This document shows, one piece after another, positions 1 to 64,000 of a stretch of DNA of 64,000 nucleotides (positions within the stretch are counted from its first letter, which is position 1; every line of letters begins with the position of its first letter). The position numbers and the translations under genes were made by a program. The stretch is from Jiella endophytica (GTDB taxonomy: Bacteria > Pseudomonadota > Alphaproteobacteria > Rhizobiales > Rhizobiaceae), in NCBI RefSeq assembly GCF_004519335.1, contig NZ_SOZD01000003.1, forward strand, positions 372,001 through 436,000. Reading direction: 5' to 3'. The notes under the pieces were generated by a model. It saw nothing but the letters and a program-made list of their open reading frames with translations, was not told the origin of the DNA and ran no database searches.

Positions 1-1
1 G

Positions 2-1030
2 GCCGGCGAGACCCGCGAGAGCGGCAAGCTCGTCATCGAGGCGGAGGGGATTTCCAAGGCCTATGACGGCCGGGTGCTGGTGAAGGATTTCTCCACCCGG
101 ATCGCCCGCGGCGACCGGATCGGCCTCGTCGGGCCGAACGGCGCCGGCAAGACGACGCTGTTGAAGATGCTGATCGGCGAGCTGCCGCCCGACGAAGGCA
201 GGATCCGCCTCGGCACCAATCTCGACCTTGCCTTTCTCGACCAGAAGCGTGCGAGCCTGAAGGACGACGTCGGCGTCGCGGAAGCGCTGACCGACGGGCG
301 CGGCGACCAGGTCATGGTGAATGGCGAGCCGCGCCACGTCGCCGGCTACCTCAAGGATTTCCTGTTCCAGTCCGAGCAGATCCGCACCCCGGTCGGCCAG
401 CTCTCCGGCGGCGAGCGGGCGCGGCTGCTTCTGGCGAAGACGCTCGCGACGCCGGCCAATCTCCTCGTCCTCGACGAGCCGACCAACGACCTCGACATGG
501 AGACGCTGGATCTCCTGGAAGAGCTGATCGCCGGCTATCCCGGCACGGTGCTTCTCGTCAGCCACGACCGCGACTTCCTCGACCGCACGGTAACCGGGGT
601 GATCTCGCCCGCCGGCGACGGCGTCTGGCTGGAATATGCCGGCGGCTATGCGGACATGCTCGCCCAGAAGCGCGACATGGCGGCGGCGGAGAAGCGGCCG
701 GCAAAGGCTTCCGGCTCGGCGGCGGCGAAGTCGGCCCCTGCCACCGCGGCGAGCGGCCGGAACGATGCGGCACAGGCCAAGCCAACCTCGGCGGGAAAGC
801 TCTCCTTCAAGCAGAAATTCGCACTCGAAACCCTGCCGAAGACTATCGCCGAACTGGAAGGCGCCATCGCCGGGGCCGAGGCCGAGATGGCCGATCCGGC
901 GCTGTTTTCGAAGAACCCCGGCCGGTTCCAGGAACTGGCCAAGCTGATCGAACAAAAGCGCGCGGCGCTCGCCCAAGCGGAAAACGAGTGGCTCGAACTC
1001 GAAATGCTGAAGGCCGAGATCGAGGGATGA
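2..1030 (+). CDS. uup: ABC-F family ATPase, Uup-like (5' end outside window)
   Basis: This is the C-terminal 342 residues of an ABC-F protein; the reading frame is open back to the window edge, so the first ATPase domain lies outside. Visible are a Walker A (GPNGAGKT, about residue 44), the signature LSGGERAR (about 136), Walker B with the ABC-F form LDEPTNDLD (about 155) and the SHDRDFLD switch. No membrane segment is present, as expected for ABC-F proteins, which act on ribosomes or nucleic acid rather than in transport. The end is a charged, Ala/Lys-rich linker and a predicted coiled coil (about 266-342), the C-terminal arm typical of Uup. Assignment to Uup rather than another ABC-F member rests on that arm. 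Confidence 0.88.
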   Translation, partial: AGETRESGKLVIEAEGISKAYDGRVLVKDFSTRIARGDRIGLVGPNGAGKTTLLKMLIGELPPDEGRIRLGTNLDLAFLDQKRASLKDDVGVAEALTDGRGDQVMVNGEPRHVAGYLKDFLFQSEQIRTPVGQLSGGERARLLLAKTLATPANLLVLDEPTNDLDMETLDLLEELIAGYPGTVLLVSHDRDFLDRTVTGVISPAGDGVWLEYAGGYADMLAQKRDMAAAEKRPAKASGSAAAKSAPATAASGRNDAAQAKPTSAGKLSFKQKFALETLPKTIAELEGAIAGAEAEMADPALFSKNPGRFQELAKLIEQKRAALAQAENEWLELEMLKAEIEG

Positions 1031-1063
1031 GCCCGACAGGCGGGCCCACCCTCGTCGCCACTT

Positions 1064-2176
1064 TTACGCCGCGTTGGCGTAGCGGGCCTTTTCCTCTTCG
1101 GTGAGGGCCGGATAGTCGGTGTAGCCTTCCGCGCCGCCGCCGTAGAAGGTCGCCTCGTCCCATTCGGCGAGCGGCGCACCGAGGCTGATCCGCTCGACGA
1201 GGTCCGGGTTCGAGATGAACGGCCGGCCGAAGCAGGCCAGATCGATCTCGCCCTTGGCGAGACGCTCTTCCGCCAGATCCGGGGTGTAGTTGTTGTTGCC
1301 CATGTAGACGCCGTCGAAATGCCGGCGCAGCGACCAGGCCTTGAACTGGTGCGGATCGCGATCGCCGCGGGTCGCCCCCTCGATGACGTGGAGATAGGCA
1401 AGCCTTCGCCGCGACAGCTCCTTCACATAGGCGGTGAACACCGCCTCGGGATCGCTGTCGCTCAGGTCGTTGGCGGGCGACACCGGCGAGATGCGGATGC
1501 CGGTCCGCTCCGGGCCGAAGACACCGGCGACGGCGTCCACCACCATCAACGGGAAGCGCATGCGATTCTCGATCGAGCCGCCATACTCGTCCTCGCGCTG
1601 GTTGGCGCCGTCGCGCAGAAACTGGTCGAGCAGATAACCGTTCGCCGAGTGGATCTCGACCCCGTCGAAGCCGGCGCGCTTGCTGTTTTCCGTCGCCTTG
1701 ACGTAGTCGTCGATCACCCGCGGCAGTTCGCCCGCCTCGAGCGCGCGGGGCGTCACGGCATCCTTCATGCCAGTTTCCGTAAAGGCCTTCATCGCCGGCG
1801 CGATCGCCGAGGGTGCGACGGGCAGCGCACCGCCCGGCTGAAGATCCGGATGCGACACGCGGCCGACATGCCAGAGCTGCAGCACCATCTTGCCGCCCTC
1901 TTCGTGGACGGCGTCGGTCACCTTCTTCCAGGCAGCCACCTGTTCGTCGGAAAAGATGCCCGGCGTCCAGGCATAGCCGCGGCCCTCCGGCGAGATGTTG
2001 GTCGCTTCGGTGATGATCAGGCCGGCGCTGGCGCGCTGGCGGTAGTATTCGACGTGGATGTCCTTCGGCACGCCTTCGCTGGTCGCCCGGCTGCGGGTGA
2101 GCGGCGCCATGACGACGCGGTTGGCGAGCGCGATCGGCCCGAGGTCGAGGGGCTTCAGAAGATGGTCGTAGCTCAT
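1064..2176 (-). CDS. Old Yellow Enzyme family alkene reductase (NemA-like)
   Basis: A 370-residue FMN-dependent TIM-barrel oxidoreductase. The N-terminus has the family signature LANRVVMAPLTRSRA, followed by the WHVGRVSHP segment and the NGYLLDQFLRDGANQR and YGGSIENR motifs that contact FMN and substrate. Known relatives (NemA, GTN reductase, xenobiotic reductase) use NADPH to reduce activated C=C bonds, nitrate esters or nitro compounds in the cytosol. It is transcribed away from the glycosyltransferase gene, with GGTCTG repeats in the shared upstream region that may be a repressor target. Length and motifs are complete; the actual electrophile reduced cannot be read from the sequence. Confidence 0.92.
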   Translation of the reverse strand: MSYDHLLKPLDLGPIALANRVVMAPLTRSRATSEGVPKDIHVEYYRQRASAGLIITEATNISPEGRGYAWTPGIFSDEQVAAWKKVTDAVHEEGGKMVLQLWHVGRVSHPDLQPGGALPVAPSAIAPAMKAFTETGMKDAVTPRALEAGELPRVIDDYVKATENSKRAGFDGVEIHSANGYLLDQFLRDGANQREDEYGGSIENRMRFPLMVVDAVAGVFGPERTGIRISPVSPANDLSDSDPEAVFTAYVKELSRRRLAYLHVIEGATRGDRDPHQFKAWSLRRHFDGVYMGNNNYTPDLAEERLAKGEIDLACFGRPFISNPDLVERISLGAPLAEWDEATFYGGGAEGYTDYPALTEEEKARYANAA

Positions 2177-2208
2177 GGTTCGGCATTCCTTGTGAGTGGG
2201 CGCGCGGT

Positions 2209-2324
2209 GGTCTGCTCGTGCGTCATCCTTCGGTCTGCCAATGTGGTGCGCCGCAACAGACCGGAAAGCCGGTTGAACATTGCGTCACCGGGGATAAGAC
2301 GGTTACGGACCGTCAGCCGGTCTG
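2209..2324. promoter_or_regulatory. Divergent upstream region with repeated GGTCTG / CAGACC words
   Basis: Between the reductase and the glycosyltransferase there are four copies of GGTCTG or its complement (2209, 2232, 2257 as CAGACC, 2319). The middle two form an inverted repeat, CGGTCTG at 2231-2237 and CAGACCG at 2257-2263. NemR-type repressors of OYE genes bind sites built from the same hexamers, though in the opposite arrangement and with a shorter gap, so this is only a candidate operator. No nemR gene is in the window. Confidence 0.3.
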
Positions 2325-2325
2325 G

Positions 2326-3480
2326 ATGAGGGAGCCGGCTTTGAGAGGACAGGACGGCTTGGATCACCCGAACTCCGCAACGAAAGACGTTTTTGCAGAC
2401 TGGGCCGGGCGGGAACTCGCCTTCTGGCGCGACGTCTACAAGGGCGGGCGGGACTTCTCAGCAGCCCATGCGGCGCTCAACGAGACGCAGCGGGCGATCT
2501 TTCTCTTCGACATTGCCGAAGATCGGGTAACCCTCCGTGCCAAGCCGGCCTTCTATTCCGACGAGGACATGGCCGAGGCTCCCGTCGGCCCCTGCCGGCG
2601 GGCACGATTCTACCGCGACTTCCTCGCCGAATGCGCCGGGCAAGAAACGCTGCCGCCGCTGACGATCGCCATCGATGTCGGCGACATCGCGCCCGCCCGT
2701 TTCGAGGCGCCGGTCTTCGCCTTCCAGAAGCCGCGCGGCACGGCGAACATCCTTTTGCCGGACATCGATTTCCTGCGCACCGACCACTATGCCGGCGAGG
2801 AACCAGATCCTTATGCCGTCGCCGACAAGCGCCACGGCGCGGTCTTTGCCGGAGCCTCGACCGGCGGCCAGGTGACGATGAAGGCGCTGCGCGACCTGAC
2901 CCTTCCCCGCCTTCGCCTTGCGGACGAACTCGTCGGCCATCCGGACATCGATTTCCGCATCGCCAGAGCCGTCCAGTGCGCCAACGGCACGGTGCAGGCG
3001 GAGCTGGAAGCCCGGCCCTATTTCGGGCCGCATATCCCCTTCGCCGAGCAGCTCGCCTATCGCTTCGTCATTTCCGTCGACGGCAATGGCGCCACCTGCT
3101 CGCGCATCGTGCGCACGCTCAGAAGCCGCAGCGTCCTCATGAAGGGCGACTCGGAGAACCTCCTCTATTATTTCCACGGGCTTCAGCCGCATCGCCACTA
3201 CCTGCCCTTCGCGGGCAAGGCGGAGATCGAGGCCTATCTCGCGCTCGACAAGGCCGGGAATCTGGATAGCGAGGCGATCCTTGCAGCTGCGCAGCATTTT
3301 CACCGCAGCTATCTGACCCGCAAGGCCGTCGTCGCTTACGGCCGCACGCTGCTTGCCGCTTTTGCCGCCTGGCAGACCGGGGTGACAGGTGGCCCGACAC
3401 AACGCCACCCCCGAGCCTGGCGGCTGTTTCGGCTGCGCCGGTCGGCCGCCCCCGAGACCCACCGGAACCCTCGACCGTGA
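2326..3480 (+). CDS. Glycosyltransferase family 90 (CAP10/lipopolysaccharide-modifying type) protein
   Basis: About 384 residues resembling bacterial GT90 proteins: a block around residues 165-245 with FAGASTGG, a run of charged residues and YFGPHIPFAEQLAYRF, then the donor-site region VSVDGNG-like ISVDGNG, RTLRSRSVLMKGDSE and the YLPF segment. Family members transfer sugars (often xylose or glucuronyl) to capsule, LPS or proteins. No signal peptide is evident. The start is uncertain: ATG at 2326 is used, a TTG at 2359 has a better AGGA spacing, and the frame is open back to 2218. The stop overlaps the next gene by four bases (GTGA), so translation is probably coupled to rlmJ, although the two functions look unrelated. 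Confidence 0.72.
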   Translation: MREPALRGQDGLDHPNSATKDVFADWAGRELAFWRDVYKGGRDFSAAHAALNETQRAIFLFDIAEDRVTLRAKPAFYSDEDMAEAPVGPCRRARFYRDFLAECAGQETLPPLTIAIDVGDIAPARFEAPVFAFQKPRGTANILLPDIDFLRTDHYAGEEPDPYAVADKRHGAVFAGASTGGQVTMKALRDLTLPRLRLADELVGHPDIDFRIARAVQCANGTVQAELEARPYFGPHIPFAEQLAYRFVISVDGNGATCSRIVRTLRSRSVLMKGDSENLLYYFHGLQPHRHYLPFAGKAEIEAYLALDKAGNLDSEAILAAAQHFHRSYLTRKAVVAYGRTLLAAFAAWQTGVTGGPTQRHPRAWRLFRLRRSAAPETHRNPRP

Positions 3481-4319
3481 ACTACCGCCACGCCTTCCAC
3501 GCCGGAAACTTCGCCGACGTCGTCAAGCATGCGCTGTTCTGCCGGCTGCTGCGCTATCTGCAGCGCAAGGACGGCGCCTTCCGCATCTACGACACTCATT
3601 CAGGCCCCGGCCTCTATGACCTTTCCGGCGACGAGGCGACGCGGACGATGGAGCACGAGGCCGGCATCTCGGCGCTCCTCGAAGCAGATGCCGCCGTCCG
3701 GGACCATCCCCTCCTCGCCGACTATCTGGCGATCGTCCGGCCGGAACATGCCGCCGGCCGCTATCCCGGCTCGCCGCTGATCGCAAGGCGCCTGATGCGC
3801 CCGCAGGACCGGCTCTCGGCCTATGAGCTGCACGATGAGGATGCCGCGGCGCTGAAGCGCCTGTTTGCCGGTGATCCGGCGGTCAAGGCGATCGCCCTCG
3901 ACGGCTGGCTGGCGCTCGGCGCGCATCTGCCGCCAAAGGAAAAGCGCGGTCTCGTGCTGATCGACCCACCCTTCGAGAAACCGAGCGAGGTGGACGACAT
4001 TTCCGGGGCGCTCGCAAAGGCGGTCGCGCGCTGGCGCGGCGGCACCTATGCGGTGTGGTATCCGATCAAGCGCCCGGCCATGGTCGAGCGGCTGCGCGCC
4101 TCTCTCGCCGCCATCGCCCTCGACGAGATCGCCTTCGCCGAATTCCTGCGTGAGCCGATGACCACTGAGGAAAGGTTTGTCGGCACCGGCATGGCGGTGA
4201 TCAACCCGCCCTTCGTCTTCCGCGAGGAAGCCGAAACACTGCTCTCGCTGCTCGCCCCGGTGCTCGGGCGCGGCAGCATGGCAACATCTTCGGTCAAAGT
4301 GGCGCGAGCGGGCGCTTGA
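3477..4319 (+). CDS. rlmJ: 23S rRNA (adenine(2030)-N6)-methyltransferase
   Basis: A 280-residue protein opening with NYRHAFHAGNFADVVKH, the invariant N-terminus of RlmJ (YhiR), where the helical substrate subdomain begins. The methylation motif is DPPFE (about residue 163), the D-P-P-F/Y form of N6-adenine methyltransferases. It uses SAM to methylate A2030 of 23S rRNA before ribosome assembly. The start is GTG inside the GTGA overlap with the upstream gene, and no other start fits the conserved N-terminus. Full length for the family; confident call. Confidence 0.95.
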   Translation: MNYRHAFHAGNFADVVKHALFCRLLRYLQRKDGAFRIYDTHSGPGLYDLSGDEATRTMEHEAGISALLEADAAVRDHPLLADYLAIVRPEHAAGRYPGSPLIARRLMRPQDRLSAYELHDEDAAALKRLFAGDPAVKAIALDGWLALGAHLPPKEKRGLVLIDPPFEKPSEVDDISGALAKAVARWRGGTYAVWYPIKRPAMVERLRASLAAIALDEIAFAEFLREPMTTEERFVGTGMAVINPPFVFREEAETLLSLLAPVLGRGSMATSSVKVARAGA

Positions 4320-4410
4320 TAAGACGCCTCTTGACGCAAAGGGTGATAGCGTCCGCGCCGACCCATTCGTTGCTGCGCTGCAGCCAGCCGATCATACGGG
4401 AGTAGTCACC

Positions 4411-4953
4411 ATGACCCGGCCCATCCTTCTTCTCACCTGCATCCTGTCCCTCCTCGTCTCGCCCCAGATCGCCCTTTCGGCGGACATGCAGGGCTACCGG
4501 GCCGAGGCGATCCCGGCCAAGGTGCCGGCCTGCGACGACGCGGCGGTGCTCGGCGAGGTGGAGGACCAGTTCGAATACGGCGCCCCGCACATGCTCGAGG
4601 CGCGACTCGAGATCCTCGAATTCCAGGGCATGTTCGAAAAGGCCTATCAGCCGCAGGTGAAGGACGACCCCTATCCGGCGCCGAGCCCCTTCGAGCGGCG
4701 TTACTGCCAGGCCAAGGCGCTGATCTCCGACCACCAGTGGCGCACGGTCTACTACGTCATCGAATATCCGATGGGCTATGCCGCGGCCGGCGACTATCTC
4801 GGCATCTTCTCGCCGGTGCGCGGCTGGAAGGCGGAGGGCTGCGTCCTCGGCCTCGACGAGTGGCATGTCTATGGCGCCAACTGCCAGTCGCTGCGCCGCT
4901 ATCCGCCGGAGGCCGCGATCTACGCCCATCCCGGCTTCGTCTCGAAATACTGA
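4411..4953 (+). CDS. Secreted hypothetical protein with four cysteines
   Basis: A 180-residue protein not recognised as any named family. The first 24 residues form a clear Sec signal peptide (Arg, then a Leu-rich core, cleavage near ALSA-DM). The mature part is acidic, rich in aromatic residues (Tyr, Trp) and contains exactly four cysteines, in PACDD, RYCQAK, EGCVLG and GANCQSL, spaced as if to form two disulfides in the periplasm. No lipobox and no membrane segment follow the signal. Its 5' gap of 90 bases from rlmJ and its close approach to the GST gene (15 bases) allow either separate or shared transcription. Function unknown. Confidence 0.75.
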   Translation: MTRPILLLTCILSLLVSPQIALSADMQGYRAEAIPAKVPACDDAAVLGEVEDQFEYGAPHMLEARLEILEFQGMFEKAYQPQVKDDPYPAPSPFERRYCQAKALISDHQWRTVYYVIEYPMGYAAAGDYLGIFSPVRGWKAEGCVLGLDEWHVYGANCQSLRRYPPEAAIYAHPGFVSKY

Positions 4954-4968
4954 GGCGGAAGGCTATTG

Positions 4969-5568
4969 ATGCGCGTCTTTTATTCCGCCGCCTCACCCTT
5001 CGCTGCCAAGGTCCGCATGGCGGCGCGCCACTGCGATCTCGAACTCGAGAGCGTGACCGCCAACACGACGGCGGAGCCGGCCGATCTTCTTTCCGCCAAC
5101 CCGCTCGGCAAGATCCCGGCGCTGGTCCTCGACGACGGGACGACGCTCTATGACAGCCGGGTGATCTGCGACTATTTCGACCGGCTGACCGGCGGCCAGT
5201 TGGTGCCCCAGGGCCTCGACGCCTGGCGGGCGGTCAGGCTGATCGAGGCGACCGCCGACGGGATTGCCGACGCGCTGATCCTGTCGCTCTACGAGGAGCG
5301 CTTCCGGCCCGAGGAGAAGCGCCACCAGCCCTGGGTGGACAAGCAGCTGCGCAAGGCCGACCGCGGCCTTGCGGCGCTCGAAACGATGCTCGGCGACCTG
5401 CCCGAAACGCTGACGACCGCGCATTTCGCCGTCGCCGCGCTGCTCGGCTGGATGGGCTTCCGCTTCGAGGGCAAGCTGGAATCAGAGCGCCCTCGCCTTG
5501 CCGACTGGCTGGCGGCCTTCCCCGACGCATTCCCGGCCTATGGCGAGCTGAGGCCGCGGCTTTCCTGA
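4969..5568 (+). CDS. Glutathione S-transferase family protein
   Basis: A 199-residue two-domain GST. The N-terminal thioredoxin-like half has the S-P-F/A-A-K-V-R start, the cis-proline segment LGKIPAL (about residue 44) and the gamma-glutamyl contact DSRVICDY (about 60). The C-terminal half is helical and includes the Leu/Trp-rich stretch near residue 160. Cytosolic GSTs of this size conjugate or reduce electrophiles with glutathione; many proteobacterial ones have unknown substrates. ATG at 4969 is chosen over the adjacent TTG at 4966, since the conserved MRVFYS N-terminus starts there. It precedes tRNA-Gln on the same strand. Confidence 0.9.
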   Translation: MRVFYSAASPFAAKVRMAARHCDLELESVTANTTAEPADLLSANPLGKIPALVLDDGTTLYDSRVICDYFDRLTGGQLVPQGLDAWRAVRLIEATADGIADALILSLYEERFRPEEKRHQPWVDKQLRKADRGLAALETMLGDLPETLTTAHFAVAALLGWMGFRFEGKLESERPRLADWLAAFPDAFPAYGELRPRLS

Positions 5569-5626
5569 GACGTTGCAAGGGCCGGCTCGAGCGGCTATGA
5601 GACCGGCCCACGGCCGATCGCGTCGT

Positions 5627-5701
5627 TGGGGCGTCGCCAAGCGGTAAGGCAGCGGCTTTTGGTGCCGCCATTCGCAGGTTCGAATCCTGCCGCCCCAGCC
5701 A
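5627..5701 (+). tRNA. tRNA-Gln (anticodon TTG)
   Basis: A complete cloverleaf of 75 nt. The acceptor TGGGGCG pairs with CGCCCCA, the D arm is GCC/GGC, the anticodon stem GCGGC/GCCGC encloses TTTTGGT so the anticodon is TTG (reads CAA), and the T arm GCAGG/CCTGC holds TTCGAAT. The discriminator is G and the CCA end is encoded. It stands alone, downstream of the GST gene. Confidence 0.97.
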
Positions 5702-5832
5702 ATTGATCCAACGCATGGAAATCGCTCGAGTTTCCACGGGCCACGCCTTCCGGCAGCTTCAGGAAGCACGGTGCGTGGCAGACAGGCGATCGTCCGATTG
5801 CGGGAATCCCCGGATCCAAACTGCTTTCTGCT

Positions 5833-5854
5833 AGAAAATCGATGCCGATTTTCT
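5833..5854. repeat. Perfect 9-bp inverted repeat (AGAAAATCG / CGATTTTCT)
   Basis: The 236-base gap between tRNA-Gln and the converging operon contains AGAAAATCG at 5833 and its exact complement at 5846 with a 4-base loop. It is more AT-rich than its surroundings. It has no GC-rich stem or T tract, so it is not a textbook terminator; it could be a protein site or a hairpin ending read-through transcripts from either side. The rest of the gap holds nothing recognisable. Confidence 0.4.
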
Positions 5855-5937
5855 CGCCGATGTTGTTGGCTCACCGATGGTGCGTCGCTTCCCGGGGAGT
5901 GTCGCTCGACACCCGATCCGACCGGGCCGACAGCATG

Positions 5938-6930
5938 TCAGATCAGGTGCGTCTCGAGGCTCGAAGGATGGAAGAGCTCTTCGGGCGTCAAATGGCGCGA
6001 GGACAGGCCCTGGGCGTGGTGGTGCCGCAGGAAGACGCCCAGCTGCTCGCGATTGGGCGCATAGCCATAAGACCAGAAATCGTCGCCCATCAGCCGGCGC
6101 GCCTCACGCAACCGCTCCTCGACGAAGGGCAGCGTGACCTTGGTCGCGGAGGTATCGCTCAGCCGGCGCTGGGCGACGGCCTTCGCCTCAGTGAACGCCT
6201 TCAACAGCGCGCCTGCAAGCCAGGGATGCTGCTCGGCGAGTTCGCGGCGCAATCCGGTGAGATGCATGATCGGAAAGATGCCGGTGCGTTCGTAATAGTC
6301 CTTCGCCGCGGTCGTCGGATCCTCGAACAACCAGCGCACGCCCGGCTCGCCCCGGTCGTAGGCGGACGGCGCGCGGGGCGTCAGGATGGCATCGATCTCG
6401 CCGGCAAGGAGCAGGTCCGACAGGGAGCGCCCTTCCGGTGCGCTCTCCAAGACGACACCCTCCGGCAAATCGATGGCGATCTTCTCGGGCCGGCCGGGCT
6501 GCTCGATGCCGCCGCGCACCCAGATGATTTCGCTCGGATCGATGCCGTATTCGTCCTTCAGGATCACCCGGCCCCAGACGCAGGCGGTGAGCTGATATTC
6601 CGGCACGCCGACCCTCTTGCCGCGAAGGTCCTGCGGCGAGGAGATGCCGGCAGCGGCGTTCACATAGAAGGACGTGTGGCGGAAGGCGCGCGAGAGAAAC
6701 ACTGGCAGCCCGACATAGGGACAGTCGTTGCGCGCGGTCTTCACCGAGAACGAGCTGAGCGACAGCTCCGACACATCGAACTCGGCGTGACGGAAGGCCC
6801 GGAAGAAGATCTCCTCAGGGTCGAGCGTCATGAACACCGGATCGACACCGTCGATCTGCACGGTTCCGTCGATCAGCGGCCGCGTGCGGTCGTAGTCTCC
6901 GACGGCGATGGACAGTCTGAGTTTGCTCAT
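5938..6930 (-). CDS. 4,5-dihydroxyphthalate decarboxylase-like protein (copy 1)
   Basis: A 330-residue protein of the Pht5-like family: LRLSIAVGDYDRTRPL at the start, then IFFRAFRHAEFDVSE, GLPVFLSRAFRHTSFYV and LRGKRVGVPEYQLTA. The fold is that of a periplasmic binding protein, but no signal peptide is present, so it should be cytosolic; Pht5 decarboxylates 4,5-dihydroxyphthalate to protocatechuate. It is the last gene of the nine-gene minus-strand operon starting at 15638. A close paralogue sits at 20869-21942. Whether these are true decarboxylases or cytosolic ligand-binding relatives is not settled by sequence; the neighbouring class II aldolases (another decarboxylase family) make aromatic dicarboxylate or similar acid catabolism plausible. 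Confidence 0.75.
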   Translation of the reverse strand: MSKLRLSIAVGDYDRTRPLIDGTVQIDGVDPVFMTLDPEEIFFRAFRHAEFDVSELSLSSFSVKTARNDCPYVGLPVFLSRAFRHTSFYVNAAAGISSPQDLRGKRVGVPEYQLTACVWGRVILKDEYGIDPSEIIWVRGGIEQPGRPEKIAIDLPEGVVLESAPEGRSLSDLLLAGEIDAILTPRAPSAYDRGEPGVRWLFEDPTTAAKDYYERTGIFPIMHLTGLRRELAEQHPWLAGALLKAFTEAKAVAQRRLSDTSATKVTLPFVEERLREARRLMGDDFWSYGYAPNREQLGVFLRHHHAQGLSSRHLTPEELFHPSSLETHLI

Positions 6931-7046
6931 GAGTTGGTTCCACTGGCGATGTCAGAGGGTGGGCGGTCGGGCCACGGGAACGCTTCCCGGCTGGCCTGAG
7001 GACGGTCGAGAGAGATCGGCCGCGGGCCGCCCGTTTCCGGTGAAGC

Positions 7047-8555
7047 TCAGGCCGCGTTCCGGGCAAGCCGGGTGCGGCTGCGGTCGAGCCGCACATGGAC
7101 GTTCTTCTCGCGCGTGTAGGCGAGGAGTTCCTCGAGGCATTCCTCCCGTCCCAACCCGGACTGCTTGACGCCGCCGAAGGGCGCACCGAGGAAGTGTTTC
7201 GAGACCTCGTTGATCCAGACATAGCCGGCCTCGACCTCGCGGGCGGTGAGATGCGCCTGGTTGAGGTCGTCGGTCCAGATCGAGCAGGTCAGCCCGTAAT
7301 CGACGGCGTTGACCTCCTCCAGCATCGCTGCCTCGTCGCGCCAGGGCGCGATGGCGAGCACCGGCCCGAACACCTCCTCGCGGGCGATCCGCATTGCGGG
7401 CGTGACATCCGCGAACACCGTCGGCTCGATGTAGTATCCGTCCTTCAGCGCCGGATCCGCCGGGTGGCCGCCGCCGGTGACGAGGCGTGCGCCCTCCGCC
7501 TTCGACGCGGCGATGAACGCCTTGATCCGCTCGTACTGGGCCTCGCTGACGATCGCGCCCATGGTGGTCGCCGGGTCGGTCGGGATACCCGGCCGGAAGG
7601 CCGCGCAGGCCTCCTCGAGATGCGAGAGCACGTCCTCGTAGATCGCCTCATGGATGAAGCCGCGGCTGGTCGAGCCGCAGGACTGGCCGCACCAGGTGAA
7701 ATTCATCCCCGCGGCGAGCGCCTTCGCCACCGCGCGCGGGTCGGCATCGGGATAGGCGATGAGGGCGTTCTTGCCGCCGAGTTCCAGGAGCAGCGGCTTG
7801 ATCGTCTCCGCCGCGGAGCGCATCACCGCCTGGCCCGTCCTGACGCTGCCGATCAGCGACACCATGGCGACGTCGCGGTGGCCGGAGAGGACTTCGCCGA
7901 CCTCGCGCCCGCCCGGCAGGAGGTTGAAGACGCCGGCGGGGAGCAGACCGTCGATCAGCTCGGCAAATCGCAGCGAGGACAAAGGCGCCTGCTCCGGCGG
8001 CTTGACGACGACCGTGTTACCGGCCGCCAGAGGGGCTGCGATCTTGCCTGCGCAGAACATGAAGGGGTGGTTGAAGGGCATGATCTTGGTGACGACGCCA
8101 TGCGGCTCGCGCAAGGAAAAGTTCACCGAGTGAGGGCCCATCGGGATCGAGGCGCCCTTCATCTCCGTCACCAGCCCGGCGAAGAAATCCAGCTGGGCGC
8201 TGGCAATGTCGGCATCGCCCTGCATCGCCGTCATCGGGTTGCCGCAGTCCGCAGCATCGATGGTCGCGAGTTCGCGGGCGTTCTCGCGGACGATCGCCGC
8301 GATCGCCCGCAGGATCCTCGCACGTTCGTTCGGGGGAACGTCGCGCCACTCCCGAAAGGCCGCCTTGGCAGCGGCGATCGCCGCTTCGGCGTCGGCCGCC
8401 CCCGCCTCGGCGACCCGGCCAAGCGACTGCCCCGTGCCGGGGCTGGTCAACTCGACCTGCCGACCGGCGGCGGGCTCGCGCCAGGCGCCGGAGACGTAGA
8501 GTCCGCGCCGGGTGGGAAGGATGGCGGAAAGGTCGGCGGTGAAGTCGTCGCGCAT
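7047..8555 (-). CDS. NAD(P)-dependent aldehyde dehydrogenase
   Basis: A 502-residue ALDH-superfamily enzyme. It carries the Rossmann segment with NTVVVKPPEQAPLSS, the general-base glutamate in LLLELGGKNA, and the nucleophile cysteine in GQSCGSTSRG, followed by EEVFGPV and the FGGVKQSGLGRE oligomerisation/active-site motif. It oxidises an aldehyde to the acid. In the operon it follows a ThDP enzyme that could make an aldehyde from a 2-oxo acid, a pairing known from benzoylformate decarboxylase and benzaldehyde dehydrogenase in mandelate breakdown; that parallel is inference. The ATG at 8555 gives the normal N-terminus; the frame extends 19 codons further without family similarity. Confidence 0.93.
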   Translation of the reverse strand: MRDDFTADLSAILPTRRGLYVSGAWREPAAGRQVELTSPGTGQSLGRVAEAGAADAEAAIAAAKAAFREWRDVPPNERARILRAIAAIVRENARELATIDAADCGNPMTAMQGDADIASAQLDFFAGLVTEMKGASIPMGPHSVNFSLREPHGVVTKIMPFNHPFMFCAGKIAAPLAAGNTVVVKPPEQAPLSSLRFAELIDGLLPAGVFNLLPGGREVGEVLSGHRDVAMVSLIGSVRTGQAVMRSAAETIKPLLLELGGKNALIAYPDADPRAVAKALAAGMNFTWCGQSCGSTSRGFIHEAIYEDVLSHLEEACAAFRPGIPTDPATTMGAIVSEAQYERIKAFIAASKAEGARLVTGGGHPADPALKDGYYIEPTVFADVTPAMRIAREEVFGPVLAIAPWRDEAAMLEEVNAVDYGLTCSIWTDDLNQAHLTAREVEAGYVWINEVSKHFLGAPFGGVKQSGLGREECLEELLAYTREKNVHVRLDRSRTRLARNAA

Positions 8556-8616
8556 CGCATGGATCCTCGAAAATGGGCAGTGAGAGCGGCCGGCCGCAGG
8601 GCAGCCGGCCACCCGG

Positions 8617-9585
8617 TCATTCCGTGTGGCCGCCCGGATACTGGATCAGTTCGTCCAGCTGCTCCCCGGTCAGCGGTTCGGGAAGGAATTTCAGCCTGAC
8701 GGCGTCGGCCATCGCATCGTCGATGCCGCTCAGCCGGTCGATCCGAAGGTTGTCCTTGGGATAGAAGTCGTCGCGGGTCTGCTCGGCGACCGCGACCGGC
8801 ACGTCCACCCACTTGGCATAAGCCTCGACGGCTTTCGGATCGGAATACATCCAGTCGAGCGTCTCGGCATAGGCCTCGACATACCGCTTGATCTGATCCT
8901 TCTTGGATTCAAGCGCCGGCGCCGAGGTGATCATCAGCCGGACCGTCTGGTTGCGCAGGGACGGCACGTCGCTGCCCCGCGCGATGACGCGGATCTTGCC
9001 GTCCTTGATCTCCTGCACGCCGCGAGGCGGCGCGGACCAGCCGATGTCGACCTGACCGGACATCGCCTGGGTCCAGGTCGAGGCGGGGCTGCCGGTTGCC
9101 ACCGGCTCGGCCTCAACGCCGAATTCCTGGATCAGCCCGAGAACCATCGTGTTGGTGGAGGAGCCGTTCGAGGAAAAGGCGATGGTCTTGCCGCCGGCGT
9201 CCTTCATCGACTTCACGTCCGAGGCCGCCGGCACATACCAGTAGAGATCGTTGGCACCGGTGGTGGAATTGGCGATCGCGCGCACCGGCGCGCCCTTGGA
9301 AAAGGCGCTGAGAATGCCGGAGGTGCCGACGCCGACGCCGATGTCGACGCTGCCCGAAATGACCGCCTGCATCGTCTCGCCGCCCCCTTGCGTGTAGAGG
9401 ATGTCGAGCTTCAGCCCGTGCTTGGCGAAGATGCCGGCCTGCTGCCCGAGTTCGGCGGGCGAGTTCTCCCAATTGCCGCGCTGGCCGATCGCCAGCTTCA
9501 GCGTATCGAGGTCCTGGGCCGCGGCGGCGCCGGCGGCCAGCGTCGACGCCAACAGGACGAAAGCCTTCAGAATGGTTCTGCGCAT
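8617..9585 (-). CDS. ABC transporter substrate-binding protein, NMT1/SsuA-like (tandem copy B)
   Basis: A 322-residue periplasmic binding protein with a Sec signal peptide of about 23 residues (ending AAAAQD). The mature protein begins with LKLAIGQRGNWENSPAEL and contains TQGGGETMQAVISGSVDIG and FSSNGSSTNTMV, hallmarks of the NMT1/THI5-like and SsuA/TauA families. It is a clear tandem duplicate of the next gene upstream in the operon, with matching blocks throughout but many substitutions, so it has probably diverged in ligand. ATG at 9585 is preceded by a strong GGAGGA. Substrate unknown; the neighbours suggest an organic acid. Confidence 0.9.
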   Translation of the reverse strand: MRRTILKAFVLLASTLAAGAAAAQDLDTLKLAIGQRGNWENSPAELGQQAGIFAKHGLKLDILYTQGGGETMQAVISGSVDIGVGVGTSGILSAFSKGAPVRAIANSTTGANDLYWYVPAASDVKSMKDAGGKTIAFSSNGSSTNTMVLGLIQEFGVEAEPVATGSPASTWTQAMSGQVDIGWSAPPRGVQEIKDGKIRVIARGSDVPSLRNQTVRLMITSAPALESKKDQIKRYVEAYAETLDWMYSDPKAVEAYAKWVDVPVAVAEQTRDDFYPKDNLRIDRLSGIDDAMADAVRLKFLPEPLTGEQLDELIQYPGGHTE

Positions 9586-9656
9586 GAGTGTTCCTCCGTG
9601 TTTATCGTCTGCCTGATCGGCCGCCGGACCGCCTCCCGGGCCCGGCGGCCGCGACC

Positions 9657-10607
9657 TCACTGGCGGGGCGGGATCTGGATCAGCTGGGCGAGCTGCTCGT
9701 CGGTCAGCTTGTCGGACAGCGTCTTGTACTGGACCGCGTCGGCCATGATCTGGTCCATGCCGGACATCTTGTCCGGGTCGATCAGGCTCTTCGGGAAGAA
9801 CTCGTCGCGGATGCGTTTGGCCGTCTTCTCGTCGACGCCGACGAAGTCGGCATAGGTCTTGAGCGCCTCGTCGCCGGAATACATCCAGTCGATCGTCTCG
9901 CGGTAGGCGGCCATGAAGCGCTGCAACTCGTCCGGATGCTCTTCGACGAACTGCTGGTTGCCGATCAGCGTGCGGATCGACTGGTTGCGGATCGCGTCGA
10001 TGTCGTTGCCGCGCGCGACGATGCGGATCTTGCCTTCGTCGAGGGCGTCGAAGCCGAAGGGCGGCGAGGACCAGCCGACATCCACCTGACCGGTCATCAC
10101 CGGCGTGAAGGTCGCCGAGGGGCTGCCGGTGGCGACGGGCTTCGACTTCAGCCCATACTGGTCGATGAAGCCGAGCACCATCGAGTTGGTCGACGAGCCG
10201 TTGGTCGAAAAGGCGATCGTCGTGTCGGCGTCGGCGTCCTTCAAGGACTGCAGCTTGGAATCCGCCGGCACGTACCAGAAGTCCGCCGCGCCGGTCGCCT
10301 GGGCACCGATGATGCGCACCGGGGCACCCTTGGAGAACGCCCCGAGGACGCCGAGCGTGCCCGCCGCGACGCCGATGTCGACGCTGCCCGAGATCACCGC
10401 CTGCATCGTCTCGCCGCCACCCTGGGTATAGAGCAGGTCGAGATCGAGATCGTGTTTCTTGAAGATGCCGGCGCGCTGGCCGAGCTCGGCGACCGAGGTG
10501 TCCCAGTTGCCGCGCTGGCCGATCGCCAGCTTGAGGGTGTCGGCGGCGAAGGCGTGGCCGGCCACCGTCGAGGCGAGCAGCGCCGCCAGAAGCAGTTTGG
10601 TCTTCAT
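9657..10607 (-). CDS. ABC transporter substrate-binding protein, NMT1/SsuA-like (tandem copy A)
   Basis: A 316-residue paralogue of the neighbouring binding protein. The signal peptide is about 21 residues (cleavage near AFA-AD). The same landmarks occur: LKLAIGQRGNWDTSVAEL, TQGGGETMQAVISGSVDIG, FSTNGSSTNSMV and VDVGWSSPPFG. It follows the permease gene by about 50 bases. Two binding proteins serving one ATPase and two permeases suggests either two related ligands or one ancestral set that duplicated. Which of the two is the original cannot be told from the sequence alone. Confidence 0.9.
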   Translation of the reverse strand: MKTKLLLAALLASTVAGHAFAADTLKLAIGQRGNWDTSVAELGQRAGIFKKHDLDLDLLYTQGGGETMQAVISGSVDIGVAAGTLGVLGAFSKGAPVRIIGAQATGAADFWYVPADSKLQSLKDADADTTIAFSTNGSSTNSMVLGFIDQYGLKSKPVATGSPSATFTPVMTGQVDVGWSSPPFGFDALDEGKIRIVARGNDIDAIRNQSIRTLIGNQQFVEEHPDELQRFMAAYRETIDWMYSGDEALKTYADFVGVDEKTAKRIRDEFFPKSLIDPDKMSGMDQIMADAVQYKTLSDKLTDEQLAQLIQIPPRQ

Positions 10608-10659
10608 GAATCCTCCCTTTGGATGTGTCTTCGTGCGAACGCCGTTACGGGCGCTCCCT

Positions 10660-11457
10660 TCAGTGCGCTCCGCCCCTCCTCGAGCGGGGCGCCGTCAGCC
10701 GGCTGATGCCGGCATTGGCCAGCATCGACAGTGCGAAGATCACGATGATCAGTGCGTACATCGCCGGCATGTCGAAGCGCTGGTAGTTCTGGATGACCAG
10801 GAAACCGAGGCCCTGGTTGGAGAGCTTGGTCTCGGCAAGAAGCACGCCGATGAGCGCGATGCCGAAGCCGAGGCGGAAGCCGTTGACCACCGGCTCGCGC
10901 ATCGCCGGCAGGTAGACCTTGGTCACCATCTGCGCCTGGCTCGCCCGGAAGCTCTGACCGACCCGGATCAGGATCGGCGGGATCGCCCGCATTCCGACCG
11001 CCACGCTGAGCGCCACGGGGAAGAAGCAGGACAGCGCTCCCATCGCCATCTTCGAGCCGGGACCGACACCGAACCACATGATCATGATCGGGAAGAAGAT
11101 GATCTTCGGGGTCGGCCCGAGATAATAGAGATACGGCTCGAAGGCGCGGCCGAGAAAGCGACTGCCGCCGAGGACGATGCCGACGAAAAGCGCCGCCCCT
11201 CCGCCGACGACGAGCGCGACGGCGGTTTCGTAGAGGCTCGCCCAGAGATTGGCGTAGAAGTCGCCACTGCCGAGGAGGCGGATCAGCGCGACGGCGATCG
11301 CCTGCAGCGGCGGGACGACGTCCTGGTAGAGCAGTCCCGAAATGGCAAGCAGCTGCCACAGGATCAGCACCGCCGCGATGATCGCGGCCCGCACCAGCGT
11401 GACCGCATCCGGGCGCCAGCCAGGCGCTGCCCCGGTCACGACGCCGGTCGTAGCCAT
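10660..11457 (-). CDS. ABC transporter permease, SsuC/TauC-like (second)
   Basis: A 265-residue inner-membrane permease with about six hydrophobic segments and the cytoplasmic coupling loop (EAA-type, YLPAMREPVVNGFRLG) near residue 180. The start at 11457 lies inside the 3' end of the preceding permease gene (22-base overlap), so the two are translationally coupled. The partner permease, the ATPase and two binding proteins are adjacent. SsuABC-type importers normally use a homodimer of one permease; two distinct permeases suggest a heterodimeric channel. Confidence 0.9.
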   Translation of the reverse strand: MATTGVVTGAAPGWRPDAVTLVRAAIIAAVLILWQLLAISGLLYQDVVPPLQAIAVALIRLLGSGDFYANLWASLYETAVALVVGGGAALFVGIVLGGSRFLGRAFEPYLYYLGPTPKIIFFPIMIMWFGVGPGSKMAMGALSCFFPVALSVAVGMRAIPPILIRVGQSFRASQAQMVTKVYLPAMREPVVNGFRLGFGIALIGVLLAETKLSNQGLGFLVIQNYQRFDMPAMYALIIVIFALSMLANAGISRLTAPRSRRGGAH

Positions 11458-12194
11458 CTTTCCACCCTTTCGACCGCGAGGAAGAAGAGGACGCTGACCA
11501 GCACCACGAAGCAGATCGCCGCATAGGTGCCGGGCATGTCGTACCGCTCGGACAATTCGTTGATCAGCGGTCCGAGACCGCCGAAATTGATCAGGAACTC
11601 GACGCCGACGACGTTGATCATCGCGAAGATCAGGCCAAGCCGAAGCCCGGCGAAGATCGTCGGCACGGCGGCCGGGAACAGGATCGTGCGGAACTGCTGC
11701 CAGCCGGTGAGGTTGAAGCTCTCCCCGACACGGATCAGCACCGGCCGCACGCCGGAAAAGCCTTCCAGCGTCTTCAGGACCACCGGCGGGAGCCCGGCGA
11801 TGGTTCCGATCGCGATGATCGTCCAGGACGAACGCCCGAAGATCACCAGGAACAGCGGGTAGACCAGAACGATCGGCGCCGCGGCGAAGGCCGCCACCCA
11901 GTTCTCCGTCGCCCGGCGCAGGAGATTGAAGCGGAAGAGCAGAATGCCGGTCGGAATGCCGATCCCGGCGACCAGAAGCCCGGCGGCGAGCGATTCCCCG
12001 GCGGTCAGCAGGAAGCGCGGCAGGACGCCCTCCTCGGCGACCACCCGCCCCAGCGCCACGAGCACGGCGGAGGGCAGAGGCACGATATAGCCGTTGATGA
12101 CGCCGACGCGGACCAGGATCTCGACGGCGACCAGGAACAGGATGAAGCCGCCGAGGCCGAGCGCGGCCGGAGCGAAGCGGTCGAAGGCTCTCAC
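11436..12194 (-). CDS. ABC transporter permease, SsuC/TauC-like (first)
   Basis: A 252-residue permease with an N-terminal hydrophobic segment (LGLGGFILFLVAVEILV), further membrane spans and the coupling-loop sequence LFPAAVPTIFAGLRLGL. It starts within the last bases of the ATPase gene (ATGA-type overlap) and overlaps the following permease gene. It is similar in plan to that permease but clearly diverged, so the pair arose by duplication. Expected to import the ligand delivered by the tandem periplasmic binding proteins. Confidence 0.9.
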   Translation of the reverse strand: MRAFDRFAPAALGLGGFILFLVAVEILVRVGVINGYIVPLPSAVLVALGRVVAEEGVLPRFLLTAGESLAAGLLVAGIGIPTGILLFRFNLLRRATENWVAAFAAAPIVLVYPLFLVIFGRSSWTIIAIGTIAGLPPVVLKTLEGFSGVRPVLIRVGESFNLTGWQQFRTILFPAAVPTIFAGLRLGLIFAMINVVGVEFLINFGGLGPLINELSERYDMPGTYAAICFVVLVSVLFFLAVERVERWLRPAS

Positions 12195-13054
12195 CGGCGC
12201 CTCCTCTCGGCCATCGTCTCCTGGTCGTGCATGCCCTTGCTGGCTTCCTCGCGCAGATCGTTCCAGATCTCGGCGACGTAGTGGCCGAAGGCATCGCTGC
12301 CGACGATCTCGGAGGTGCGCGGGCGCGGCAGCTTGATCTCGACGAAGCGCTTGGTGCGGCCCGGACGGTAGGTCATGATCAGGATGCGGTCGGAAAGCTG
12401 CACCGCTTCGGTGATGTTGTGGGTGATCAGCACCACCGTCTGATTCAGCTCCTGCTGGATCTGCAGGACCTTGTCGCCGAGCAGCAGCCGGGTCTGCTCG
12501 TCGAGGGCGGCGAAGGGCTCGTCCATCAGGAGCAGCTTCGGCTCGAAGGCCAGCGTTCTCGCCATGGCGACGCGCTGGCGCATGCCGCCGGACAGTTCGG
12601 TCGGATAGCGCCTCTCGAAGCCTCTCAGCCCGACCATGGCGATGAAGTGGCGCGCCCGCTCCAGCCGCTCGGCCTTGCCGACGCCCTGCACCTCCAGGGA
12701 AAAGGCGACGTTCTCCTCGACGCTGCGCCAGGGGAACGTCGATTCCTCCTGGAACACCATGCCGATCGACGGATGCGGGCCGCGCACCTCCTCGCCGGCG
12801 ATGGAGATGCGCCCCTCGGTCGGCGACAGCAGCCCGCCGATGAGGTTGAACAGCGTGGACTTGCCGCAGCCGGAGGGGCCGATGACCGAGACGAACTCGC
12901 CCTGGCGCACGTCGAGCGACATGTGGTCGACGGCAACGACCGGGCCGTCCGGTGTCTCGAAGCGCTTGACGACGTCGTCGACACTGAGGATCGCCGGGGC
13001 GGTCCCGGCAGCCGGTTCCGGCTGGAGCTTGAGATTGGCCTGGTTGCCGCTCAT
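12191..13054 (-). CDS. ABC transporter ATP-binding protein, SsuB/TauB-like
   Basis: A 287-residue ATPase with Walker [10 protein letters not shown] (about residue 59), Q-loop in GMVFQEESTFPW, signature LSGGMRQRVAMAR, Walker B LLLMDEPFAALDE and the switch histidine in LITHNITEAV. The EESTFPWRSVEENV sequence is typical of the nitrate/sulfonate/taurine subfamily. It energises the two permeases encoded next. The ATG at 13054 overlaps the stop of the ThDP enzyme gene (ATGA), so enzyme and transporter are translated together. Confidence 0.94.
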   Translation of the reverse strand: MSGNQANLKLQPEPAAGTAPAILSVDDVVKRFETPDGPVVAVDHMSLDVRQGEFVSVIGPSGCGKSTLFNLIGGLLSPTEGRISIAGEEVRGPHPSIGMVFQEESTFPWRSVEENVAFSLEVQGVGKAERLERARHFIAMVGLRGFERRYPTELSGGMRQRVAMARTLAFEPKLLLMDEPFAALDEQTRLLLGDKVLQIQQELNQTVVLITHNITEAVQLSDRILIMTYRPGRTKRFVEIKLPRPRTSEIVGSDAFGHYVAEIWNDLREEASKGMHDQETMAERRRR

Positions 13055-14862
13055 TTCTTGCCGCCTCCGGTTTCGCGGGTCAGGGCACCGGCCATCGCCG
13101 GCGTGTAGCCTGTCGCCACACGGACATCGACGACCGCGACGCCGCCAGCGTCGACCGCGGCGATGGCGTCTGCAAACGCCTTGTCCATGGTCGCGTGGTC
13201 GGTGACCGGACCGAAGCCGGCGGCGCCCTGCGCCTTGGCCATCGCGGCGAGATCGATCTCGGGATCGGTCATCTGCATGCCGATCCACTTGTTCTCGACC
13301 GGCCGATCGCGCATCCGGGCAACCCGTTCCTGATGCACCTCGTCATTGAAGAAGGAGCGGTTGTTGGCGATGACGACAAGCAGCGGAATGCGGTAGTGAA
13401 CGGCCGTCCAGAGCGCCGTTACGCCCATCAGGAAGTCGCCGTCACCGCAGATCGCGATGGGCAGACGGCCGGTTCCGCGCAGTGCCAGCGCCGCGCCGAC
13501 GGCGATGCCGGGCCCGCCACCGATGCCGCCGCCGCCGTCGGAGCCGAGGAAGTCGAGTGGATGGCGGAACGGCCAGAAGGCGCCGTCCCAGGATAGCGGC
13601 AGATGCAGGAGCGACATCGGCCTATCGCCTACCGCGCGCCTCAGCTGGCGCGCCAGATCGGGCACCTGGAGCCCCGCCCCCCGATCTTCCGGCTGCGAAA
13701 CTTCCTGCTGAGACATCGGCTCATAGGTGGCGGCGGGCGCAAGCTCCAACTGCCGACAGAGCACCTCGACGAAGATGTCCGGATCGGCCGGCACAAACGT
13801 GTCGACCGGCGTCAGCGCCTGGTGATCCATGCTCCAGCCATTGTGGAGGTGATGGTCGAGCGAGACGTGGACGATGTGGGCGCCGGGGCGCCGGGCTGCC
13901 GGAAGCACGCCCTGCAGCACCACCCAATCCAGGCTGAGGACGAGATCGGCCTCGTCGATCGCCGCCTGCGCCTCCGGCAGGGGGAAGACCCCCGGCGCGG
14001 CGAGCGACAGCGGATGGTCGGTCGGAAAGCCCGCGCCGATCTTGAGGTCGGTGAGAACCCTTGCGCCGGTCGCCTCGGCGAGCGCGACGCGCTGTGCCCA
14101 GTCCCGCTCGGAGCGCGATACCCGGCCGACGAGGATTACCGGGCGACTTGCCGCCTTCAGCCGCGCGGCGATGTCTTCGACCGCAGCGGCGCCGGGCGCG
14201 TAGTCGACCTGCGGCATCAGCCGTGCGACCTCGATCTCCGCAGGCGGCTCGGCAAGCGGCTGCTCCTGCATGCCGGCATCGAGATTGACGTAGGTGGGAC
14301 CCTTCGGAAGCGTGTCGGCGATCCATTTTGCCCGCGCAAGCGCCTCGCGCGCAGCCCCCGGAGACGCCGGCTGATCGTCCCACTTGACGTAGTTTCGGAC
14401 GATCGCCCCCTGGTCCCGGGCGGTGTGGATCCAGTCGATCCAGGGCCGTCGGTGCATGGCGTCCACCGGCCCGGTGGCGCCGATCACCACCATCGGCATG
14501 CGGTCGCACCACGCGTTGAAGATCGCCATCGTGGCGTGGAACAGGCCGACATTGGAATGGACCGCGACGGCCATCGCCTTGCCGGTGACCTTCGCCCAGC
14601 CCTGGGCGATGGCGACCGCATGTTCCTCGTGCAGGCAGAGCAGCATCTGCGGCTGTTCGTTGCCGAGATGGTTGACGAGGCTGTCGTGAAAGCCGCGAAA
14701 GCTCGCGCCGGGATTGAGCGCGATATACGGGATGTCGAGCGCACGCAGCGTTTCGGCGACGACGTCGCTGCCGAAGAGCGCATTGCCGCGATGCTCGACG
14801 GGACGCTCGATCGGGCGCGACGCGTCGCGGCCGCCGGAGCGATCCCGGTCCTCAATGCTCAT
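13051..14862 (-). CDS. ThDP-dependent enzyme of the acetolactate synthase / benzoylformate decarboxylase superfamily
   Basis: A 603-residue three-domain ThDP enzyme. The N-terminal Pyr domain has NPGASFRG and the cofactor-activating glutamate in CLHEEHA (about residue 79). The middle domain is Rossmann-like (RPVILVGRVSRSE). The C-terminal PP domain has the ThDP/Mg signature AICGDGDFLMG ending in ANNRSFF. Such enzymes decarboxylate 2-oxo acids, sometimes with carboligation. The operon also encodes an aldehyde dehydrogenase, so a 2-oxo acid to aldehyde to acid sequence is the simplest reading. The middle FAD-site residues of true acetolactate synthase were not recognised. No regulatory subunit gene is adjacent. 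Confidence 0.85.
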   Translation of the reverse strand: MSIEDRDRSGGRDASRPIERPVEHRGNALFGSDVVAETLRALDIPYIALNPGASFRGFHDSLVNHLGNEQPQMLLCLHEEHAVAIAQGWAKVTGKAMAVAVHSNVGLFHATMAIFNAWCDRMPMVVIGATGPVDAMHRRPWIDWIHTARDQGAIVRNYVKWDDQPASPGAAREALARAKWIADTLPKGPTYVNLDAGMQEQPLAEPPAEIEVARLMPQVDYAPGAAAVEDIAARLKAASRPVILVGRVSRSERDWAQRVALAEATGARVLTDLKIGAGFPTDHPLSLAAPGVFPLPEAQAAIDEADLVLSLDWVVLQGVLPAARRPGAHIVHVSLDHHLHNGWSMDHQALTPVDTFVPADPDIFVEVLCRQLELAPAATYEPMSQQEVSQPEDRGAGLQVPDLARQLRRAVGDRPMSLLHLPLSWDGAFWPFRHPLDFLGSDGGGGIGGGPGIAVGAALALRGTGRLPIAICGDGDFLMGVTALWTAVHYRIPLLVVIANNRSFFNDEVHQERVARMRDRPVENKWIGMQMTDPEIDLAAMAKAQGAAGFGPVTDHATMDKAFADAIAAVDAGGVAVVDVRVATGYTPAMAGALTRETGGGKK

Positions 14863-14894
14863 CGATACTCCTCCCAGACCGCCGAAGCGGCTAT

Positions 14895-15638
14895 TCAGCT
14901 GGCTGACGCCAACTCATGCGCCGCGGCGCGTTCCGCGCCGCCGGCCCTGCGGCTCCAGTAGTCCCATGCGCGATCCAGCACCGGTTCGCGCAGATTGAAT
15001 TCGGCCGACAACACGGTCTCGCGCTCGGTCAGCGGATCGACCGGCCCCAGCGACTGCGCGGCAAGCAGCATCGCCGCATTGCGGCGGAGCTGAATGGTGC
15101 GGAACACCATCTCCTTCAGGCTGCGGCCGGCGACCACCGCGCCGTGATTGGCCATCAGCACCGCCCAGTCGTTCTGCATGGCCCGGGCGAGCGAGTCGCC
15201 TTCCTCCGGCTTGCCGACGATGAGGTTGGTGTCGCCGAAATCATCGCGGCTCGACCAGAAATGCACCGGCCCGACCGTCGCGCAGAGATGCGACACCGGC
15301 AGGATCGGCTTGCCGGTGATGCAGAAGGGCATGATCGCCGCAGCGTGGAAGTGACAGACCGCCCCGATCTCAGGGCGCAGCTGGTAGAGTGAACCGTGGA
15401 TTACCCGTTCCGAATAGCTCGGCGGCCCGTCCGGATCGACAGGGACCGAGTCGAGGGTGAAGCGCAGGATGTCCGCCTCTTCGACGACCTCAGGGCTGCG
15501 GGCGCGGGCCAGGAGATAGTTGCCGGCATGCTCGGGATCCCGCACGCTGACATGGCCGAAGGCGTCGAGAACCCCCTCATGCGCCAGGATATGGTTCGCC
15601 AGAACCAGATCGCGCACCGAACTCGACGTCTGCCGCAT
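14895..15638 (-). CDS. Class II aldolase/adducin family protein (copy 1)
   Basis: A 247-residue metal-dependent aldolase-fold protein. The conserved set is visible: FGHVSVRDP at the N-terminus, the acid residue in YSERVIHGSLY, the zinc-type CHFHAA histidines, and the third histidine in MANHGAVVAG. Family members are aldolases, epimerases or decarboxylases; 3,4-dihydroxyphthalate and related decarboxylases belong here. It is the first gene of the nine-gene operon, with AGAGGA before the ATG at 15638, and the LysR gene diverges 157 bases away. A paralogue at 22028-22768 heads a matching pair with the second Pht5-like protein, so the two families probably work together. Confidence 0.87.
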   Translation of the reverse strand: MRQTSSSVRDLVLANHILAHEGVLDAFGHVSVRDPEHAGNYLLARARSPEVVEEADILRFTLDSVPVDPDGPPSYSERVIHGSLYQLRPEIGAVCHFHAAAIMPFCITGKPILPVSHLCATVGPVHFWSSRDDFGDTNLIVGKPEEGDSLARAMQNDWAVLMANHGAVVAGRSLKEMVFRTIQLRRNAAMLLAAQSLGPVDPLTERETVLSAEFNLREPVLDRAWDYWSRRAGGAERAAAHELASAS

Positions 15639-15795
15639 CACCGCTTTCCTCTCATGCCGGGGCTTCGCCCTTCTGATGGCGGAGAAGAGAGCAGTCGCGG
15701 ACGGCTGTCCAATACATGTTTGTTGCGCTGTCAGACCGAAACGGATTGACTGACCCCGTTTTCCAGCCGAGAACCGCTCGGGGAGGACGACAGGG

Positions 15796-16758
15796 TTGCG
15801 CATCAGGCAGTTGGAGTTTTTCGTCGCCGTCTGCGAGACGGGCAGCATCACCCAGGCCGCGGCGCGGTTGAACGTCGCGCAGCCGGCCCTTGGCGTTCAA
15901 TTGAAGGCGCTGGAGGAACATGTCGGGGTCACGCTCTTGACGCGCACGCGGCGCGGCGCCGTGCCGACCGAGGCCGGCACGCTGTTCCTCGAGGAAGCCC
16001 GGCACATCCTGAAAAGACTGAGCGAGGTGCAGCGGCGTCTGCGCGAGACCGCCGAGCATCGCCGCCGGACCATCACGCTCGGTCTGACGCCAAGCCTCAC
16101 CACCGTTCTCGCCAGCCGCCTGCTGCACACGGCGATGACGAAGCTTCCCAATGTCGAGTTGCAGATCTTCGAGGAATTCAGCCACACGCTGCTCGATCGG
16201 CTGGCACGCGGCCGGCTCGATCTCGCCCTCGCCTATTCGGTGCCGGAGGGCGAGAAGCTCCGCCGCAAGGCGCTGCTGGAGGAGGTGCTGTTCTTCGTCT
16301 GCGCTGCCGGCTCGCCTTTCGACAAGCCGGAGCCACTACCCTTTGCCGAGCTCCACGGCCCGAATTTCGTCATGCCGAGCGAGCGCGATTTCGTGCGTCA
16401 ACTGGTCGAAGAGACGATGGCGACGAACCGCACGACCCTGAAGATCCCCTATCAGGTGGAATCGATGCAGGCGATGAAGGAACTGATCGCCCGGGGCATG
16501 GCCTGTGGCATCCTGCCTTACGGCACGATCTCGCGAGAGGTCGAGGCCGGGACTCTCGCTATCCGCCCCATCGTCGCACCGGCGATCACGCGCCGGCTCT
16601 CGATGGTCTGGAGCGCCGATGTCGAGATGACGCGGGACGAACTGACGCTCGCACGGGTGATCGAGGAACTCCTCGCCGATGTCTGCCCGGGCCATCCGGC
16701 ATTCACCCTCATGGGACCTGCGGGCCCGGAGGCAGCGGTCGAGCCAGCTCCCTCCTGA
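15796..16758 (+). CDS. LysR-family transcriptional regulator
   Basis: A 320-residue LTTR. The N-terminal winged helix-turn-helix is complete (RQLEFFVAVCETGSITQAA, NVAQPALGVQLKALEEH), followed by a linker helix and a periplasmic-binding-like effector domain from about residue 90. The start codon is TTG at 15796, the only one that gives the normal LTTR N-terminus. It is transcribed away from the nine-gene minus-strand operon and probably activates it in response to the imported or metabolised acid. It is related to, but distinct from, the LysR at 16763-17755. Confidence 0.93.
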   Translation: MRIRQLEFFVAVCETGSITQAAARLNVAQPALGVQLKALEEHVGVTLLTRTRRGAVPTEAGTLFLEEARHILKRLSEVQRRLRETAEHRRRTITLGLTPSLTTVLASRLLHTAMTKLPNVELQIFEEFSHTLLDRLARGRLDLALAYSVPEGEKLRRKALLEEVLFFVCAAGSPFDKPEPLPFAELHGPNFVMPSERDFVRQLVEETMATNRTTLKIPYQVESMQAMKELIARGMACGILPYGTISREVEAGTLAIRPIVAPAITRRLSMVWSADVEMTRDELTLARVIEELLADVCPGHPAFTLMGPAGPEAAVEPAPS

Positions 16759-16762
16759 TCGA

Positions 16763-17755
16763 TCAGACGGCGAACCAGCCGCGCCCAACCGGTCGCGGCC
16801 GGCGCTGCAGGGCTTCGATCGAGGCCTGTCGATCGGCGATCGGCGCCCATTGGTCGTAGCGTCGCATTTCATCGCCGAGCATGTCGAACAGGATCGCCTT
16901 CAGGGCGACTTCGGCCTTCGTCAGCGAACGGCGCTCGGAATGGATGAAGAACAGGTCCCGCTTGACCTCGGGATCGACGATGCGCTTGGCGATCAGCCGG
17001 CCGGATTCGATCTCCTGGCGCGCCGCGCCATAGGGCATCACGGTGGCGGCCATGTGCTGGGAAACGAGATCGCGCACCGTCGAGACCGCATGCACCTCGT
17101 AGGCGATGTCGAGCGTCACCTCGGCTTCCCGGCTCTTCTCCTCGATCAGCGCGCGGATACTGTGCGGCGAGGCGGGCACCACCAGCCGGTGCGCGGCGAC
17201 CTCGGCGAAACGGATGGTGCCGCCATTGGTCTTTCCCATCTCGGCACTCTCGACGAAGTAGAGGCTTTCCTGGAGGACCGGTTCCCAGCGCAGGCCGGGG
17301 ACGCTGGCGACGTTGAAGGCGAGCGCGATCTGCACCCGCTCTTCGGCGACCCACTCCATCAGCATCGAGGACATCTCCTCGACGAGACAGAGCTGGACGC
17401 CCGGCAGTTCGTCGGCCGCCCGGCGGATCAGCGGGCCGGCCAGCATGCCGCTCATCATTGTCGTCAGGCCGAGGTTGATGCGCCCCCGCGGCCGGGAGGT
17501 GAAGTCGCGCAGGCTCGCCGACGCCGCATCGACCTGCGCGAGAATCCCGCGTGCATGCTCCAGCATCAGGACGCCGGCTTCGGTGGTGTCGACGCCGCGC
17601 GAGTGCCGCCGCAGAAGCTTGACGCCGAGTTCGTCCTCCAGCTTGCGCATCTGCTGACCGAGTGCGGGCTGGGCGACGCCAAGCTGCTCGGCAGCGTGGG
17701 TGAAGCTGCAGGCCTCCGAGATGGTGACGAAATATTGGAGCTGTTTCAGGTTCAC
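16763..17755 (-). CDS. LysR-family transcriptional regulator
   Basis: A 330-residue LTTR whose helix-turn-helix reads LKQLQYFVTISEACSFTHAA and GVAQPALGQQMRKLEDELG; the effector domain follows. The start is GTG at 17755 with a GGGAGG seven bases upstream; the open frame continues far further but without similarity. It ends only five bases from the 3' end of the preceding LysR gene (convergent). It diverges from the tctC gene and is the probable activator of the tctCAB/decarboxylase operon. The C-terminus is extended by an Arg/Trp-rich tail of unclear role. Confidence 0.93.
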   Translation of the reverse strand: MNLKQLQYFVTISEACSFTHAAEQLGVAQPALGQQMRKLEDELGVKLLRRHSRGVDTTEAGVLMLEHARGILAQVDAASASLRDFTSRPRGRINLGLTTMMSGMLAGPLIRRAADELPGVQLCLVEEMSSMLMEWVAEERVQIALAFNVASVPGLRWEPVLQESLYFVESAEMGKTNGGTIRFAEVAAHRLVVPASPHSIRALIEEKSREAEVTLDIAYEVHAVSTVRDLVSQHMAATVMPYGAARQEIESGRLIAKRIVDPEVKRDLFFIHSERRSLTKAEVALKAILFDMLGDEMRRYDQWAPIADRQASIEALQRRPRPVGRGWFAV

Positions 17756-17817
17756 GTCGCCTCCCAACAACGCGTTCGCCGAACCGGCGATCTGCCGGGA
17801 GCGATATAAGTAAAAGC

Positions 17818-17826
17818 TCTGACAGC
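17818..17826. promoter_or_regulatory. TCTGACAGC word shared between the two LysR intergenic regions
   Basis: The word TCTGACAGC occurs here between the LysR gene and tctC, and on the opposite strand at 15727-15735 between the other LysR gene and the first class II aldolase gene. With paralogous regulators and paralogous target genes this could be a half-site both recognise. A nine-base match in two short regions may also be chance. Confidence 0.22.
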
Positions 17827-17899
17827 CAACGGCGCAATGATTTTGTTCTCGCGCTATCGGGGCTGTAGCCTCCGCCTGCATGAAATGGGAGGAACATTC

Positions 17900-18934
17900 A
17901 TGAAGACCATCAGCGCCCTGATTGCGGCGTCGCTTCTCGTTGGCGCCAGCCTGACGGCTTCCGCCCAGGAAAACCCGGCCGCCGATTTCTACAAGGGCGA
18001 GACCATCAGCCTCATCGTCGGCACCGGCCCCGGCGGCGGCTTCGACCAGTATGCCCGGCTTCTCGCACCCGAACTCTCCGACGCCACCGGCGCCACCGTC
18101 GTCGTGGAAAACCGACCGGGCGGCGGCGGCATCACGGCGATCAACCAGGTCGCCAGCGCCGACGCAGACGGGCTGAGCGTCATGCTGATCAACGGCGTGC
18201 CGGCCGCGCTCGGCCAGATCACCGGCGCACCCGCCGTCCGGTTCAAGTTGCAGGACCTGCCGTTTCTCGGCCGGGTCGCCGCCGAACCCTGGGTGCTTCT
18301 GGTCAGCAAGCAGTCTGGCTATACCAGCCTGAAGGACCTCGTCGAGGCCAGCAAAGGTGGAAAAACGCTGAGCTTTTCGGGTCTTGGCCGCGTCGACGGC
18401 CCGACCGACACCGCCGCCGTCGTCTGCGAGGCGCTGCAGCTCAACTGCAAGCTTGTCGTCGGCTTCAAGGGATCGAGCGAAGCCTCGCTTGCGGCCATTC
18501 GCGGCGACGTGACGGGCTTTGCCGTGACGGACCGCAGCGCCCGCGACTATTCGCAGGACGGCTCGCTCGTTCCGATCGCCGTCGTCGGCCACAACCGCTC
18601 GAAGCTCTTGCCGGACGTGCCGACGATCTTCGAGGCCGTGGACGTCCCCGAAGACGCCGCCTTCTGGATCGACTTCAGGGCGAAGGTCGTCGACGTCGGC
18701 CGGGCGCTGATCACGACGCCGGGTACCCCCGACGACCGCGTCGCCTTCCTGCGCGAGGCCTTCGCGAAGATCCTGAGCGATCCCGAACTGGTCAAGACCG
18801 CGACGGACCGGGGCCTGCCGATCGACTATGCGTCCGGCAAGGACGTGCAGGACACGGTGACTGAGATCTTCGGCGACCTGCCCGAGGACAAGATATCGAC
18901 CATTCGCGACGTCCTTCTCTCCAAATACTTCTGA
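17900..18934 (+). CDS. tctC: Tripartite tricarboxylate transporter binding protein (TctC/Bug family)
   Basis: A 344-residue Bug-family periplasmic receptor. The signal peptide is about 23 residues (cleavage ASA-QE). The mature start has the family landmarks FYKGETISLIVGTGPGGGFD and VVENRPGGGGITAINQV, the two loops that bind carboxylates. A GGGAGGAA ribosome site precedes ATG at 17900. It delivers ligand to the TctA/TctB membrane pair encoded next. Typical ligands are citrate-like or aromatic carboxylates; the downstream decarboxylase-type genes point to an aromatic or other polycarboxylate, which is inference. Confidence 0.94.
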   Translation: MKTISALIAASLLVGASLTASAQENPAADFYKGETISLIVGTGPGGGFDQYARLLAPELSDATGATVVVENRPGGGGITAINQVASADADGLSVMLINGVPAALGQITGAPAVRFKLQDLPFLGRVAAEPWVLLVSKQSGYTSLKDLVEASKGGKTLSFSGLGRVDGPTDTAAVVCEALQLNCKLVVGFKGSSEASLAAIRGDVTGFAVTDRSARDYSQDGSLVPIAVVGHNRSKLLPDVPTIFEAVDVPEDAAFWIDFRAKVVDVGRALITTPGTPDDRVAFLREAFAKILSDPELVKTATDRGLPIDYASGKDVQDTVTEIFGDLPEDKISTIRDVLLSKYF

Positions 18935-18953
18935 CCGGGACGCGGATCCGTCG

Positions 18954-20429
18954 ATGTTGGACGCACTCATCAGTGCGGGCAGCCAGACGCTGCAGCCCGC
19001 CGTCCTCTGGGCTGTCGCCAGCGCGCTGCCCGTCGGGCTGCTGTTCGGCCTGCTTCCGGGCCTCAGCGGTCTGACGGCGATGGCTGTCCTCATTCCGTTT
19101 GTCTACGGCATGGACGGCTTTGCCGGGCTCGCCTTTCTGCTCACGGCCCACGCCGTGGTCTCGACCGGCGGGTCGGTCACCGCGATCCTGCTCGGCATCC
19201 CCGGTTCGCCGGCGAATGCCGCGACCGTGGTGGACGGCGTTCCGCTCCGAAATGCCGGTCAGAGCGGCACCGCCGTCGGCGCCGCCCTGACCGCCTCGGC
19301 GATCGGCGGCGTCTTCGGGGCGCTGGTTCTCCTGGTTCTCCTGCCGGTGCTGCGTCCGGTCATTCTCGCCTTCGGACCGGCGGAAACCTTTCTTCTCTCG
19401 CTGATGGGGCTGACCTTCCTCGCCGCCGTCGGCGCTGGCTCGCCGGCCAGGGGCCTCTTTGCAGGCGCCTTCGGCATCTTCATCAGCTTCGTCGGCTACG
19501 AGCCGGTCAGCGGCGTGCCCCGTTACTGGCTCGACTACGACTACCTGCTGGATGGCTTTCGCCTGATCCCGCTGGCGCTCGGCCTCTTCGCGATTCCCGA
19601 ACTCGTCGCGCTGGCTTCCGGCCGCATGCTCGAACAGTCCAAGGGCGAACTGCCCGGCACCCAGCTCCTCAACGGCATGAGAGCCGTCTTCGACCGGGTG
19701 GGGCTCGTCCTGCGGAGTTCGGCCATCGGATCGATCATCGGGATCATCCCCGGCGTCGGTGGCGAGACGGCACCGTTCGTCGCCTACGCGGCGGCCCGGC
19801 AGTCTTCGCCGGACCCGGAACGGTTCGGGACGGGCATCATCGAGGGTGTGATCGCGCCGGAAGCCAGCAACAACGCCAAGGAAGGCGGCGCGCTGGTTCC
19901 CACACTGGTCTTCGGCGTTCCCGGTTCGTCGGGGATGGCGCTGCTTCTCGGCGCATTTCTCGTCCTCGGCCTGCAGCCCGGCCCCAACTTCCTGCGCGAC
20001 CATCTCGATATCGGCCTCGGTCTCGTCCTGATCCTCGCCGTCGTCAACGTCCTCGCCGCCGTGCTGATGTTTGCGCTGATGCCGATCCTCGCCCGTGTGG
20101 TCAGCGTGCCGCCGCGGCTGTTGGTGCCGTTCCTTCTGATGCTGGCGCTGCTCGGAGCCTATTCGACCCAGGGCGACATGCATGACGTGGTGTTCACCTT
20201 CGTCTTCGGCGCGGTCGGACTTGCCTGCGTCAGATACGGCTTCAACCGGGCGGCACTGCTTCTCGGCTTCGTCCTCGGCCCCGCCGTCGAGCGGTATCTG
20301 GAGATTTCCCTCAACATCTACGGCCCCGGATTTGTCTTCAGGCCGATCTGCCTCGTCCTGATCGCGCTGATGATCGCCGCGCTGTTCGCGCCGAAGATCG
20401 GCTCGCGGCTGCGGAGGAAGCGCGCATGA
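18954..20429 (+). CDS. tctA: Tripartite tricarboxylate transporter large permease (TctA)
   Basis: A 491-residue integral membrane protein with about 12 hydrophobic spans. TctA landmarks include LLPGLSGLTAMAVLIPF near residue 35, the SPANAATVVDG loop, IGIIPGVGGETAPFVAYA (about 260) and the conserved PEASNNAKEGGALVPTL (about 305). It forms the transport channel with TctB and uses an ion gradient rather than ATP. The gene follows tctC by 19 bases and overlaps tctB by four (ATGA), so the subunits are produced together. Confidence 0.95.
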   Translation: MLDALISAGSQTLQPAVLWAVASALPVGLLFGLLPGLSGLTAMAVLIPFVYGMDGFAGLAFLLTAHAVVSTGGSVTAILLGIPGSPANAATVVDGVPLRNAGQSGTAVGAALTASAIGGVFGALVLLVLLPVLRPVILAFGPAETFLLSLMGLTFLAAVGAGSPARGLFAGAFGIFISFVGYEPVSGVPRYWLDYDYLLDGFRLIPLALGLFAIPELVALASGRMLEQSKGELPGTQLLNGMRAVFDRVGLVLRSSAIGSIIGIIPGVGGETAPFVAYAAARQSSPDPERFGTGIIEGVIAPEASNNAKEGGALVPTLVFGVPGSSGMALLLGAFLVLGLQPGPNFLRDHLDIGLGLVLILAVVNVLAAVLMFALMPILARVVSVPPRLLVPFLLMLALLGAYSTQGDMHDVVFTFVFGAVGLACVRYGFNRAALLLGFVLGPAVERYLEISLNIYGPGFVFRPICLVLIALMIAALFAPKIGSRLRRKRA

Positions 20430-20848
20430 TCAGAACCGACCGGCTGCTGATCTGCGGGACGATCCTTGCCGTCCTCGCCATGGTCGTCTGGGGAATGACG
20501 ATCGGCGGATATCCGGCCAATGCCAATGTCTTTCCCGCCATCGCTGCGGGCGGTGTCCTCATTTTCGGTCTGCTTGCCTTGCGCGAGCCGCCGCCCGAGG
20601 GCGGGGCCGGCGACGTCACATGGTCCGCCATGCTGTGGCTCGTTGCCGTGCTGCCGCTGGTCTATCTCCTGGGCTTCCGGATCGCACTGCCGCTCTACGC
20701 CTTCATCTTCGCCATCGCCCGGCGAACCAGCCCGCTTGTTTCTCTTCTCCTCGCTGTCGGCGTCGCCGTCGTCGTGGAGGCGCTGTTCGTCAGAGTGCTG
20801 GGCCTGCGCCTGAGCTGGGGCTGGCTCGCCGGCGCATTCCTGCGCTAG
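20426..20848 (+). CDS. tctB: Tripartite tricarboxylate transporter small subunit (TctB)
   Basis: A 140-residue membrane protein with about four hydrophobic segments and the short polar loop after residue 50, matching TctB in size and plan. Its sequence is poorly conserved across the family, so the call depends mainly on position between tctA (ATGA overlap) and the downstream enzyme genes and on the membrane pattern. It completes a tctCAB transporter. Confidence 0.88.
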   Translation: MIRTDRLLICGTILAVLAMVVWGMTIGGYPANANVFPAIAAGGVLIFGLLALREPPPEGGAGDVTWSAMLWLVAVLPLVYLLGFRIALPLYAFIFAIARRTSPLVSLLLAVGVAVVVEALFVRVLGLRLSWGWLAGAFLR

Positions 20849-20868
20849 CCCGCAACAAGGAAAACATC

Positions 20869-21942
20869 ATGAGCAACGAAGCATCCGCGGCGGCGACCGG
20901 CGCGACCGCCGCGACCCTCAACCGCCGTCCGGAATTCATTTCGAATGGCGGGACCGCCCGGCTCCAGCTGACGCTGGCGATGGCCGACTACGACCACGTG
21001 CACAACCTGGCCAATGGCGACGTCCAGCCGGAAGGCATTTCGCTGACGCCGCTGCTCCTGCCGGTCGAGGAGATCTTCTACCGCTTCCTGAAACATCAGG
21101 AATTCGACGTCTCGGAGGTCTCCTTCGCCAAGTTCCTGGCGCTGACCTCGCAGGGCAACGCCCCGATGGTCGGCATTCCGGTCTTCCCCTCCCGGGTGTT
21201 TCGCCATTCGGCGATCTATCTTCGTGCCGATTCCCCGATCACCAGGCCGGAAGACCTCAACGGCAAGCGGATCGGCATTCCCGAATGGGCCCAGACCGCC
21301 GGCATCTACGTGCGCGGCATGCTGCAGGAAAGTTACGGCCTCGACCTTTCGTCGGTCGACTGGGTGCAGGCCGGCGTCAACCAGGCCGGTCGGCAGGAAA
21401 AGGTGCACCTGCGCCTTCCCCCGAGCATCCGCTACAGCAGCCGCCCGGACACCAGCCTGAACGACATGCTCCTCGCCGGCGAGGTCGATGCGATCGCCAC
21501 GGCCCGCCCGCCGCGCGCCTTCACCGAAGGTGACAATCGGATCCGCCGGCTCTTCGAGGATCCGCAGGCCGAGGAACGACGCTACTATGTCGAGACCGGC
21601 ATTTTCCCGATCATGCACACCATTTCGGTGCGCCGGAGCGTCTTCGAGCAGCATCCGTGGATCGGAACGAGCCTGGTGAAGGCCTTCGAGGAGGCCAAGC
21701 GCTTCGGCATCGAGCGGACGCTCGACGTCGCCGTGTCGCGCATCCCGCTGCCCTGGATCGCCGCCTTCGCGGGCGACGTGCGGCAGCTCTTCGGCGAGGA
21801 CTTCTGGCCCTATGGCCTGGAGCCCAACCGGCTGACGCTGGAAGCCTTCTGCCGCTTCGGCCACGCCCAGGGCATCTCCGACCGCAAGCTCGACCCGGAG
21901 GAACTGTTCGCGCCGGAAGTCCGCTCGAGCGTCAAGGTCTGA
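20869..21942 (+). CDS. 4,5-dihydroxyphthalate decarboxylase-like protein (copy 2)
   Basis: A 357-residue paralogue of the protein at 5938-6930, with an extra N-terminal extension of about 28 low-complexity residues. Shared blocks include LTLAMADYDHVHNL, EEIFYRFLKHQEFDVSE, IPVFPSRVFRHSAIYL, GKRIGIPEWAQTAG and the C-terminal FWPYGLEPNR. There is no signal peptide. It follows tctB by 20 bases and precedes a class II aldolase gene, repeating the enzyme pair of the 5.9-15.6 kb operon. Decarboxylation of a dihydroxy aromatic diacid is the known function of the named relative (Pht5); for this clade it is inference. Confidence 0.75.
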   Translation: MSNEASAAATGATAATLNRRPEFISNGGTARLQLTLAMADYDHVHNLANGDVQPEGISLTPLLLPVEEIFYRFLKHQEFDVSEVSFAKFLALTSQGNAPMVGIPVFPSRVFRHSAIYLRADSPITRPEDLNGKRIGIPEWAQTAGIYVRGMLQESYGLDLSSVDWVQAGVNQAGRQEKVHLRLPPSIRYSSRPDTSLNDMLLAGEVDAIATARPPRAFTEGDNRIRRLFEDPQAEERRYYVETGIFPIMHTISVRRSVFEQHPWIGTSLVKAFEEAKRFGIERTLDVAVSRIPLPWIAAFAGDVRQLFGEDFWPYGLEPNRLTLEAFCRFGHAQGISDRKLDPEELFAPEVRSSVKV

Positions 21943-22027
21943 GACGACGACCGGCGATGGCCCGTTGTGGCCTCGCCCCTGCCATCGACGGCATCTGCCG
22001 CAATCATCGATCCTGAAGGAGACTGAA

Positions 22028-22768
22028 ATGTCGCTCGACCCGACGCACGAGACATCCGTCATCGAGGCAACTCTGACCAACCTCGTGATGGCCAACCGGA
22101 TTCTTGCCCGCGAAAACATCATCGACAATTTCGGCCATGTCAGCGTGCGCCATCCGCTGCGGCCGGACCGTTATTTCCTGTCCCGCTCGCGCAGCCCGGA
22201 GATCGTCACCCGCGACGACATCATGGAGTTCACGCTGGAAGGCGAGCAGGTCGGCAACGATCCGCGCAAGCCCTATGCCGAACGGCACATCCATGGGGCG
22301 ATCTACAAGGACCGGCAGGACGTTCATGCCGTGACGCACCATCATGCGCGCTCCGTGCTGCCGTTCACGATGTGCGACGTCTCCCTGCGCCCGATGTTCC
22401 ACATGGCCTCGGTGATCGGCGCCACGATCCCGGTCTGGGACAGCCAGGACGAGTTCGGAGACACCAACATGCTGGTCGATTCGATGGCGATGGGTCATTC
22501 GCTGTCACGCGCTCTCGCGGATAATGCCGCGGCGCTGCTGCGCGGCCATGGCGCGATCTGCGCTGCCGCCGACCTCAAATCCGTGGTCATGATCTCGATC
22601 GGATTGCGCGACAATTCCGAGCTGATCCAGGCGACACGCCAGCTCGGTACGGTCACCTATCTCACCGACGGCGAGATCGAGAAGGCCGGAGCGATGCTTC
22701 TCAGCCCGATGCCCGTCGCCCGGGCCTGGGACTACTGGGTCGCGCGCGCCGGCTTCGGTGGGCTCTGA
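22028..22768 (+). CDS. Class II aldolase/adducin family protein (copy 2)
   Basis: A 246-residue paralogue of the protein at 14895-15638. Visible family features are FGHVSVRHP, the acid in YAERHIHGAIY, the metal-type THHHAR histidines and LLRGHGAICAA. GAAGGAGA precedes the ATG at 22028. It ends the tctCAB operon, 85 bases after the decarboxylase-like gene. By analogy with 3,4-dihydroxyphthalate decarboxylase-type members it may decarboxylate or retro-aldol cleave the imported compound; the substrate is not visible. Confidence 0.87.
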   Translation: MSLDPTHETSVIEATLTNLVMANRILARENIIDNFGHVSVRHPLRPDRYFLSRSRSPEIVTRDDIMEFTLEGEQVGNDPRKPYAERHIHGAIYKDRQDVHAVTHHHARSVLPFTMCDVSLRPMFHMASVIGATIPVWDSQDEFGDTNMLVDSMAMGHSLSRALADNAAALLRGHGAICAAADLKSVVMISIGLRDNSELIQATRQLGTVTYLTDGEIEKAGAMLLSPMPVARAWDYWVARAGFGGL

Positions 22769-22874
22769 AAAAATTCAGAGGCGCAGCGTTCTTCGGAATG
22801 CAGGGCGACCCGCAAACCGGAGGCGCTCGCCGATGCACCGGCCATGACGTCGACAGAGCGACCACCCTGGCCGG

Positions 22875-23345
22875 TCATCTCCTCTCTGCGGACGCAGCCG
22901 CCGAGACCTTCGAGGCGAGCGCGACGAACTGCCGGTATTCGTCGTCGTCGAGGCCCGGGAGGATGTCCTTCTGCAGGGCAATGACGACGGGAAGCAATTT
23001 GGCGAGCAACGCTTCGCCTTCCGGCGTCAGCGCGAGCACCCGCGCCCGCTTGTCGTCGGGGCTGACGCGGCGCGTGACCAGGCCCTTCTGTTCCAGGCGC
23101 TCCACCACCGTTCCGAGGGTGGCGCGGTCCTTGGCGACGAGCTCCGCGAGCCCCTTCTGATCGATTTCCGGGTTGTGGGCGAGCGCGTCGAGGGCGGCGA
23201 ACTGGACCGGCGTGATGTCGTGTCCCGCCGCTTGGACATGGCGGTGAAACACCAGCGTCGAAACCTGATGGAGCCGCCGAATGAGGTGTCCGGGCATCGC
23301 AAGGCTGACCGAGGCAGCCACCGTCCTCGCTCCATCTCTGGTCAT
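22875..23345 (-). CDS. MarR-family transcriptional regulator (MobR-like)
   Basis: A 156-residue MarR protein with the winged-helix core: TPVQFAALDALAHNPEIDQKG, the recognition region DRATLGTVVERLEQKGLVTR, and the wing DDKRARVLALTPEGEALL. ATG at 23345 is chosen because GAGGAGG sits six bases before it; the frame extends eight codons to a GTG. It is transcribed away from a MobA-type hydroxylase gene, the same arrangement as mobR-mobA of Comamonas testosteroni, where MobR represses mobA until 3-hydroxybenzoate binds. The palindromes between the two genes are its likely target; they are listed separately. Confidence 0.9.
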   Translation of the reverse strand: MTRDGARTVAASVSLAMPGHLIRRLHQVSTLVFHRHVQAAGHDITPVQFAALDALAHNPEIDQKGLAELVAKDRATLGTVVERLEQKGLVTRRVSPDDKRARVLALTPEGEALLAKLLPVVIALQKDILPGLDDDEYRQFVALASKVSAAASAERR

Positions 23346-23376
23346 CTGGCGCCTCCTCGTCCGATCCACGTCGCGT

Positions 23377-23459
23377 CTTGATATGACGACATACTATCTT
23401 GCGGTCGCGATGCCTAGCGCGTATAATATGTCCACATATTATTGTGTCGTCATCTCAAG
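23377..23459. promoter_or_regulatory. Nested inverted repeats between marR and mobA-like gene (candidate operator)
   Basis: The outer repeat is a 17-base arm at 23377-23393 (core ATGACGACATA) and its complement at 23443-23459, with 15 of 17 positions matching. Inside lies a perfect palindrome with 9-base arms ATAATATGT at 23423-23431 and ACATATTAT at 23434-23442. Both are strikingly AT-rich against the local background. The inner one overlaps the -10 box of the hydroxylase promoter, so a dimeric repressor there would block RNA polymerase; the outer arms could hold a second dimer or a loop. Confidence 0.65.
23399..23427 (+). promoter_or_regulatory. Sigma-70-type promoter for the MobA-like monooxygenase gene
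   Basis: TTGCGG at 23399 and a consensus TATAAT at 23422 are separated by 17 bases. The predicted start near 23434 gives a leader of about 127 bases before the ATG at 23561. The -10 box is the left edge of the inner palindrome, consistent with repression by the divergent MarR protein. Confidence 0.6.
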
Positions 23460-23560
23460 GTACGGATCGGGTTTCCGGCGCCTGCGACGCGCAATTCGAG
23501 GAACCTGAGCGTCTGTCGTGCACGCGAAAGAAGGCACGGCGCTGCCATGCGGGAGGAACC

Positions 23561-25510
23561 ATGCAGTACCATCTCAACGGATTTCGTGCGGGCGATCCGG
23601 AAGTCTTCGACCCGGCACCTGATGGACCAGCCGGCAGTGGCCTTCCGGAATGCGTCGACGTTTTGATCGTCGGCTGCGGCCCGGCGGGCCTGACCCTCGC
23701 GGCACAGCTCGCCGCCTTTCCGGAAATTTCGACGCGCATCGTCGAGCGCAAGAGCGGTCCGATGGAACGGGGTCAGGCCGACGGCATCTCCTGCCGCTCG
23801 ATGGAGATGTTCAACGCCTTCGGCTTTGCCGACACGGTCAAACGCCAGGGCTATTGGGTGAACGAAACGACCTTCTGGAAGGCCAATCCGGGACAGCCGG
23901 AGCACATCATGCGCACCGGGCGGGTGCAGGACGTCGAGGACGGACTTTCGGAAATGCCCCACATGATCCTCAACCAGGCCCGCGTACACGACATGTATCT
24001 GTCGGTGATGGCCAAATCGCCGTCGCGCCTGGTGCCGGACTACGGTCTCGAAGTCGTCGCGGTGAAAACCGACGAGGATGGCGGCGACTATCCGGTCGCG
24101 GTGACATTGCAGCGGGTCGACGCCGCAGCAACGCCCGCGGACGCGGACCGGCTCGCCAAGGAGCCCGGCGGGACCGTCACCGTGCGGGCGAAATATGTCG
24201 TCGGATGCGACGGCGCGCGCAGCAACGTCCGGCGCGAGATCGGACTGGAGCTCAAGGGCGATTCCGCCAATCAGGCCTGGGGCGTGATGGACGTCCTTGC
24301 GGTGACGGATTTTCCCGACATCCGCTGCAAGACGCTGATCCAGGCGTCCTCCGGCGGAAACATTCTGATCATTCCCCGGGAAGGCGGCTATCTGCTGCGC
24401 TTTTATGTCGAGCTCGGCTCTCTCGGGGCGGGAGAGAGGCTCGCAAGGGACGAGATCACCGTCGACCGGCTGATCGAAACCGTCCAGCGAACCTTCAGGC
24501 CCTACAGCTTTGCAGTGAAGGAGGTCGTGTGGTGGTCGGTCTACGAGATCGGCCAGCGTCTCAGCGACCGGTTCGACGACGTCGCGGAGGGCGAAGACAG
24601 GCCTCCCCGCATTTTCATCGCCGGCGACGCATGCCACACCCACAGCCCGAAAGCCGGCCAGGGCATGAACGTTTCGATGGGCGACGCCTTCAATCTCGGA
24701 TGGAAGCTCGTTTCGGTCCTGAAAGGCCGCTCGTCGCCGGATCTTCTGTCGACCTATTCCGCCGAGCGCCAGGCCGTGGCGCGGGACCTCATCGAATTCG
24801 ACCGGCAATGGGCGAAGATCATCAGCGAGCGCGCGACGGCGGAGACGGACGCTGCGGGTGAGGCGCCGAAATTTCAGCGCTATTTCGTCGAGCATGGCCG
24901 CTACACCGCCGGCATGTCCGTCGCCTACGAGCCGTCGGTGCTGACCGGCGCGGCGACATGGCAGTCGCTTGCGCCGGGATTTCCCGTCGGCGAGCGGTTT
25001 CATTCCGCACCCGTCATCCGCCTCGCGGACGCCAAGCCGATGGAGATCGGCGACACCGTCAAGGCCGACGCCCGCTGGCGGATCTACGCCTTCACCCCGG
25101 CGGAAGATCCGGCAGCCGAGGGCTCTGCGATCCGCAAGTTGTGCGATTTCCTTGCGGCGGATCCCGCCTCGCCGGTCCGGCACCACACCTCACGGGGTCT
25201 GGATGTCGACGCGGTGATCGATCTGCGCGCGGTCTTCCAGCAGCCGGCGCATGACATCGCTTTGGAAACGATGCCGGCGATCCTCCTGCCGAACAAGGGC
25301 CGGCTGGGCCTCGTCGACTACGAGAAGATCTTCTGCGCCGACGGCGCTTCTGGACAGGACATCTTCGACCTCAGGCATGTCGATCGGCAGAACGGCTGCC
25401 TCGTCGTCGTCCGCCCCGACCAGTATGTCGCGCACATCCTGCCCCTGGATGCGCATGACGAACTGGTCCGCTTCTTCGCCGGCGTCCTGTTGCCGGCAGC
25501 GGCGGCCTGA
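23561..25510 (+). CDS. FAD-dependent aromatic monooxygenase, 3-hydroxybenzoate 4-monooxygenase (MobA)-like
   Basis: A 649-residue group A flavoprotein hydroxylase. Dinucleotide fold LIVGCGPAGLTLA at residues 35-47, the DG motif VGCDGARSN (about 208) and the GD motif FIAGDACHTHSPKAGQG (about 352) are intact. The C-terminal 170 residues match the thioredoxin-like dimerisation domain of phenol hydroxylase and MobA, and NQARVHDMYLSVM is typical of this subgroup. It would hydroxylate a phenolic acid using NAD(P)H and O2; 3-hydroxybenzoate to protocatechuate is the closest precedent and is supported by the divergent MarR gene. GGGAGGAA precedes ATG 23561. No ring-cleavage dioxygenase is in the window. 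Confidence 0.87.
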   Translation: MQYHLNGFRAGDPEVFDPAPDGPAGSGLPECVDVLIVGCGPAGLTLAAQLAAFPEISTRIVERKSGPMERGQADGISCRSMEMFNAFGFADTVKRQGYWVNETTFWKANPGQPEHIMRTGRVQDVEDGLSEMPHMILNQARVHDMYLSVMAKSPSRLVPDYGLEVVAVKTDEDGGDYPVAVTLQRVDAAATPADADRLAKEPGGTVTVRAKYVVGCDGARSNVRREIGLELKGDSANQAWGVMDVLAVTDFPDIRCKTLIQASSGGNILIIPREGGYLLRFYVELGSLGAGERLARDEITVDRLIETVQRTFRPYSFAVKEVVWWSVYEIGQRLSDRFDDVAEGEDRPPRIFIAGDACHTHSPKAGQGMNVSMGDAFNLGWKLVSVLKGRSSPDLLSTYSAERQAVARDLIEFDRQWAKIISERATAETDAAGEAPKFQRYFVEHGRYTAGMSVAYEPSVLTGAATWQSLAPGFPVGERFHSAPVIRLADAKPMEIGDTVKADARWRIYAFTPAEDPAAEGSAIRKLCDFLAADPASPVRHHTSRGLDVDAVIDLRAVFQQPAHDIALETMPAILLPNKGRLGLVDYEKIFCADGASGQDIFDLRHVDRQNGCLVVVRPDQYVAHILPLDAHDELVRFFAGVLLPAAAA

Positions 25511-25688
25511 ATACCCGATGCCGAAACGGCTGCCGCCGAACTCTTGGAGAGGAACGGCGGCGGGGCACACGGTTAGCGTGATCGCGATCGGAACCGAGCT
25601 GATCGAGAATGAGGTGCCTCAAGAGGCCTTGAGCCCACGTCGCGAGCGAGACCGGCTGAGCGCGCAAGGCTGAGGTCGAAGCGGCGGT

Positions 25689-25716
25689 CGGCTATTCTTT
25701 TCGGCGAGAATAGCCG
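25689..25716. promoter_or_regulatory. 10-bp inverted repeat just upstream of the GntR gene
   Basis: CGGCTATTCT at 25689-25698 and AGAATAGCCG at 25707-25716 are exact complements around an 8-base loop. The repeat ends 11 bases before the ATG at 25728, next to the AGGTGG ribosome site. It could be an autoregulatory operator, or as RNA a hairpin that affects initiation or ends read-through from the monooxygenase gene. There is no T tract. Confidence 0.45.
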
Positions 25717-25727
25717 CTAGGTGGCAG

Positions 25728-26447
25728 ATGAGACCATCTTGCAGAGAAGTCATGAAGCCGAAAAAGAACGTCGTCGATCGGGTCGCCCAGATCTGCTCCG
25801 CCCTGCGCCGTGCGATCATCGAGCGAGCGCTGTCGCCGGGCGACAAGCTGCCCGAGGATCAGCTGGGTCTCAGCTTCGGGGTCAGCCGGACGATCGCCCG
25901 TCAGGCGCTCGGTCAGCTGGCGGCCGAGGGGCTCGTCAATCTGAGGCGCAACCGGATCGCGGTCGTCGCGACGCCCACCGTCGAGGAGGCACGCGATACG
26001 TTCGAGATCCGCATCGCGCTCGAAGCCGTCGTCGCCAACTGCCTCGCCTTGACCATCACCCCCGAGCAGATTGCCGAGCTCAGGCGGCACATCGCCGACC
26101 AGGGCGCCGCCGATCCGGCCAGCCAGTCGGCGTCGATCCGCCTTGCCACCGACTTCCACGTCCTCCTCGCCGGGATGACCGGCCGCCCGATCCTCGAGCG
26201 CTACGTGACCGAAGTCGCCTATCGCAGCGGCCTCGCGCTGTCCGCCTATGGCCGTCCGCATTCGAACGATTGCGCCATCGAAGAACACTGCCAAATCGTC
26301 GACGCGCTGGAAGAGGGCGACGTCGCCGCGGCCGCCGCTGCGATGACGAGCCATCTCTCCGCAGTCGTCGATCGCGCGATGATCCGGCCACCCCAACGCA
26401 CCGAGCGCGACCTGTCGGCCATCCTCGCCCCGTTTATCGCAGGCTGA
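25728..26447 (+). CDS. GntR-family transcriptional regulator, FCD subfamily
   Basis: A 239-residue regulator. The N-terminal winged helix contains ALRRAIIERALSPGDKLPED and FGVSRTIARQALGQLAAEG; the C-terminal helical FCD domain has DTFEIRIALE and the metal-type histidines in TDFHVLLA, CAIEEHCQIV and SHLSAVV. It precedes a polar amino-acid ABC transporter on the same strand and probably controls it, perhaps through the direct repeats at 26577-26612. The start is 25728 (AGGTGG upstream) or 25752; the latter removes eight residues outside the conserved domain. Confidence 0.9.
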   Translation: MRPSCREVMKPKKNVVDRVAQICSALRRAIIERALSPGDKLPEDQLGLSFGVSRTIARQALGQLAAEGLVNLRRNRIAVVATPTVEEARDTFEIRIALEAVVANCLALTITPEQIAELRRHIADQGAADPASQSASIRLATDFHVLLAGMTGRPILERYVTEVAYRSGLALSAYGRPHSNDCAIEEHCQIVDALEEGDVAAAAAAMTSHLSAVVDRAMIRPPQRTERDLSAILAPFIAG

Positions 26448-26576
26448 GCCCTGCCGGCCACTCCCATCGGGCACGGGACACGGCGTTCGCTCCAACTGCG
26501 GGCGCGAGGCCCCAGCTCGGCGTCCAAGGAGGCCGACGCGAAGAAACTCGCGCAACCCACTTCCTTTCCGATCGCA

Positions 26577-26612
26577 AAAGTGCATACAATTAGCAGCGCA
26601 AAGTGCATGCAA
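26577..26612. promoter_or_regulatory. Direct repeat AAAGTGCAT(A/G)CAA, candidate GntR operator
   Basis: AAAGTGCATACAA at 26577-26589 and AAAGTGCATGCAA at 26600-26612 lie on the same face of the helix, start to start 23 bases (about two turns). TGCATGCA in the second copy is itself palindromic. The region is AT-rich for this genome and sits 75-110 bases upstream of the binding-protein gene, suiting a regulator site for the adjacent GntR protein. Confidence 0.45.
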
Positions 26613-26687
26613 AAAACTTGGGCGGTCGGCTGCTTTTTCGCGCAGGAGCCCGCAATTTCCTCGAAAGCCGGACAGAAAGGTCCTGAC

Positions 26688-27482
26688 ATGATCGGTAGAC
26701 GTTTGTTCCTTGCCACCGTCCTTGCGGCCGGCCTTGCGGCATCGCCGGCCCTCGCCGAGACGCTGACGGTCGGCGCCAATGTCGGCAACGTGCCCTGGGA
26801 GTTCCAGGACCAGAGCGGCGAGATCACCGGCTTCGAGGTCGAACTCGTCAAGGAAGTCGCCAAGCGGCTCGGCTATGACGGCGTCGACCTGCAGAACATT
26901 CCGTTCAACGGCCTGTTCTCCGCCGTCCAGTCCGGCCGCATCGCGGTCGCGGTGTCGTCGATCACCATCACCCAGAAGCGGCTGGAGTCGGTCTCCTTCG
27001 CGCAACCCTATTACGACAGCGACCAGTCGTTGGCGGCGAAGGCCGATTCCGGCATCGCGAGCACGGCGGACCTGAAGGGCAAGACCGTCGGCGTCGATAC
27101 CGGCTCGACCGGCGACATGTACGCGACCGAGCGCGAGAAGGACTGGGGGCTGACCGAAATCCGCCGCTACGAGGGCCTCAACCCGGCGATGCTCGATCTG
27201 CAGGCCGGCCGCATCGACGGCTATGTTTCCGACATCCCGGCCGTCGCCTATTATCTGAAGGACAAGCCGACGATGAAGGTGGTCGAGCGGCTGAAGACCG
27301 GCGAGCAGTATTCGATGATGTTCGCCAAGGATGCCGAGCTCGCCACCAAGGCCAATGCCGTTCTCGATACGCTGAAGGACGAAGGCTTCATCGCCAAGCT
27401 GCACGAGAAATGGTTCGGCACGCAGCCGGAAGCGACCACCAGCACGGTCGAGAAGCTGCCGATGCCGACGCCGAAGTCCTGA
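26688..27482 (+). CDS. Amino-acid ABC transporter substrate-binding protein
   Basis: A 264-residue family 3 (polar amino acid) binding protein: VPWEFQDQSGEITGFEVEL, FNGLFSAVQSGRIAVAVSSITIT and KTVGVDTGSTGDMYA are its ligand-site blocks. The signal peptide is about 23 residues and opens GRRLFLATV, a twin-arginine-like start, so Tat export is possible besides Sec. ATG at 26688 has AAAGG upstream. A strong hairpin follows the gene before the permease, which would favour high expression of the binding protein. Ligand not readable. Confidence 0.91.
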   Translation: MIGRRLFLATVLAAGLAASPALAETLTVGANVGNVPWEFQDQSGEITGFEVELVKEVAKRLGYDGVDLQNIPFNGLFSAVQSGRIAVAVSSITITQKRLESVSFAQPYYDSDQSLAAKADSGIASTADLKGKTVGVDTGSTGDMYATEREKDWGLTEIRRYEGLNPAMLDLQAGRIDGYVSDIPAVAYYLKDKPTMKVVERLKTGEQYSMMFAKDAELATKANAVLDTLKDEGFIAKLHEKWFGTQPEATTSTVEKLPMPTPKS

Positions 27483-27507
27483 CGACGGCCTTCGCTCGAT
27501 CATCGAA

Positions 27508-27536
27508 GCCGCCGGCGCGTTCGACGCGCCGGCGGT
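27508..27536 (+). terminator. Strong hairpin between binding-protein and permease genes
   Basis: CCGCCGGCGCG at 27509-27519 pairs exactly with 27525-27535 around the loop TTCGA, with one more G-T pair outside: an 11-12 bp GC stem. No long T run follows, so complete termination is doubtful. Hairpins in this position commonly protect the binding-protein mRNA from 3' decay and reduce downstream expression. Confidence 0.6.
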
Positions 27537-27561
27537 GCGTCTTTCACCATCCGGGCCACGC

Positions 27562-28236
27562 ATGGACCTCGTCTCGACCTTCTTCAACTGGGCGGTCTTC
27601 GTCCGCTCGTTCCCGCTGCTGCTCGACGGTCTGTGGCGGACGATCGCCCTTGGTTTCCTGTCGATCCTGCTGGGCCTTGCCGGCGGGCTCCTGCTGGCGC
27701 TCGGCCGGATGTACGGCCCGCGCTTCCTCCGGGCACTGATCATCGCCTATGTCGACGTCTTCCGGGCGCTGCCGGTGCTCGTCTGGCTGGTCATCGTCTA
27801 CTACGCGCTGCCCTTCGTCGGCATCAGCCTGTCGCCTTTCGCCAGTGCGGCCTTTGCCTTGACCACCGTATCCAGCGCCTATACCGCCGAGATCTACCGG
27901 GCCGGCATCGACGCCATTCCCCGCGGCCAGTTCGAGGCGGCCCAGGCGATCGGCCTTTCCGCCTTCGACGTGATGCGCGACGTCGTCCTGCCCCAGGCGA
28001 TCCGCATCGTCATCCCGCCGCTCACCAACAATTCGATCAACGTCATGAAGGACACCGCGCTCGCTTCGGTCGTGGCGATGCCGGACCTCCTCAAACAGGC
28101 GACGCAGGCGCAGGCGCTCGCCGCCAATCCGACGCCGCTGATCGGTGCGGCCTTCCTCTATCTCGTGCTGCTTCTCCCTCTCGTCAGGATGGTGGCGATC
28201 TTCGAGAAACGGCTCGGCCGTTCGGGCCGGCGCTGA
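27562..28236 (+). CDS. Amino-acid ABC transporter permease (HisM/GlnP type)
   Basis: A 224-residue permease with about five hydrophobic spans. The family signature is present from about residue 88: TVSSAYTAEIYRAGIDAIPRGQFEAA with the coupling loop LPQAIRIVIPPLTNNSINVMKDTAL. It begins at ATG 27562, 79 bases after the binding-protein gene, and a GTG nine codons upstream is an alternative. The stop overlaps the ATPase start by one base. A single permease implies a homodimeric channel. Confidence 0.92.
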   Translation: MDLVSTFFNWAVFVRSFPLLLDGLWRTIALGFLSILLGLAGGLLLALGRMYGPRFLRALIIAYVDVFRALPVLVWLVIVYYALPFVGISLSPFASAAFALTTVSSAYTAEIYRAGIDAIPRGQFEAAQAIGLSAFDVMRDVVLPQAIRIVIPPLTNNSINVMKDTALASVVAMPDLLKQATQAQALAANPTPLIGAAFLYLVLLLPLVRMVAIFEKRLGRSGRR

Positions 28237-28988
28237 TGGCGACCTCCGCAAACGCCGCGCCGATCGTCACCATGCGCGCCGTCACCAAGCGTTTCGGCGA
28301 GTTCGCGGCGCTGAAGGCCGTCGATCTCGACGTCGCGCCGGGCGAGGTCGTCGTCATCGTCGGCCCCTCCGGATCGGGAAAATCGACCCTCATCCGATGC
28401 ATCAACCTGCTCGAGACCTATGACGAGGGCGACGTCGTCGTCGACGGCATAAGGGTCGAGGAGGGGCGCAATCTGAGGAAGGTGCGCGAAGAGGTCGGCA
28501 TGGTCTTCCAGGCCTTCAACCTCTTCCCCAACCTCACCGTCCTCGACAATGTCGCGCTCGGTCCGGTCCGCGTCCGCAAGCTCTCCTGGGAGGCGGCCCG
28601 GCAAAAGGCGCGGGGGCTCTTGACGCGGGTCGGCATCGGCGAACAGGCGGAAAAATATCCGGTCCAGCTTTCCGGCGGCCAGCAGCAGCGGGTCGGCATC
28701 GCGAGGGCGCTGGCGATGGAGCCGCGCGTCCTCCTCTTCGACGAGCCGACCTCGGCGCTCGATCCGGAAATGGTCGGCGAGGTGCTCGACGTCATCCGCA
28801 CCCTCGCCGGCACCGGCACGACCATGCTGCTCGTCACCCACGAGATGGGTTTCGCCCGCAAGGTCGCCGACCGCATCGTCTTTATGGAGGCCGGCGAGAT
28901 CAAGGAGATCGCCGCGCCGGACCGGTTCTTCACCAATCCGGCGAGCGAGCGCGCCCGCGCCTTCCTCGACGCCGTCCTCAATCACTGA
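28236..28988 (+). CDS. Amino-acid ABC transporter ATP-binding protein (GlnQ/HisP type)
   Basis: A 250-residue ATPase: Walker A GPSGSGKSTL (about residue 42), GMVFQAFNLFPNLTV Q-loop in the form typical of polar amino-acid importers, signature LSGGQQQRVGIARAL, Walker [16 protein letters not shown] and switch VTHEMGFAR. The TGATG junction couples it to the permease gene. It completes the transporter that begins at 26688. Confidence 0.95.
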   Translation: MATSANAAPIVTMRAVTKRFGEFAALKAVDLDVAPGEVVVIVGPSGSGKSTLIRCINLLETYDEGDVVVDGIRVEEGRNLRKVREEVGMVFQAFNLFPNLTVLDNVALGPVRVRKLSWEAARQKARGLLTRVGIGEQAEKYPVQLSGGQQQRVGIARALAMEPRVLLFDEPTSALDPEMVGEVLDVIRTLAGTGTTMLLVTHEMGFARKVADRIVFMEAGEIKEIAAPDRFFTNPASERARAFLDAVLNH

Positions 28989-29046
28989 AATTCCAGCGCC
29001 GCCCCGATGCGGGGGCCCGGCGCATCACGAACGGAAAGGCTGCCCG

Positions 29047-30267
29047 ATGGCTCTCGATCTCGATTTCGTCCGCTCGCAATTCCCCGCCCTCGCTGGCGAA
29101 TGGGTATTTATGGACAATGCCGGCGGCAGCCAGGTGCTTTCCCGCGTCGCCGAGCGCGTCTCGGACTATCTCCTGACCACCAACGTCCAGACCGGCGCGA
29201 GCTACGCGCCGAGCCTGAAATCGACCGAGCGGGTGCGCGAAGCCCGCAAGGCCTATGCCCGCTTCATGAACGCTTCGGACGCCTCCGAGATCGTCATGGG
29301 CGCGTCGTCGACGGCGCTGTTCCGCTATCTGTCGGAGGCGATGACCGGCAAGCTTGCGCCAGGCGACGAGATCATCCTCACCAATGCCGACCACGAGGCC
29401 AATATCGGGCCCTGGCTGAAGCACCAGGAGCGCGGCGTCGTCGTCAAGTTCTGGAACGTCGACGCCGAGACCTTCGAACTCGAACTGGACGATCTGAAGG
29501 ACCTCCTCACCGAGCGCACGAAACTCGTCTGCGTCACCCATGCCTCGAACATCCTCGGCACGATCAATCCGATCGCCGAGATCTCCGCGATCGCCCACGC
29601 GGCCGGCGCCGAAGTGGTGGTGGACGCCGTCGCCTACGCCCCGCACCGGGCGATCGATGTCGAGGCGCTCGGCTGCGACTACTACGTCTTTTCGAGCTAC
29701 AAGGTGTTCGGCCCGCATTTCGCGGTGATGTGGGGCAGGAAGGACAAGCTCCTCGCCCTCGACAACATCTACCACTTCTTCATGTCGAAGGAGTCGGTGC
29801 CGCACAAGCTCGAGCCCGGCAACATCAATTATGAGGCCGCCTGGGGCGCCATCGGCGCGGTGGACTACGTCGAAGAGCTCGGGCAAAAGGCCGACGCCGA
29901 AAAGGGCCGCGCCGCCGTCGAGGCGGGCTTTGCGGGCATCGCCGAGCAGGAGCGGGCGATCACCCAACGGCTGATGGACTTCCTCGACAGCCGCAACTCG
30001 GTGCGGATCATCGGACGGAGATCGAGCGCCCTCGCCGACCGCGTCGCGACGGTTAGCTTCACCGTCGAGGGGCAGGATTCCAGGGCCGTGGTCGACGCGG
30101 TGGACGCCGCGAAGATCGGCATCCGCCACGGCCATTTCTACGCCTACCGGCTGATCGACGATCTCGGCCTGATGCCGCAGGGCGGCGTCGTGCGGGTGTC
30201 GATGGTCCACTACAACACGCTCGCCGAAGTGGACCGCCTCGTCGCGGCGCTCGAGCCGAAGCTCTGA
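29047..30267 (+). CDS. Class V aminotransferase-fold PLP enzyme (cysteine desulfurase-like, no catalytic Cys)
   Basis: A 406-residue fold-type I PLP enzyme. The PLP lysine is K219 in SSYKVFGPH, preceded by the cofactor aspartate in EVVVDAVAYAPHRA and the NADHEANIGPW segment. It resembles the VC1184-type cysteine desulfurase-like group. In IscS/SufS a mobile-loop cysteine precedes the C-terminus; the equivalent stretch here (about residue 361) is RHGHFYAYRL and has no cysteine. It is therefore more likely a lyase, epimerase or aminotransferase than a sulfur donor. It starts the 29-39 kb operon, followed 16 bases later by a dihydropyrimidinase gene. Confidence 0.8.
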   Translation: MALDLDFVRSQFPALAGEWVFMDNAGGSQVLSRVAERVSDYLLTTNVQTGASYAPSLKSTERVREARKAYARFMNASDASEIVMGASSTALFRYLSEAMTGKLAPGDEIILTNADHEANIGPWLKHQERGVVVKFWNVDAETFELELDDLKDLLTERTKLVCVTHASNILGTINPIAEISAIAHAAGAEVVVDAVAYAPHRAIDVEALGCDYYVFSSYKVFGPHFAVMWGRKDKLLALDNIYHFFMSKESVPHKLEPGNINYEAAWGAIGAVDYVEELGQKADAEKGRAAVEAGFAGIAEQERAITQRLMDFLDSRNSVRIIGRRSSALADRVATVSFTVEGQDSRAVVDAVDAAKIGIRHGHFYAYRLIDDLGLMPQGGVVRVSMVHYNTLAEVDRLVAALEPKL

Positions 30268-30283
30268 GGCCGGGGAAAACGCC

Positions 30284-31696
30284 ATGTTCGACCTTCTCAT
30301 CCGCAACGGCACGGTGGCGACCGCGTCGGACGTCTTTCCTGCCGATGTCGCCGTCAAGGACGGCGTCATCGTCCAGATCGGCCGCGACCTCGGCCCGGCG
30401 GCCGAGACGATCGACGCGTCCGGCCGCTACGTCCTGCCCGGCGGCATCGACAGCCATGTGCATCTCTCCCAGCCGCAGGCGCCGGGCATCGTCATGGCCG
30501 ACGACTTCGAGAGCGGCACGCGCTCGGCGCTGTTCGGCGGCAACACCACCGTCCTGCCCTTCTGCCTGCAGGAGAAGGGGCGACCCTTGCGCGAGGCGCT
30601 GACGGCCTACCACGCTCTCGCCGACGGCAACTGCTACACCGACGTCTCATTCCACCTGATCGTCTCGGATCCGAGCGAGGCGGTGCTCGGCCAGGAACTG
30701 CCGGCCCTCGTCGAGGACGGTTACACCTCCTTCAAGATCTTCATGACCTATGAGGACCTCCGGCTGAACGATGCCGAGATCCTCGCCACCATGGACTGCG
30801 CCAGGCGCACCGGCGCCCTCGTCATGGTCCATTGCGAGAACGAGGACGCCATCCGCTACCTGATCGGCCGGCACGAGGCCGATGGCGATGTCGCCCCGAA
30901 GGCCCATGCGACGACGCGGCCGATCGCCGTCGAGCGCGAGGCGACCCACCGGGCGGTCTCGCTCGCCGAGGTGGTCGACGTGCCGGTGGTCATCGTCCAT
31001 GTCTCGAACCGGGAAGCCATGGAAGAGATCGAGCGGGCGCGCCGCCGCGGCCGCAAGGTGATCGGCGAGACCTGCCCGCAATATCTGATGCTGACGGCAG
31101 ACGATCTCGACGGCATGGACTGGGAGGGGGCGAAGTTCGTCTGCTCGCCGCCGCCGCGCGACTCGGCCAGCCAGGAGGCCTGCTGGGAGGGGATCGAGCG
31201 GGGCGTCTTCGACCTTTATTCCTCCGACCACTGCCCGTTCCGCTACGACGATCCGCACGGCAAGCTGAACCCGAAGGGCCGCGAGAGCTTCCGGCACATT
31301 CCGAACGGCATTCCCGGCGTCGAGACGCGGCTGCCGATCCTGTTTTCCGAAGGCGTCATGAAGGGCCGGATCGACCTTTGCCGCTTCGTCGCCCTGACCG
31401 CGACCAACCACGCCAAGACCTACGGCCTCTATCCGAAGAAGGGCACGATCGCCATCGGCGCCGACGCCGACATCGCCATCTGGAATCCGCAGGCGACCCG
31501 CACCATCCGCCACGCCGACCTCCACGACGCCTCGGACTATTCGCCCTATGAGGGCCTCGAAATCGCCGGCTGGCCGACGACGGTGGTCCTCGGCGGCGCC
31601 GTGGTCGTCGACAACGGTGTGCTGACAGGGCATGCCCGCGCCGGGCGCTATGTCTCGCGCGGCCGCTCGAGCCTGGCAGGATCGACGCGGCCGTGA
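30284..31696 (+). CDS. Dihydropyrimidinase/hydantoinase-type cyclic amidohydrolase
   Basis: A 470-residue amidohydrolase with a binuclear metal site: HxH in GGIDSHVHL (residues 58 and 60), the carbamylated lysine in TSFKIFMTY (about 152), histidines in VMVHCEN and VIVHVSN, and the aspartate in YSSDHCPF. These match dihydropyrimidinase and D-hydantoinase, which open cyclic ureides and imides. GTIAIGADADIAIW near the end is the usual C-terminal beta-sandwich segment. With the PLP enzyme before it and an importer after it, uptake and opening of a cyclic amide is a reasonable inference. Confidence 0.9.
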   Translation: MFDLLIRNGTVATASDVFPADVAVKDGVIVQIGRDLGPAAETIDASGRYVLPGGIDSHVHLSQPQAPGIVMADDFESGTRSALFGGNTTVLPFCLQEKGRPLREALTAYHALADGNCYTDVSFHLIVSDPSEAVLGQELPALVEDGYTSFKIFMTYEDLRLNDAEILATMDCARRTGALVMVHCENEDAIRYLIGRHEADGDVAPKAHATTRPIAVEREATHRAVSLAEVVDVPVVIVHVSNREAMEEIERARRRGRKVIGETCPQYLMLTADDLDGMDWEGAKFVCSPPPRDSASQEACWEGIERGVFDLYSSDHCPFRYDDPHGKLNPKGRESFRHIPNGIPGVETRLPILFSEGVMKGRIDLCRFVALTATNHAKTYGLYPKKGTIAIGADADIAIWNPQATRTIRHADLHDASDYSPYEGLEIAGWPTTVVLGGAVVVDNGVLTGHARAGRYVSRGRSSLAGSTRP

Positions 31697-31871
31697 AAGC
31701 TTCTTGGGCAGAGCGACATTCAAGGCCGCCGGCCAAAAGCTCAGCGTCTGGTTTCAACAGCCCCCCTCTCGCGTCAAGGGACGTTCATCAAACCGTCGCC
31801 CGCCTGTCACCGTGACTTATTGTACGTGAACTAACAGTCCCTCCGGTTTCGAGAGAAAACGAGGGGCAGAT

Positions 31872-33440
31872 ATGATTTCGCGCGCATTGACCGGACTGCT
31901 GACAGCCGGTCTCGTGGCAATCGGCGGCGCAGCGCTGGCCGCGGCCGACACCGACAACCGTCCGGACATCGTCGTCGCCGTCGCCGACAATCCGCCGACG
32001 CTGGAGCCCGCCAAGGAGCTCTCCAATGTCGGCACGCGGATCACCTATTCGGTGTTCGACACGCTGATCCGGCGCGACTTCCTGTCGGCCGAGGGCGGCG
32101 GCGGCTCGAAGCTCGTCCCCTCGCTCGCGACGAGTTGGAAGCGGCTCGACGACAAGACGCTTGAAGTGAAGCTGCGCGAAGGCGTCAAGTTCCAGAACGG
32201 TGCCGCCTTCAACGCCGACGACGTCGTCTTCACCTTCTCGCCGGAGCGGCTGATCGGCAAGGATTCGCCGCTGCCGCAGGGCCGCGCCTATTTTGGCGTG
32301 CTCGACCATGTCGAGAAGGTCGACGACCACACCGTCCGCTTCGTCACCAAGGCGCCGGATCCGCTGCTCGAACAGCGCCTCGCCTCCTGGGCGTCGTGGA
32401 TCGTCGATAAGGACGACTGGCTGGAGAAGGCCAAAGGCAAGGCCTTCGCCCAGTTCCCGGTCGGTACCGGCCCCTACATGCTCGAGGACTATCGGCCGGA
32501 CCAGTACGTCAAGCTGAAGGCGTTCGACGGCTATTGGGGCGGCAAGCCGACCGCCGCGACGGTGACCTTCAAGAAGGTTCAGGAGCCGGCGGGGCGCATT
32601 GCCGGCCTCGTCAGCGGCGAGTTCGACATCATCACCAACGTCGCCCCGGACCAGATCGCCCAGATCGACGGCTATGACGACATCGAGACCCGCAGCGTCG
32701 TCCTCGCGAACTCGCATGTCCTCGTCTACAACACCCACAATGCGGTGCTGAAGGACAAGCGCGTGCGCCAGGCGATGAATCTGGCGATCGACCGCCAGCT
32801 GCTCGTCAAGGCGCTCTGGGACGACAAGGCGGTTGTCCCGAACGGCCACCAGTATCCCGAATATGGCGACATGTATCAGGCCGACCGTCCGGGCTTCGAA
32901 TATAACCCGGAGAAGGCGAAGAAGCTTCTCGAGGAGGCCGGCTACAAGGGCGAGACCATCGTCTACTCGACCGAGCCGAACTATTATCTCAACGCCCTGC
33001 CCGCCGCCCAGGCGATCCTGGAGATGTGGAAGGCCGTCGGGATCAACGCCAAGCTCAACGTCGCCGAGGATGTCGACACCATCCCGAACGACGAGCTGAT
33101 GGTGCGCAACTGGTCGAACTCCACCCGCTACCCCGACCCCGTCGGCGGGCTGTGGAACACCTGGGGGCCCTACGGCTCGGCCCAGAAGACCTGGGAAAGC
33201 TGGGCTCCCAAGGAGTTCAACGAGGTCGGCCACGAGCTCGAGACCACCCTCGATCATGACAAGCGCTACCAGCTCGCGGTCAAGCTGATGGATCTCTGGG
33301 AGGACGATGCGCCGGGCACCATCCTCTACCAGCCGCTGGAGACCTACGGCGTGCGCAAGTCGCTGAAGTGGCAGCCCTACACCTTCTACTACATGGATCT
33401 GCGCCCCTATAACCTGACCGACGAGGCGCATGGCTCGTGA
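31872..33440 (+). CDS. Dipeptide/oligopeptide-type ABC transporter substrate-binding protein
   Basis: A 522-residue family 5 binding protein with a Sec signal peptide (cleavage near ALA-AAD). It shows the cluster C architecture: PPTLEPAKELSNVGTRITYSVFDTL, LRDGVKF-like LREGVKFQNGAAFNADDVVF, and the late RVRQAMNLAIDRQLLVKAL. It heads the importer genes and ends with a GTGA overlap into the first ATPase gene. The 175 bases upstream contain no clear terminator, only a CGAGGGGC ribosome site. Ligand undetermined; family 5 proteins also bind glutathione, opines, nickel chelates and sugars besides peptides. Confidence 0.92.
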   Translation: MISRALTGLLTAGLVAIGGAALAAADTDNRPDIVVAVADNPPTLEPAKELSNVGTRITYSVFDTLIRRDFLSAEGGGGSKLVPSLATSWKRLDDKTLEVKLREGVKFQNGAAFNADDVVFTFSPERLIGKDSPLPQGRAYFGVLDHVEKVDDHTVRFVTKAPDPLLEQRLASWASWIVDKDDWLEKAKGKAFAQFPVGTGPYMLEDYRPDQYVKLKAFDGYWGGKPTAATVTFKKVQEPAGRIAGLVSGEFDIITNVAPDQIAQIDGYDDIETRSVVLANSHVLVYNTHNAVLKDKRVRQAMNLAIDRQLLVKALWDDKAVVPNGHQYPEYGDMYQADRPGFEYNPEKAKKLLEEAGYKGETIVYSTEPNYYLNALPAAQAILEMWKAVGINAKLNVAEDVDTIPNDELMVRNWSNSTRYPDPVGGLWNTWGPYGSAQKTWESWAPKEFNEVGHELETTLDHDKRYQLAVKLMDLWEDDAPGTILYQPLETYGVRKSLKWQPYTFYYMDLRPYNLTDEAHGS

Positions 33441-34486
33441 CGGCGGCCGTCCTGACGAAAGTAGGCGTCGGCTCCGCCGGCGCCTTGCCCGTTGAACCAA
33501 CGATCGATCCCGCCCGCGCTCCTGCCGCAACGCCGGTCCTTGCGATCGAGGGCCTGACCGTCGGCACGGGCGCGGTCGATCTCGTCATCGACGTGTCCTT
33601 TGAAGTCGCCGCCGGCGAAACGCTCTGCCTTGTCGGCGAGAGCGGCTGCGGCAAGAGCCTTACCTGCCTCGCCGCCATGGGCCTCCTGGCCGAGCCGGTC
33701 CGCCGCAAGTCCGGCAGCGTCCGGCTGGGCGCAACCGAACTCACCAGCCTCGACGACCGCAGGCTCCGGGACATCCGCGGACGCGACATGGCGATGATCT
33801 TCCAGGATCCGGTCGCCTCGCTCAATCCCGTGCAGAGGGTCGGCCGCCAGGTCGCCGAAGCGCTCGTCGTGCATGAAGGGATCGCCATGCGGAGCGCGAT
33901 GCGCCGGGCGGTCGAGCTTCTGGGCAGGGTCGGCATCGCCCGGCCGAACGAACGCGCCAATGCCTATCCGCATCAGCTGTCCGGCGGCATGTGCCAGCGG
34001 GTGATGATCGCCATGGCGCTGGCCTGCCGGCCGAAGGTGATCGTCGCCGACGAGGCGACGACGGCCCTCGACGTCACCACCCAGGCACAGATCCTCGCGC
34101 TGATGAAGACGCTACAGGACGAGACCGGGACGGCGATGATCTTCGTCACCCATGATCTGAGCGTCGTCGCCGAGATCGCCGACCGCGTCGCCGTGATGTA
34201 TTCCGGCCGCATCGTCGAGACCGGCCCGGTCGACGCGCTGTTCGACCACCCGGCCCACCCTTACACCCGCGGGCTGATGGATTGCCGGCTGCATGCGCTG
34301 TCGGCAGCCGGCGGCCGGCTGGCGGCGATCGGCGGCACCGTGCCGCGCCCCTCGGCCCGTCCGGTCGGCTGCGCCTTCCGGCCGCGCTGCCCGAGGGCGG
34401 AAGAGCGCTGCGAGATGGTGCCCGAGCTGAAGCCCTTCGCCGGCAGCCAGTCCGCCGCCTGTCACTTTCCCGGCAGCGCTCGATGA
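33437..34486 (+). CDS. ABC transporter ATP-binding protein, DppD/OppD type
   Basis: A 349-residue ATPase with Walker A GESGCGKS (about residue 64), Q-loop [13 protein letters not shown], signature [15 protein letters not shown], Walker [17 protein letters not shown], and switch FVTHDLSVV. The C-terminal oligopeptide/dipeptide extension has the cysteine-rich [14 protein letters not shown] segment, which in relatives binds an FeS cluster. GTG start overlaps the binding-protein stop; ATG of the second ATPase overlaps this stop. Confidence 0.94.
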
Positions 34487-35322
34487 CGGTTCCATTGCTC
34501 GTCCTCGCCGATGTCAGCCGCCATTATCGCGGCAAGGGCGGCCTCTTTCGCACCGGCGAGGCTGTCCTCGCCGTCGACGGGGTCGATCTCGAGCTTCATC
34601 CCGGCGAAACTCTCGGCATCGTCGGCGAGAGCGGCAGCGGCAAGTCGACGCTCGGCCGCCTCGCCTCAGGCATCGAGCGGCCGAGCACCGGCAAGGTCGC
34701 CTTCCAGGGCGAGCCCTATGCGCCGATCGGCTCGCCCGCCTGGCGGCGGCAGCGACGCTCCGTCCAGGTGGTGTTCCAGAACCCCTCCCAGGCGCTCGAT
34801 CCGCGGCTGTCGATAACCGCGCAGGTCCGCGGCGCGATGGACGCCCACGGGCTGACCGGCGGAAAGGCCAGCGCGGGCAGCCCGGCGGCGATACTCGCCC
34901 GGGTCGGCCTCGAAGGCCTTGGCAGGCGCTATCCGCATCAGCTTTCCGGCGGCCAGCTGCAGCGCGCGGTGATCGCCCGGGCCCTGTCGCTGTCGCCGGA
35001 CCTCATCGTCTGCGACGAAGCGGTCAGCGCCCTCGACGTCTCGGTTCAGGCGCAGATCCTCAACCTGCTTCAGGATCTGCAGGCCGAGCTCGGCGTCGCC
35101 TACCTGTTCATTTCCCACGACCTCGGCGTCGTCCGGCATGTCAGCCACCGCATCGCGGTGATGCAGCACGGGCGGATCGTCGAGACGGGCGCGGCGGGCG
35201 ACGTCTTCGCGTCACCGCGCGACGCCTACACCCAGGCGCTGATCGCCGCGCTTCCGGCCGCGTCCCCGGCGGCACGCCGGGCCCGCGACGCCAGGCGCCG
35301 CCTCGAGCTCGCGAAGGTCTGA
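34483..35322 (+). CDS. ABC transporter ATP-binding protein, DppF/OppF type
   Basis: A 279-residue ATPase partner of DppD. Walker A GESGSGKSTLGR, Q-loop VVFQNPSQALDPR, signature LSGGQLQRAVIARAL, Walker B LIVCDEAVSALDVSVQ, switch FISHDLGVV. It is shorter than many DppF proteins, and the cysteine-rich C-terminal region is missing: it ends with an Arg-rich helix after PRDAYTQALIAALP. ATG 34483 overlaps dppD (ATGA). The permease genes do not follow directly; two phosphodiesterase genes intervene. Confidence 0.93.
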   Translation: MTVPLLVLADVSRHYRGKGGLFRTGEAVLAVDGVDLELHPGETLGIVGESGSGKSTLGRLASGIERPSTGKVAFQGEPYAPIGSPAWRRQRRSVQVVFQNPSQALDPRLSITAQVRGAMDAHGLTGGKASAGSPAAILARVGLEGLGRRYPHQLSGGQLQRAVIARALSLSPDLIVCDEAVSALDVSVQAQILNLLQDLQAELGVAYLFISHDLGVVRHVSHRIAVMQHGRIVETGAAGDVFASPRDAYTQALIAALPAASPAARRARDARRRLELAKV

Positions 35323-35324
35323 CG

Positions 35325-36077
35325 ATGTCTGAGCCCGCCGCCCCGCATTCCGTCTCGATCGTCGCCCACCGCGGTTTCTCCGCCCGCCACCGCGAAAACT
35401 CGCCGCACGCCTGGCATGCGGCGGTCGAGGCCGGCGCCGACGTCGTGGAAGTCGATATCCGCATGACCCGCGACGGCGTGCTCGTCTGCAGCCACGACGC
35501 CGATCTCAAACGCCTCGCCGGGCGTCCGGAGACGATCGCGGCAACGGACGCTGCCGAGCTTACGGGGATCGTCGTCGCCGGCGCCGCCGCGACGCCGACC
35601 CTCGAACATCTCTTCGCGACGCTGCCGGCGGAGCAGCCGATCCTCTTCGACGTCAAGGACGAGCGCTTCGAAGCCCTCGACCGGCTCGTCGCGGCAGCGG
35701 CCGCCTCGGGCCGCGACAGGCTGGTCTTCGGCCTGCACGAGATCGCCTCGGTTCGCCGCGTACGGCAGCGGACCGGCGCCGCCATCCTCGGGCTGTTGGC
35801 AAGTCCCGGAGAGGAAGACGCGTTCTTTGCCGCCGGCGGCGACATCCTTCGGCTTTGGGAGAGCGACGCCACGTCAGACCTGATCGCCGCCGTCACCCGG
35901 CGCGGACATCCGGTCTGGGTGACCACCGGCCACGGCGCGACCGGCCGCAGGGTCGGCGACTTCGACGCGCAGGCGCTTCGCCGCATGGCGGCGGACGGCG
36001 CCAGCGGCTTTCTCGTCAATGATCCCTCGGGCGCGCGCGCCGCGCTTTTTGACCAGCTGGCGGAGACGAAGGCATGA
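35325..36077 (+). CDS. Glycerophosphodiester phosphodiesterase family protein
   Basis: A 250-residue TIM-barrel GDPD. The catalytic set is visible: AHRGFSARHRENSP (HR of the general acid/base pair), EVDIRMTRDGVLVCSHD (metal ligands plus the second histidine), and DVKDE (about residue 106). No signal peptide, so it acts in the cytosol on imported phosphodiesters, releasing an alcohol and a phosphomonoester. It lies two bases after dppF and overlaps the next phosphodiesterase gene (ATGA), so it belongs to the importer operon. Confidence 0.9.
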   Translation: MSEPAAPHSVSIVAHRGFSARHRENSPHAWHAAVEAGADVVEVDIRMTRDGVLVCSHDADLKRLAGRPETIAATDAAELTGIVVAGAAATPTLEHLFATLPAEQPILFDVKDERFEALDRLVAAAAASGRDRLVFGLHEIASVRRVRQRTGAAILGLLASPGEEDAFFAAGGDILRLWESDATSDLIAAVTRRGHPVWVTTGHGATGRRVGDFDAQALRRMAADGASGFLVNDPSGARAALFDQLAETKA

Positions 36078-37501
36078 CGACCGGTTCGACCCTCCTCGTC
36101 TGCTTCGACGGGCTGCGCCGCGATCGCGCGACGCCAGAGCGCATGCCAAACCTCGCCCGCTTCATGGAGACCGGCGCCGACCTTCTAAACTCCCGCAGCG
36201 TCTTTCCGAGCGAGACGCGGGTCGCCTCGACGAGCACCGTGACCGGTTGCGCGCCCGGCGAGCATGGCCTCGTCGCCAACCAGTTCATCAACCGCGCGGT
36301 GGTGCCGGACGGCCTGTTCAACACGGCCAACCATCACAATCTTGCCCGTGCCGACGACCTCGGCCTGCTTCTCGATCGGGAAAGCCTGGGGCAGCGGCTG
36401 GCCCGGGCCGGCAAGCGTTTTGCCGTCGTCACCACCGCGACGGCCGGCGCCACCTTCATGATGAGCTACGGGGCGCAGAAGCTCGGCCAGCCGGTCTTCT
36501 CGGTGCATCAAGGCGTCGGCTCGCCGGCGCTGACAAGGGCGGCCGAGGAGCGGCTCGGCCCGGTTCCGGCCGCGGCGACGCCGAACACGGCGCAGATCGA
36601 TCACGCGACGCGGGTGCTGACCGAGATCGCCTATCCGGACCACCGGCCGGATCTTGCGATCCTTTGGATGTCCGATCCCGACATCACATCGCATGGCTTC
36701 GGCATCGACGCGCCGGAAACGATCGCCGCGCAGCGCGGCTGCGACGATGCCTTCGGCCGCATCCTCGATTGGCGTGGTTCCGGCGAGGGTCCGGAAAACA
36801 TCATGGTGATGTCCGACCACGGCCATGTCACCGGCGCGGCGAAATTCGATCTCGCCGCAGCGCTGCCGGGCTATGCCGGATCCCTCTCGCCCGGCTATTT
36901 CTCTGGCCTCTATCTGCCGGAGCCGACGCATGACACCATCGCTGTCGCGGCCGAGCGACTGGCGCAGCAGCCCTGGTGCGGCCTCGTCTTCGTCAACGTC
37001 CCCGGCGATCCGCTCGCCAGCGTGCCGGGCGCCCTGCCCGCTTCCGTCCTGGGAGGCGGCCATCCTCGATCGGCACCCGTGACCTTTACGCTACGCGCCA
37101 CCGGGAGCCCTGAATCGGCCTCGCCCGAAACATGTCTCTTCACCGGCTCCATTTCGCCGGGTGGCGGCATGCATGGCGGGCTTGCCCGCGGCGAACTCTC
37201 CACCGTGCTTGCCGGAGCCGGTCCGGCCTTCCGAAGCGGCATCCGCTCGCAAACGCCCTGCTGGCTGCCGGACATCGCGCCGACGCTGCTGACGATCCTC
37301 GGCCTCGACACCGAGGGCACCAGTGGGCGGGTGCTGCGGGAGGTGCTTGAAGGCCAGGAGAGCGAACCGCCGGCGGTATCCCGTCGCAGCCTCACCGCAA
37401 CGATTGGCGATCACCAGCAGGGCGTCGAACAGTGGCTCGTCGACGGCCGGCCGATCACCGATTTCGGCTGGTCGCGCGGGCCCGGGGAGTTTCCGGCATG
37501 A
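36074..37501 (+). CDS. Alkaline phosphatase-superfamily phosphodiesterase (type I/NPP-like)
   Basis: A 475-residue enzyme of the nucleotide pyrophosphatase/phosphodiesterase branch. Metal site 1 aspartate lies in LVCFDGLRRD, the nucleophile region is VFPSETRVASTSTVTG with GEHGL after it, further ligands are in DPDITSHGFG, MSDHGHVTG and the late GGGMHGG. There is no signal peptide or membrane anchor, unusual for NPPs, which often act outside the cytoplasm. Its gene overlaps both the GDPD gene and the first permease gene, so the phosphodiesterase pair is built into the transporter operon. Substrate probably a phosphodiester or phosphonate ester brought in by the importer. Confidence 0.83.
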   Translation: MTTGSTLLVCFDGLRRDRATPERMPNLARFMETGADLLNSRSVFPSETRVASTSTVTGCAPGEHGLVANQFINRAVVPDGLFNTANHHNLARADDLGLLLDRESLGQRLARAGKRFAVVTTATAGATFMMSYGAQKLGQPVFSVHQGVGSPALTRAAEERLGPVPAAATPNTAQIDHATRVLTEIAYPDHRPDLAILWMSDPDITSHGFGIDAPETIAAQRGCDDAFGRILDWRGSGEGPENIMVMSDHGHVTGAAKFDLAAALPGYAGSLSPGYFSGLYLPEPTHDTIAVAAERLAQQPWCGLVFVNVPGDPLASVPGALPASVLGGGHPRSAPVTFTLRATGSPESASPETCLFTGSISPGGGMHGGLARGELSTVLAGAGPAFRSGIRSQTPCWLPDIAPTLLTILGLDTEGTSGRVLREVLEGQESEPPAVSRRSLTATIGDHQQGVEQWLVDGRPITDFGWSRGPGEFPA

Positions 37502-38436
37502 GCCTGCGCTTCATCCTCGGCAAGCTGCTGCGCGCTTTCCTGACGCTGCTTCTCGCCGTCACATTCGTCTTTATTGTCCTGCGCATGTCGGGCGATCCGG
37601 TGAGCCAGATGCTGCCGGACGACACGCCGGCTTCCGTGGTTGCCGCCTATCGGCAGATGTGGGGGCTCGACCGGCCGCTGCCGGAGCAATATGCGCGCTA
37701 TGTCGCCGGAATCCTGCATGGCGACTTCGGCTTTTCCTTCCGCGACAACCGTCCGGCGCTGGATGTCGTTCTCGAGCGGGTGCCGCTGTCCCTCGAACTC
37801 GGCCTGACGGCCCTCGCTCTGACGATCGTGCTCGGCATCGGCGGCGGCATCCTCGCGGCGCTGAAGCGCGGCACGTCGGTCGACCACGCCACCATGGCCT
37901 TCACCATCATGGGCCACTCGATGCCGAACTTCTTTCTCGGCATCCTTCTGATCCTCGCCTTCGCCATGACCTGGCGGATCCTGCCGAGTTCGGGGACGGG
38001 AAGCTGGCGACACCTGGTCATGCCGGCGGTGACGCTCGGGACCAGCTATGCCGCGACGGTCGCCCGCTTCACCCGCTCCTCGCTCCTCGAAGTCCTGCAC
38101 CAGCCCTTCATGCGCACCGCCCGCGCCAAGGGCGTGCCGTTTCGCCGGCGCATCCTCGGCCATGCCCTGCCGAATGCCGGGATCCCCATCGTCACGGTGG
38201 TCGGCCTGAGGCTCGGTGCGCTGATCGGCGCCGCCGTCGTGGTCGAGCCGGTCTTCGCCTGGCCGGGCGTCGGCCAGCTGCTGGTCAGCGCCGTCGCCTT
38301 CCGGGACCTCGCCATCGTCCAGACGATCGTGCTGCTGATCGCCTTCACCATGGTCGTCGTCAACTTCCTGGTCGACCTCACCTATGGCTGGCTCGATCCG
38401 CGGATCGGCATGGTTTCCGGCGAGGCCGCGGCATGA
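37498..38436 (+). CDS. ABC transporter permease, DppB/OppB type
   Basis: A 312-residue permease with an N-terminal span (ILGKLLRAFLTLLLAVTFVFIVL), a periplasmic loop with the DppB hallmark YGLDRPLP-like WGLDRPLPEQYARY, five further spans and the coupling loop around FMRTARAKGVPFRRRILGHALPNA. It starts within the phosphodiesterase stop (ATGA) and ends within the next permease start. It forms a heterodimeric channel with the DppC-type partner. Confidence 0.94.
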   Translation: MSLRFILGKLLRAFLTLLLAVTFVFIVLRMSGDPVSQMLPDDTPASVVAAYRQMWGLDRPLPEQYARYVAGILHGDFGFSFRDNRPALDVVLERVPLSLELGLTALALTIVLGIGGGILAALKRGTSVDHATMAFTIMGHSMPNFFLGILLILAFAMTWRILPSSGTGSWRHLVMPAVTLGTSYAATVARFTRSSLLEVLHQPFMRTARAKGVPFRRRILGHALPNAGIPIVTVVGLRLGALIGAAVVVEPVFAWPGVGQLLVSAVAFRDLAIVQTIVLLIAFTMVVVNFLVDLTYGWLDPRIGMVSGEAAA

Positions 38437-39326
38437 GTGCGACCCCGGCCGACACCGTTTCTCCCGCCGATGCCGATGCGCAGCGTCGCTTCCGACGCCT
38501 GCCGGTCGTCATCGTCCTCTGCGCGGCCTGGCTTCTCCTCTGCGCCGTTCTCGCCATCGGCGCCGACTGGATCGCGCCCTATGGCTATGCCGAGCAGAGC
38601 CTGCTCCACCGGTTGCAGCCGCCGGCCTTTCTCGGCGGCGATCCGGCCTATCTCCTCGGCACCGACGGGCTCGGCCGGGACGTCCTCTCGCGGCTGATCT
38701 TCGCGATGCGGGCCAGCATCCTGATCGCCTTCTGCGGCACGTTGATCGGTTCGACCATCGGCACCGTGCTCGGCTTCCTGGCCGCGCATTTCCGCGGCTG
38801 GGTCGAAGACGCGATCATGCTGATGGTCGACTTCCAGGCCGCGATGCCGTTCCTGATCATCGCGCTGGCGATCCTCGCCTTCTTCGGCAACTCGTTCGGG
38901 CTGTTCCTCGTCGTCGTCGGCTTTCATGGCTGGGAGGTCTATGCCCGGCTCACCCGCGGCCTCGTGCTGCAGGCGAACGCGAAGGGCTATGCCTTCGCGA
39001 TCCGCACCCTCGGCGTCCATCCGCTACGGATCTATGTCCGCCACGTCCTGCCGAACATTCTGAGTGTCCTCGTCGTGCAGGTGACGCTGAACTTTCCCGA
39101 GATCATCCTGCTCGAGACCTCGCTGAGCTTTCTCGGGCTCGGCGTCCAGCCGCCGCAGACCAGCCTCGGCCTGATGCTCGGCGAGGGCCGCAACTACATC
39201 GCCACGGCCTGGTGGATGGCGATTCCGGCCGGCATCGCGATCTTCCTGACGACGCTTTCGGTCAGCCTCATCGGCGACTGGCTGCGCGACCGGCTCGATC
39301 CGACGCTGCGACCGGCCGAGCAGTAG
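38433..39326 (+). CDS. ABC transporter permease, DppC/OppC type
   Basis: A 297-residue permease. The DppC hallmark LLGTDGLGRDVLSRLIFAMR is at about residue 75, followed by membrane spans and the coupling loop AIRTLGVHPLRIYVRHVLPNI and LSFLGLGVQPPQTSLG. It ends the plus-strand operon that starts at 29047; the converging DUF1989 operon ends 66 bases later. No clear terminator stem was seen in that gap. Confidence 0.94.
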   Translation: MSATPADTVSPADADAQRRFRRLPVVIVLCAAWLLLCAVLAIGADWIAPYGYAEQSLLHRLQPPAFLGGDPAYLLGTDGLGRDVLSRLIFAMRASILIAFCGTLIGSTIGTVLGFLAAHFRGWVEDAIMLMVDFQAAMPFLIIALAILAFFGNSFGLFLVVVGFHGWEVYARLTRGLVLQANAKGYAFAIRTLGVHPLRIYVRHVLPNILSVLVVQVTLNFPEIILLETSLSFLGLGVQPPQTSLGLMLGEGRNYIATAWWMAIPAGIAIFLTTLSVSLIGDWLRDRLDPTLRPAEQ

Positions 39327-39392
39327 TCGCAAATTCGAAAAAACACAGATCGAGGCGTTGACGATCGCGCCTTCCTCCGAGGGCTGCGACCT

Positions 39393-40076
39393 CTATGGCC
39401 GCCAGGTCGGGCGCGCGAGGATCTGCGCAAAACCGTCTTCGAGGATGCGGTAGTGCGCATCGACCGGTTCGTTCGCCGCGCCTCCCTGGATCGGCACGAT
39501 GTCCTGCGGACAGGCTGACAAAGCGACGATGCAGTCCATCTCGGCGCGAAGGGTAATCGCGTCGCCCGGCCGGCAGGGCGTCGGCAGGGTCGCCAGGCTG
39601 TGGCCGTCCGCCTGGACCTTGATGTTCATGAAGACGTTGAAGGAAGCAAGGATCGGCGGCACGTCCGCAAAGCCGAGATCCGCCATCGCCTCGCGCATGT
39701 TGTCGACGCAGTTGCGGTGGTCCTTCTCGACGCCGAGCAGGCGATAGCGCTCGCAGTCGCAGGCGGCCATGATGGTGTCGTGGATGCCCGGCGAGGTGTC
39801 GGCGACGACGGTGAGGATCGGCCGCCGCCGGGTGGTGACGAATGTGTCGCCGACCTGCGGAATGAAGCTCTGGTTCCAGACCCGGCTCGCCTCCATCGAC
39901 ATGTATTCGCGAAGATCGTCGGCAGCGAAGGCCCAGCAGTCGACCACCTGGGTGCCATGGGTGTTGACGATCTCGACCGATTGGCCGCGGCGCAGATGCA
40001 GCGCAGCGCCGTGGCGGGCGGGAATCGTCTCAAGCGGGCCGTTGGCGGTCATCGTGGTCTCCAGGGCGGCTGTCAT
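39393..40076 (-). CDS. DUF1989 protein (urea carboxylase-associated / carboxyguanidine deiminase family), paralogue 4
   Basis: A 227-residue DUF1989 protein, last gene of the ten-gene operon. The conserved cysteines are C106 (ACDCERY), C123 (HRNCVDN) and C189 (ACPQDIVPI), the candidate metal site of the family. Other shared blocks are EIVNTHGTQVVDCWAF and REYMSMEASR. The family includes CgdA and CgdB, the two subunits that deiminate carboxyguanidine in guanidine-using bacteria. No urea or guanidine carboxylase or allophanate hydrolase is in the window, so the substrate here may differ. This copy is most similar in layout to paralogue 1. Confidence 0.86.
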   Translation of the reverse strand: MTAALETTMTANGPLETIPARHGAALHLRRGQSVEIVNTHGTQVVDCWAFAADDLREYMSMEASRVWNQSFIPQVGDTFVTTRRRPILTVVADTSPGIHDTIMAACDCERYRLLGVEKDHRNCVDNMREAMADLGFADVPPILASFNVFMNIKVQADGHSLATLPTPCRPGDAITLRAEMDCIVALSACPQDIVPIQGGAANEPVDAHYRILEDGFAQILARPTWRP

Positions 40077-40101
40077 CGGACAGGCCGGCAGGGATGAAGT
40101 T

Positions 40102-40734
40102 TCAGGGGATCAGCCGGTTGTCGACCCGGACCCGGATGGCGCCCTCGCCGGTGTCGATGCCGAGACCCGAAGGCGTGTTGGTGACGACGACGCACATGTC
40201 CATCACCACCCGGCAGGTGACCGAGCGCCCGGGCGCCGGCGGCGCGGCGGCGGGGACGAGACGGCCGTCCCGCTCGACACCGACATTCAGGAAGAGGTTC
40301 ACCGGATCGGGAAATTTCGGGGCGTTAAGACCGGCATGGCGAACCGCGGCCCTGAGCGCCTCGTGACCGCTGGCAGTGTCGTTTGGCAGCGAGGCGAGAT
40401 CGCCGGGCAGCGAGGCGGGGATGAGAAGGTCGTGCCCGCCGGCCCGGTCGCGGCCGAGCACCATCATCGCCCGGCGCCGGTTGCTGACGAGCCGCATGCC
40501 AAGGCCGAGACGGTAGCTGTTGCTGAAGACGCGGGTGTGGTGGGGCGAGAGGAACTCGGTCATGTCCGCCCGGGAAAACGCATAGAGCTGAGCGGTGCGA
40601 TCGCCGCAGGGATCCTCGACGGTGAGAAGCTGGCCGGTGGCGATCTCGACGACCGCAAAGCCGCCGAACGGCGCCTCGGCCAGGGTTTCGGGCGGCAGCG
40701 GCCCCGCCTCGGGCGTCGTCATCATCAGCGGCAT
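40102..40734 (-). CDS. DUF1989 family protein lacking the conserved cysteines, paralogue 3
   Basis: A 210-residue member recognisable by fold blocks: EFLSPHHTRVFSNSYRLG, RLVSNRRRAMMVL, DPVNLFLNVGV and the C-terminal CRVVMDM. At the three metal-type positions it has Ser (PASLPGD, about 108), no cysteine in PNDTASGHEALRAAV, and TNTPSGL instead of ACPQD. It therefore cannot bind metal as its neighbours presumably do, and may be a structural or substrate-gating subunit paired with an intact paralogue. The reading frame is intact with normal codon use and a one-base overlap with paralogue 2, so it is not a decaying gene. Confidence 0.78.
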   Translation of the reverse strand: MPLMMTTPEAGPLPPETLAEAPFGGFAVVEIATGQLLTVEDPCGDRTAQLYAFSRADMTEFLSPHHTRVFSNSYRLGLGMRLVSNRRRAMMVLGRDRAGGHDLLIPASLPGDLASLPNDTASGHEALRAAVRHAGLNAPKFPDPVNLFLNVGVERDGRLVPAAAPPAPGRSVTCRVVMDMCVVVTNTPSGLGIDTGEGAIRVRVDNRLIP

Positions 40735-41393
40735 CAGGCTCCCTTTCCCTCAAGATCATCCGAGACGACGATCCTGATGTCGCCGACCTCGAGGCCGTTG
40801 CCGGGGATAATGTCCTGCGGACAGGGCGAGACCGCCACGATCACGTCGATCAGGGCTTTCAGGACGATATGGTCGCCGGGACGGCTGGTCGGATCGGTGA
40901 CGCTCATCCGGCCCTCGACCGTGACCGGCCCATATTGGAAGAAGTTGTAGGGCTCGGGCACGGCGAGCCGGTCAATGCCGTGGGCCTCGAGCGCGCCATG
41001 CATGTTATCGAGACAGTTGCGATGGCCAGGCACGCCGAAATCGACGGCATAGCGCGTCGGATCGCAGGCTGGGACATTGGAATCGTGCTGGCCGACGGTG
41101 TCGGCAACGACCGTGAACATCGGCTGGCCGCGATTGCTCATCAGATGATCGCCGACGGCGAAGAACAGCGACAGGTTTTGCCGCCGCGTGTGGCCCGGCG
41201 ACAGGACTTCCGCGTGGTCGTCCCGGTTCAGCGCAACGAAGTCGCAGGCCTGGCGCCCCATGACGTCGACGATGGTGACGTGTTGCCCGGCCTTCGCCTC
41301 GAAGCCGAAACCGAAGCCACCGGGGACGACATGATCGAGCGCGACGGCCCGGAACTCCGGCAGCGGTGCCGCGGTAGCAGCCGGCGCGCTCAT
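40734..41393 (-). CDS. DUF1989 family protein, paralogue 2
   Basis: A 219-residue DUF1989 protein with the three cysteines C110 (PACDPTRY), C127 (HRNCLDN) and C191 (PCPQDIIPGNG). It differs from paralogues 1 and 4 in its N-terminal half (AGQHVTIVDVMGRQACDFVAL, LSPGHTRRQNLSLF), the layout of the second subunit type in paired DUF1989 systems. Its start overlaps the stop of paralogue 1 by four bases and its stop overlaps paralogue 3 by one, so translation of all is coupled. Probable cytosolic metal-dependent enzyme subunit. Confidence 0.86.
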   Translation of the reverse strand: MSAPAATAAPLPEFRAVALDHVVPGGFGFGFEAKAGQHVTIVDVMGRQACDFVALNRDDHAEVLSPGHTRRQNLSLFFAVGDHLMSNRGQPMFTVVADTVGQHDSNVPACDPTRYAVDFGVPGHRNCLDNMHGALEAHGIDRLAVPEPYNFFQYGPVTVEGRMSVTDPTSRPGDHIVLKALIDVIVAVSPCPQDIIPGNGLEVGDIRIVVSDDLEGKGA

Positions 41394-41989
41394 GGCTCCA
41401 CCACGAAATGCGCCTCGGTGGGCAGATGGCCGACGCCGTTGATCGGCAGGATGTCCTGCGGGCAGGCGCTGAAGGCGATCACGAGGTCCATTTCCGCCTT
41501 CAGCCTGACGAAGCTGCCCGGCGTCGACACCGGCGCCTCGAAGGAGACCGAGCGATCCGGGTGAACCGGGATGTTCATGAACAGATTGAGCGGGCTCGGG
41601 GTTTCCGGCGCTTCGAGCCCGATCTCGCGCATCGCGGCGTGGAGGTTGTCCTCGCAATTGTCGTGATGGCCCTCGACGCCGAGAAAGGCGTAGCGATGCC
41701 GGTCGCAGGCGGCGATGATGGTATCGTGGATGCCGCCGGACGTATCCTCGACCAAGGTGAGGATCGGCCGCCGCCGGTTGGTGCGCAGGATGTCGCCGAC
41801 GACCGGGATGATCTTCAGCATATGCGCCCGGCTGTGCTCCATTGACATGAATTCGGTGAGGTCCTCGGCGTTGAAGGCCCAGGTATCGATCACCTGCTCG
41901 CCATGGGTGTTAATCACCCTGACGGTTTCGCCTTTGGCGACGCGATGGGCCTTGCCCCGCCGGGCGGGGATGGTCAAAGGCTGCGACAT
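41390..41989 (-). CDS. DUF1989 family protein, paralogue 1
   Basis: A 199-residue DUF1989 protein, the most compact of the four. Conserved cysteines are C95 (AACDRHRY), C112 (HHDNCEDN) and C176 (SACPQDILPING). EFMSMEHSRAHM and NRRRPILTLVEDT are the other family blocks. It follows the first-listed ureohydrolase by 27 bases. In known guanidine pathways DUF1989 proteins act as a heterodimeric carboxyguanidine deiminase; here the neighbour enzymes are ureohydrolases, so a role on a guanidino-derived product is the working inference. Confidence 0.87.
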   Translation of the reverse strand: MSQPLTIPARRGKAHRVAKGETVRVINTHGEQVIDTWAFNAEDLTEFMSMEHSRAHMLKIIPVVGDILRTNRRRPILTLVEDTSGGIHDTIIAACDRHRYAFLGVEGHHDNCEDNLHAAMREIGLEAPETPSPLNLFMNIPVHPDRSVSFEAPVSTPGSFVRLKAEMDLVIAFSACPQDILPINGVGHLPTEAHFVVEP

Positions 41990-42016
41990 GCTGCTTCCTT
42001 CCTGAAGATGGCGCCG

Positions 42017-42964
42017 TCAGGCGGCGATTGCCGCTTTCCAGCGCGGCTGGGCACAGATCTCGCCGAGAAAGCCGAGGACGATGGTGGCGGCGAGGTAGGC
42101 CGTCGCGCCGGTGCCGACGTCGAGGGCGGGATTGACCTCGACGAGGTCGAAGCCGACGACTTCGCAGCGCTCGGCGACCGCCTTCAGCGCGTCGCGAAGC
42201 TCGCCATAGAGAAAGCCGTCCGGCTCGCCCGAGACGCAACCCGGCACCAGCGAGATGTCAAGCGCATCGATGTCGATCGAGACATAGACCGGCGCCCCAT
42301 CCGGCACGAGCCCGGCGATCCCCTCGGCGCCGAGCATCCGCGCCTCCGGCATGGCGACGACACGGTTGCCGCCGGCTTCGATCGCCGCATGGTCGCGGCC
42401 GTCGCTGCGCAGCGAGCGGATCCCCACCTGGGTCAGGCTGAGCGCGGTGTCCATCGCCGCCATGTGGCGGAAGGCATGGCCATTGGTGTAGCGCAGGCCG
42501 TTCGCTTCCGGCGCATAGTCCATATGGGCGTCGAAATGCAGGATATGCACCTTGCGATCGAAGGCGCGGAAGATCGGATAGGCGATCGAATGATCGCCGC
42601 CGAGCCCGACCGGCATCGCTCCGCGGTCCAGGATGCCGCGCACCGTGGCGGTGATGTTGTCGAAGGTCCTTTCGACATTGGTCGGGGCGATGTCGACGTC
42701 GCCGACATCGGCGATCAGGCCCCGTTCGCGCTCCTCGACGAGGAACTGCCGCCGCGTCGCCGGATCGTAGAGCCCGCCGCAAAAGCGCAAGGAATGCTCA
42801 CGGATCGCCCGCGGCCCCATGCGGCTGCCCGGATAGAATGGCGAGCCCTCGTCGAAGGGAACGCCATAGACGCCGATCTTCGCATCGAGTTTCGACAGGT
42901 CTTCGCAGATCGGTGCCCTGAGGAAGGACGGAATCCCGACATAGGGGCGATCGATTCGGGCCAT
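42017..42964 (-). CDS. Ureohydrolase (agmatinase/arginase family) A
   Basis: A 315-residue binuclear-metal ureohydrolase. Ligands are visible at H125 (GGDHSIAYP), D145, H147 and D149 (FDAHMDYAP) and D231 and D233 (SIDIDALD), with the glutamate in VEVNP near 276. Such enzymes release urea (or guanidine-derived products) from guanidino compounds such as agmatine, guanidinobutyrate or guanidine. The start ATG 42964 has AAAGGAG seven bases before it; an upstream TTG seven codons earlier would bury that site. It is the sixth gene of the operon, between the ATPase gene and the DUF1989 quartet. Confidence 0.91.
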   Translation of the reverse strand: MARIDRPYVGIPSFLRAPICEDLSKLDAKIGVYGVPFDEGSPFYPGSRMGPRAIREHSLRFCGGLYDPATRRQFLVEERERGLIADVGDVDIAPTNVERTFDNITATVRGILDRGAMPVGLGGDHSIAYPIFRAFDRKVHILHFDAHMDYAPEANGLRYTNGHAFRHMAAMDTALSLTQVGIRSLRSDGRDHAAIEAGGNRVVAMPEARMLGAEGIAGLVPDGAPVYVSIDIDALDISLVPGCVSGEPDGFLYGELRDALKAVAERCEVVGFDLVEVNPALDVGTGATAYLAATIVLGFLGEICAQPRWKAAIAA

Positions 42965-42988
42965 TGCGGCATCTCCTTTGATCAAGGT

Positions 42989-43774
42989 TCAGACGGCCTC
43001 TGCGGCGGCGGGCCGGATCAGCGAGAGAAAGGCCTGCAGCCGGGGATCGCCCGGCTGCTTCAACACCCGTCCGGGCGGGCCCTCCTCGGCGATGCGACCG
43101 CCATGCATGAAGACGACGCGGTCGGCGACATTCGCCGCAAAGCCGATCTCGTGGGTGACGACGATCATCGTCATGCCGCCGGCGGCGAGATCCTTCAAAA
43201 GCGCCAGCACGCCGCCGATGAGTTCGGGATCGAGGGCCGAGGTCGGCTCGTCGAACAGCATGATCTCCGGATCCATGGCGAGCGCCCGGGCGATGGCGAC
43301 CCGCTGCTTCTGGCCGCCGGAAAGCGCATGGGGCAGCCGGTCGCCACGATCGGCAAGGTCGAGATCGGCCAGAAGCTTCTGCGCCCGCGCCGTCGCCTCG
43401 TCGCGGCTGCGCTTCAATACGACGACCTGCGGCCTGACGACGTTTTCCAGCGCCGTCATGTGCGGCCACAGATTGAGTGCCTGAAACACCATGCCGATCT
43501 TCGGACGCATGGCATCGACCGCCCGCCGCGGCTGGCGGTGGACGGTGCCGCCGACCACCTCGCGGCCGAAGGGTTTGCCGGCGACGCTGATGAATCCGGC
43601 TTCCGGCTGTTCGATGAGCGTGATGCAGCGCAGAAAGGTGCTCTTGCCGCAGCCGCTCGGGCCGATCATCGCGACCACCTCGCCCCTGGCGACGTCAAGA
43701 TAGACGTCGTCGAGCACCGCGCTGCCCTTGAAGCGCTTGGTGAGGCCCGAGACGGACAAGGCAGTGGCACTCAT
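42989..43774 (-). CDS. Amino-acid ABC transporter ATP-binding protein (GlnQ/HisP type)
   Basis: A 261-residue ATPase: Walker [14 protein letters not shown]-loop [14 protein letters not shown], signature [15 protein letters not shown], Walker [17 protein letters not shown], switch VTHEIGFA. About 20 extra residues between Walker A and the Q-loop ([19 protein letters not shown]) are unusual for the family and may be an insertion on the domain surface. It overlaps the permease gene by four bases. Partner subunits are encoded just upstream in the operon. Confidence 0.94.
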
Positions 43775-44502
43775 CGCCGACTCCTTTTCGGCATCGCCTC
43801 CAGCGACAGGAAACTCGCCGCCAGGGCCGAGCCGACGAGATGCTCGCTGCGGGCGCGCCCGAAACGGCGTTCGAGCAGCGAGGCGGCATGGGCGACGATG
43901 GCGGTAATCGCCCAGTAGATCAGCGTGACCGCGGCGAAGGCCTCGAAAGGCGCGAAGGTGTTCCCCTGGACGACGAGACTCTGATAGGTCAGCTCGGCGA
44001 CGGTGATCGAACTCAAGACCGCCGATTCCTTGATCATCGTCAGGGTAATGTTGGTCGAGGGCGGCACCAGCGTCGGCACGATCTGCGGAAAGATCACGTG
44101 GCGCATCGCCTGCAGCGCCGACATGCCGATCACCCGGGCGGACTCGTACTGCCCCCTCGGCAGCGCCTCGATCGCGGCGCGCACGATCTCGGCATAATAG
44201 GCGCTGGCATAGAGCGACAGCGCGATGGTGCCGGTGATCACCGCCGGGATCCGGATGCCGGAAAACGGCAATCCGTAATAGACGACGAAGAGCAGGATGA
44301 TGAACGGGATCGCCCTCAGCGTCAGAAGATAGATCTCGATCGCCGCCTTGATCGCGCGGCTGGGGATCTGCGAGAGAAGCGCGAGGACGATGCCGATCAC
44401 ATAGCCGATGATCGTCGCCGCGAGGCAGATGCGGATCGTCAGCCAGGTGCCCTTGACGAAGAGCGGCCAGTACTGGGCGAGGATCGAAAGGTCGAAGGTC
44501 AT
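43771..44502 (-). CDS. Amino-acid ABC transporter permease (HisM-like)
   Basis: A 243-residue permease with an N-terminal span and the family signature: [29 protein letters not shown], then [27 protein letters not shown]. It overlaps the second permease gene and the ATPase gene (four bases each). Two different permeases indicate a heterodimeric channel as in HisQM. Its C-terminus is extended by roughly 25 residues beyond the last span. Confidence 0.92.
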
Positions 44503-45158
44503 CGCCTTGCTCCGGCCGTGCGCCGTTCGATCACCTTGCCGGCGGCGATCACCGGCAGGTTGAGGACGAGGAAGCAGAGCGCCGCACCGACCAGGGTCTC
44601 GAAGGGGCGGAAGCTGGAGCCGGCGATCTGCTGGGACGTCCGCAACACCTCGACCACGGTGATCACCGACAACAAGGCAGTTCCCTTGACGATCACCGTG
44701 ACCTCGTTGACCAGCATCGGCAGGATGATCCGGAAGAGCTGCGGCAGGACGACCTTTCGCCAGATCAGCCAGCGCGGCAGCGCAAGCGACGTCGCCGCCT
44801 CGATCTGGCCGGGATCGATGCCGGTCAGGCCGCCGCGCATCATCTCGGTGATGAAGATCGTCGAGTTCAGCGAGATCGCCGCGACGCCAGCGCTTTCCGG
44901 GCCGAGATCGAGGCCGAAGATCGGCAGGACATAGAATGCGATGAAGATCTGGATCAGCAGCGGCGTGCCGCGGATGAAGGAGATCACCACGGCGACGACC
45001 GCGTTGAGCGCCGCGATCTTCATCGCCCTGAGGATCGTCAGCAGCGTGCCGCCGAGAATGGCGAGAACCGCGATGATGGCGGCGAGCCGAGCATTGATCA
45101 GCGCCGCCTCGCCGAGGCTCGGCAGGATCGAGACCAGATAGCCGAACTGAAAACCCAT
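44499..45158 (-). CDS. Amino-acid ABC transporter permease (HisQ-like)
   Basis: A 219-residue permease. It has the loop [30 protein letters not shown] and the coupling segment [30 protein letters not shown]. Four or five hydrophobic spans surround these. It follows the binding-protein gene by 31 bases and overlaps the other permease gene. The pair, with the ATPase and the Tat-like binding protein, makes a complete basic or polar amino-acid type importer. Confidence 0.92.
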
Positions 45159-45189
45159 TGCAGCCCTTTCCCGATCCGGCCTCGCGGCG

Positions 45190-46044
45190 TCAGACGGCGT
45201 CCGGCGGCAGATAGCCGGTGTCGGGGATCTCCATCTTGAAGCCGAACCACTTCTCCTGAAGCTCGTAGAGCCGGCCGTCGTCGCGCATCTTGCGGATGAC
45301 GCCGCTGATGAAGTCGCGCAGGTCGGTGTCTTCCGGCCGGGTGCACCAGGCGAGATAGGTCCACTTGACCCCGGCGGTGATCGGACAGGCGAGCTCGAAC
45401 GTGTCCGGCTTCTCCTTCACCAGCACGGCCAGCGACGGCAACGACTGGATCACCGCGTCGATCTCGCCGTTGGCCAGCGCGACATAGGACTCGGTGAAGG
45501 CGGTATAGAGCTTCAGATCGGCGAAACCTTCGCCGTCCGCCTTCAGCTTGTCGTCGAGAGCGCGGGCGATCGGCTCGGTGGAGGAGGCGAGCTGGGTGCC
45601 GACAACCTTGCCCTTGAGATCGTCCTCGGACTTGATCGCATCGCCCTTGCGCATCATCGCATAGGGCTGGCCGTTGGCGATCGGCATCGTATAGGCGTAG
45701 CGCTTGGCGCGCTCCTCGTTGATCGCCACCGTGGTCGCGACGAAATCGAACTTGCCGGCAAGGACGCCCGGCAGGATGCCCTGCCAGGGCAGGTCGAGCT
45801 GGTTCAGCTTGACGCCGAGTTCCTCCACCACCACCGCGAGGATGTCGGAGCCATAGCCGACGATCTTGCCGTCCTTGACGAATTCGAAGGGCGGGAACGC
45901 CGCTTCCGTCCCGACGGTGACGACGCCCTTCTTGCGGATCGCCTCGAGCGTCGTCTCGGCGAAGGCCGCCCGCCCGGGCAGGAGAGCGGCGAGCGCCGTT
46001 CCCACTGCGAGACGGCCGAATTGTCTGCGATCGAGTGTCAGCAT
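45190..46044 (-). CDS. Amino-acid ABC transporter substrate-binding protein with Tat-like signal
   Basis: A 284-residue family 3 binding protein. The N-terminus DRRQFGRLAVGTALAALLPG has the twin-arginine pattern and a weakly hydrophobic core, suggesting Tat export of a folded protein. Ligand-site blocks are TEAAFPPFEFVKDGKIVGYG, PWQGILPGVLAGKFDFV and KVVGTQLASSTEPIARAL. Its operon neighbours are two ureohydrolases and DUF1989 proteins, so a guanidino compound (arginine-like, agmatine, guanidinobutyrate or guanidino acid) is the likely ligand; that is inference from context. Confidence 0.91.
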   Translation of the reverse strand: MLTLDRRQFGRLAVGTALAALLPGRAAFAETTLEAIRKKGVVTVGTEAAFPPFEFVKDGKIVGYGSDILAVVVEELGVKLNQLDLPWQGILPGVLAGKFDFVATTVAINEERAKRYAYTMPIANGQPYAMMRKGDAIKSEDDLKGKVVGTQLASSTEPIARALDDKLKADGEGFADLKLYTAFTESYVALANGEIDAVIQSLPSLAVLVKEKPDTFELACPITAGVKWTYLAWCTRPEDTDLRDFISGVIRKMRDDGRLYELQEKWFGFKMEIPDTGYLPPDAV

Positions 46045-46098
46045 GCGAAATCTCCGGCAGGTTGGGAAGGAACGGATGCTTGTCCGGCCCCGAAGGGC

Positions 46099-47067
46099 TC
46101 AGACGGATGGCGACTTTTCGAAGTAGCCGGCGCGCACCGCCGCGCCGATGAGATTGACGACGAGGCGTCCGGCGGTGATGGCGGTGATGCCGTTGACGTC
46201 GGCCGACGGGGTGATCTCGACGATGTCCATGCCGACGACACGCCCCTTGCCGACGAGACCGTGGATGAGGCGGCGCACCTGGTGGAAGGTCAGCCCGCCC
46301 GGCGCCGGCCCTTCGACCGCCGGCATCACCGTGGGATCGAGGCCGTCGGCATCGATGGTGATGTAGTAGCGACCGCCATCCGGGATCTGCGCCAGCACCG
46401 CGTCGATGCCGCCGTCATGCACCTCGAAGGCCGGAATGATACGGGCGCCATAGGCCATGGCGGCCTCGTATTCCTCCGGCCGGCCGCTGCCCTGGGCGCG
46501 GATGCCGATCTGGAAGATCTCGCCGATGTGCTCCATCTCGGAAGCCCGGCGGATTGGGCTCGAAAGACCCTCGGTGACGCCGTTGACGTCGTTGCGCCAG
46601 TCGATATGGGCATCGACCTGGATGAGGGTGATCGGTCCCTCCCCGTCCAGCGCCTTGAAGATCGGGATGGGAATGCCGTGGTCGCCACCGATGGTGATCG
46701 GCATGGCGCCGGCCGCCAGCACCTTGCGGACCACCTCTTCGGCCCGCTGCAGATGGCCGAGATGATCGGCGATGTCGAAGGTGACGTTGCCGACGTCCAC
46801 CGCCTTGATCGGGCGGTTGTCGTAGATCGGGCCGCCGACGTCGAAGTCGTGGCGCTCGAGATGGCGCGACACCCGGTCAGTCACCGCGCGCACCGCATCT
46901 GGCGCCAGGGTCTGGTCATTGATCACCGCATGCGGCTCATACGGATTGCCATACGGCATGCCGATAAAGGCGATATCGGCGTCCAGCGTGTCCAGATCCG
47001 TGTGCAGATCGGAATAGAGAAACGTCTGATAGCCCACACGGGGGGCGACGGTCAGCGGCACGGTCAT
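46099..47067 (-). CDS. Ureohydrolase (agmatinase/guanidino hydrolase family) B
   Basis: A 322-residue ureohydrolase, first gene of the ten-gene operon. Metal ligands are at H130 (GGDHGIPIP), D152, H154 and D156 (VDAHIDWRND), and D239 and D241 (TIDADGLDP). The substrate-side sequence differs from enzyme A: Ile-Pro-Ile after GGDH instead of a Ser, and DWRND after DAHI. Similar features are seen in guanidine or guanidino-acid hydrolases rather than classical arginase, though this comparison is from memory. ATG 47067 is used; a TTG nine codons upstream has a nearer GAGG and is possible. Confidence 0.9.
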   Translation of the reverse strand: MTVPLTVAPRVGYQTFLYSDLHTDLDTLDADIAFIGMPYGNPYEPHAVINDQTLAPDAVRAVTDRVSRHLERHDFDVGGPIYDNRPIKAVDVGNVTFDIADHLGHLQRAEEVVRKVLAAGAMPITIGGDHGIPIPIFKALDGEGPITLIQVDAHIDWRNDVNGVTEGLSSPIRRASEMEHIGEIFQIGIRAQGSGRPEEYEAAMAYGARIIPAFEVHDGGIDAVLAQIPDGGRYYITIDADGLDPTVMPAVEGPAPGGLTFHQVRRLIHGLVGKGRVVGMDIVEITPSADVNGITAITAGRLVVNLIGAAVRAGYFEKSPSV

Positions 47068-47156
47068 GCGGGTGCGATCCTGTGGCCGGTTCAAAGCCCG
47101 GCCTCACTTGCGGGTTTCGATATCGCAAGCTAGCGAGCCATGCTGCGCCGCATCAA

Positions 47157-47171
47157 TTGCAAACTTTGCAA
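47157..47171. promoter_or_regulatory. Perfect palindrome TTGCAAA-C-TTTGCAA, LysR-type T-N11-A box
   Basis: The palindrome has seven-base arms and a single central base, and contains TGCAAACTTTGCA, an exact T-N11-A motif, the recognition pattern of LysR regulators. It lies in the 126-base gap between ureohydrolase B and the LysR gene, 22 bases before the latter's ATG, so it suits an autoregulatory and activating site. Its first hexamer TTGCAA could also be a -35 box to TATGTT at 47181 (18-base spacer). Confidence 0.6.
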
Positions 47172-47193
47172 GCATGCATGTATGTTGTGCAAC

Positions 47194-48117
47194 ATGAACG
47201 CTCCCACCTCGAGACCGATCGCCAGTCTCACGGAAAACGACCTCAGGCTGATGCGAATTTTCCGCGTCGTCGCCGAATGCGGCGGCCTGACAGCCGCCGA
47301 GGCGCGGCTGCATCTGGAGCGTTCGACGATCAGCCGCAACATCAAGGCTCTGGAGGAGCGGATCGGCGATACGCTGTGCCTGCGCGGGCCGTCGGGCTTC
47401 GAGCTGACGCAGATGGGCGAGACGGTGCTGCGGGCGGCGATCTCGGCCTGCGACACGCTTGACGCGGTGCGCGACGACCTGAACATGGCCCGCAACGTCA
47501 TGACCGGCGACCTGGTCATCGGCATTGCCGACAACATCCTGACCAATCCGAAGTGCCGGCTGGTCGAGGCGCTCGCCGATTTCCAGCGGACGGCGCCTGC
47601 CGTGCGGCCGACGATGATCGTACGGCCCCCGGCCGAACTGGTGCTGGAGCTGCAGCACCGCCACGTCCACCTCTGCATCAACGGCGCCGCGCCTTTCGAC
47701 GCGGACTTCGTCCGGCACGACCTCTTCGATGAGGAGTTCTGCCTCTATGCCAGCCGCAACCATGCCGACGGCCCGGTCAGGCTCGCCGATCTCGACCGCC
47801 TCGGCATCGGCCTCGTCATGCGCGACGGCAACGCCCAGACGGAGATGCTCTGGCCGCGCCTCGGGCTGCAGCACAAGGCCAAGGCCTCCGGACTGGAAGC
47901 CGTCGGCATGCTGATCGCCGGCGGCCGCTATGTCGGCTACCTGCCGACGCATTTTGCCGAGGTCATGCAGGCGCGGTGGAAACTGGTCGAGGTCGAGGAC
48001 GCGACCGACATGCGCTACGCGACAACGTTCTATCTCAATTACGAGCGCAGCCGTCCCCTCAGCGCGCCGGCCCGGTGCTTTCGCGATCTCCTGCTGAGGG
48101 CCCATCGGGCGGACTGA
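47194..48117 (+). CDS. LysR-family transcriptional regulator of the ureohydrolase/DUF1989 operon
   Basis: A 307-residue LTTR with the helix-turn-helix LMRIFRVVAECGGLTAAEARLHLERSTISRNIKALEERIG and a C-terminal effector domain. It diverges from the ten-gene minus-strand operon, the classic arrangement for its activator. ATG 47194 gives a normal N-terminus; the frame continues to 47140 but those 18 residues are cysteine-rich and not LTTR-like. No ribosome-binding sequence precedes 47194, and the possible -10 box at 47181 is only about eight bases away, so the message may be leaderless. Confidence 0.9.
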   Translation: MNAPTSRPIASLTENDLRLMRIFRVVAECGGLTAAEARLHLERSTISRNIKALEERIGDTLCLRGPSGFELTQMGETVLRAAISACDTLDAVRDDLNMARNVMTGDLVIGIADNILTNPKCRLVEALADFQRTAPAVRPTMIVRPPAELVLELQHRHVHLCINGAAPFDADFVRHDLFDEEFCLYASRNHADGPVRLADLDRLGIGLVMRDGNAQTEMLWPRLGLQHKAKASGLEAVGMLIAGGRYVGYLPTHFAEVMQARWKLVEVEDATDMRYATTFYLNYERSRPLSAPARCFRDLLLRAHRAD

Positions 48118-48154
48118 AGCGCCGGAATGGCGATGCCAGGCCGGCGTGGTCCCA

Positions 48155-49618
48155 TCAGGGTGCCACGATCGCCTCGGCTTCGATCTCGACCGCGTAGTCG
48201 CCAACCAGCGCGCCGGCCGCCAGCAGGGTGTTGGCGGGCCGGATCTCGCCGAAGACGCGCCCATGGGCTCGCGAGACCGCTTCCCAGTCCTCGATGCGGG
48301 AAAGATAGACCCGGGTTCGCACCACATCCTCGAGGCTGGCGCCGAGGGCCTTCAGGCTCGCGGCGATCTTGTCGAGCGCATAGGTCGCCTGCGCCCCGGC
48401 ATCGCTCGGCGCGACGATGCGGTCGGTGCCGTGGGTGGCGGTGGTGCCCGAAACGAAGATGCGGTCGCCCTCGCGGATGGCGCGGCTGTAGCCGGCGATC
48501 GGCTCCCAGATGCTCTTCGAAGAGACCCGGCTGCGCCCGGGGCGGCCCGGCACGGGCTCGGCACCGTAAGGCAGCGGGATGTCGCCGAGATGGTGGCTGA
48601 GATCGCCGGACGCCGTGAGAAAGGGCGGCCTGCGGTATTCGTCGCCGCAATCGCCGGGGATCGGCGTCGATGTCCGAAGTGCGTCGGCGAGCAGCGCCCT
48701 GTCCGCTTCATCGAGGGTGAAATCGAAGAGCTTCAGATTGTCCGCCCGGTGCTCGCTTTCGCCGAGCCGCGCCCCGATGATGACGCCGGCGACGGCGGCG
48801 TGATCGAGCACCCAGCGGGTCGCCACATTGGCGATGGAGACGCCGTGGCGGCGCCCGATTTTCGCGGCGGCGCCAAGGATCGCCTGCAGCACGTCCCAGC
48901 CGCCGGCGGCATCGATGAAGCGCTTGTACTTCATCGAGCTCCAGTCGCCGACGGCGCCTGGCTCGGGCTTGCCCAGCCAGCGCTCGGAGAGGAAGCCGCC
49001 GCACAAGGTGCCATAGGCGAGAAGCCGCACGCCGGTCCGGGCGCAGACTTCCGAGAGGGCTTCGGCGGCGCGGCGGTCGACCAGCGAGAACGAGACCTGG
49101 TTCGAGACGACCTTGACGCCGTCGGCGACTGCGACGGCGAGATGCGCCGCGTCGAAATTGGTAAGGCCGATCGCCCCGATCCGGCCCTCCCGCCGCAGCG
49201 CCTCGAATTCGTGCAGGGCATCGAGCCAGCCGGGATGCTCGAAGCTCCACCAGTGGAACTGCAGGAGGTCGACCTTTTCGACGCCCAGGCGGTCGAGCCG
49301 CTCCTCAACGCCCGCCCGCACCGCCTGCGGCGTCATCGGCCCGGGCGCCGGGCACCATTTGGTGAAGGCGAGCGGCCGCGCCGCCCCGGGGTGCCTCGCC
49401 AGAAGACGGCCGGTGACGAGCTCTGCGCTGCCATAGTGATCGGCCATGTCGAAGGTATCGAAGCCGGCATCGGCATAGGCGCCGAGGGCGTCCGCCGCAG
49501 CGTCGAGGTCGAGGACGCGGCCGTCCTTTTCCATGTCGGCGATCTGCCACAGGCCGGTGAGAACGCGGCTGATGGCGAGCTCCGGCGTCAGCTGGAATCG
49601 TTCGGGGCGCTCGGCCAT
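48155..49618 (-). CDS. Aldo/keto reductase fused to a C-terminal RidA/YjgF domain
   Basis: A 487-residue fusion. Residues 1 to about 325 are an aldo/keto reductase with the full tetrad: D57 and Y62 (FDMADHYG), K87 (FTKW) and H122 (LQFHWW). A linker follows, then a complete RidA domain from about 368 (WEPIAGYSRAIREGDRIFVSG to VEIEAEAIV). In RidA the arginine that binds the 2-imino acid carboxylate lies in PARS; here the aligned residue is N463 (RPANT), so imine deamination as in E. coli RidA is doubtful. No stop or frameshift separates the halves. It is the last gene of the minus-strand Liv operon, 63 bases after livM. Confidence 0.88.
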   Translation of the reverse strand: MAERPERFQLTPELAISRVLTGLWQIADMEKDGRVLDLDAAADALGAYADAGFDTFDMADHYGSAELVTGRLLARHPGAARPLAFTKWCPAPGPMTPQAVRAGVEERLDRLGVEKVDLLQFHWWSFEHPGWLDALHEFEALRREGRIGAIGLTNFDAAHLAVAVADGVKVVSNQVSFSLVDRRAAEALSEVCARTGVRLLAYGTLCGGFLSERWLGKPEPGAVGDWSSMKYKRFIDAAGGWDVLQAILGAAAKIGRRHGVSIANVATRWVLDHAAVAGVIIGARLGESEHRADNLKLFDFTLDEADRALLADALRTSTPIPGDCGDEYRRPPFLTASGDLSHHLGDIPLPYGAEPVPGRPGRSRVSSKSIWEPIAGYSRAIREGDRIFVSGTTATHGTDRIVAPSDAGAQATYALDKIAASLKALGASLEDVVRTRVYLSRIEDWEAVSRAHGRVFGEIRPANTLLAAGALVGDYAVEIEAEAIVAP

Positions 49619-49681
49619 CTGGCGGTCTCCTTGTATCGGGTGAAGCGTATCGGGTGAAGCCGGGCTCCGCCCGGCGCGGTG

Positions 49682-50671
49682 TCATCGGTCCGGTCGTCTG
49701 AGGCGCCGCCAGCGCGTATCGCCCCGGCCGTCGGCGAAACGCGAAATCGTCCGCCGCTCGCCGATCAGGCCACGCGGGCGAAGGAGCAGGATGACACAGA
49801 GGGCGACGCCGATCAGCACGATCTGCAGGGAGGCGCCGCGGGCCTGCTGGTCGGCCGGCACGAGCGCGCCGATGGCCGAGGCCGAGACCGCCCAGAGCGC
49901 CCAGACGACCACCGCCCCGACCACCGCGCCGAGATTGTTGCCGGAGCCGCCGACGATCAGCATCGTCCAGACCTGAAACGTCAGGAGCGGCAGGTAGTTG
50001 TCGGGCGCAATGAAGCCGATGAAATGGGCCTGGACGGCGCCGCCGAGAGCCATCAGCGCGCCGCCGAGGGCGAAGGCCTTGAGCCGGAAGTGTTTCGCAT
50101 CCTTGCCAAGCGAGACCGCCGCCGTCTCGTCCTCGCGGATCGCCCGCAGCACCCGGCCGAAGGGCGAACTGCTCAGCCGCTCGACGGCCAGGAACATCGC
50201 AAGAAGCACAAGCGCGACGAGGCCGAGATTGAACAGGCCGAAGCGCAGCGGATCGGCTGCGAAAGCCGAGAACGGCCGCGGGATGAAGCTCATCCCGAAC
50301 GGGCCGCCGGTCAGCCTCTCGAGATTGAGTGCCGCGAGCTGCGCCGTGACCGCGAATCCGAAGGTGGTGATGGCCAGATAGTCCGAACGAAGGCGGATGG
50401 TCAGCCAGCCGAGCGCATAGGACAGCACCGCCCCGGCGACCATCGCCGCGGCCCACCCGATCGGGATCGGCAGGGAAAAACCGCCGACGCGGCCGGCGAG
50501 GGCCGGTGTCGTCAGCAGGCCGGAGACATAGGCGCCGATGGCGACGAAGCCGGCAACGCCGACATTGAAGAGGCCCGCCTGGCCCCACTGGACGTTGAGA
50601 CCGAGACAGATGATGGCATAGGATAAGGCGATGGTCAGGAAGAACGCGCCATATCCGAGAAGATCGATCAT
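49682..50671 (-). CDS. livM: Branched-chain amino-acid-type ABC permease (LivM)
   Basis: A 329-residue permease with about nine hydrophobic spans. Landmarks are ICLGLNVQWGQAGLFNVGVAGF at the start and the late LIVGGSGNNLGAVVGA, both typical of LivM. It starts in the livH stop (ATGA). Liv-type importers carry branched-chain amino acids but many relatives carry urea, aromatic acids or amides. The binding protein for this set is encoded on the opposite strand at 55962-57230. Confidence 0.93.
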   Translation of the reverse strand: MIDLLGYGAFFLTIALSYAIICLGLNVQWGQAGLFNVGVAGFVAIGAYVSGLLTTPALAGRVGGFSLPIPIGWAAAMVAGAVLSYALGWLTIRLRSDYLAITTFGFAVTAQLAALNLERLTGGPFGMSFIPRPFSAFAADPLRFGLFNLGLVALVLLAMFLAVERLSSSPFGRVLRAIREDETAAVSLGKDAKHFRLKAFALGGALMALGGAVQAHFIGFIAPDNYLPLLTFQVWTMLIVGGSGNNLGAVVGAVVVWALWAVSASAIGALVPADQQARGASLQIVLIGVALCVILLLRPRGLIGERRTISRFADGRGDTRWRRLRRPDR

Positions 50672-51570
50672 CGCCGCGCTTTCCCGAAGAGGCCCTGCGG
50701 ACGCAGCACCAGCACCGCGGTGAGCACGGCGAAGGCCGCCGCCGCGCGCCATTCGGCACCGATCGTCTGCACCGCCAGCGCTTCGCAGAGGCCGACGACG
50801 ATGCCGCCGAGAATGGCGCCCGGCACCGAGCCGATGCCGCCGAGGATCGCCGCGGCGAACAGGGGCAGCAGGAGGTCGAAGCCCATATAGGGGCGGATCT
50901 GGACGAGCAGTCCGGCCATCACGCCCGCCGCCGCCGCCAGGGCGCCGCCGAGGAACCAGACGGTGCGCACGACCTTGCCGACATCGACACCGGCGACCCG
51001 GGCGAGCACCGGGTTCTCGCTGACTGCCCGCATCTGCCGGCCGATCGCCGTGCGGGTGAGCAGCAGATGGATGGCGACGACGAGGACGACGGTCGTCGCC
51101 AGCATCAGGATCTGATCCGGCGTCGCCCGCAGGCCGCCGCCGAAACGCACCGCGATCTGCAGTTCGCGGGTGAAATAGACCGGCTTGGAGGTGAAGACGA
51201 ATTCCAGGAGAGCGCGCAGCGCCATCGAGGCGCCGAAGCTCGCGATCACCATGATGATGGTCGCCGAACCGCGCGCCCGGAAGGAGGAGAACAGCAGCCT
51301 GTCGAGGAGAATGGCAAGGCCGCCGGCAAGGACGGCCGCGACGATCGCGGCAAGCGGCAGGAGCCAGCCGAAGGAGAATGGCCCGAGCGGCTCCATGCCA
51401 ATGCCCAGCACCGAGACCAGCGCCAGGGCGAAATACGCCCCCCAGGCGATGAACTCGCCATGGGCGAAATTGGCAAAGCGCAGGATCGAATAGGTGAGCG
51501 TCACGCCGATGGCGCCGAGCCCGATCATCGACCCCGCGACCAGCCCGTCGACGATCGCCTGCGGGCTCAT
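50668..51570 (-). CDS. livH: Branched-chain amino-acid-type ABC permease (LivH)
   Basis: A 300-residue permease. The LivH hallmark GLGAIGVTLTYSILRFANFAHGEF lies at residues 18-41, followed by alternating spans and the coupling loop with RAVSENPVLARVAGVDV. Near the end is AAILGGIGSVPGAILGG. It overlaps livF and livM by four bases on either side, so the four Liv genes form one tight operon in the order livG, livF, livH, livM. Confidence 0.93.
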   Translation of the reverse strand: MSPQAIVDGLVAGSMIGLGAIGVTLTYSILRFANFAHGEFIAWGAYFALALVSVLGIGMEPLGPFSFGWLLPLAAIVAAVLAGGLAILLDRLLFSSFRARGSATIIMVIASFGASMALRALLEFVFTSKPVYFTRELQIAVRFGGGLRATPDQILMLATTVVLVVAIHLLLTRTAIGRQMRAVSENPVLARVAGVDVGKVVRTVWFLGGALAAAAGVMAGLLVQIRPYMGFDLLLPLFAAAILGGIGSVPGAILGGIVVGLCEALAVQTIGAEWRAAAAFAVLTAVLVLRPQGLFGKARR

Positions 51571-52316
51571 GCCGCCTGCCCTTCGTACCGGCCGAGGAAC
51601 ATCTCGCCGAGCCGCGGGTCGTCGGCAAGACCGGCGGCCGGTCCGCGATGGACCACCCGCCCGTCGCAGAGGACGAGAGCCGAACGGGTGACGGCGAGCG
51701 CGGCGCGCACGTTCTGCTCGACCAGGATCACCGTCACGCCCTGTTCGTTGATCCGTAGAAGCGTCTCGAACACCTCGCCGACGAGCTTGGGCGAGAGACC
51801 GGCGGAAGGTTCGTCGAGGATCATGACGCTTGGCTCGACGAGCAGCGCCCGGGCCGTCGCCAGCATCTGGCGCTGGCCGCCCGAAAGCGCCCCCGCGGCG
51901 ATGGTGCGGCGGGCGCCAAGATCCGGAAACATCGCGTAGGCCGCCTCGATCCTTTCGCCGCGACGCGCCGCCGGCAGGACGTCGGCACAGAGCTGCAAGT
52001 TTTCCTGGATGGTGAGGGTCGCAAAGATGTTCTCGGTCTGCGGCACGAAGGCAAGGCCCGAGCGGACGAGTTCATGGGCGGGCAGACCGGCGATGTCGCG
52101 GGTGCCGAGGGCAAGCTCGCCAGAATGGATCGAGACGAGGCCCGCAATCGCCTTGGCGAGGGTGGACTTGCCGGCGCCGTTCGGCCCGAGAATGGCCAGG
52201 AACTCGCCGGCACCGACCACGAGATCGACCCCCTTGACGATCGGCAGGTCGCGCTCGTAGCCCGCGACGAGGCCGGCGACGGCGAGCGCCGGAGAGGGAA
52301 CGGCGGCGGCGCTCAT
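51567..52316 (-). CDS. livF: Branched-chain amino-acid-type ABC ATP-binding protein (LivF)
   Basis: A 249-residue ATPase: Walker A GPNGAGKSTLAK, Q-loop FVPQTENIFATLT, signature LSGGQRQMLATARALL, Walker B VMILDEPSAGLSPKLV, and VEQNVRAAL in place of the usual switch histidine motif, all normal for LivF. It pairs with LivG in the ATPase heterodimer. Four-base overlaps with both neighbours. Confidence 0.94.
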   Translation of the reverse strand: MSAAAVPSPALAVAGLVAGYERDLPIVKGVDLVVGAGEFLAILGPNGAGKSTLAKAIAGLVSIHSGELALGTRDIAGLPAHELVRSGLAFVPQTENIFATLTIQENLQLCADVLPAARRGERIEAAYAMFPDLGARRTIAAGALSGGQRQMLATARALLVEPSVMILDEPSAGLSPKLVGEVFETLLRINEQGVTVILVEQNVRAALAVTRSALVLCDGRVVHRGPAAGLADDPRLGEMFLGRYEGQAA

Positions 52317-53179
52317 GCCGGCGCTCCGCCGAGATAGGCCTCGACCACCCGCGGATCGCGGGTGATTTCCTCGGTGCGCCCTTCCGCGAGTCTTCGGCCG
52401 GCCGCCATCACCATGACGCGCGGACAGAGCCGGGCGACCATCTCCATATTGTGCTCGATCAGGAGGACGGTGATGCCGCTGCGGTTGATCTCGGCGATGC
52501 GCTCGATGATGAAGTCGAGCAGCGCCGGATTGACCCCCGCGGCCGGCTCGTCAAGGAGGAGCACCTGCGGCTCGGACATCAGCGCCCGGCCGAGTTCGAG
52601 AAGCTTGCGCTGTCCGCCCGACAGGATGCGGGCGTCCTCACCGGCGAGCTTGGAAAGCTGCAGGAATTCGAGAAGTTCGCGCGCCCTTTCGACCGCCTGC
52701 CGCTCCTGCCGCGCCACTTCCCGCGAGCGCAGGAAGTTGGCAAGAAGTCCCTCGCCCACCTGCCCGCCCGGCGCGACCAGCATGTTTTCCAGCACGCTCA
52801 TGCCGCCGAAGGGCCGCGGGATCTGAAACGTCCGGGCGAGACCGCGGCCGATGCGGCGCGAGGCGTCCTCCCTGCCGACGTCATGGCCGGCGAGGCGGAC
52901 CGTGCCGGCGTCGGGCCTCAGCACGCCAGCGACCAGATTGAAGAGGGTGGACTTGCCGGCACCGTTCGGGCCGATCAGACCGAGGAGTTCGCCAGCTTCG
53001 ACCACGAGCGACATGGCGTCGACGGCCTTCATTCCGCCGAAGGCGATCGACACGTCACGGACGTCGAGCGCCGGCGCGGAGGCCTCGGCGCGCGCTTTCG
53101 GCTCCTTGGCGGCCGCGCTCACCGCCGCCGCATCGCATCGTGCCGCGGCCTTGCACCCGCCATGCGCCCCTCGAAACAT
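52313..53179 (-). CDS. livG: Branched-chain amino-acid-type ABC ATP-binding protein (LivG)
   Basis: A 288-residue ATPase: Walker A GPNGAGKSTLFN, Q-loop RTFQIPRPFGGMSV, signature LSGGQRKLLELGRAL, Walker B VLLLDEPAAGVNPALL and switch IEHNMEMV. The first 30 or so residues are Ala/Lys-rich and not conserved, so the real start may be further in (a GTG near 53122 is possible). It heads the minus-strand Liv operon. The divergent GntR gene lies 96 bases away, with a TTTGATCAAA palindrome between them. Confidence 0.92.
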   Translation of the reverse strand: MFRGAHGGCKAAARCDAAAVSAAAKEPKARAEASAPALDVRDVSIAFGGMKAVDAMSLVVEAGELLGLIGPNGAGKSTLFNLVAGVLRPDAGTVRLAGHDVGREDASRRIGRGLARTFQIPRPFGGMSVLENMLVAPGGQVGEGLLANFLRSREVARQERQAVERARELLEFLQLSKLAGEDARILSGGQRKLLELGRALMSEPQVLLLDEPAAGVNPALLDFIIERIAEINRSGITVLLIEHNMEMVARLCPRVMVMAAGRRLAEGRTEEITRDPRVVEAYLGGAPA

Positions 53180-53196
53180 CCCGAATCTGCTTGATC

Positions 53197-53206
53197 TTTG
53201 ATCAAA
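53197..53206. promoter_or_regulatory. Palindrome TTTGATCAAA between livG and gntR
   Basis: A perfect ten-base palindrome, with a further TTGATC six bases upstream at 53191. It sits 17 bases from the livG start and just upstream of a possible GntR-gene promoter (TTTACA at 53208, 17 bases, TAGCCT at 53231). It is the most AT-rich spot in the divergent region and is a plausible operator for the GntR protein, controlling both halves of the transporter. Confidence 0.45.
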
Positions 53207-53275
53207 CTTTACAGCTGCACGCTATGGGACTAGCCTTTTCTTGGCAAGCGGCGGACCACCCTCCGCGCCAGGGCG

Positions 53276-54091
53276 ATGCGAGGAGCGATGGCAGGCGCAG
53301 CGGGAGGCGTTCACGACAACGGCGCATGGGCCATGCGGCCGGCAGGTACTGCCGAACGCACTGCCGAGCGTGCCGGGCCTGCCGCCAGTTCCCTGTCGGC
53401 TCTTGCGCCGGTCGAGCGCCGCACGATGCAGCAGCGGGTCTACGACCTCCTGCGCGGTTCGCTGATCGAAGGCCAGTTCGAGGCCGGCGAGATGATGCGG
53501 ATCCAGGATCTCGCCGCCCGCCTCGAGACCAGCACCATGCCGGTCCGCGAGGCCCTCGGCCGGCTGGTCGCCGAACAGGCGCTGGAGGCGCTGCCGAACC
53601 GGTCGGTCAGGGTTCCGCTCCTGACGCGCGAGCGGCTCGACGACGTCGCCAGGGCGCGCATCCTGGTGGAAGGCGAAGCGGTGCGGCTCGCCGTCCCGCG
53701 GCTGACCGGCGCCGAGATCGAGGCGCTGGCGGCGATCACCCGGGACTATGACACGGCGATGACCCGCCCCGACGATCATGGCCGCCGCGCCGCCTACAAC
53801 CACGCCTTCCACTTCGCGATCTACCGCGCCGCCGGATCGAAGGTGCTGATTCCGATCATCGAGAGCCTGTGGCTGCAGAGCGGCCCCTTCATCCGCGCCT
53901 CCGCCAGCATCTATGACGGCTCGGATGGGCTGTCGGCGACGCATCACCACTGGGCGATCATCGAGGCGCTGCGCCGGGGCGACGGGAAGGCGGCGACTGC
54001 TGCGCTGAAGCAGGACATCGACCGCGCCCTCGACCTTCTGCGCATGCGACTCGACGCAGCGGGGGAATCGGGGCGGGAGCCATCGGCATGA
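53276..54091 (+). CDS. GntR-family transcriptional regulator, FCD subfamily
   Basis: A 271-residue regulator. The DNA-binding domain runs from about residue 45: MQQRVYDLLRGSLIEGQFEAGEMMRIQDLA with the recognition region TSTMPVREALGRLVAEQ; the FCD domain has the histidines in AYNHAFHFAIYR and ATHHHWAIIEAL. About 40 N-terminal residues are Ala/Gly-rich and lack conservation; ATG 53288 (close to GAGGAG) is an alternative start. It overlaps the next gene by four bases, so it is co-transcribed with the TIGR04076, AKR and binding-protein genes and diverges from livGFHM. Confidence 0.9.
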   Translation: MRGAMAGAAGGVHDNGAWAMRPAGTAERTAERAGPAASSLSALAPVERRTMQQRVYDLLRGSLIEGQFEAGEMMRIQDLAARLETSTMPVREALGRLVAEQALEALPNRSVRVPLLTRERLDDVARARILVEGEAVRLAVPRLTGAEIEALAAITRDYDTAMTRPDDHGRRAAYNHAFHFAIYRAAGSKVLIPIIESLWLQSGPFIRASASIYDGSDGLSATHHHWAIIEALRRGDGKAATAALKQDIDRALDLLRMRLDAAGESGREPSA

Positions 54092-54447
54092 GCGAGACGC
54101 CGGACGACAGCTTCGAACTCTACGACCTCAAGGTCGAGGTGGTCAGCCCGCCGGGACAGGAGATCTATTGCAGCGCGAAGCCCGGCGACAGCTTCGAGCT
54201 GCACGGCGAGATGCTACATCTCCCGGACGGCCAGGGCTTCTCGATCTATTCGCTCGCCGCTCTCCTGCCGCTGCTGCCGGCCAAGCAGCGCCCCACCCAT
54301 CCGAACGACTGGATGTCCACCGACGCCGAGGTCGCCTGCCCGGACCCCAACTGCCCGACCCGCTTTCGCATCACGCGCCTCGCCCCGAGGCGCTTCAGCC
54401 ATGCCGCGACGACCGCCGTTCCCCTGACCGGCGCCAAGGACGATTGA
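54088..54447 (+). CDS. Small TIGR04076-like protein of unknown function
   Basis: A 119-residue protein that appears to belong to the TIGR04076 group: YDLKVEVVSP at the start, CSAKPGDSFEL, an Ala/Leu-rich segment corresponding to the CPFALYALLPYL core (here FSIYSLAALLPLLPAK), then VACPDPNCPTRFRITRL. The two cysteines in CPDPNC may bind metal. No signal peptide. Relatives sit beside aldo/keto reductases and other oxidoreductases, as here: it overlaps gntR before it and the AKR gene after it. Its chemistry is not known. Confidence 0.68.
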   Translation: MSETPDDSFELYDLKVEVVSPPGQEIYCSAKPGDSFELHGEMLHLPDGQGFSIYSLAALLPLLPAKQRPTHPNDWMSTDAEVACPDPNCPTRFRITRLAPRRFSHAATTAVPLTGAKDD

Positions 54448-55496
54448 TGGAATACGCCGAACTCTCTCCCGACCACCGCATCTCCCGCGTCATTCGCGGC
54501 AACTGGCAGCTCGCCGGCGGCCACGGCCCGATCGACCGGGCCGAAAGCGTCGCCGACCTCGCCGCCTTCGCCGATGCCGGGATCGTCACCTTCGACTGCG
54601 CCGACATCTATACCGGCGTCGAAGAGATCATCGGCGAATTTCGCGAGACCTATGGCGTCGAGCGCGGCCGCGCGGCGCTCGACGCCATCCGTGTCCACAC
54701 CAAGTTCGTGCCAGACCTCGGCAGCCTCGGCCAGATGACCCGGCGCTCGGTCGAAGCGGCGATCGACACCTCGCTGCGGCGGCTGCGGACCGAGCGGCTC
54801 GATCTCGTGCAGTTTCATTGGTGGGATTACGGGATCGAAGGCTGGCTGGAGACCGCCGGCTGGCTTGCCGAGCTGCGTCAGGCCGGCAAGATCCGCAATC
54901 TCGGCGGCACGAATTTCGACACCGCTCATGTCGCGGCGATGATCGAGGCGGGCGTGCCGCTGGCGTCGATGCAGGTGCAGTACTCCCTGCTCGACGCGCG
55001 GCCGGAGCGCGCCATGGTGGCGGCCTGCCGGCAGAACGGGGTCAAGCTCCTCTGCTACGGAACCGTCGCCGGCGGCTTTCTCAGCGACAGATGGCTCGGC
55101 CAGCCGGAACCCGAGGCGCCGCTCGAGAACCGCTCGCTGGTGAAATACAAGCTGATGATCGACGAGGCCGGCGGCTGGTCCGTCTTCCAGGAGCTTCTGG
55201 CGACGCTGCGCAGCGTCGCCGACCGGCACCAGACGGACATCGCCACGGTGGCAAGCCGCTGGGTTCTCGACAGGCCGCAGGTCGCCGCCGTGATCGTCGG
55301 CGCCCGCAATCGCAGCCATCTCGCGGCAAACCTCGCCATTGCAGACCTCGCGCTCAGCGAAGCCGACCGGGCGGCGATCGAAGGTGTCCGCGGCAGGATG
55401 GGAGTGCCGGCCGGCGACGTCTACGAACTCGAGCGTGACCGCGACGGGCCGCACGGCTCGATCATGCTCTACAGCCTGAATTCGAAGGTCGCATGA
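54447..55496 (+). CDS. Aldo/keto reductase family protein
   Basis: A 349-residue AKR with intact tetrad: D50 and Y55 (FDCADIYTG), K86 (VHTKF) and H124 (VQFHWWDYG). It is a paralogue of the AKR half of the fusion at 48155-49618; both share the QFHWW, GGFLS(D/E)RWLG and KYK(L/R) blocks, including the Trp after the catalytic His. It lacks any RidA domain. The start forms a TGATG junction with the TIGR04076 gene. NAD(P)H-dependent reduction or oxidation of a carbonyl/alcohol or imine substrate of the Liv-type transporter is likely. Confidence 0.9.
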   Translation: MEYAELSPDHRISRVIRGNWQLAGGHGPIDRAESVADLAAFADAGIVTFDCADIYTGVEEIIGEFRETYGVERGRAALDAIRVHTKFVPDLGSLGQMTRRSVEAAIDTSLRRLRTERLDLVQFHWWDYGIEGWLETAGWLAELRQAGKIRNLGGTNFDTAHVAAMIEAGVPLASMQVQYSLLDARPERAMVAACRQNGVKLLCYGTVAGGFLSDRWLGQPEPEAPLENRSLVKYKLMIDEAGGWSVFQELLATLRSVADRHQTDIATVASRWVLDRPQVAAVIVGARNRSHLAANLAIADLALSEADRAAIEGVRGRMGVPAGDVYELERDRDGPHGSIMLYSLNSKVA

Positions 55497-55951
55497 GCAG
55501 CGGTGCGGCGACCCTCGGCATTCTCGCCCTCGAAGAGGTGAGGCTCTGTCACGCCTTCTTCGAAGACTGGTTCGCCGGCCGCACCGATCCCGCCGCGCTC
55601 GACGCGCGGCTTCAGGCCTTTTCGGACGAGTTTCTCCGGGTCGCGCCCGACGGCAGCCTCGTCACCTGTGGGGATCTGCGCAGATTTCTCGAAAGACGCC
55701 ACGATGAGGAAACCGGAACGGGCTTTTCGATCCACATCGAGAACGAGGCCATCGTCTGGGAAAGCGCCGACGCCGCGCTGGTCTCCTATGTCGAGCGCCA
55801 GTCGTCGCGCGGCTTTTCGAGCCGGCGGCTCTCCACCGCTCTCTTCATCGCCTCCCCGCACACCCCTGGCGGCGTCCAATGGCGGCACCTTCAGGAAACC
55901 ATGATCCCCTCACCCCAGACCGCCGGCGAACCCGCCCGGCCGAACCCATAG
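55493..55951 (+). CDS. Small hypothetical protein, possible NTF2/SnoaL-like fold
   Basis: A 152-residue protein not assigned to a named family with confidence. Its length, the LEEVRLCHAFFEDWFAGRTD helix, the F-L-R-V-A-P-D-G strand and the alternating pattern IHIENEAIVWESADAALVSYVERQ suggest an NTF2-like (DUF4440/SnoaL-type) cone fold with a C-terminal disordered tail. No signal peptide. It overlaps the AKR gene by four bases and precedes the binding-protein gene by ten, so it is part of this catabolic operon, perhaps a lyase, isomerase or chaperone for the same substrate. Confidence 0.6.
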   Translation: MSSGAATLGILALEEVRLCHAFFEDWFAGRTDPAALDARLQAFSDEFLRVAPDGSLVTCGDLRRFLERRHDEETGTGFSIHIENEAIVWESADAALVSYVERQSSRGFSSRRLSTALFIASPHTPGGVQWRHLQETMIPSPQTAGEPARPNP

Positions 55952-55961
55952 GAACGCATTG

Positions 55962-57230
55962 ATGATGACGAAATCGCTGCTCCTTTCGACCGCCATCGGC
56001 GCGGCCCTTTTCACCGCCGGCACGCCGGCCTTGGCGGCCGACTGCTCGGTGACGGTCGGCATGGTGATGGAACTGACCGGCCCTGCGGGGCAATACGGTC
56101 AGGCCGGTGCCAAGTCGGTCGACATGGCGTTCCGCGACATCAACGAGGCCGGCGGCGTCGGCGGCTGCGATCTCGTCAGCGACACCCGTGACAGCCAGAG
56201 CCAGGGCAATGTCGCGGTCGATCAGGCGACCCAGCTCGTCAACGTCAAGAAGGTGCCGGTGATCATCGGCGGCATCATCTCGTCGGTCTCGATCCCGATC
56301 CTCACCTCGGTGACGGCGCCGGCCGGCGTGCCGCAGGTCTCGCCCGCCTCCTCCTCGCCGACGCTCACCGACCTCGCCCGCGAGGGCAAGACCAACGGCG
56401 TGTTCTTCCGCACCATCACCTCGGACGCGCTGCAGGGCACGGCGGCGGCGAAATACGCCATCGACCAGGGGCTGACCAAGCTGGCGGTCATCCACGTCAA
56501 CAACGACTTCGGCGTCAACATGATGCGCGAATTCGAAAAGGCCTACAAAGCGCTGGGCGGCACCATCACCTCGGTGACGCCGTATAACGAGAAGCAGGCG
56601 AGCTACACCTCCGAGGCGACGGCAGCCATGGAGGGCGATCCGGACGGGCTCTATCTCGTCAGCTATCCGGTGGACGGCGCGACCATCGCCCGGGCCTGGA
56701 TCAGCCAGGGCGGGCCGGCGACCTTTCTCCTCAACGACGGCATGAATTCGTCGGACTTCATCGAGGCGGTCGGCGCGAAATATCTGGAAAATGCCTACGG
56801 CACCTCCTCCGGGACCAATCCCACGGCCTCGACGGAATATTTCAACGGCCACTACAAGGAATTTTCCGGCGGTATCGAACCGGACGCGCCGGCCGCCGAC
56901 CGGTCCTACGACGCCGGGGCGATCGTCGGCCTTGCCATCGCCAAGGCCGGCAAGGCCGAGCCGGAGGCGATCAAGGCGGCGATTCCGCAGGTGGTCGATC
57001 CGAAGGGCGAGACGATCCACGCCGGGCCGGAAGAGTTCAAGAAGGCGCTGCAGCTGATCAAGGACGGCAAGCCGATCCGCTACGAGGGCGTCATCGGCCC
57101 GGTGAATTTCGACCAGTATGGCGACATCACCGGCCCGTTCCGGCTCTGGAAGATCACGGACGGCAAGGTCACGACCACCGGCGAAATGTCGGCCGACGAG
57201 GTCACGAAGCTGAAGGCTGACCTGAAATAG
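55962..57230 (+). CDS. Branched-chain amino-acid-type ABC substrate-binding protein (LivK family)
   Basis: A 422-residue Leu/Ile/Val-family binding protein with a Sec signal peptide (cleavage near ALA-AD). The mature N-terminus CSVTVGMVMELTGPAGQYGQAG is the family opening, and the DSQSQGNVAVDQATQLV and NNDFGVNM blocks follow. It ends the plus-strand operon and supplies LivGFHM, which is encoded divergently. ATG 55962 has AGGAA seven bases upstream; a TTG precedes it. The gap to the converging tcuB gene (231 bases) holds no recognised gene; a short stem GCCGGT/ACCGGC ends at the tcuB stop. Confidence 0.92.
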   Translation: MMTKSLLLSTAIGAALFTAGTPALAADCSVTVGMVMELTGPAGQYGQAGAKSVDMAFRDINEAGGVGGCDLVSDTRDSQSQGNVAVDQATQLVNVKKVPVIIGGIISSVSIPILTSVTAPAGVPQVSPASSSPTLTDLAREGKTNGVFFRTITSDALQGTAAAKYAIDQGLTKLAVIHVNNDFGVNMMREFEKAYKALGGTITSVTPYNEKQASYTSEATAAMEGDPDGLYLVSYPVDGATIARAWISQGGPATFLLNDGMNSSDFIEAVGAKYLENAYGTSSGTNPTASTEYFNGHYKEFSGGIEPDAPAADRSYDAGAIVGLAIAKAGKAEPEAIKAAIPQVVDPKGETIHAGPEEFKKALQLIKDGKPIRYEGVIGPVNFDQYGDITGPFRLWKITDGKVTTTGEMSADEVTKLKADLK

Positions 57231-57461
57231 CGCCACCAGCGACGGGAAAGCTCTGCTGGGGAGACAGGGGAGCATCGCACGTTCAGGCCGCAGCGCCGGC
57301 TCGGCAAGCGATCCGGGGAGGAGACCACTGGCTTCAATCGGACCGGCGACGCTGCGTCAGCGGCTGCCGGTCCGATCGCCTCGGTCCATTCCCGGCAGAC
57401 CGTCGGAACTGCAATCGGCAGTGATCGCCCTGCCGACCATAGCGGGCGGGATCGGCCGGTT

Positions 57462-58634
57462 TTACCGGCGCGCCTGGCCGCTGCTCGCCGGCACCCGGCC
57501 GGACTTCACCTGGGCATCGCGGACCAGCGCGGCCATCCTATAGAAGCCATGGGCCATCTTCGAATAGGGCGTGAGGAGAAACAGCGCCAGCACGCAGCCG
57601 AGATGCAGCGCCAGGATTGAGCCCACTGCCGCCGTCCCCGTCACCGCGTAGAGGACGAGGCCCGTGAGGCCCGTCAGCCCGAGAAGCAGGATGAAGGCCA
57701 TTTCGCCGTTCCAGTTCGCCGGCGAGCCGAGGGCGGGGTCGGCGCGGGTCTTCAGCCAGCCGAGGCCGGCCGTGCCGACGACGAGGAGAATGCCGCCGGG
57801 AACGCCGAGGAGCTTCGGCAGTGTCCACCAGGGATAGGGCGCCGACCAGTCGAATAGGTAGTGGTAGAGCGTCGCCGAACAGGTGGAGAGGAAGCAGAGC
57901 AGGAAGCCGTACATCACCGCCTGATGCAGCCAGCGGCGCTGGTCGCTGTAGCGCTCCTCCTCCTCGAAATTGCAGCCCTGCCCCTGCCCGCCGGAAAGAT
58001 TGCGCAGCTGCGCCACCGCGGCGCCGGCGTCGGCCAGATCGCGCCAGACGACGGGCTTGCCGCCGACCTCGCGCCAGTAGCGCCTGATGCCGATCGCGAG
58101 GGCAGCAATCGGAAACAGGAAGGCCGGCGCGAAGATCGCCACCATCGCATTGTGGCCGAGCCAGGCGTAGAAGCCTGCGCCTTCTCCGGGCAGCGCCGCG
58201 ATGGCGGCGAAGAGCAGGGCCAGCGCGACGACCAGCGCCAGGGCGATGCCGGCTCCGCTCCGCTGGAACAGGCCCGCAAAGCCGGTCGGCCAGGCGAAGC
58301 GGGACCAGGAATCGCTGCGGATGTCGGAAAGGACACCCGGAAGGTTGAGGGCGAATTCGTGGGGCGCCGTATACTGGCAGGCATAGTAGCAGCCGCGACA
58401 GTTGTGGCAGAGATTGGCAAGCTGGGTCAGGTCGCCGCTGGCAAAGGCCGTCTGGCGGGTGATGGCGGGAAAGACCTGGCAATAGCCCTCGCAATAGCGG
58501 CAGGCATTGCAGATCTCCACCTGCCTGCGGGCTTCCGCGAAGATGTCGAAGGCCGGCTCGGCCAGCGGCATGTCCGCCGCTTCGGCCCGGCCCCGCGCGT
58601 CGTCGCCGCGCCCGTCAATTGCCTCAAGCGTCAT
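57462..58634 (-). CDS. tcuB: Tricarballylate utilisation 4Fe-4S membrane protein TcuB
   Basis: A 390-residue membrane protein. Two cysteine-rich clusters, CNACRYCEGYC and CHNCRGCYYAC at residues 42-90, indicate two 4Fe-4S centres, followed by several hydrophobic spans and an internal acidic loop with GCNFEEEERYSDQRRW. This is the TcuB/CitB plan: it reoxidises the FADH2 of TcuA and passes electrons to the quinone pool. The gene overlaps tcuA by 11 bases. No tcuC transporter gene is adjacent. Confidence 0.93.
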   Translation of the reverse strand: MTLEAIDGRGDDARGRAEAADMPLAEPAFDIFAEARRQVEICNACRYCEGYCQVFPAITRQTAFASGDLTQLANLCHNCRGCYYACQYTAPHEFALNLPGVLSDIRSDSWSRFAWPTGFAGLFQRSGAGIALALVVALALLFAAIAALPGEGAGFYAWLGHNAMVAIFAPAFLFPIAALAIGIRRYWREVGGKPVVWRDLADAGAAVAQLRNLSGGQGQGCNFEEEERYSDQRRWLHQAVMYGFLLCFLSTCSATLYHYLFDWSAPYPWWTLPKLLGVPGGILLVVGTAGLGWLKTRADPALGSPANWNGEMAFILLLGLTGLTGLVLYAVTGTAAVGSILALHLGCVLALFLLTPYSKMAHGFYRMAALVRDAQVKSGRVPASSGQARR

Positions 58635-60030
58635 GTGCCGCAGCCCCCTTGCCAGCCAGCCGACCGAAGACGGTGCCGATGGTCATTCCAAAGCCGGCGA
58701 GATAGCCCTGTCCGAGGATCGAACCGGCGATCATCTCCCCGGCGGCCCAGACATTCTCGTAAGGACCGTCGGCGCCGGTGGCGCGGGCCTCGCCGTCCAC
58801 CTTCAGGCCGAGATAGGTGAAGGTGACGCCCGGCCTCAGCGAATAGCCGTAGAAGGGCGGCTCGACGATCGGCCGCGCCCAGTTGGTCTTCGGCGGATCG
58901 AGCCCCTCGGTGGCGAGCCCGTCCAGCTGCTGCGGGCGGAAATCGCCATCCCGGCAGCTGTCGTTGAACTCCCTGACGGTCCGCGCGACCTTGTCCGGGT
59001 CGAGTTCGAGCTTTTTCGCCAGCTGCTCGATCGTCTCGGCCGCGACCGGCGGATAGACCGACGGCATGAACAGCGGCAGGGACCGGCTGTCGATGATGAC
59101 ATAGGCGACCTGATCCGGCTGCGCCGCCACGAGGCGGCCCCAGATCGCGTAGCGCTTCGGCCAGACGTCTTCGCCCTCGTCGTAGAAGCGGTCGCCATGC
59201 TTGTTGACGACGACGGAGAACGGCACGCAGTCGAGCCGGGTGACGATGCCGCCATCGAATTTCGGGGCGCGCCCGTCGATGGCAACGGCGTGGCACTGGG
59301 TCGGATCGCCGACACTCACCGCCCCCTGGTCGAGCATGTCCTTCAGGACGACGCCGCGATTATAGGGGGTTCCCCGGATCAGGAAGTTGCGGGCCGAGGG
59401 CCCCCAGGCCCGTGCCAGCCATTCGATGTCGGACTGGAAGCCGCCAGCCGCGAGCACCACCGTCGATCCCTTGATCCGGAATCTCTGGCCGGCGATGTCG
59501 ACGTCGACATGGGTAAACCGCCGCCCTTCCAGGCCGACATGGCGCACCTGCGCCTCGTAGCGGATGGTCACGCCGAGATCTTCCGCGGTGGCGTAATAGG
59601 CATTCACCAGCGCCTTGCCGCCGCCGAGAAAGAAGGCGTTGGTCCGCTCCAGAGACAGCGTTCCGGACAGGGATTTCTGGAAGCGAACGCCGTGGGCCTG
59701 CATCCAGGGCAGGCATTGCTCGGAGTTGCGGATGACGAGTCGCGCCAGGCCTTCGTCGGTCTCGCCCTTCGTCACCTTGAGGAGATCGTCGAAGAACTCG
59801 TCCTCCAGATAGTCGTCGATCAGCGGGCCGAGGGCGCCGCGATGCATGCAGCGGAAGTTCCGCGTGTGGCGGGAGTTGCCGCCGCGATAGAACTTCGGCG
59901 CACCCTCCAGCAGGACGACGCTCCGCCCCGCCTCGGCCGCCTCCATCGCCGCGCAGAGGGCGGCGTTGCCGCCGCCGACCACCACGACGTCGAAGGTCTC
60001 TGCGATGTCGTCCCTGTCCGACGTGCCCAT
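58624..60030 (-). CDS. tcuA: FAD-dependent tricarballylate dehydrogenase TcuA
   Basis: A 468-residue flavoprotein of the succinate dehydrogenase/fumarate reductase-like superfamily. The FAD motif is VVVGGGNAALCAAMEAAEAG (about 16-35). Substrate-side landmarks include GGNSRHTRNFR and the TPYNRG, GMTIGTVFGRLAG end segment. TcuA oxidises tricarballylate to cis-aconitate, feeding the citric acid cycle. ATG 60030 follows GAGGA. The 547-base region up to the divergent GntR gene contains repeated operator-like sequences, one of them 133 bases upstream of this start. Confidence 0.92.
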   Translation of the reverse strand: MGTSDRDDIAETFDVVVVGGGNAALCAAMEAAEAGRSVVLLEGAPKFYRGGNSRHTRNFRCMHRGALGPLIDDYLEDEFFDDLLKVTKGETDEGLARLVIRNSEQCLPWMQAHGVRFQKSLSGTLSLERTNAFFLGGGKALVNAYYATAEDLGVTIRYEAQVRHVGLEGRRFTHVDVDIAGQRFRIKGSTVVLAAGGFQSDIEWLARAWGPSARNFLIRGTPYNRGVVLKDMLDQGAVSVGDPTQCHAVAIDGRAPKFDGGIVTRLDCVPFSVVVNKHGDRFYDEGEDVWPKRYAIWGRLVAAQPDQVAYVIIDSRSLPLFMPSVYPPVAAETIEQLAKKLELDPDKVARTVREFNDSCRDGDFRPQQLDGLATEGLDPPKTNWARPIVEPPFYGYSLRPGVTFTYLGLKVDGEARATGADGPYENVWAAGEMIAGSILGQGYLAGFGMTIGTVFGRLAGKGAAAHDA

Positions 60031-60163
60031 GCACCGTCCTCGTTTCCACGTCTCGCACATGCCTGCCCGCAGCCGGCGCGCCACGGCGCATCGGCCCGCG
60101 TCACGCCCTGCGCCGCTGTGGTCGGCGCAGGCTCCGGCTGCGCGCCAAGCTTCGTTCAGCGCT

Positions 60164-60183
60164 TTGTATACAGTCGGATACAA
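60164..60183. promoter_or_regulatory. Inverted repeat TTGTAT-N8-ATACAA with GTATACAGTCG word (site 1)
   Basis: An inverted repeat of six-base arms with an internal GTATAC palindrome, about 133 bases upstream of tcuA. TTGTATACAA-like words are typical of FCD-type GntR operators, and a GntR gene is divergently transcribed nearby. The sequence GTATACAGTCGGATACA matches site 2 at 15 of 17 positions. Confidence 0.5.
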
Positions 60184-60490
60184 TGACGTCAAGCATGGCT
60201 GGACGGGCGTGCGGTTCGTCGATGCCGGGGAGCTTTCACAGGGAGTTGCCGACACCGATGCGGCCCGCCCACGGTCGAGGCCCGCCATTTCCGAAGCTTG
60301 TGGCAGCGCCGGCCACCTGCGGCGATGGCGCGTCCCTCCGGTTGCTCGTCGCTCCGGGTGCTAGTCTCTCCGCCGACGGTCGCGCCGCCGGCCAGCGCAG
60401 GAGGCGCAACCCGGGCTCCGCAGGCTCTGGTACCGGACGCCCCCAGGCGGGGCAGCCGGCACCTCCAATACCCGGGAGGCGTCCAGAGAG

Positions 60491-60507
60491 GTATACAGTC
60501 GCATGCA
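60491..60507. promoter_or_regulatory. Repeat of GTATACAGTCG(C)AT(G)CA (site 2)
   Basis: Same orientation as site 1, 325 bases away, 71-87 bases upstream of the GntR ATG. It retains the GTATACAGTCG core and lacks the outer TTG/CAA arms. Probably the autoregulatory site of the GntR protein. Confidence 0.45.
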
Positions 60508-60577
60508 GGATCGGATTGTCCGGTCACGCCAGCGGGTGCTAGGAACCTCGGATGGGCAGCGTGGGCGACGGGGCACG

Positions 60578-61279
60578 ATGAGCAACGAAAACGAGCCGTC
60601 TTCCGGGCGACGCCCGGGCGCGCGCGGAGCGCAGGTCTATCACGCGCTGGTCGAGCGGATCCGCAACGGCGAGTTCAAGCGCGGGGTGCGCATCCGCGAG
60701 GAGGAAGTCGCCGCGATGCTCGACGTCAGCCGCACTCCGGTGCGCGAGGCGTTCGCCCGGCTGCAGGCCCGCGGGCTTCTCGAAGCCTCGGCCGGCGGCC
60801 TGTCGATCGCCCAGCTCAACCGCCCCCAGGTGATCGAGCTCTATGCGATGCGCGCCAAACTCGAGGCGGCCGCGGCGGGCTTTGCCGCCGAGAACGCGTC
60901 GGCGACGGAGATCTTCGGGCTGCGGCACATGGCCGAGCTCTTCGAGGCCGAAAGCAGCGGCGAGGCGGCGACGCTCGCCCGCGCCAACCGGCTCTTCCAC
61001 GAAGCGATCTACGAGGCCGCGCACAACCGCTACCTTCTGAAGATGCTGGAGGATCTCAACGATTCCCTGGCGCTGCTGCCGGAGACGACATTCGCCCTGC
61101 CCGACCGCGCCCCCGAGGCTCGGGACGAACACCGCGCCATCGTCGAGGCGATCGTCGCGCGCCAGCCGGCCAAGGCCGAGGCCGCGGCCTCCGAGCACAT
61201 CCTGAAGGCGCTGTCGGCGCGGCTGAAGCTGCTGTTTTCGATGGACCCGCAGAAGACGGCCTTCTCGCACAACGTCTGA
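60578..61279 (+). CDS. GntR-family transcriptional regulator, FCD subfamily, divergent from tcuA
   Basis: A 233-residue regulator. The winged helix reads YHALVERIRNGEFKRGVRIREEEVAAMLDVSRTPVREAFARLQARG; the FCD domain has ELYAMRAKLE and histidines in ANRLFHEAIY, EHRAIVEAI and SEHILKAL. It is the likely controller of tcuAB; in Salmonella the equivalent role is played by a LysR protein (TcuR), so this is a different regulator class. ATG 60578 is used; the frame reaches 60503 without similarity. Confidence 0.9.
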   Translation: MSNENEPSSGRRPGARGAQVYHALVERIRNGEFKRGVRIREEEVAAMLDVSRTPVREAFARLQARGLLEASAGGLSIAQLNRPQVIELYAMRAKLEAAAAGFAAENASATEIFGLRHMAELFEAESSGEAATLARANRLFHEAIYEAAHNRYLLKMLEDLNDSLALLPETTFALPDRAPEARDEHRAIVEAIVARQPAKAEAAASEHILKALSARLKLLFSMDPQKTAFSHNV

Positions 61280-61708
61280 GCCCTTCGGCGGGCTCTCCAC
61301 CCGGCCGCCCGTCCGCTCTTCCCCATGTCCAAGCCCCTTGCGCCGTCATCGGCCGCGCCCCGAGAATGTGAGACCAGAGCGGCCGTCGGGGCCGCGGCTT
61401 CGCCGCGGATTTCGTCTTCGGAACGGGTTTGAGGGCGCGGCGGGACGCGAGTGGCTCGAAGCTCCGGCCGAGAAAGGCGATTCGCCGCACCCGTTCTTGA
61501 AACCAACCGGTCCTGCGCTCGGTTCGAACTCCTGGAAACGCCCGTCGGGCGGCCCGCTCATGCGGAGACGAAAGGCGAACGCGGGGATGCCGAGCGCATC
61601 TCGTTGCATCGCCCTTCTGCCGGCGGGTTGGTTCCAAGCGGCGAATTCCGGCCGGTCCGAAGCGGACCGGCGCAAGGATGCCGGCAACGCTGACGGTGCG
61701 ATCGATCG
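61280..61708. other. Intergenic region between gntR and the SDR gene, no gene seen
   Basis: In these 429 bases the open frames on both strands are compositionally biased and unlike any known protein. The only structure noted is a short GC hairpin, CCGCGGC/GCCGCGG at 61392-61408, which lacks a T tract. The SDR gene has no obvious ribosome site in front of it. Confidence 0.5.
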
Positions 61709-62437
61709 ATGGGACGATATCTGATCTTTGGTGGCAATGGCGGGATCGGCGAGGCGATCGCGCGGCGTCTTTCAAAAGCGGGGCACGATCTCGTCCTTGC
61801 GGGACGGAACGAGGAGGCCCTGGCCGGGCTCGCCGAGGAACTCGGCGCAGCCACCATTCTCTGCGACGTGATGGACGCGGATGCGATCGAGCGGGCGGGC
61901 GACGCGATGCCGCAGAGCCTCGACGGCTTCGTCTATGCCGTCGGGTCGATCAATCTGAAGCCCTTCGCCAAGGTCTCCGCCGACGACTATCTCGACGACT
62001 TCCGCCTGAACGCGCTCGGGGCGGCCCTGAGCTTCAAGGCGGCGACGCCGGCGCTTCTGGCGGCCGGGGATGGAGCCAGCGCGGTGTTCTTCTCGACGGT
62101 CGCCGTCGATCAGGGTTTTGCCGCCCACGCCTCCATCGCCATGGCCAAGGGCGCCGTCGTCGGCCTGACCCGAACCCTCGCCACCGAATATGCCGGCAAG
62201 ATCCGCGTCAACGCCATCGCGCCGTCGCTGGTAGACACGCCGCTCGGACAGACGGTGGCCGGAAACGAGCGGATGGCGAGCGCGATCGCCAGGATGCACG
62301 CGATCCCGCGGCTGGGGCGGCCGGACGACGTCGCCGCCATGGCGGAGCTGCTGCTCACCGAGGCCGGCTCGTGGATCACCGGCCAGGTGATCGGCGTCGA
62401 TGGCGGCCGCTCCTCGATCCGCGTCATGCGCAGCTAG
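61709..62437 (+). CDS. Short-chain dehydrogenase/reductase fold protein lacking the catalytic tyrosine
   Basis: A 242-residue classical-SDR fold. The dinucleotide motif is GGNGGIGEAIARRL (residues 8-21), the helix-4 region is NALGAALSF, and the serine strand is VFFSTVA. In the YxxxK motif the lysine is K147 but the tyrosine position is I143 (IAMAK). Without the tyrosine normal hydride-transfer acid catalysis is unlikely, so the protein may bind NAD(P) as a sensor or have altered chemistry. It ends 11 bases before the photolyase gene and is probably co-transcribed with it. Confidence 0.85.
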   Translation: MGRYLIFGGNGGIGEAIARRLSKAGHDLVLAGRNEEALAGLAEELGAATILCDVMDADAIERAGDAMPQSLDGFVYAVGSINLKPFAKVSADDYLDDFRLNALGAALSFKAATPALLAAGDGASAVFFSTVAVDQGFAAHASIAMAKGAVVGLTRTLATEYAGKIRVNAIAPSLVDTPLGQTVAGNERMASAIARMHAIPRLGRPDDVAAMAELLLTEAGSWITGQVIGVDGGRSSIRVMRS

Positions 62438-62448
62438 GCCGCGGCGCG

Positions 62449-63984
62449 ATGCCGACCCTGCGCTTCGTTCTCGGCGACCAGCTCAGCCGGGACCTCTCCT
62501 CTCTCCGCGACATGGAGGCCGGCGACGTCGTCCTGATGTGCGAGGTGGCGGACGAAACCCGCTACGTGCGCCATCACAAGCGCAAGATCGCCTTCCTCTT
62601 TTCCGCCATGCGCCACTTTGCCGACGACCTCCGCGATCGCGGCGTCACGGTCGATTACGTGACGCTCGACGATGCGGACAACACCGGCTCCTTCACCAGC
62701 GAGCTGAAGCGGGCGGTCGAAAAGCACGCGCCGGACGCCGTGGCCGTCACCGAACCGGGCGAATGGCGCGTCCGCCAGATGATGGACGACTGGCGCGAGG
62801 AACTCGGCGTCGCCGTCGAGATCCGTCCCGACGACCGGTTCCTCTGCAGCCACGAAAAATTCCGCGGCTGGGCCGAGGGGCTCAAGGAACTGCGGATGGA
62901 GTATTTCTATCGGGAGATGCGCAGGTCCACCGGCTATCTGATGGAGGGCGATCATCCGGCGGAAGGCAAGTGGAACTTCGACCATGCCAACCGCGAGCCG
63001 CTGAAGAAGGGCGTCGAGCCTCCCGAGCGGCCGACCTATGCCGTGGACGAGACGACCGAGGCAGTGCTGGGTCTCGTCGCCTCGCGCGTCGGCAATCATT
63101 TCGGCAGCCTCGACGATTTCGACTATCCGGTCTCGCGGCGCCAGGCGCTGCATTACCTCAACTGGTTCGTCGAAGAGGCGCTGCGGGATTTCGGCACCTA
63201 TCAGGATGCAATGCGCGAAGGCGCGCCGCTGCTCTTTCACTCCCATGTCTCGGCGCTGATCAATTGCGGGCTGATCGACCCGCGCGAAGCCTGCGAAAGG
63301 GCAGAGGCGGCCTGGCGGGATGGCAAGGCGCCGATCAACGCGGTCGAGGGGTTCATTCGCCAGATAATGGGCTGGCGCGAATTCATCCGCGGCGTCTACT
63401 GGCGGGAGATGCCCGGCTACGAGACGTCCAACAGGCTCGACGCCCAGCGCAGCCTGCCGGATTTCTTCTGGACCGGCGAGACCGACCTCAACTGCCTGCA
63501 TCACTGCATCGAGGAGGTGAAGGCCCGCGCCTACAACCATCACATCCAGCGTCTGATGGTGCTCGGCAATTTCTGCCTGCTCTGCGGCTTCGATCCGAAA
63601 GAGGTGCAGGAATGGTATCTCACCGTCTATCACGACGCCTATGAATGGGTGGAGATGCCCAACGTCGTCGGCATGATCCTTTATGCCGACGGCGGGCTCT
63701 TCGCCTCCAAGCCCTATGCGGCTTCCGCGAACTATATCGACAAGATGTCGGACTATTGCGGCGGCTGCCGCTATTCTCCGAAGGTGAAGACCGGCGAAGG
63801 GGCCTGCCCGTTCAATCTGCTCTACTGGGACTTCATCGTCCGCAACGAGAAGCGCCTGAAGGGCAATCCGCGGATGAACCGGACCTATGCGACCCTCGAC
63901 CGGATGGACGGCAGGAAGGTCCAGACGATCCGGAAGGAGGCGACGGCCTTTCTCGACGGTCTTTCGTCGACCGGCAATTATTGA
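62449..63984 (+). CDS. phrB: FeS-cluster bacterial cryptochrome/(6-4) photolyase (PhrB-like)
   Basis: A 511-residue member of the FeS-BCP/PhrB family, close in length to the Agrobacterium enzyme. Opening FVLGDQLS is diagnostic. The four FeS-cluster cysteines are C349, C437, C440 and C453 (YCGGC then GACPF, spacing C-x2-C-x12-C), within one residue of the positions in PhrB. The FAD-binding C-terminal region includes NHHIQRLMVLGNFCLLCGFDP and ASKPYAASANYIDKMSDY. The family repairs (6-4) photoproducts in blue light and uses a ribityllumazine antenna. ATG 62449 gives the conserved N-terminus. Stop TGA at the window end, so the gene is complete. Confidence 0.94.
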   Translation: MPTLRFVLGDQLSRDLSSLRDMEAGDVVLMCEVADETRYVRHHKRKIAFLFSAMRHFADDLRDRGVTVDYVTLDDADNTGSFTSELKRAVEKHAPDAVAVTEPGEWRVRQMMDDWREELGVAVEIRPDDRFLCSHEKFRGWAEGLKELRMEYFYREMRRSTGYLMEGDHPAEGKWNFDHANREPLKKGVEPPERPTYAVDETTEAVLGLVASRVGNHFGSLDDFDYPVSRRQALHYLNWFVEEALRDFGTYQDAMREGAPLLFHSHVSALINCGLIDPREACERAEAAWRDGKAPINAVEGFIRQIMGWREFIRGVYWREMPGYETSNRLDAQRSLPDFFWTGETDLNCLHHCIEEVKARAYNHHIQRLMVLGNFCLLCGFDPKEVQEWYLTVYHDAYEWVEMPNVVGMILYADGGLFASKPYAASANYIDKMSDYCGGCRYSPKVKTGEGACPFNLLYWDFIVRNEKRLKGNPRMNRTYATLDRMDGRKVQTIRKEATAFLDGLSSTGNY

Positions 63985-64000
63985 TGCCCAGTCGCCGCCC

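Follow-up and report, generated by a model that had tools for sequence, protein, structure and literature searches.

A ten-gene operon with a divergent LysR gene, located in the 64,000-nucleotide stretch of Jiella endophytica DNA analysed here (the window), probably imports and breaks down a nitrogen-rich guanidine-like acid, as judged from its genes. More specifically, we would give about an even chance to its being a nitrogen-scavenging operon under LysR control, fed by the importer with a carboxylic acid that bears a guanidino or amidino group and has no free alpha-amino group (absent or blocked). The operon occupies positions 39393–47067 of the minus strand in the order UHB–SBP–two permeases–ATPase–UHA–D1–D2–D3–D4. 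This single-strand layout with a divergent LysR gene, as described in the initial annotation, was confirmed by the coordinates of the open reading frame (ORF) list, by Pfam and by annotated orthologs of the permeases.

46099..47067, minus strand: UHB, arginase-family (ureohydrolase) protein of 322 amino acids (Pfam Arginase 195 bits, cut-off 22)
45190..46044, minus strand: SBP, polar amino-acid type binding protein (SBP_bac_3 108 bits; Ser in the Asp column)
44499..45158, minus strand: amino-acid ABC permease A (ORF; 55-74% identity to orthologs in syntenic loci)
43771..44502, minus strand: amino-acid ABC permease B (ORF; synteny; 4-base overlap)
42989..43774, minus strand: ABC ATPase (ABC_tran 125 bits; synteny)
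42017..42964, minus strand: UHA, arginase-family protein of 315 amino acids (Pfam Arginase 218 bits, cut-off 22)
41390..41989, minus strand: D1, DUF1989 protein (Pfam 176 bits, cut-off 27; HCHCCD; tree)
40734..41393, minus strand: D2, DUF1989 protein (Pfam 161 bits, cut-off 27; HCHCCD; own clade, SH-aLRT 100)
40102..40734, minus strand: D3, DUF1989 protein, degenerate and lacking the zinc cysteines (Pfam 100 bits, cut-off 27)
39393..40076, minus strand: D4, DUF1989 protein (Pfam 162 bits, cut-off 27; HCHCCD; clade D4, SH-aLRT 96)
47140..48117, plus strand: divergent LysR regulator (HTH_1 and LysR_substrate; sequence)
47157..47171, no strand assigned: candidate LysR operator, 15-base perfect palindrome TTGCAAACTTTGCAA (TTGC-N7-GCAA)

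Both permeases were named from annotated orthologs (for permease A those in L016, L017 and L023) and not from Pfam. From UHB to D4 the junctions measured 54, 31, -4, -4, 24, 27, -4, -1 and 25 bases; overlapping stops and starts, which had been ascribed to most of the genes, are thus found at four of the nine junctions.

The grouping of these genes exceeds what chance would produce, since their order recurs in other genomes and since the operon holds four of the six DUF1989 matches and two of the six arginase-family matches of the genome. Conservation of gene order, which the initial annotation had singled out for a survey, was borne out by the full ten-gene order in three other genomes (L084, L085 and L221), shorter versions being more widespread. 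Among the loci of the best 80 of 198 UHA relatives, whose neighbour genes were scanned through one representative per cluster, UHB, the importer binding protein and UHA occurred together in 28. A DUF1989 gene was also present in 19 of these 28, directly after UHA and on the same strand, and was absent from the locus in the other 9; its placement was taken from tblastn positions, as a scripted count within 200 bases (7) rested on over-extended ORF starts. The slot after UHA is occupied across loci by two different DUF1989 clades of the tree, which suggests that the coupling between ureohydrolase and DUF1989 protein has been retained or remade.

A LysR match was found in 27 of the 28 syntenic loci and was divergent in 26. 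Translation of the present LysR ORF more probably begins at an in-frame ATG at 47194. With at most one mismatch, 28 of 33 regions carried the pattern TTGC-N7-GCAA 5' of UHB, against a mean of 1.9 and a maximum of 8 in shuffled sequences, a comparison in which the pattern was chosen from the same sequences that it was scored on, the shuffles preserve nothing but base composition and several of the loci are closely related. A search of positions 38000-49700 with Rfam for a guanidine riboswitch, at E values up to 1, returned two matches, both far under the gathering score.

The importer's binding protein belongs to the SBP_bac_3 family, in which we take one conserved Asp to hold the alpha-ammonium and one Arg to hold the carboxylate of the ligand. 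In the binding-protein alignment of 49 rows (two genes counted twice, since some alignment rows are the same gene taken from two collections), the Arg column was Arg in all 49, and the Asp column, which is Asp in the five PDB chains shown, contained S 37, P 4, T 3, G 2, N 1 and D 2. The protein of this operon keeps the Arg and has Ser in place of the Asp. From their sequence, the importer residues suggest a ligand with a carboxylate.

Next to this importer, both ureohydrolases retain all six metal ligands (HDHDDD), as do all 166 arginase-family rows. The usually conserved His is replaced by Asn in 86 of 86 UHA rows and by Leu or Tyr in 37 of 37 UHB rows (Leu in the UHB of this operon), and its loss from both proteins could mean that amidine hydrolysis is changed or lost. 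In a FastTree phylogeny of 93 of the 166 rows, thinned by shared 5-mers and with metformin hydrolase subunits left out, UHA and UHB fell apart from GdmH, GbuA, GpuA and the SpeB-type gene of the genome, UHB forming its own clade. Neither protein shows the clade placement or the conserved His of GdmH. Scores were also below the cut-offs of the formimidoylglutamase HutG model TIGR01227 (UHB 90 and UHA 123 bits, cut-off 229), of the agmatinase SpeB model TIGR01230 (138.5 bits each, cut-off 174.3) and of PRK02190, also for SpeB (133.5 and 143.8 for the two, cut-off 302). The nearest solved relative by sequence to both is the Deinococcus agmatinase (PDB 1wog), which has Asn at the His position; however, it sits on a long branch of the tree, and agmatine lacks the carboxylate suggested by the importer residues.

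The co-location of UHA and UHB in 32 of the best 80 of 198 UHA relatives raises the alternative that both make up a single heteromeric ureohydrolase for an N-alkylated guanidine or a biguanide. Heteromeric metformin and dimethylguanidine hydrolases (MetCaCb, MefH and DmgH) likewise have paired arginase-family genes, one of them with Asn for the conserved His (PMC11271267 and PMC11399263, in excerpt). The Asn of metformin hydrolase alpha, as the former excerpt describes it, was taken by description to be the Asn column of UHA. However, UHA and UHB both keep their ligands, whereas in the metformin type one subunit has lost most of them; this operon also carries an importer and DUF1989 genes and no HypA, HypB or other nickel chaperone gene among its ten. 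The importer residues, which suggest a carboxylate, also argue against it, and each ureohydrolase occurs without the other: UHA without UHB in 48 of those 80 loci, some on short contigs, while four plasmid loci contain UHB but no UHA, the company being varied. We consider a single heteromer unlikely. As the two genes are separable and their neighbours vary, one fixed substrate for these families is also unlikely. Elsewhere UHB adjoins genes annotated as aspartase and asparaginase, and it is also found with HutF and ArgE; locus L109 combines UHA and UHB with a histidine ammonia-lyase and a DUF1989 gene whose nearest match here is D1, and L166 holds UHA, a D4-side DUF1989 gene and a histidine ammonia-lyase.

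All four DUF1989 proteins scored over the Pfam gathering score. The four copies reported initially are thus present, yet they are not equivalent, since three have the full metal site and D3, which is paired with D2, does not. The pattern in D1, D2 and D4 is HCHCCD, as in TMAO demethylase (Tdm) and 3ORU and unlike UAAP2 (CgdB type). The site was missing from D3 in eight of eight loci, with an intact D2 beside it every time. An AlphaFold model of D3 (pLDDT 68) matched 3ORU with an E value of 1.4e-10 and also matched 3DI4. The D2–D3 module also occurs without adjacent ureohydrolases and with its own importer, and the operon looks like a core (UHB–importer–UHA–D1) to which a D2–D3 cassette was joined. 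In the Palleronia module the binding protein retains the Asp, so the substrate of D2–D3 may differ.

In a quick tree search of 103 rows, the D1–D4 side was separate from UAAP1 and UAAP2 (SH-aLRT 99), which we take to be CgdA and CgdB. Names in the records define two of the eight UAAP1/UAAP2 pairs; in the other six, UAAP2 passes TIGR03424 and its neighbour was called UAAP1 by position. AU tests on 65 of the 103 rows, from which L182 (the longest of the UAAP1 rows), most of the unlabelled rows and three near-copies had been dropped, gave p values of 0.022 for D3 grouped with UAAP1, 0.044 for D2 with UAAP2, 0.0012 for the joint grouping of D2 and D3 with UAAP1/UAAP2 ("all four") and 5e-36 for D1 and D4 with UAAP2. 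D1–D4 also remained below the cut-offs of TIGR03424 (51-126 bits, cut-off 284.7) and TIGR03425 (53-76 bits, cut-off 205.95).

These results bear on the reading that the operon is a known guanidine route, with the ureohydrolases as guanidine hydrolase or agmatinase, the DUF1989 proteins as CgdA/CgdB and the carboxylase encoded elsewhere. The initial annotation had accepted that outcome should the trees place the proteins so; both the ureohydrolases and the DUF1989 proteins grouped apart from those references, as described above, and the AU tests and the agmatinase scores point the same way. Nor did any gene of the genome (assembly 97% complete) exceed the urea carboxylase cut-off (best 545 vs 1304 bits). 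A split urea carboxylase was considered and rejected, as the pieces are PxpC-like, biotin carboxylase and PxpA-like; the matches to the carboxyltransferase part sit in a PxpA/PxpC-type 5-oxoprolinase cluster. The reported lack of a carboxylase thus holds genome-wide at that cut-off, whereas that of an allophanate hydrolase does not: one is encoded on another contig (756 vs cut-off 511 bits), clustered with a biuret amidohydrolase (410 vs cut-off 370 bits). Another gene of the genome, also on another contig and downstream of a TIGR03427 binding protein, is guanidine-hydrolase-like and groups with GdmH (support 100). Although the Pfam families and the general chemistry are shared, the known guanidine route is largely refuted and very improbable. 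The proposal of an importer-fed pathway, other than the guanidine carboxylase route, for a guanidino- or ureido-like compound is supported in so far as we can infer it from these data.

A further alternative is a ureide-type operon, in which the imported compound would be a ureido acid resembling allantoate or ureidoglycolate, the ureohydrolases would act as carbamoyl hydrolases and the DUF1989 proteins as a hemiaminal lyase. Such a lyase role could be argued for Tdm, and D2, a protein of 219 amino acids, scored best with the Tdm model NF053776 (140 bits). On plasmids, DUF1989 genes with 53-57% identity to D1 come after an importer and an M20 hydrolase of the carbamoylase family; the M20 enzymes adjoining D1's relatives are allantoate-amidohydrolase-like, and these relatives also adjoin a set of cytosine permease, amidase and weakly PuuE-like deacetylase. 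Against this, no allantoin enzyme is found among the operon's ten genes, and the cupin of those plasmid loci (Klebsiella and Caballeronia), considered as a ureidoglycine aminohydrolase and rejected, resembles the regulator PuuR, below cut-off. We regard the ureide reading as rather doubtful.

For the guanidine-like acid, candidates would be omega-guanidino acids and amino acids with an N-amidino or N-formimidoyl group. Once the importer had taken up such an acid, UHA and UHB would hydrolyse the C-N bond at the guanidine or amidine carbon, giving urea (or formamide) and an amino acid; the genome encodes urease alpha, and released urea could be used by this urease. D1 and D4 may be metal-dependent enzymes for the same compound or for what is made from it. 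Deimination, which turns C=NH into C=O and is the reaction type of carboxyguanidine deiminase, would be the simplest such step. Together, D2 and the degenerate D3 could form a heteromeric DUF1989 enzyme, a later addition widening the compounds handled. In favour of this reading are the recurrent loci that join UHB, importer, UHA and DUF1989, the changed Asp column, the complete metal sites of the ureohydrolases and of D1, D2 and D4, the company that UHB and the relatives of D1 keep elsewhere (the plasmid M20 loci included), the encoded urease and the shared palindrome. Against it stand the 9 loci that lack DUF1989, the separable ureohydrolases and D2–D3 module, the lost His and the lack of a carbamoylase in the operon to complete a deiminase product. 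Only tentatively do we narrow this to an undescribed N-amidino or N-formimidoyl amino acid catabolic system, with DUF1989 guanidino-acid deiminases beside His-less ureohydrolases and D2–D3 as an active/inactive heteromer that evolved separately and differs from both CgdA/B and the double domain of Tdm; guanidinosuccinate-like compounds are the leading guess for its substrate.

To our knowledge, the operon fits none of the known routes. The guanidine carboxylase pathway (carboxylase, CgdA/CgdB and allophanate hydrolase) also has an ABC importer followed by one intact and one degenerate DUF1989 gene (L182 and L183), but here the carboxylase is lacking, the importer is of another family, ureohydrolases are present, and the DUF1989 proteins belong to other clades with another metal-site pattern. 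The nickel-dependent GdmH operon, in the excerpt of PMC12186494, shares an ABC importer and an arginase-family hydrolase; UHA and UHB differ in clade and in lacking the His of GdmH, and the genome has its separate GdmH-like gene. In Tdm, an HCHCCD DUF1989 domain lies beside a degenerate DUF1989-like domain (PMC12560246, in excerpt). However, D2 and D3 are separate proteins, D2 is far under the Tdm cut-off of 1100, and there is no GcvT domain. Nor does D3 stand out as kin of the degenerate N-terminal domain of Tdm; this idea was considered and rejected, since D3 matched the DUF1989 profiles of the D1 slot, of D2 and of Tdm more strongly.

Guanidine compounds are a nitrogen source for many microbes and few enzymes have been assigned to them, according to excerpts of PMC12186494 and PMC11018352, and in the excerpt of PMC11271267 it is called an open question what arginase pairs with intact metal ligands do. 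Among the titles and abstract openings listed from an open-licence library, none described this operon. It ties two families, many members of which are loosely annotated ("agmatinase" and "urea carboxylase-associated protein"), to one importer with a binding protein well suited to ligand screening, and its recurrent UHA/UHB pair makes the function of intact-site arginase pairs testable. At the genus level, one of ten genomes, the present one, had UHA at E < 1e-90 or D3 at E < 1e-20. D2 at E < 1e-60 was found in 4 of 297 at the order level; at the class level, UHA at 55% identity or more occurred in 6 of 385 and a D3 ortholog in 1 of 385, the next best match scoring 74 bits. Relatives of D2 with 30-32% identity were also detected in 3 of 50,697 phage records.

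The operon was found as the initial annotation had described it, with ten genes on the minus strand and a LysR gene divergent from the first of them, UHB:

47067 to 39393, minus strand: ten-gene run of UHB (arginase-family ureohydrolase), binding protein, two permeases, ATPase, UHA (second ureohydrolase) and four DUF1989 genes, D1-D4
47157-47171: perfect TTGC-N7-GCAA palindrome, inside the longest LysR ORF

Because four of the nine gene junctions overlap and the other five have gaps of 24-54 bases, the ten genes would likely form a single transcript; past D4 lies an ORF of the opposite strand that ends at 39326. The families in the operon are already known and their combination is conserved; no description of the operon was found in a literature search of open-licence papers with incomplete coverage.

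A four-sequence UHA alignment, used to scan contigs of other genomes, gave 198 UHA relatives; the best 80 were kept. Among these 80, UHB, the importer binding protein and UHA shared one locus in 28 cases; DUF1989 was also present in 19 of the 28, directly after UHA and on the same strand, and a LysR match in 27, divergent in 26. Conservation of gene order, which the initial annotation had named as a check, extended to the complete ten-gene set in Aurantimonas endophytica (L084), Antarcticirhabdus aurantiaca (L085) and a genome of the same taxonomic order (L221), all with identical order. Since D1 and D4 occur without D2-D3 in Bosea (L086, L087) and Methylobacterium terricola (L099), the latter pair is best read as an insertion between D1 and D4. 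None of the Bradyrhizobium loci L092-L094 and L105 contains DUF1989. Among the annotated relatives on plasmids are those of Chelatococcus, Salipiger and Neorhizobium, of which the Neorhizobium one lacks DUF1989. Operon markers were found in only one of ten genomes of the window's genus, which suggests horizontal spread or loss. With one representative per cluster scanned, UHA was preceded by a methyltransferase-cluster gene in L138, L142, L146 and L154 and followed, on the opposite strand, by a TauD-type dioxygenase-cluster gene in L138, L142 and L154; these adjoining genes hint that methylated guanidino compounds may be involved in those lineages.

When one mismatch at most was allowed, 28 of the 33 regions taken upstream of UHB contained the palindrome, 9 of them an exact copy; shuffled sequences gave a mean of 1.9 and a maximum of 8. 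The pattern itself had been chosen from the 33 regions. As the copy in the window falls within the longest LysR ORF, the ATG at 47194 would be the more likely LysR start. No riboswitch was detected at curated score. By eye, a minus-strand ORF adjoining the LysR gene (48155-49618) resembles an aldo/keto reductase fused to a RidA domain, and on the plus strand at 29047-31696 a class-V aminotransferase-like gene precedes a hydantoinase/dihydropyrimidinase-like one, which also gave a weak urease-alpha match (24 bits).

The operon as the known guanidine pathway was rejected, D1-D4 scoring far below the cut-offs of UAAP1 and UAAP2, the urea carboxylase-associated proteins taken as carboxyguanidine deiminase. 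In the DUF1989 tree, which the initial annotation had proposed together with a search for a carboxylase elsewhere, UAAP1 and UAAP2 (8 rows each) and ten others formed one side (SH-aLRT support 99) and D1-D4 lay on the other; no urea carboxylase match over cut-off was obtained in the whole genome. AU tests strongly rejected grouping D1 and D4 with UAAP2 (5e-36) and D2, D3, UAAP1 and UAAP2 together (0.0012), and weakly rejected D3 with UAAP1 (0.022) and D2 with UAAP2 (0.044). In the eight UAAP2 rows all three Cys are present, but the His and Asp kept by D1, D2 and D4 are replaced by Met/Leu and Val/Ile/Leu, respectively.

The proposal of an importer-fed pathway for a guanidino or ureido compound stood in outline, but the four DUF1989 proteins are not of one kind: D2 kept the metal-site pattern HCHCCD in 8/8 loci, whereas the site of D3 is degenerate. 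D2 adjoined D3 in all eight loci with orthologs (window, L084, L085, L021, L121, L221, L222, L223). In six of them D3 has lost all three Cys and in two (L021, L121) two of the three; the His between the Cys was missing in all eight. Its nearest profiles were the D1 slot and D2, rather than UAAP1 or the N-terminal domain of TMAO demethylase (Tdm), and the DUF1989 structures 3ORU and 3DI4 were still matched by its structure model, whose confidence is modest (pLDDT 68). In L021, L222 and L223, D2-D3 occurred with a further DUF1989 gene and an own amino-acid-type importer, and no ureohydrolase adjoined them; L223 has two weaker ureohydrolase relatives at a distance of about 6 kb. Similar arrangements are described in two sources: CdgAB has an inactive cognate (PMC11271267), and in Tdm a DUF1989 domain that carries the zinc cysteines C263, C279 and C343 and the proposed iron ligands H276 and D346 is accompanied by a degenerate DUF1989-like one (PMC12560246). 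We infer that D2-D3 may form a heteromer. A BisC/TorA-like molybdopterin S/N-oxide reductase gene, below its family cut-off, lies near D2-D3 in Palleronia (L021:3157-5460), and a molybdopterin oxidoreductase in a gammaproteobacterium (L121:4446-5564); from these neighbours, a link to N-oxide or N-hydroxy substrates is possible.

Identity between UHA and UHB is about 29%, and the six metal ligands were complete in 166/166 aligned arginase-family rows. A column that is His in the reference ureohydrolases GbuA, GpuA and GdmH was Asn in 86/86 UHA rows, Leu (31) or Tyr (6) in the 37 UHB rows, and His (35), Asn (4), Gln (3) or Arg (1) in the 43 remaining rows. According to PMC11271267, Asn replaces a conserved non-coordinating His in metformin hydrolase and matters for activity; this column is taken to be that of the UHA Asn, metformin hydrolase itself standing outside the alignment. 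The nearest solved structure by sequence was agmatinase 1wog, on a long branch.

In this binding-protein family, an Asp holds the alpha-ammonium and an Arg the carboxylate of the ligand. Of 49 aligned binding proteins, 47 have Ser, Pro, Thr, Gly or Asn at the position occupied by Asp in the five PDB chains shown, Asp being kept only in the Palleronia D2-D3-module protein and a second L084 importer, and the Arg was present in 49/49; given these roles, a ligand with a carboxylate but no free alpha-ammonium is expected. UHB relatives occur in Aminobacter with genes annotated as aspartase and asparaginase (the latter below its NCBIfam cut-offs), and in Azospirillum with HutF (621, cut-off 413) and ArgE. 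In L109, UHA and UHB occur with histidine ammonia-lyase (631, cut-off 539), a further ureohydrolase and a DUF1989 gene closest to D1, and L166 has UHA, histidine ammonia-lyase (614, cut-off 539) and a DUF1989 gene of the D4 side as neighbours. On Klebsiella and Caballeronia plasmids, DUF1989 genes with 53-57% identity to D1 come after an importer and a hydrolase of the hydantoinase/carbamoylase family (369 and 366, cut-off 204). These neighbours of UHB, UHA and DUF1989 genes suggest that the compound class is that of N-substituted amino acids (amidino, formimidoyl, carbamoyl); a choice among the three would be a guess.

Other nitrogen loci were found in the same genome. A likely guanidine-use locus (L175:8828-12772, contig C21) combines a TIGR03427 importer binding protein (572 bits, cut-off 334) with a GdmH-like ureohydrolase downstream. 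An allophanate hydrolase clustered with two biuret-hydrolase-like genes, one over the biuret amidohydrolase cut-off, likely represents a biuret-use operon (L226:7120-14012, contig C23). Further ureohydrolases (one GpuA-like, one GbuA/GpuA-side and one SpeB-type) and urease alpha are encoded on other contigs. Tdm with its DUF1989 domain (1255 bits, cut-off 1100; L202 / L003, G000:C4:39102-41330) lies, by eye, directly downstream of a flavin monooxygenase-like ORF. A lone DUF1989 gene of the UAAP side (L171:5193-7191, contig C11) stands divergent to an amino-acid importer of its own; in the binding protein of that importer, too, the Asp is missing and Thr takes its place.
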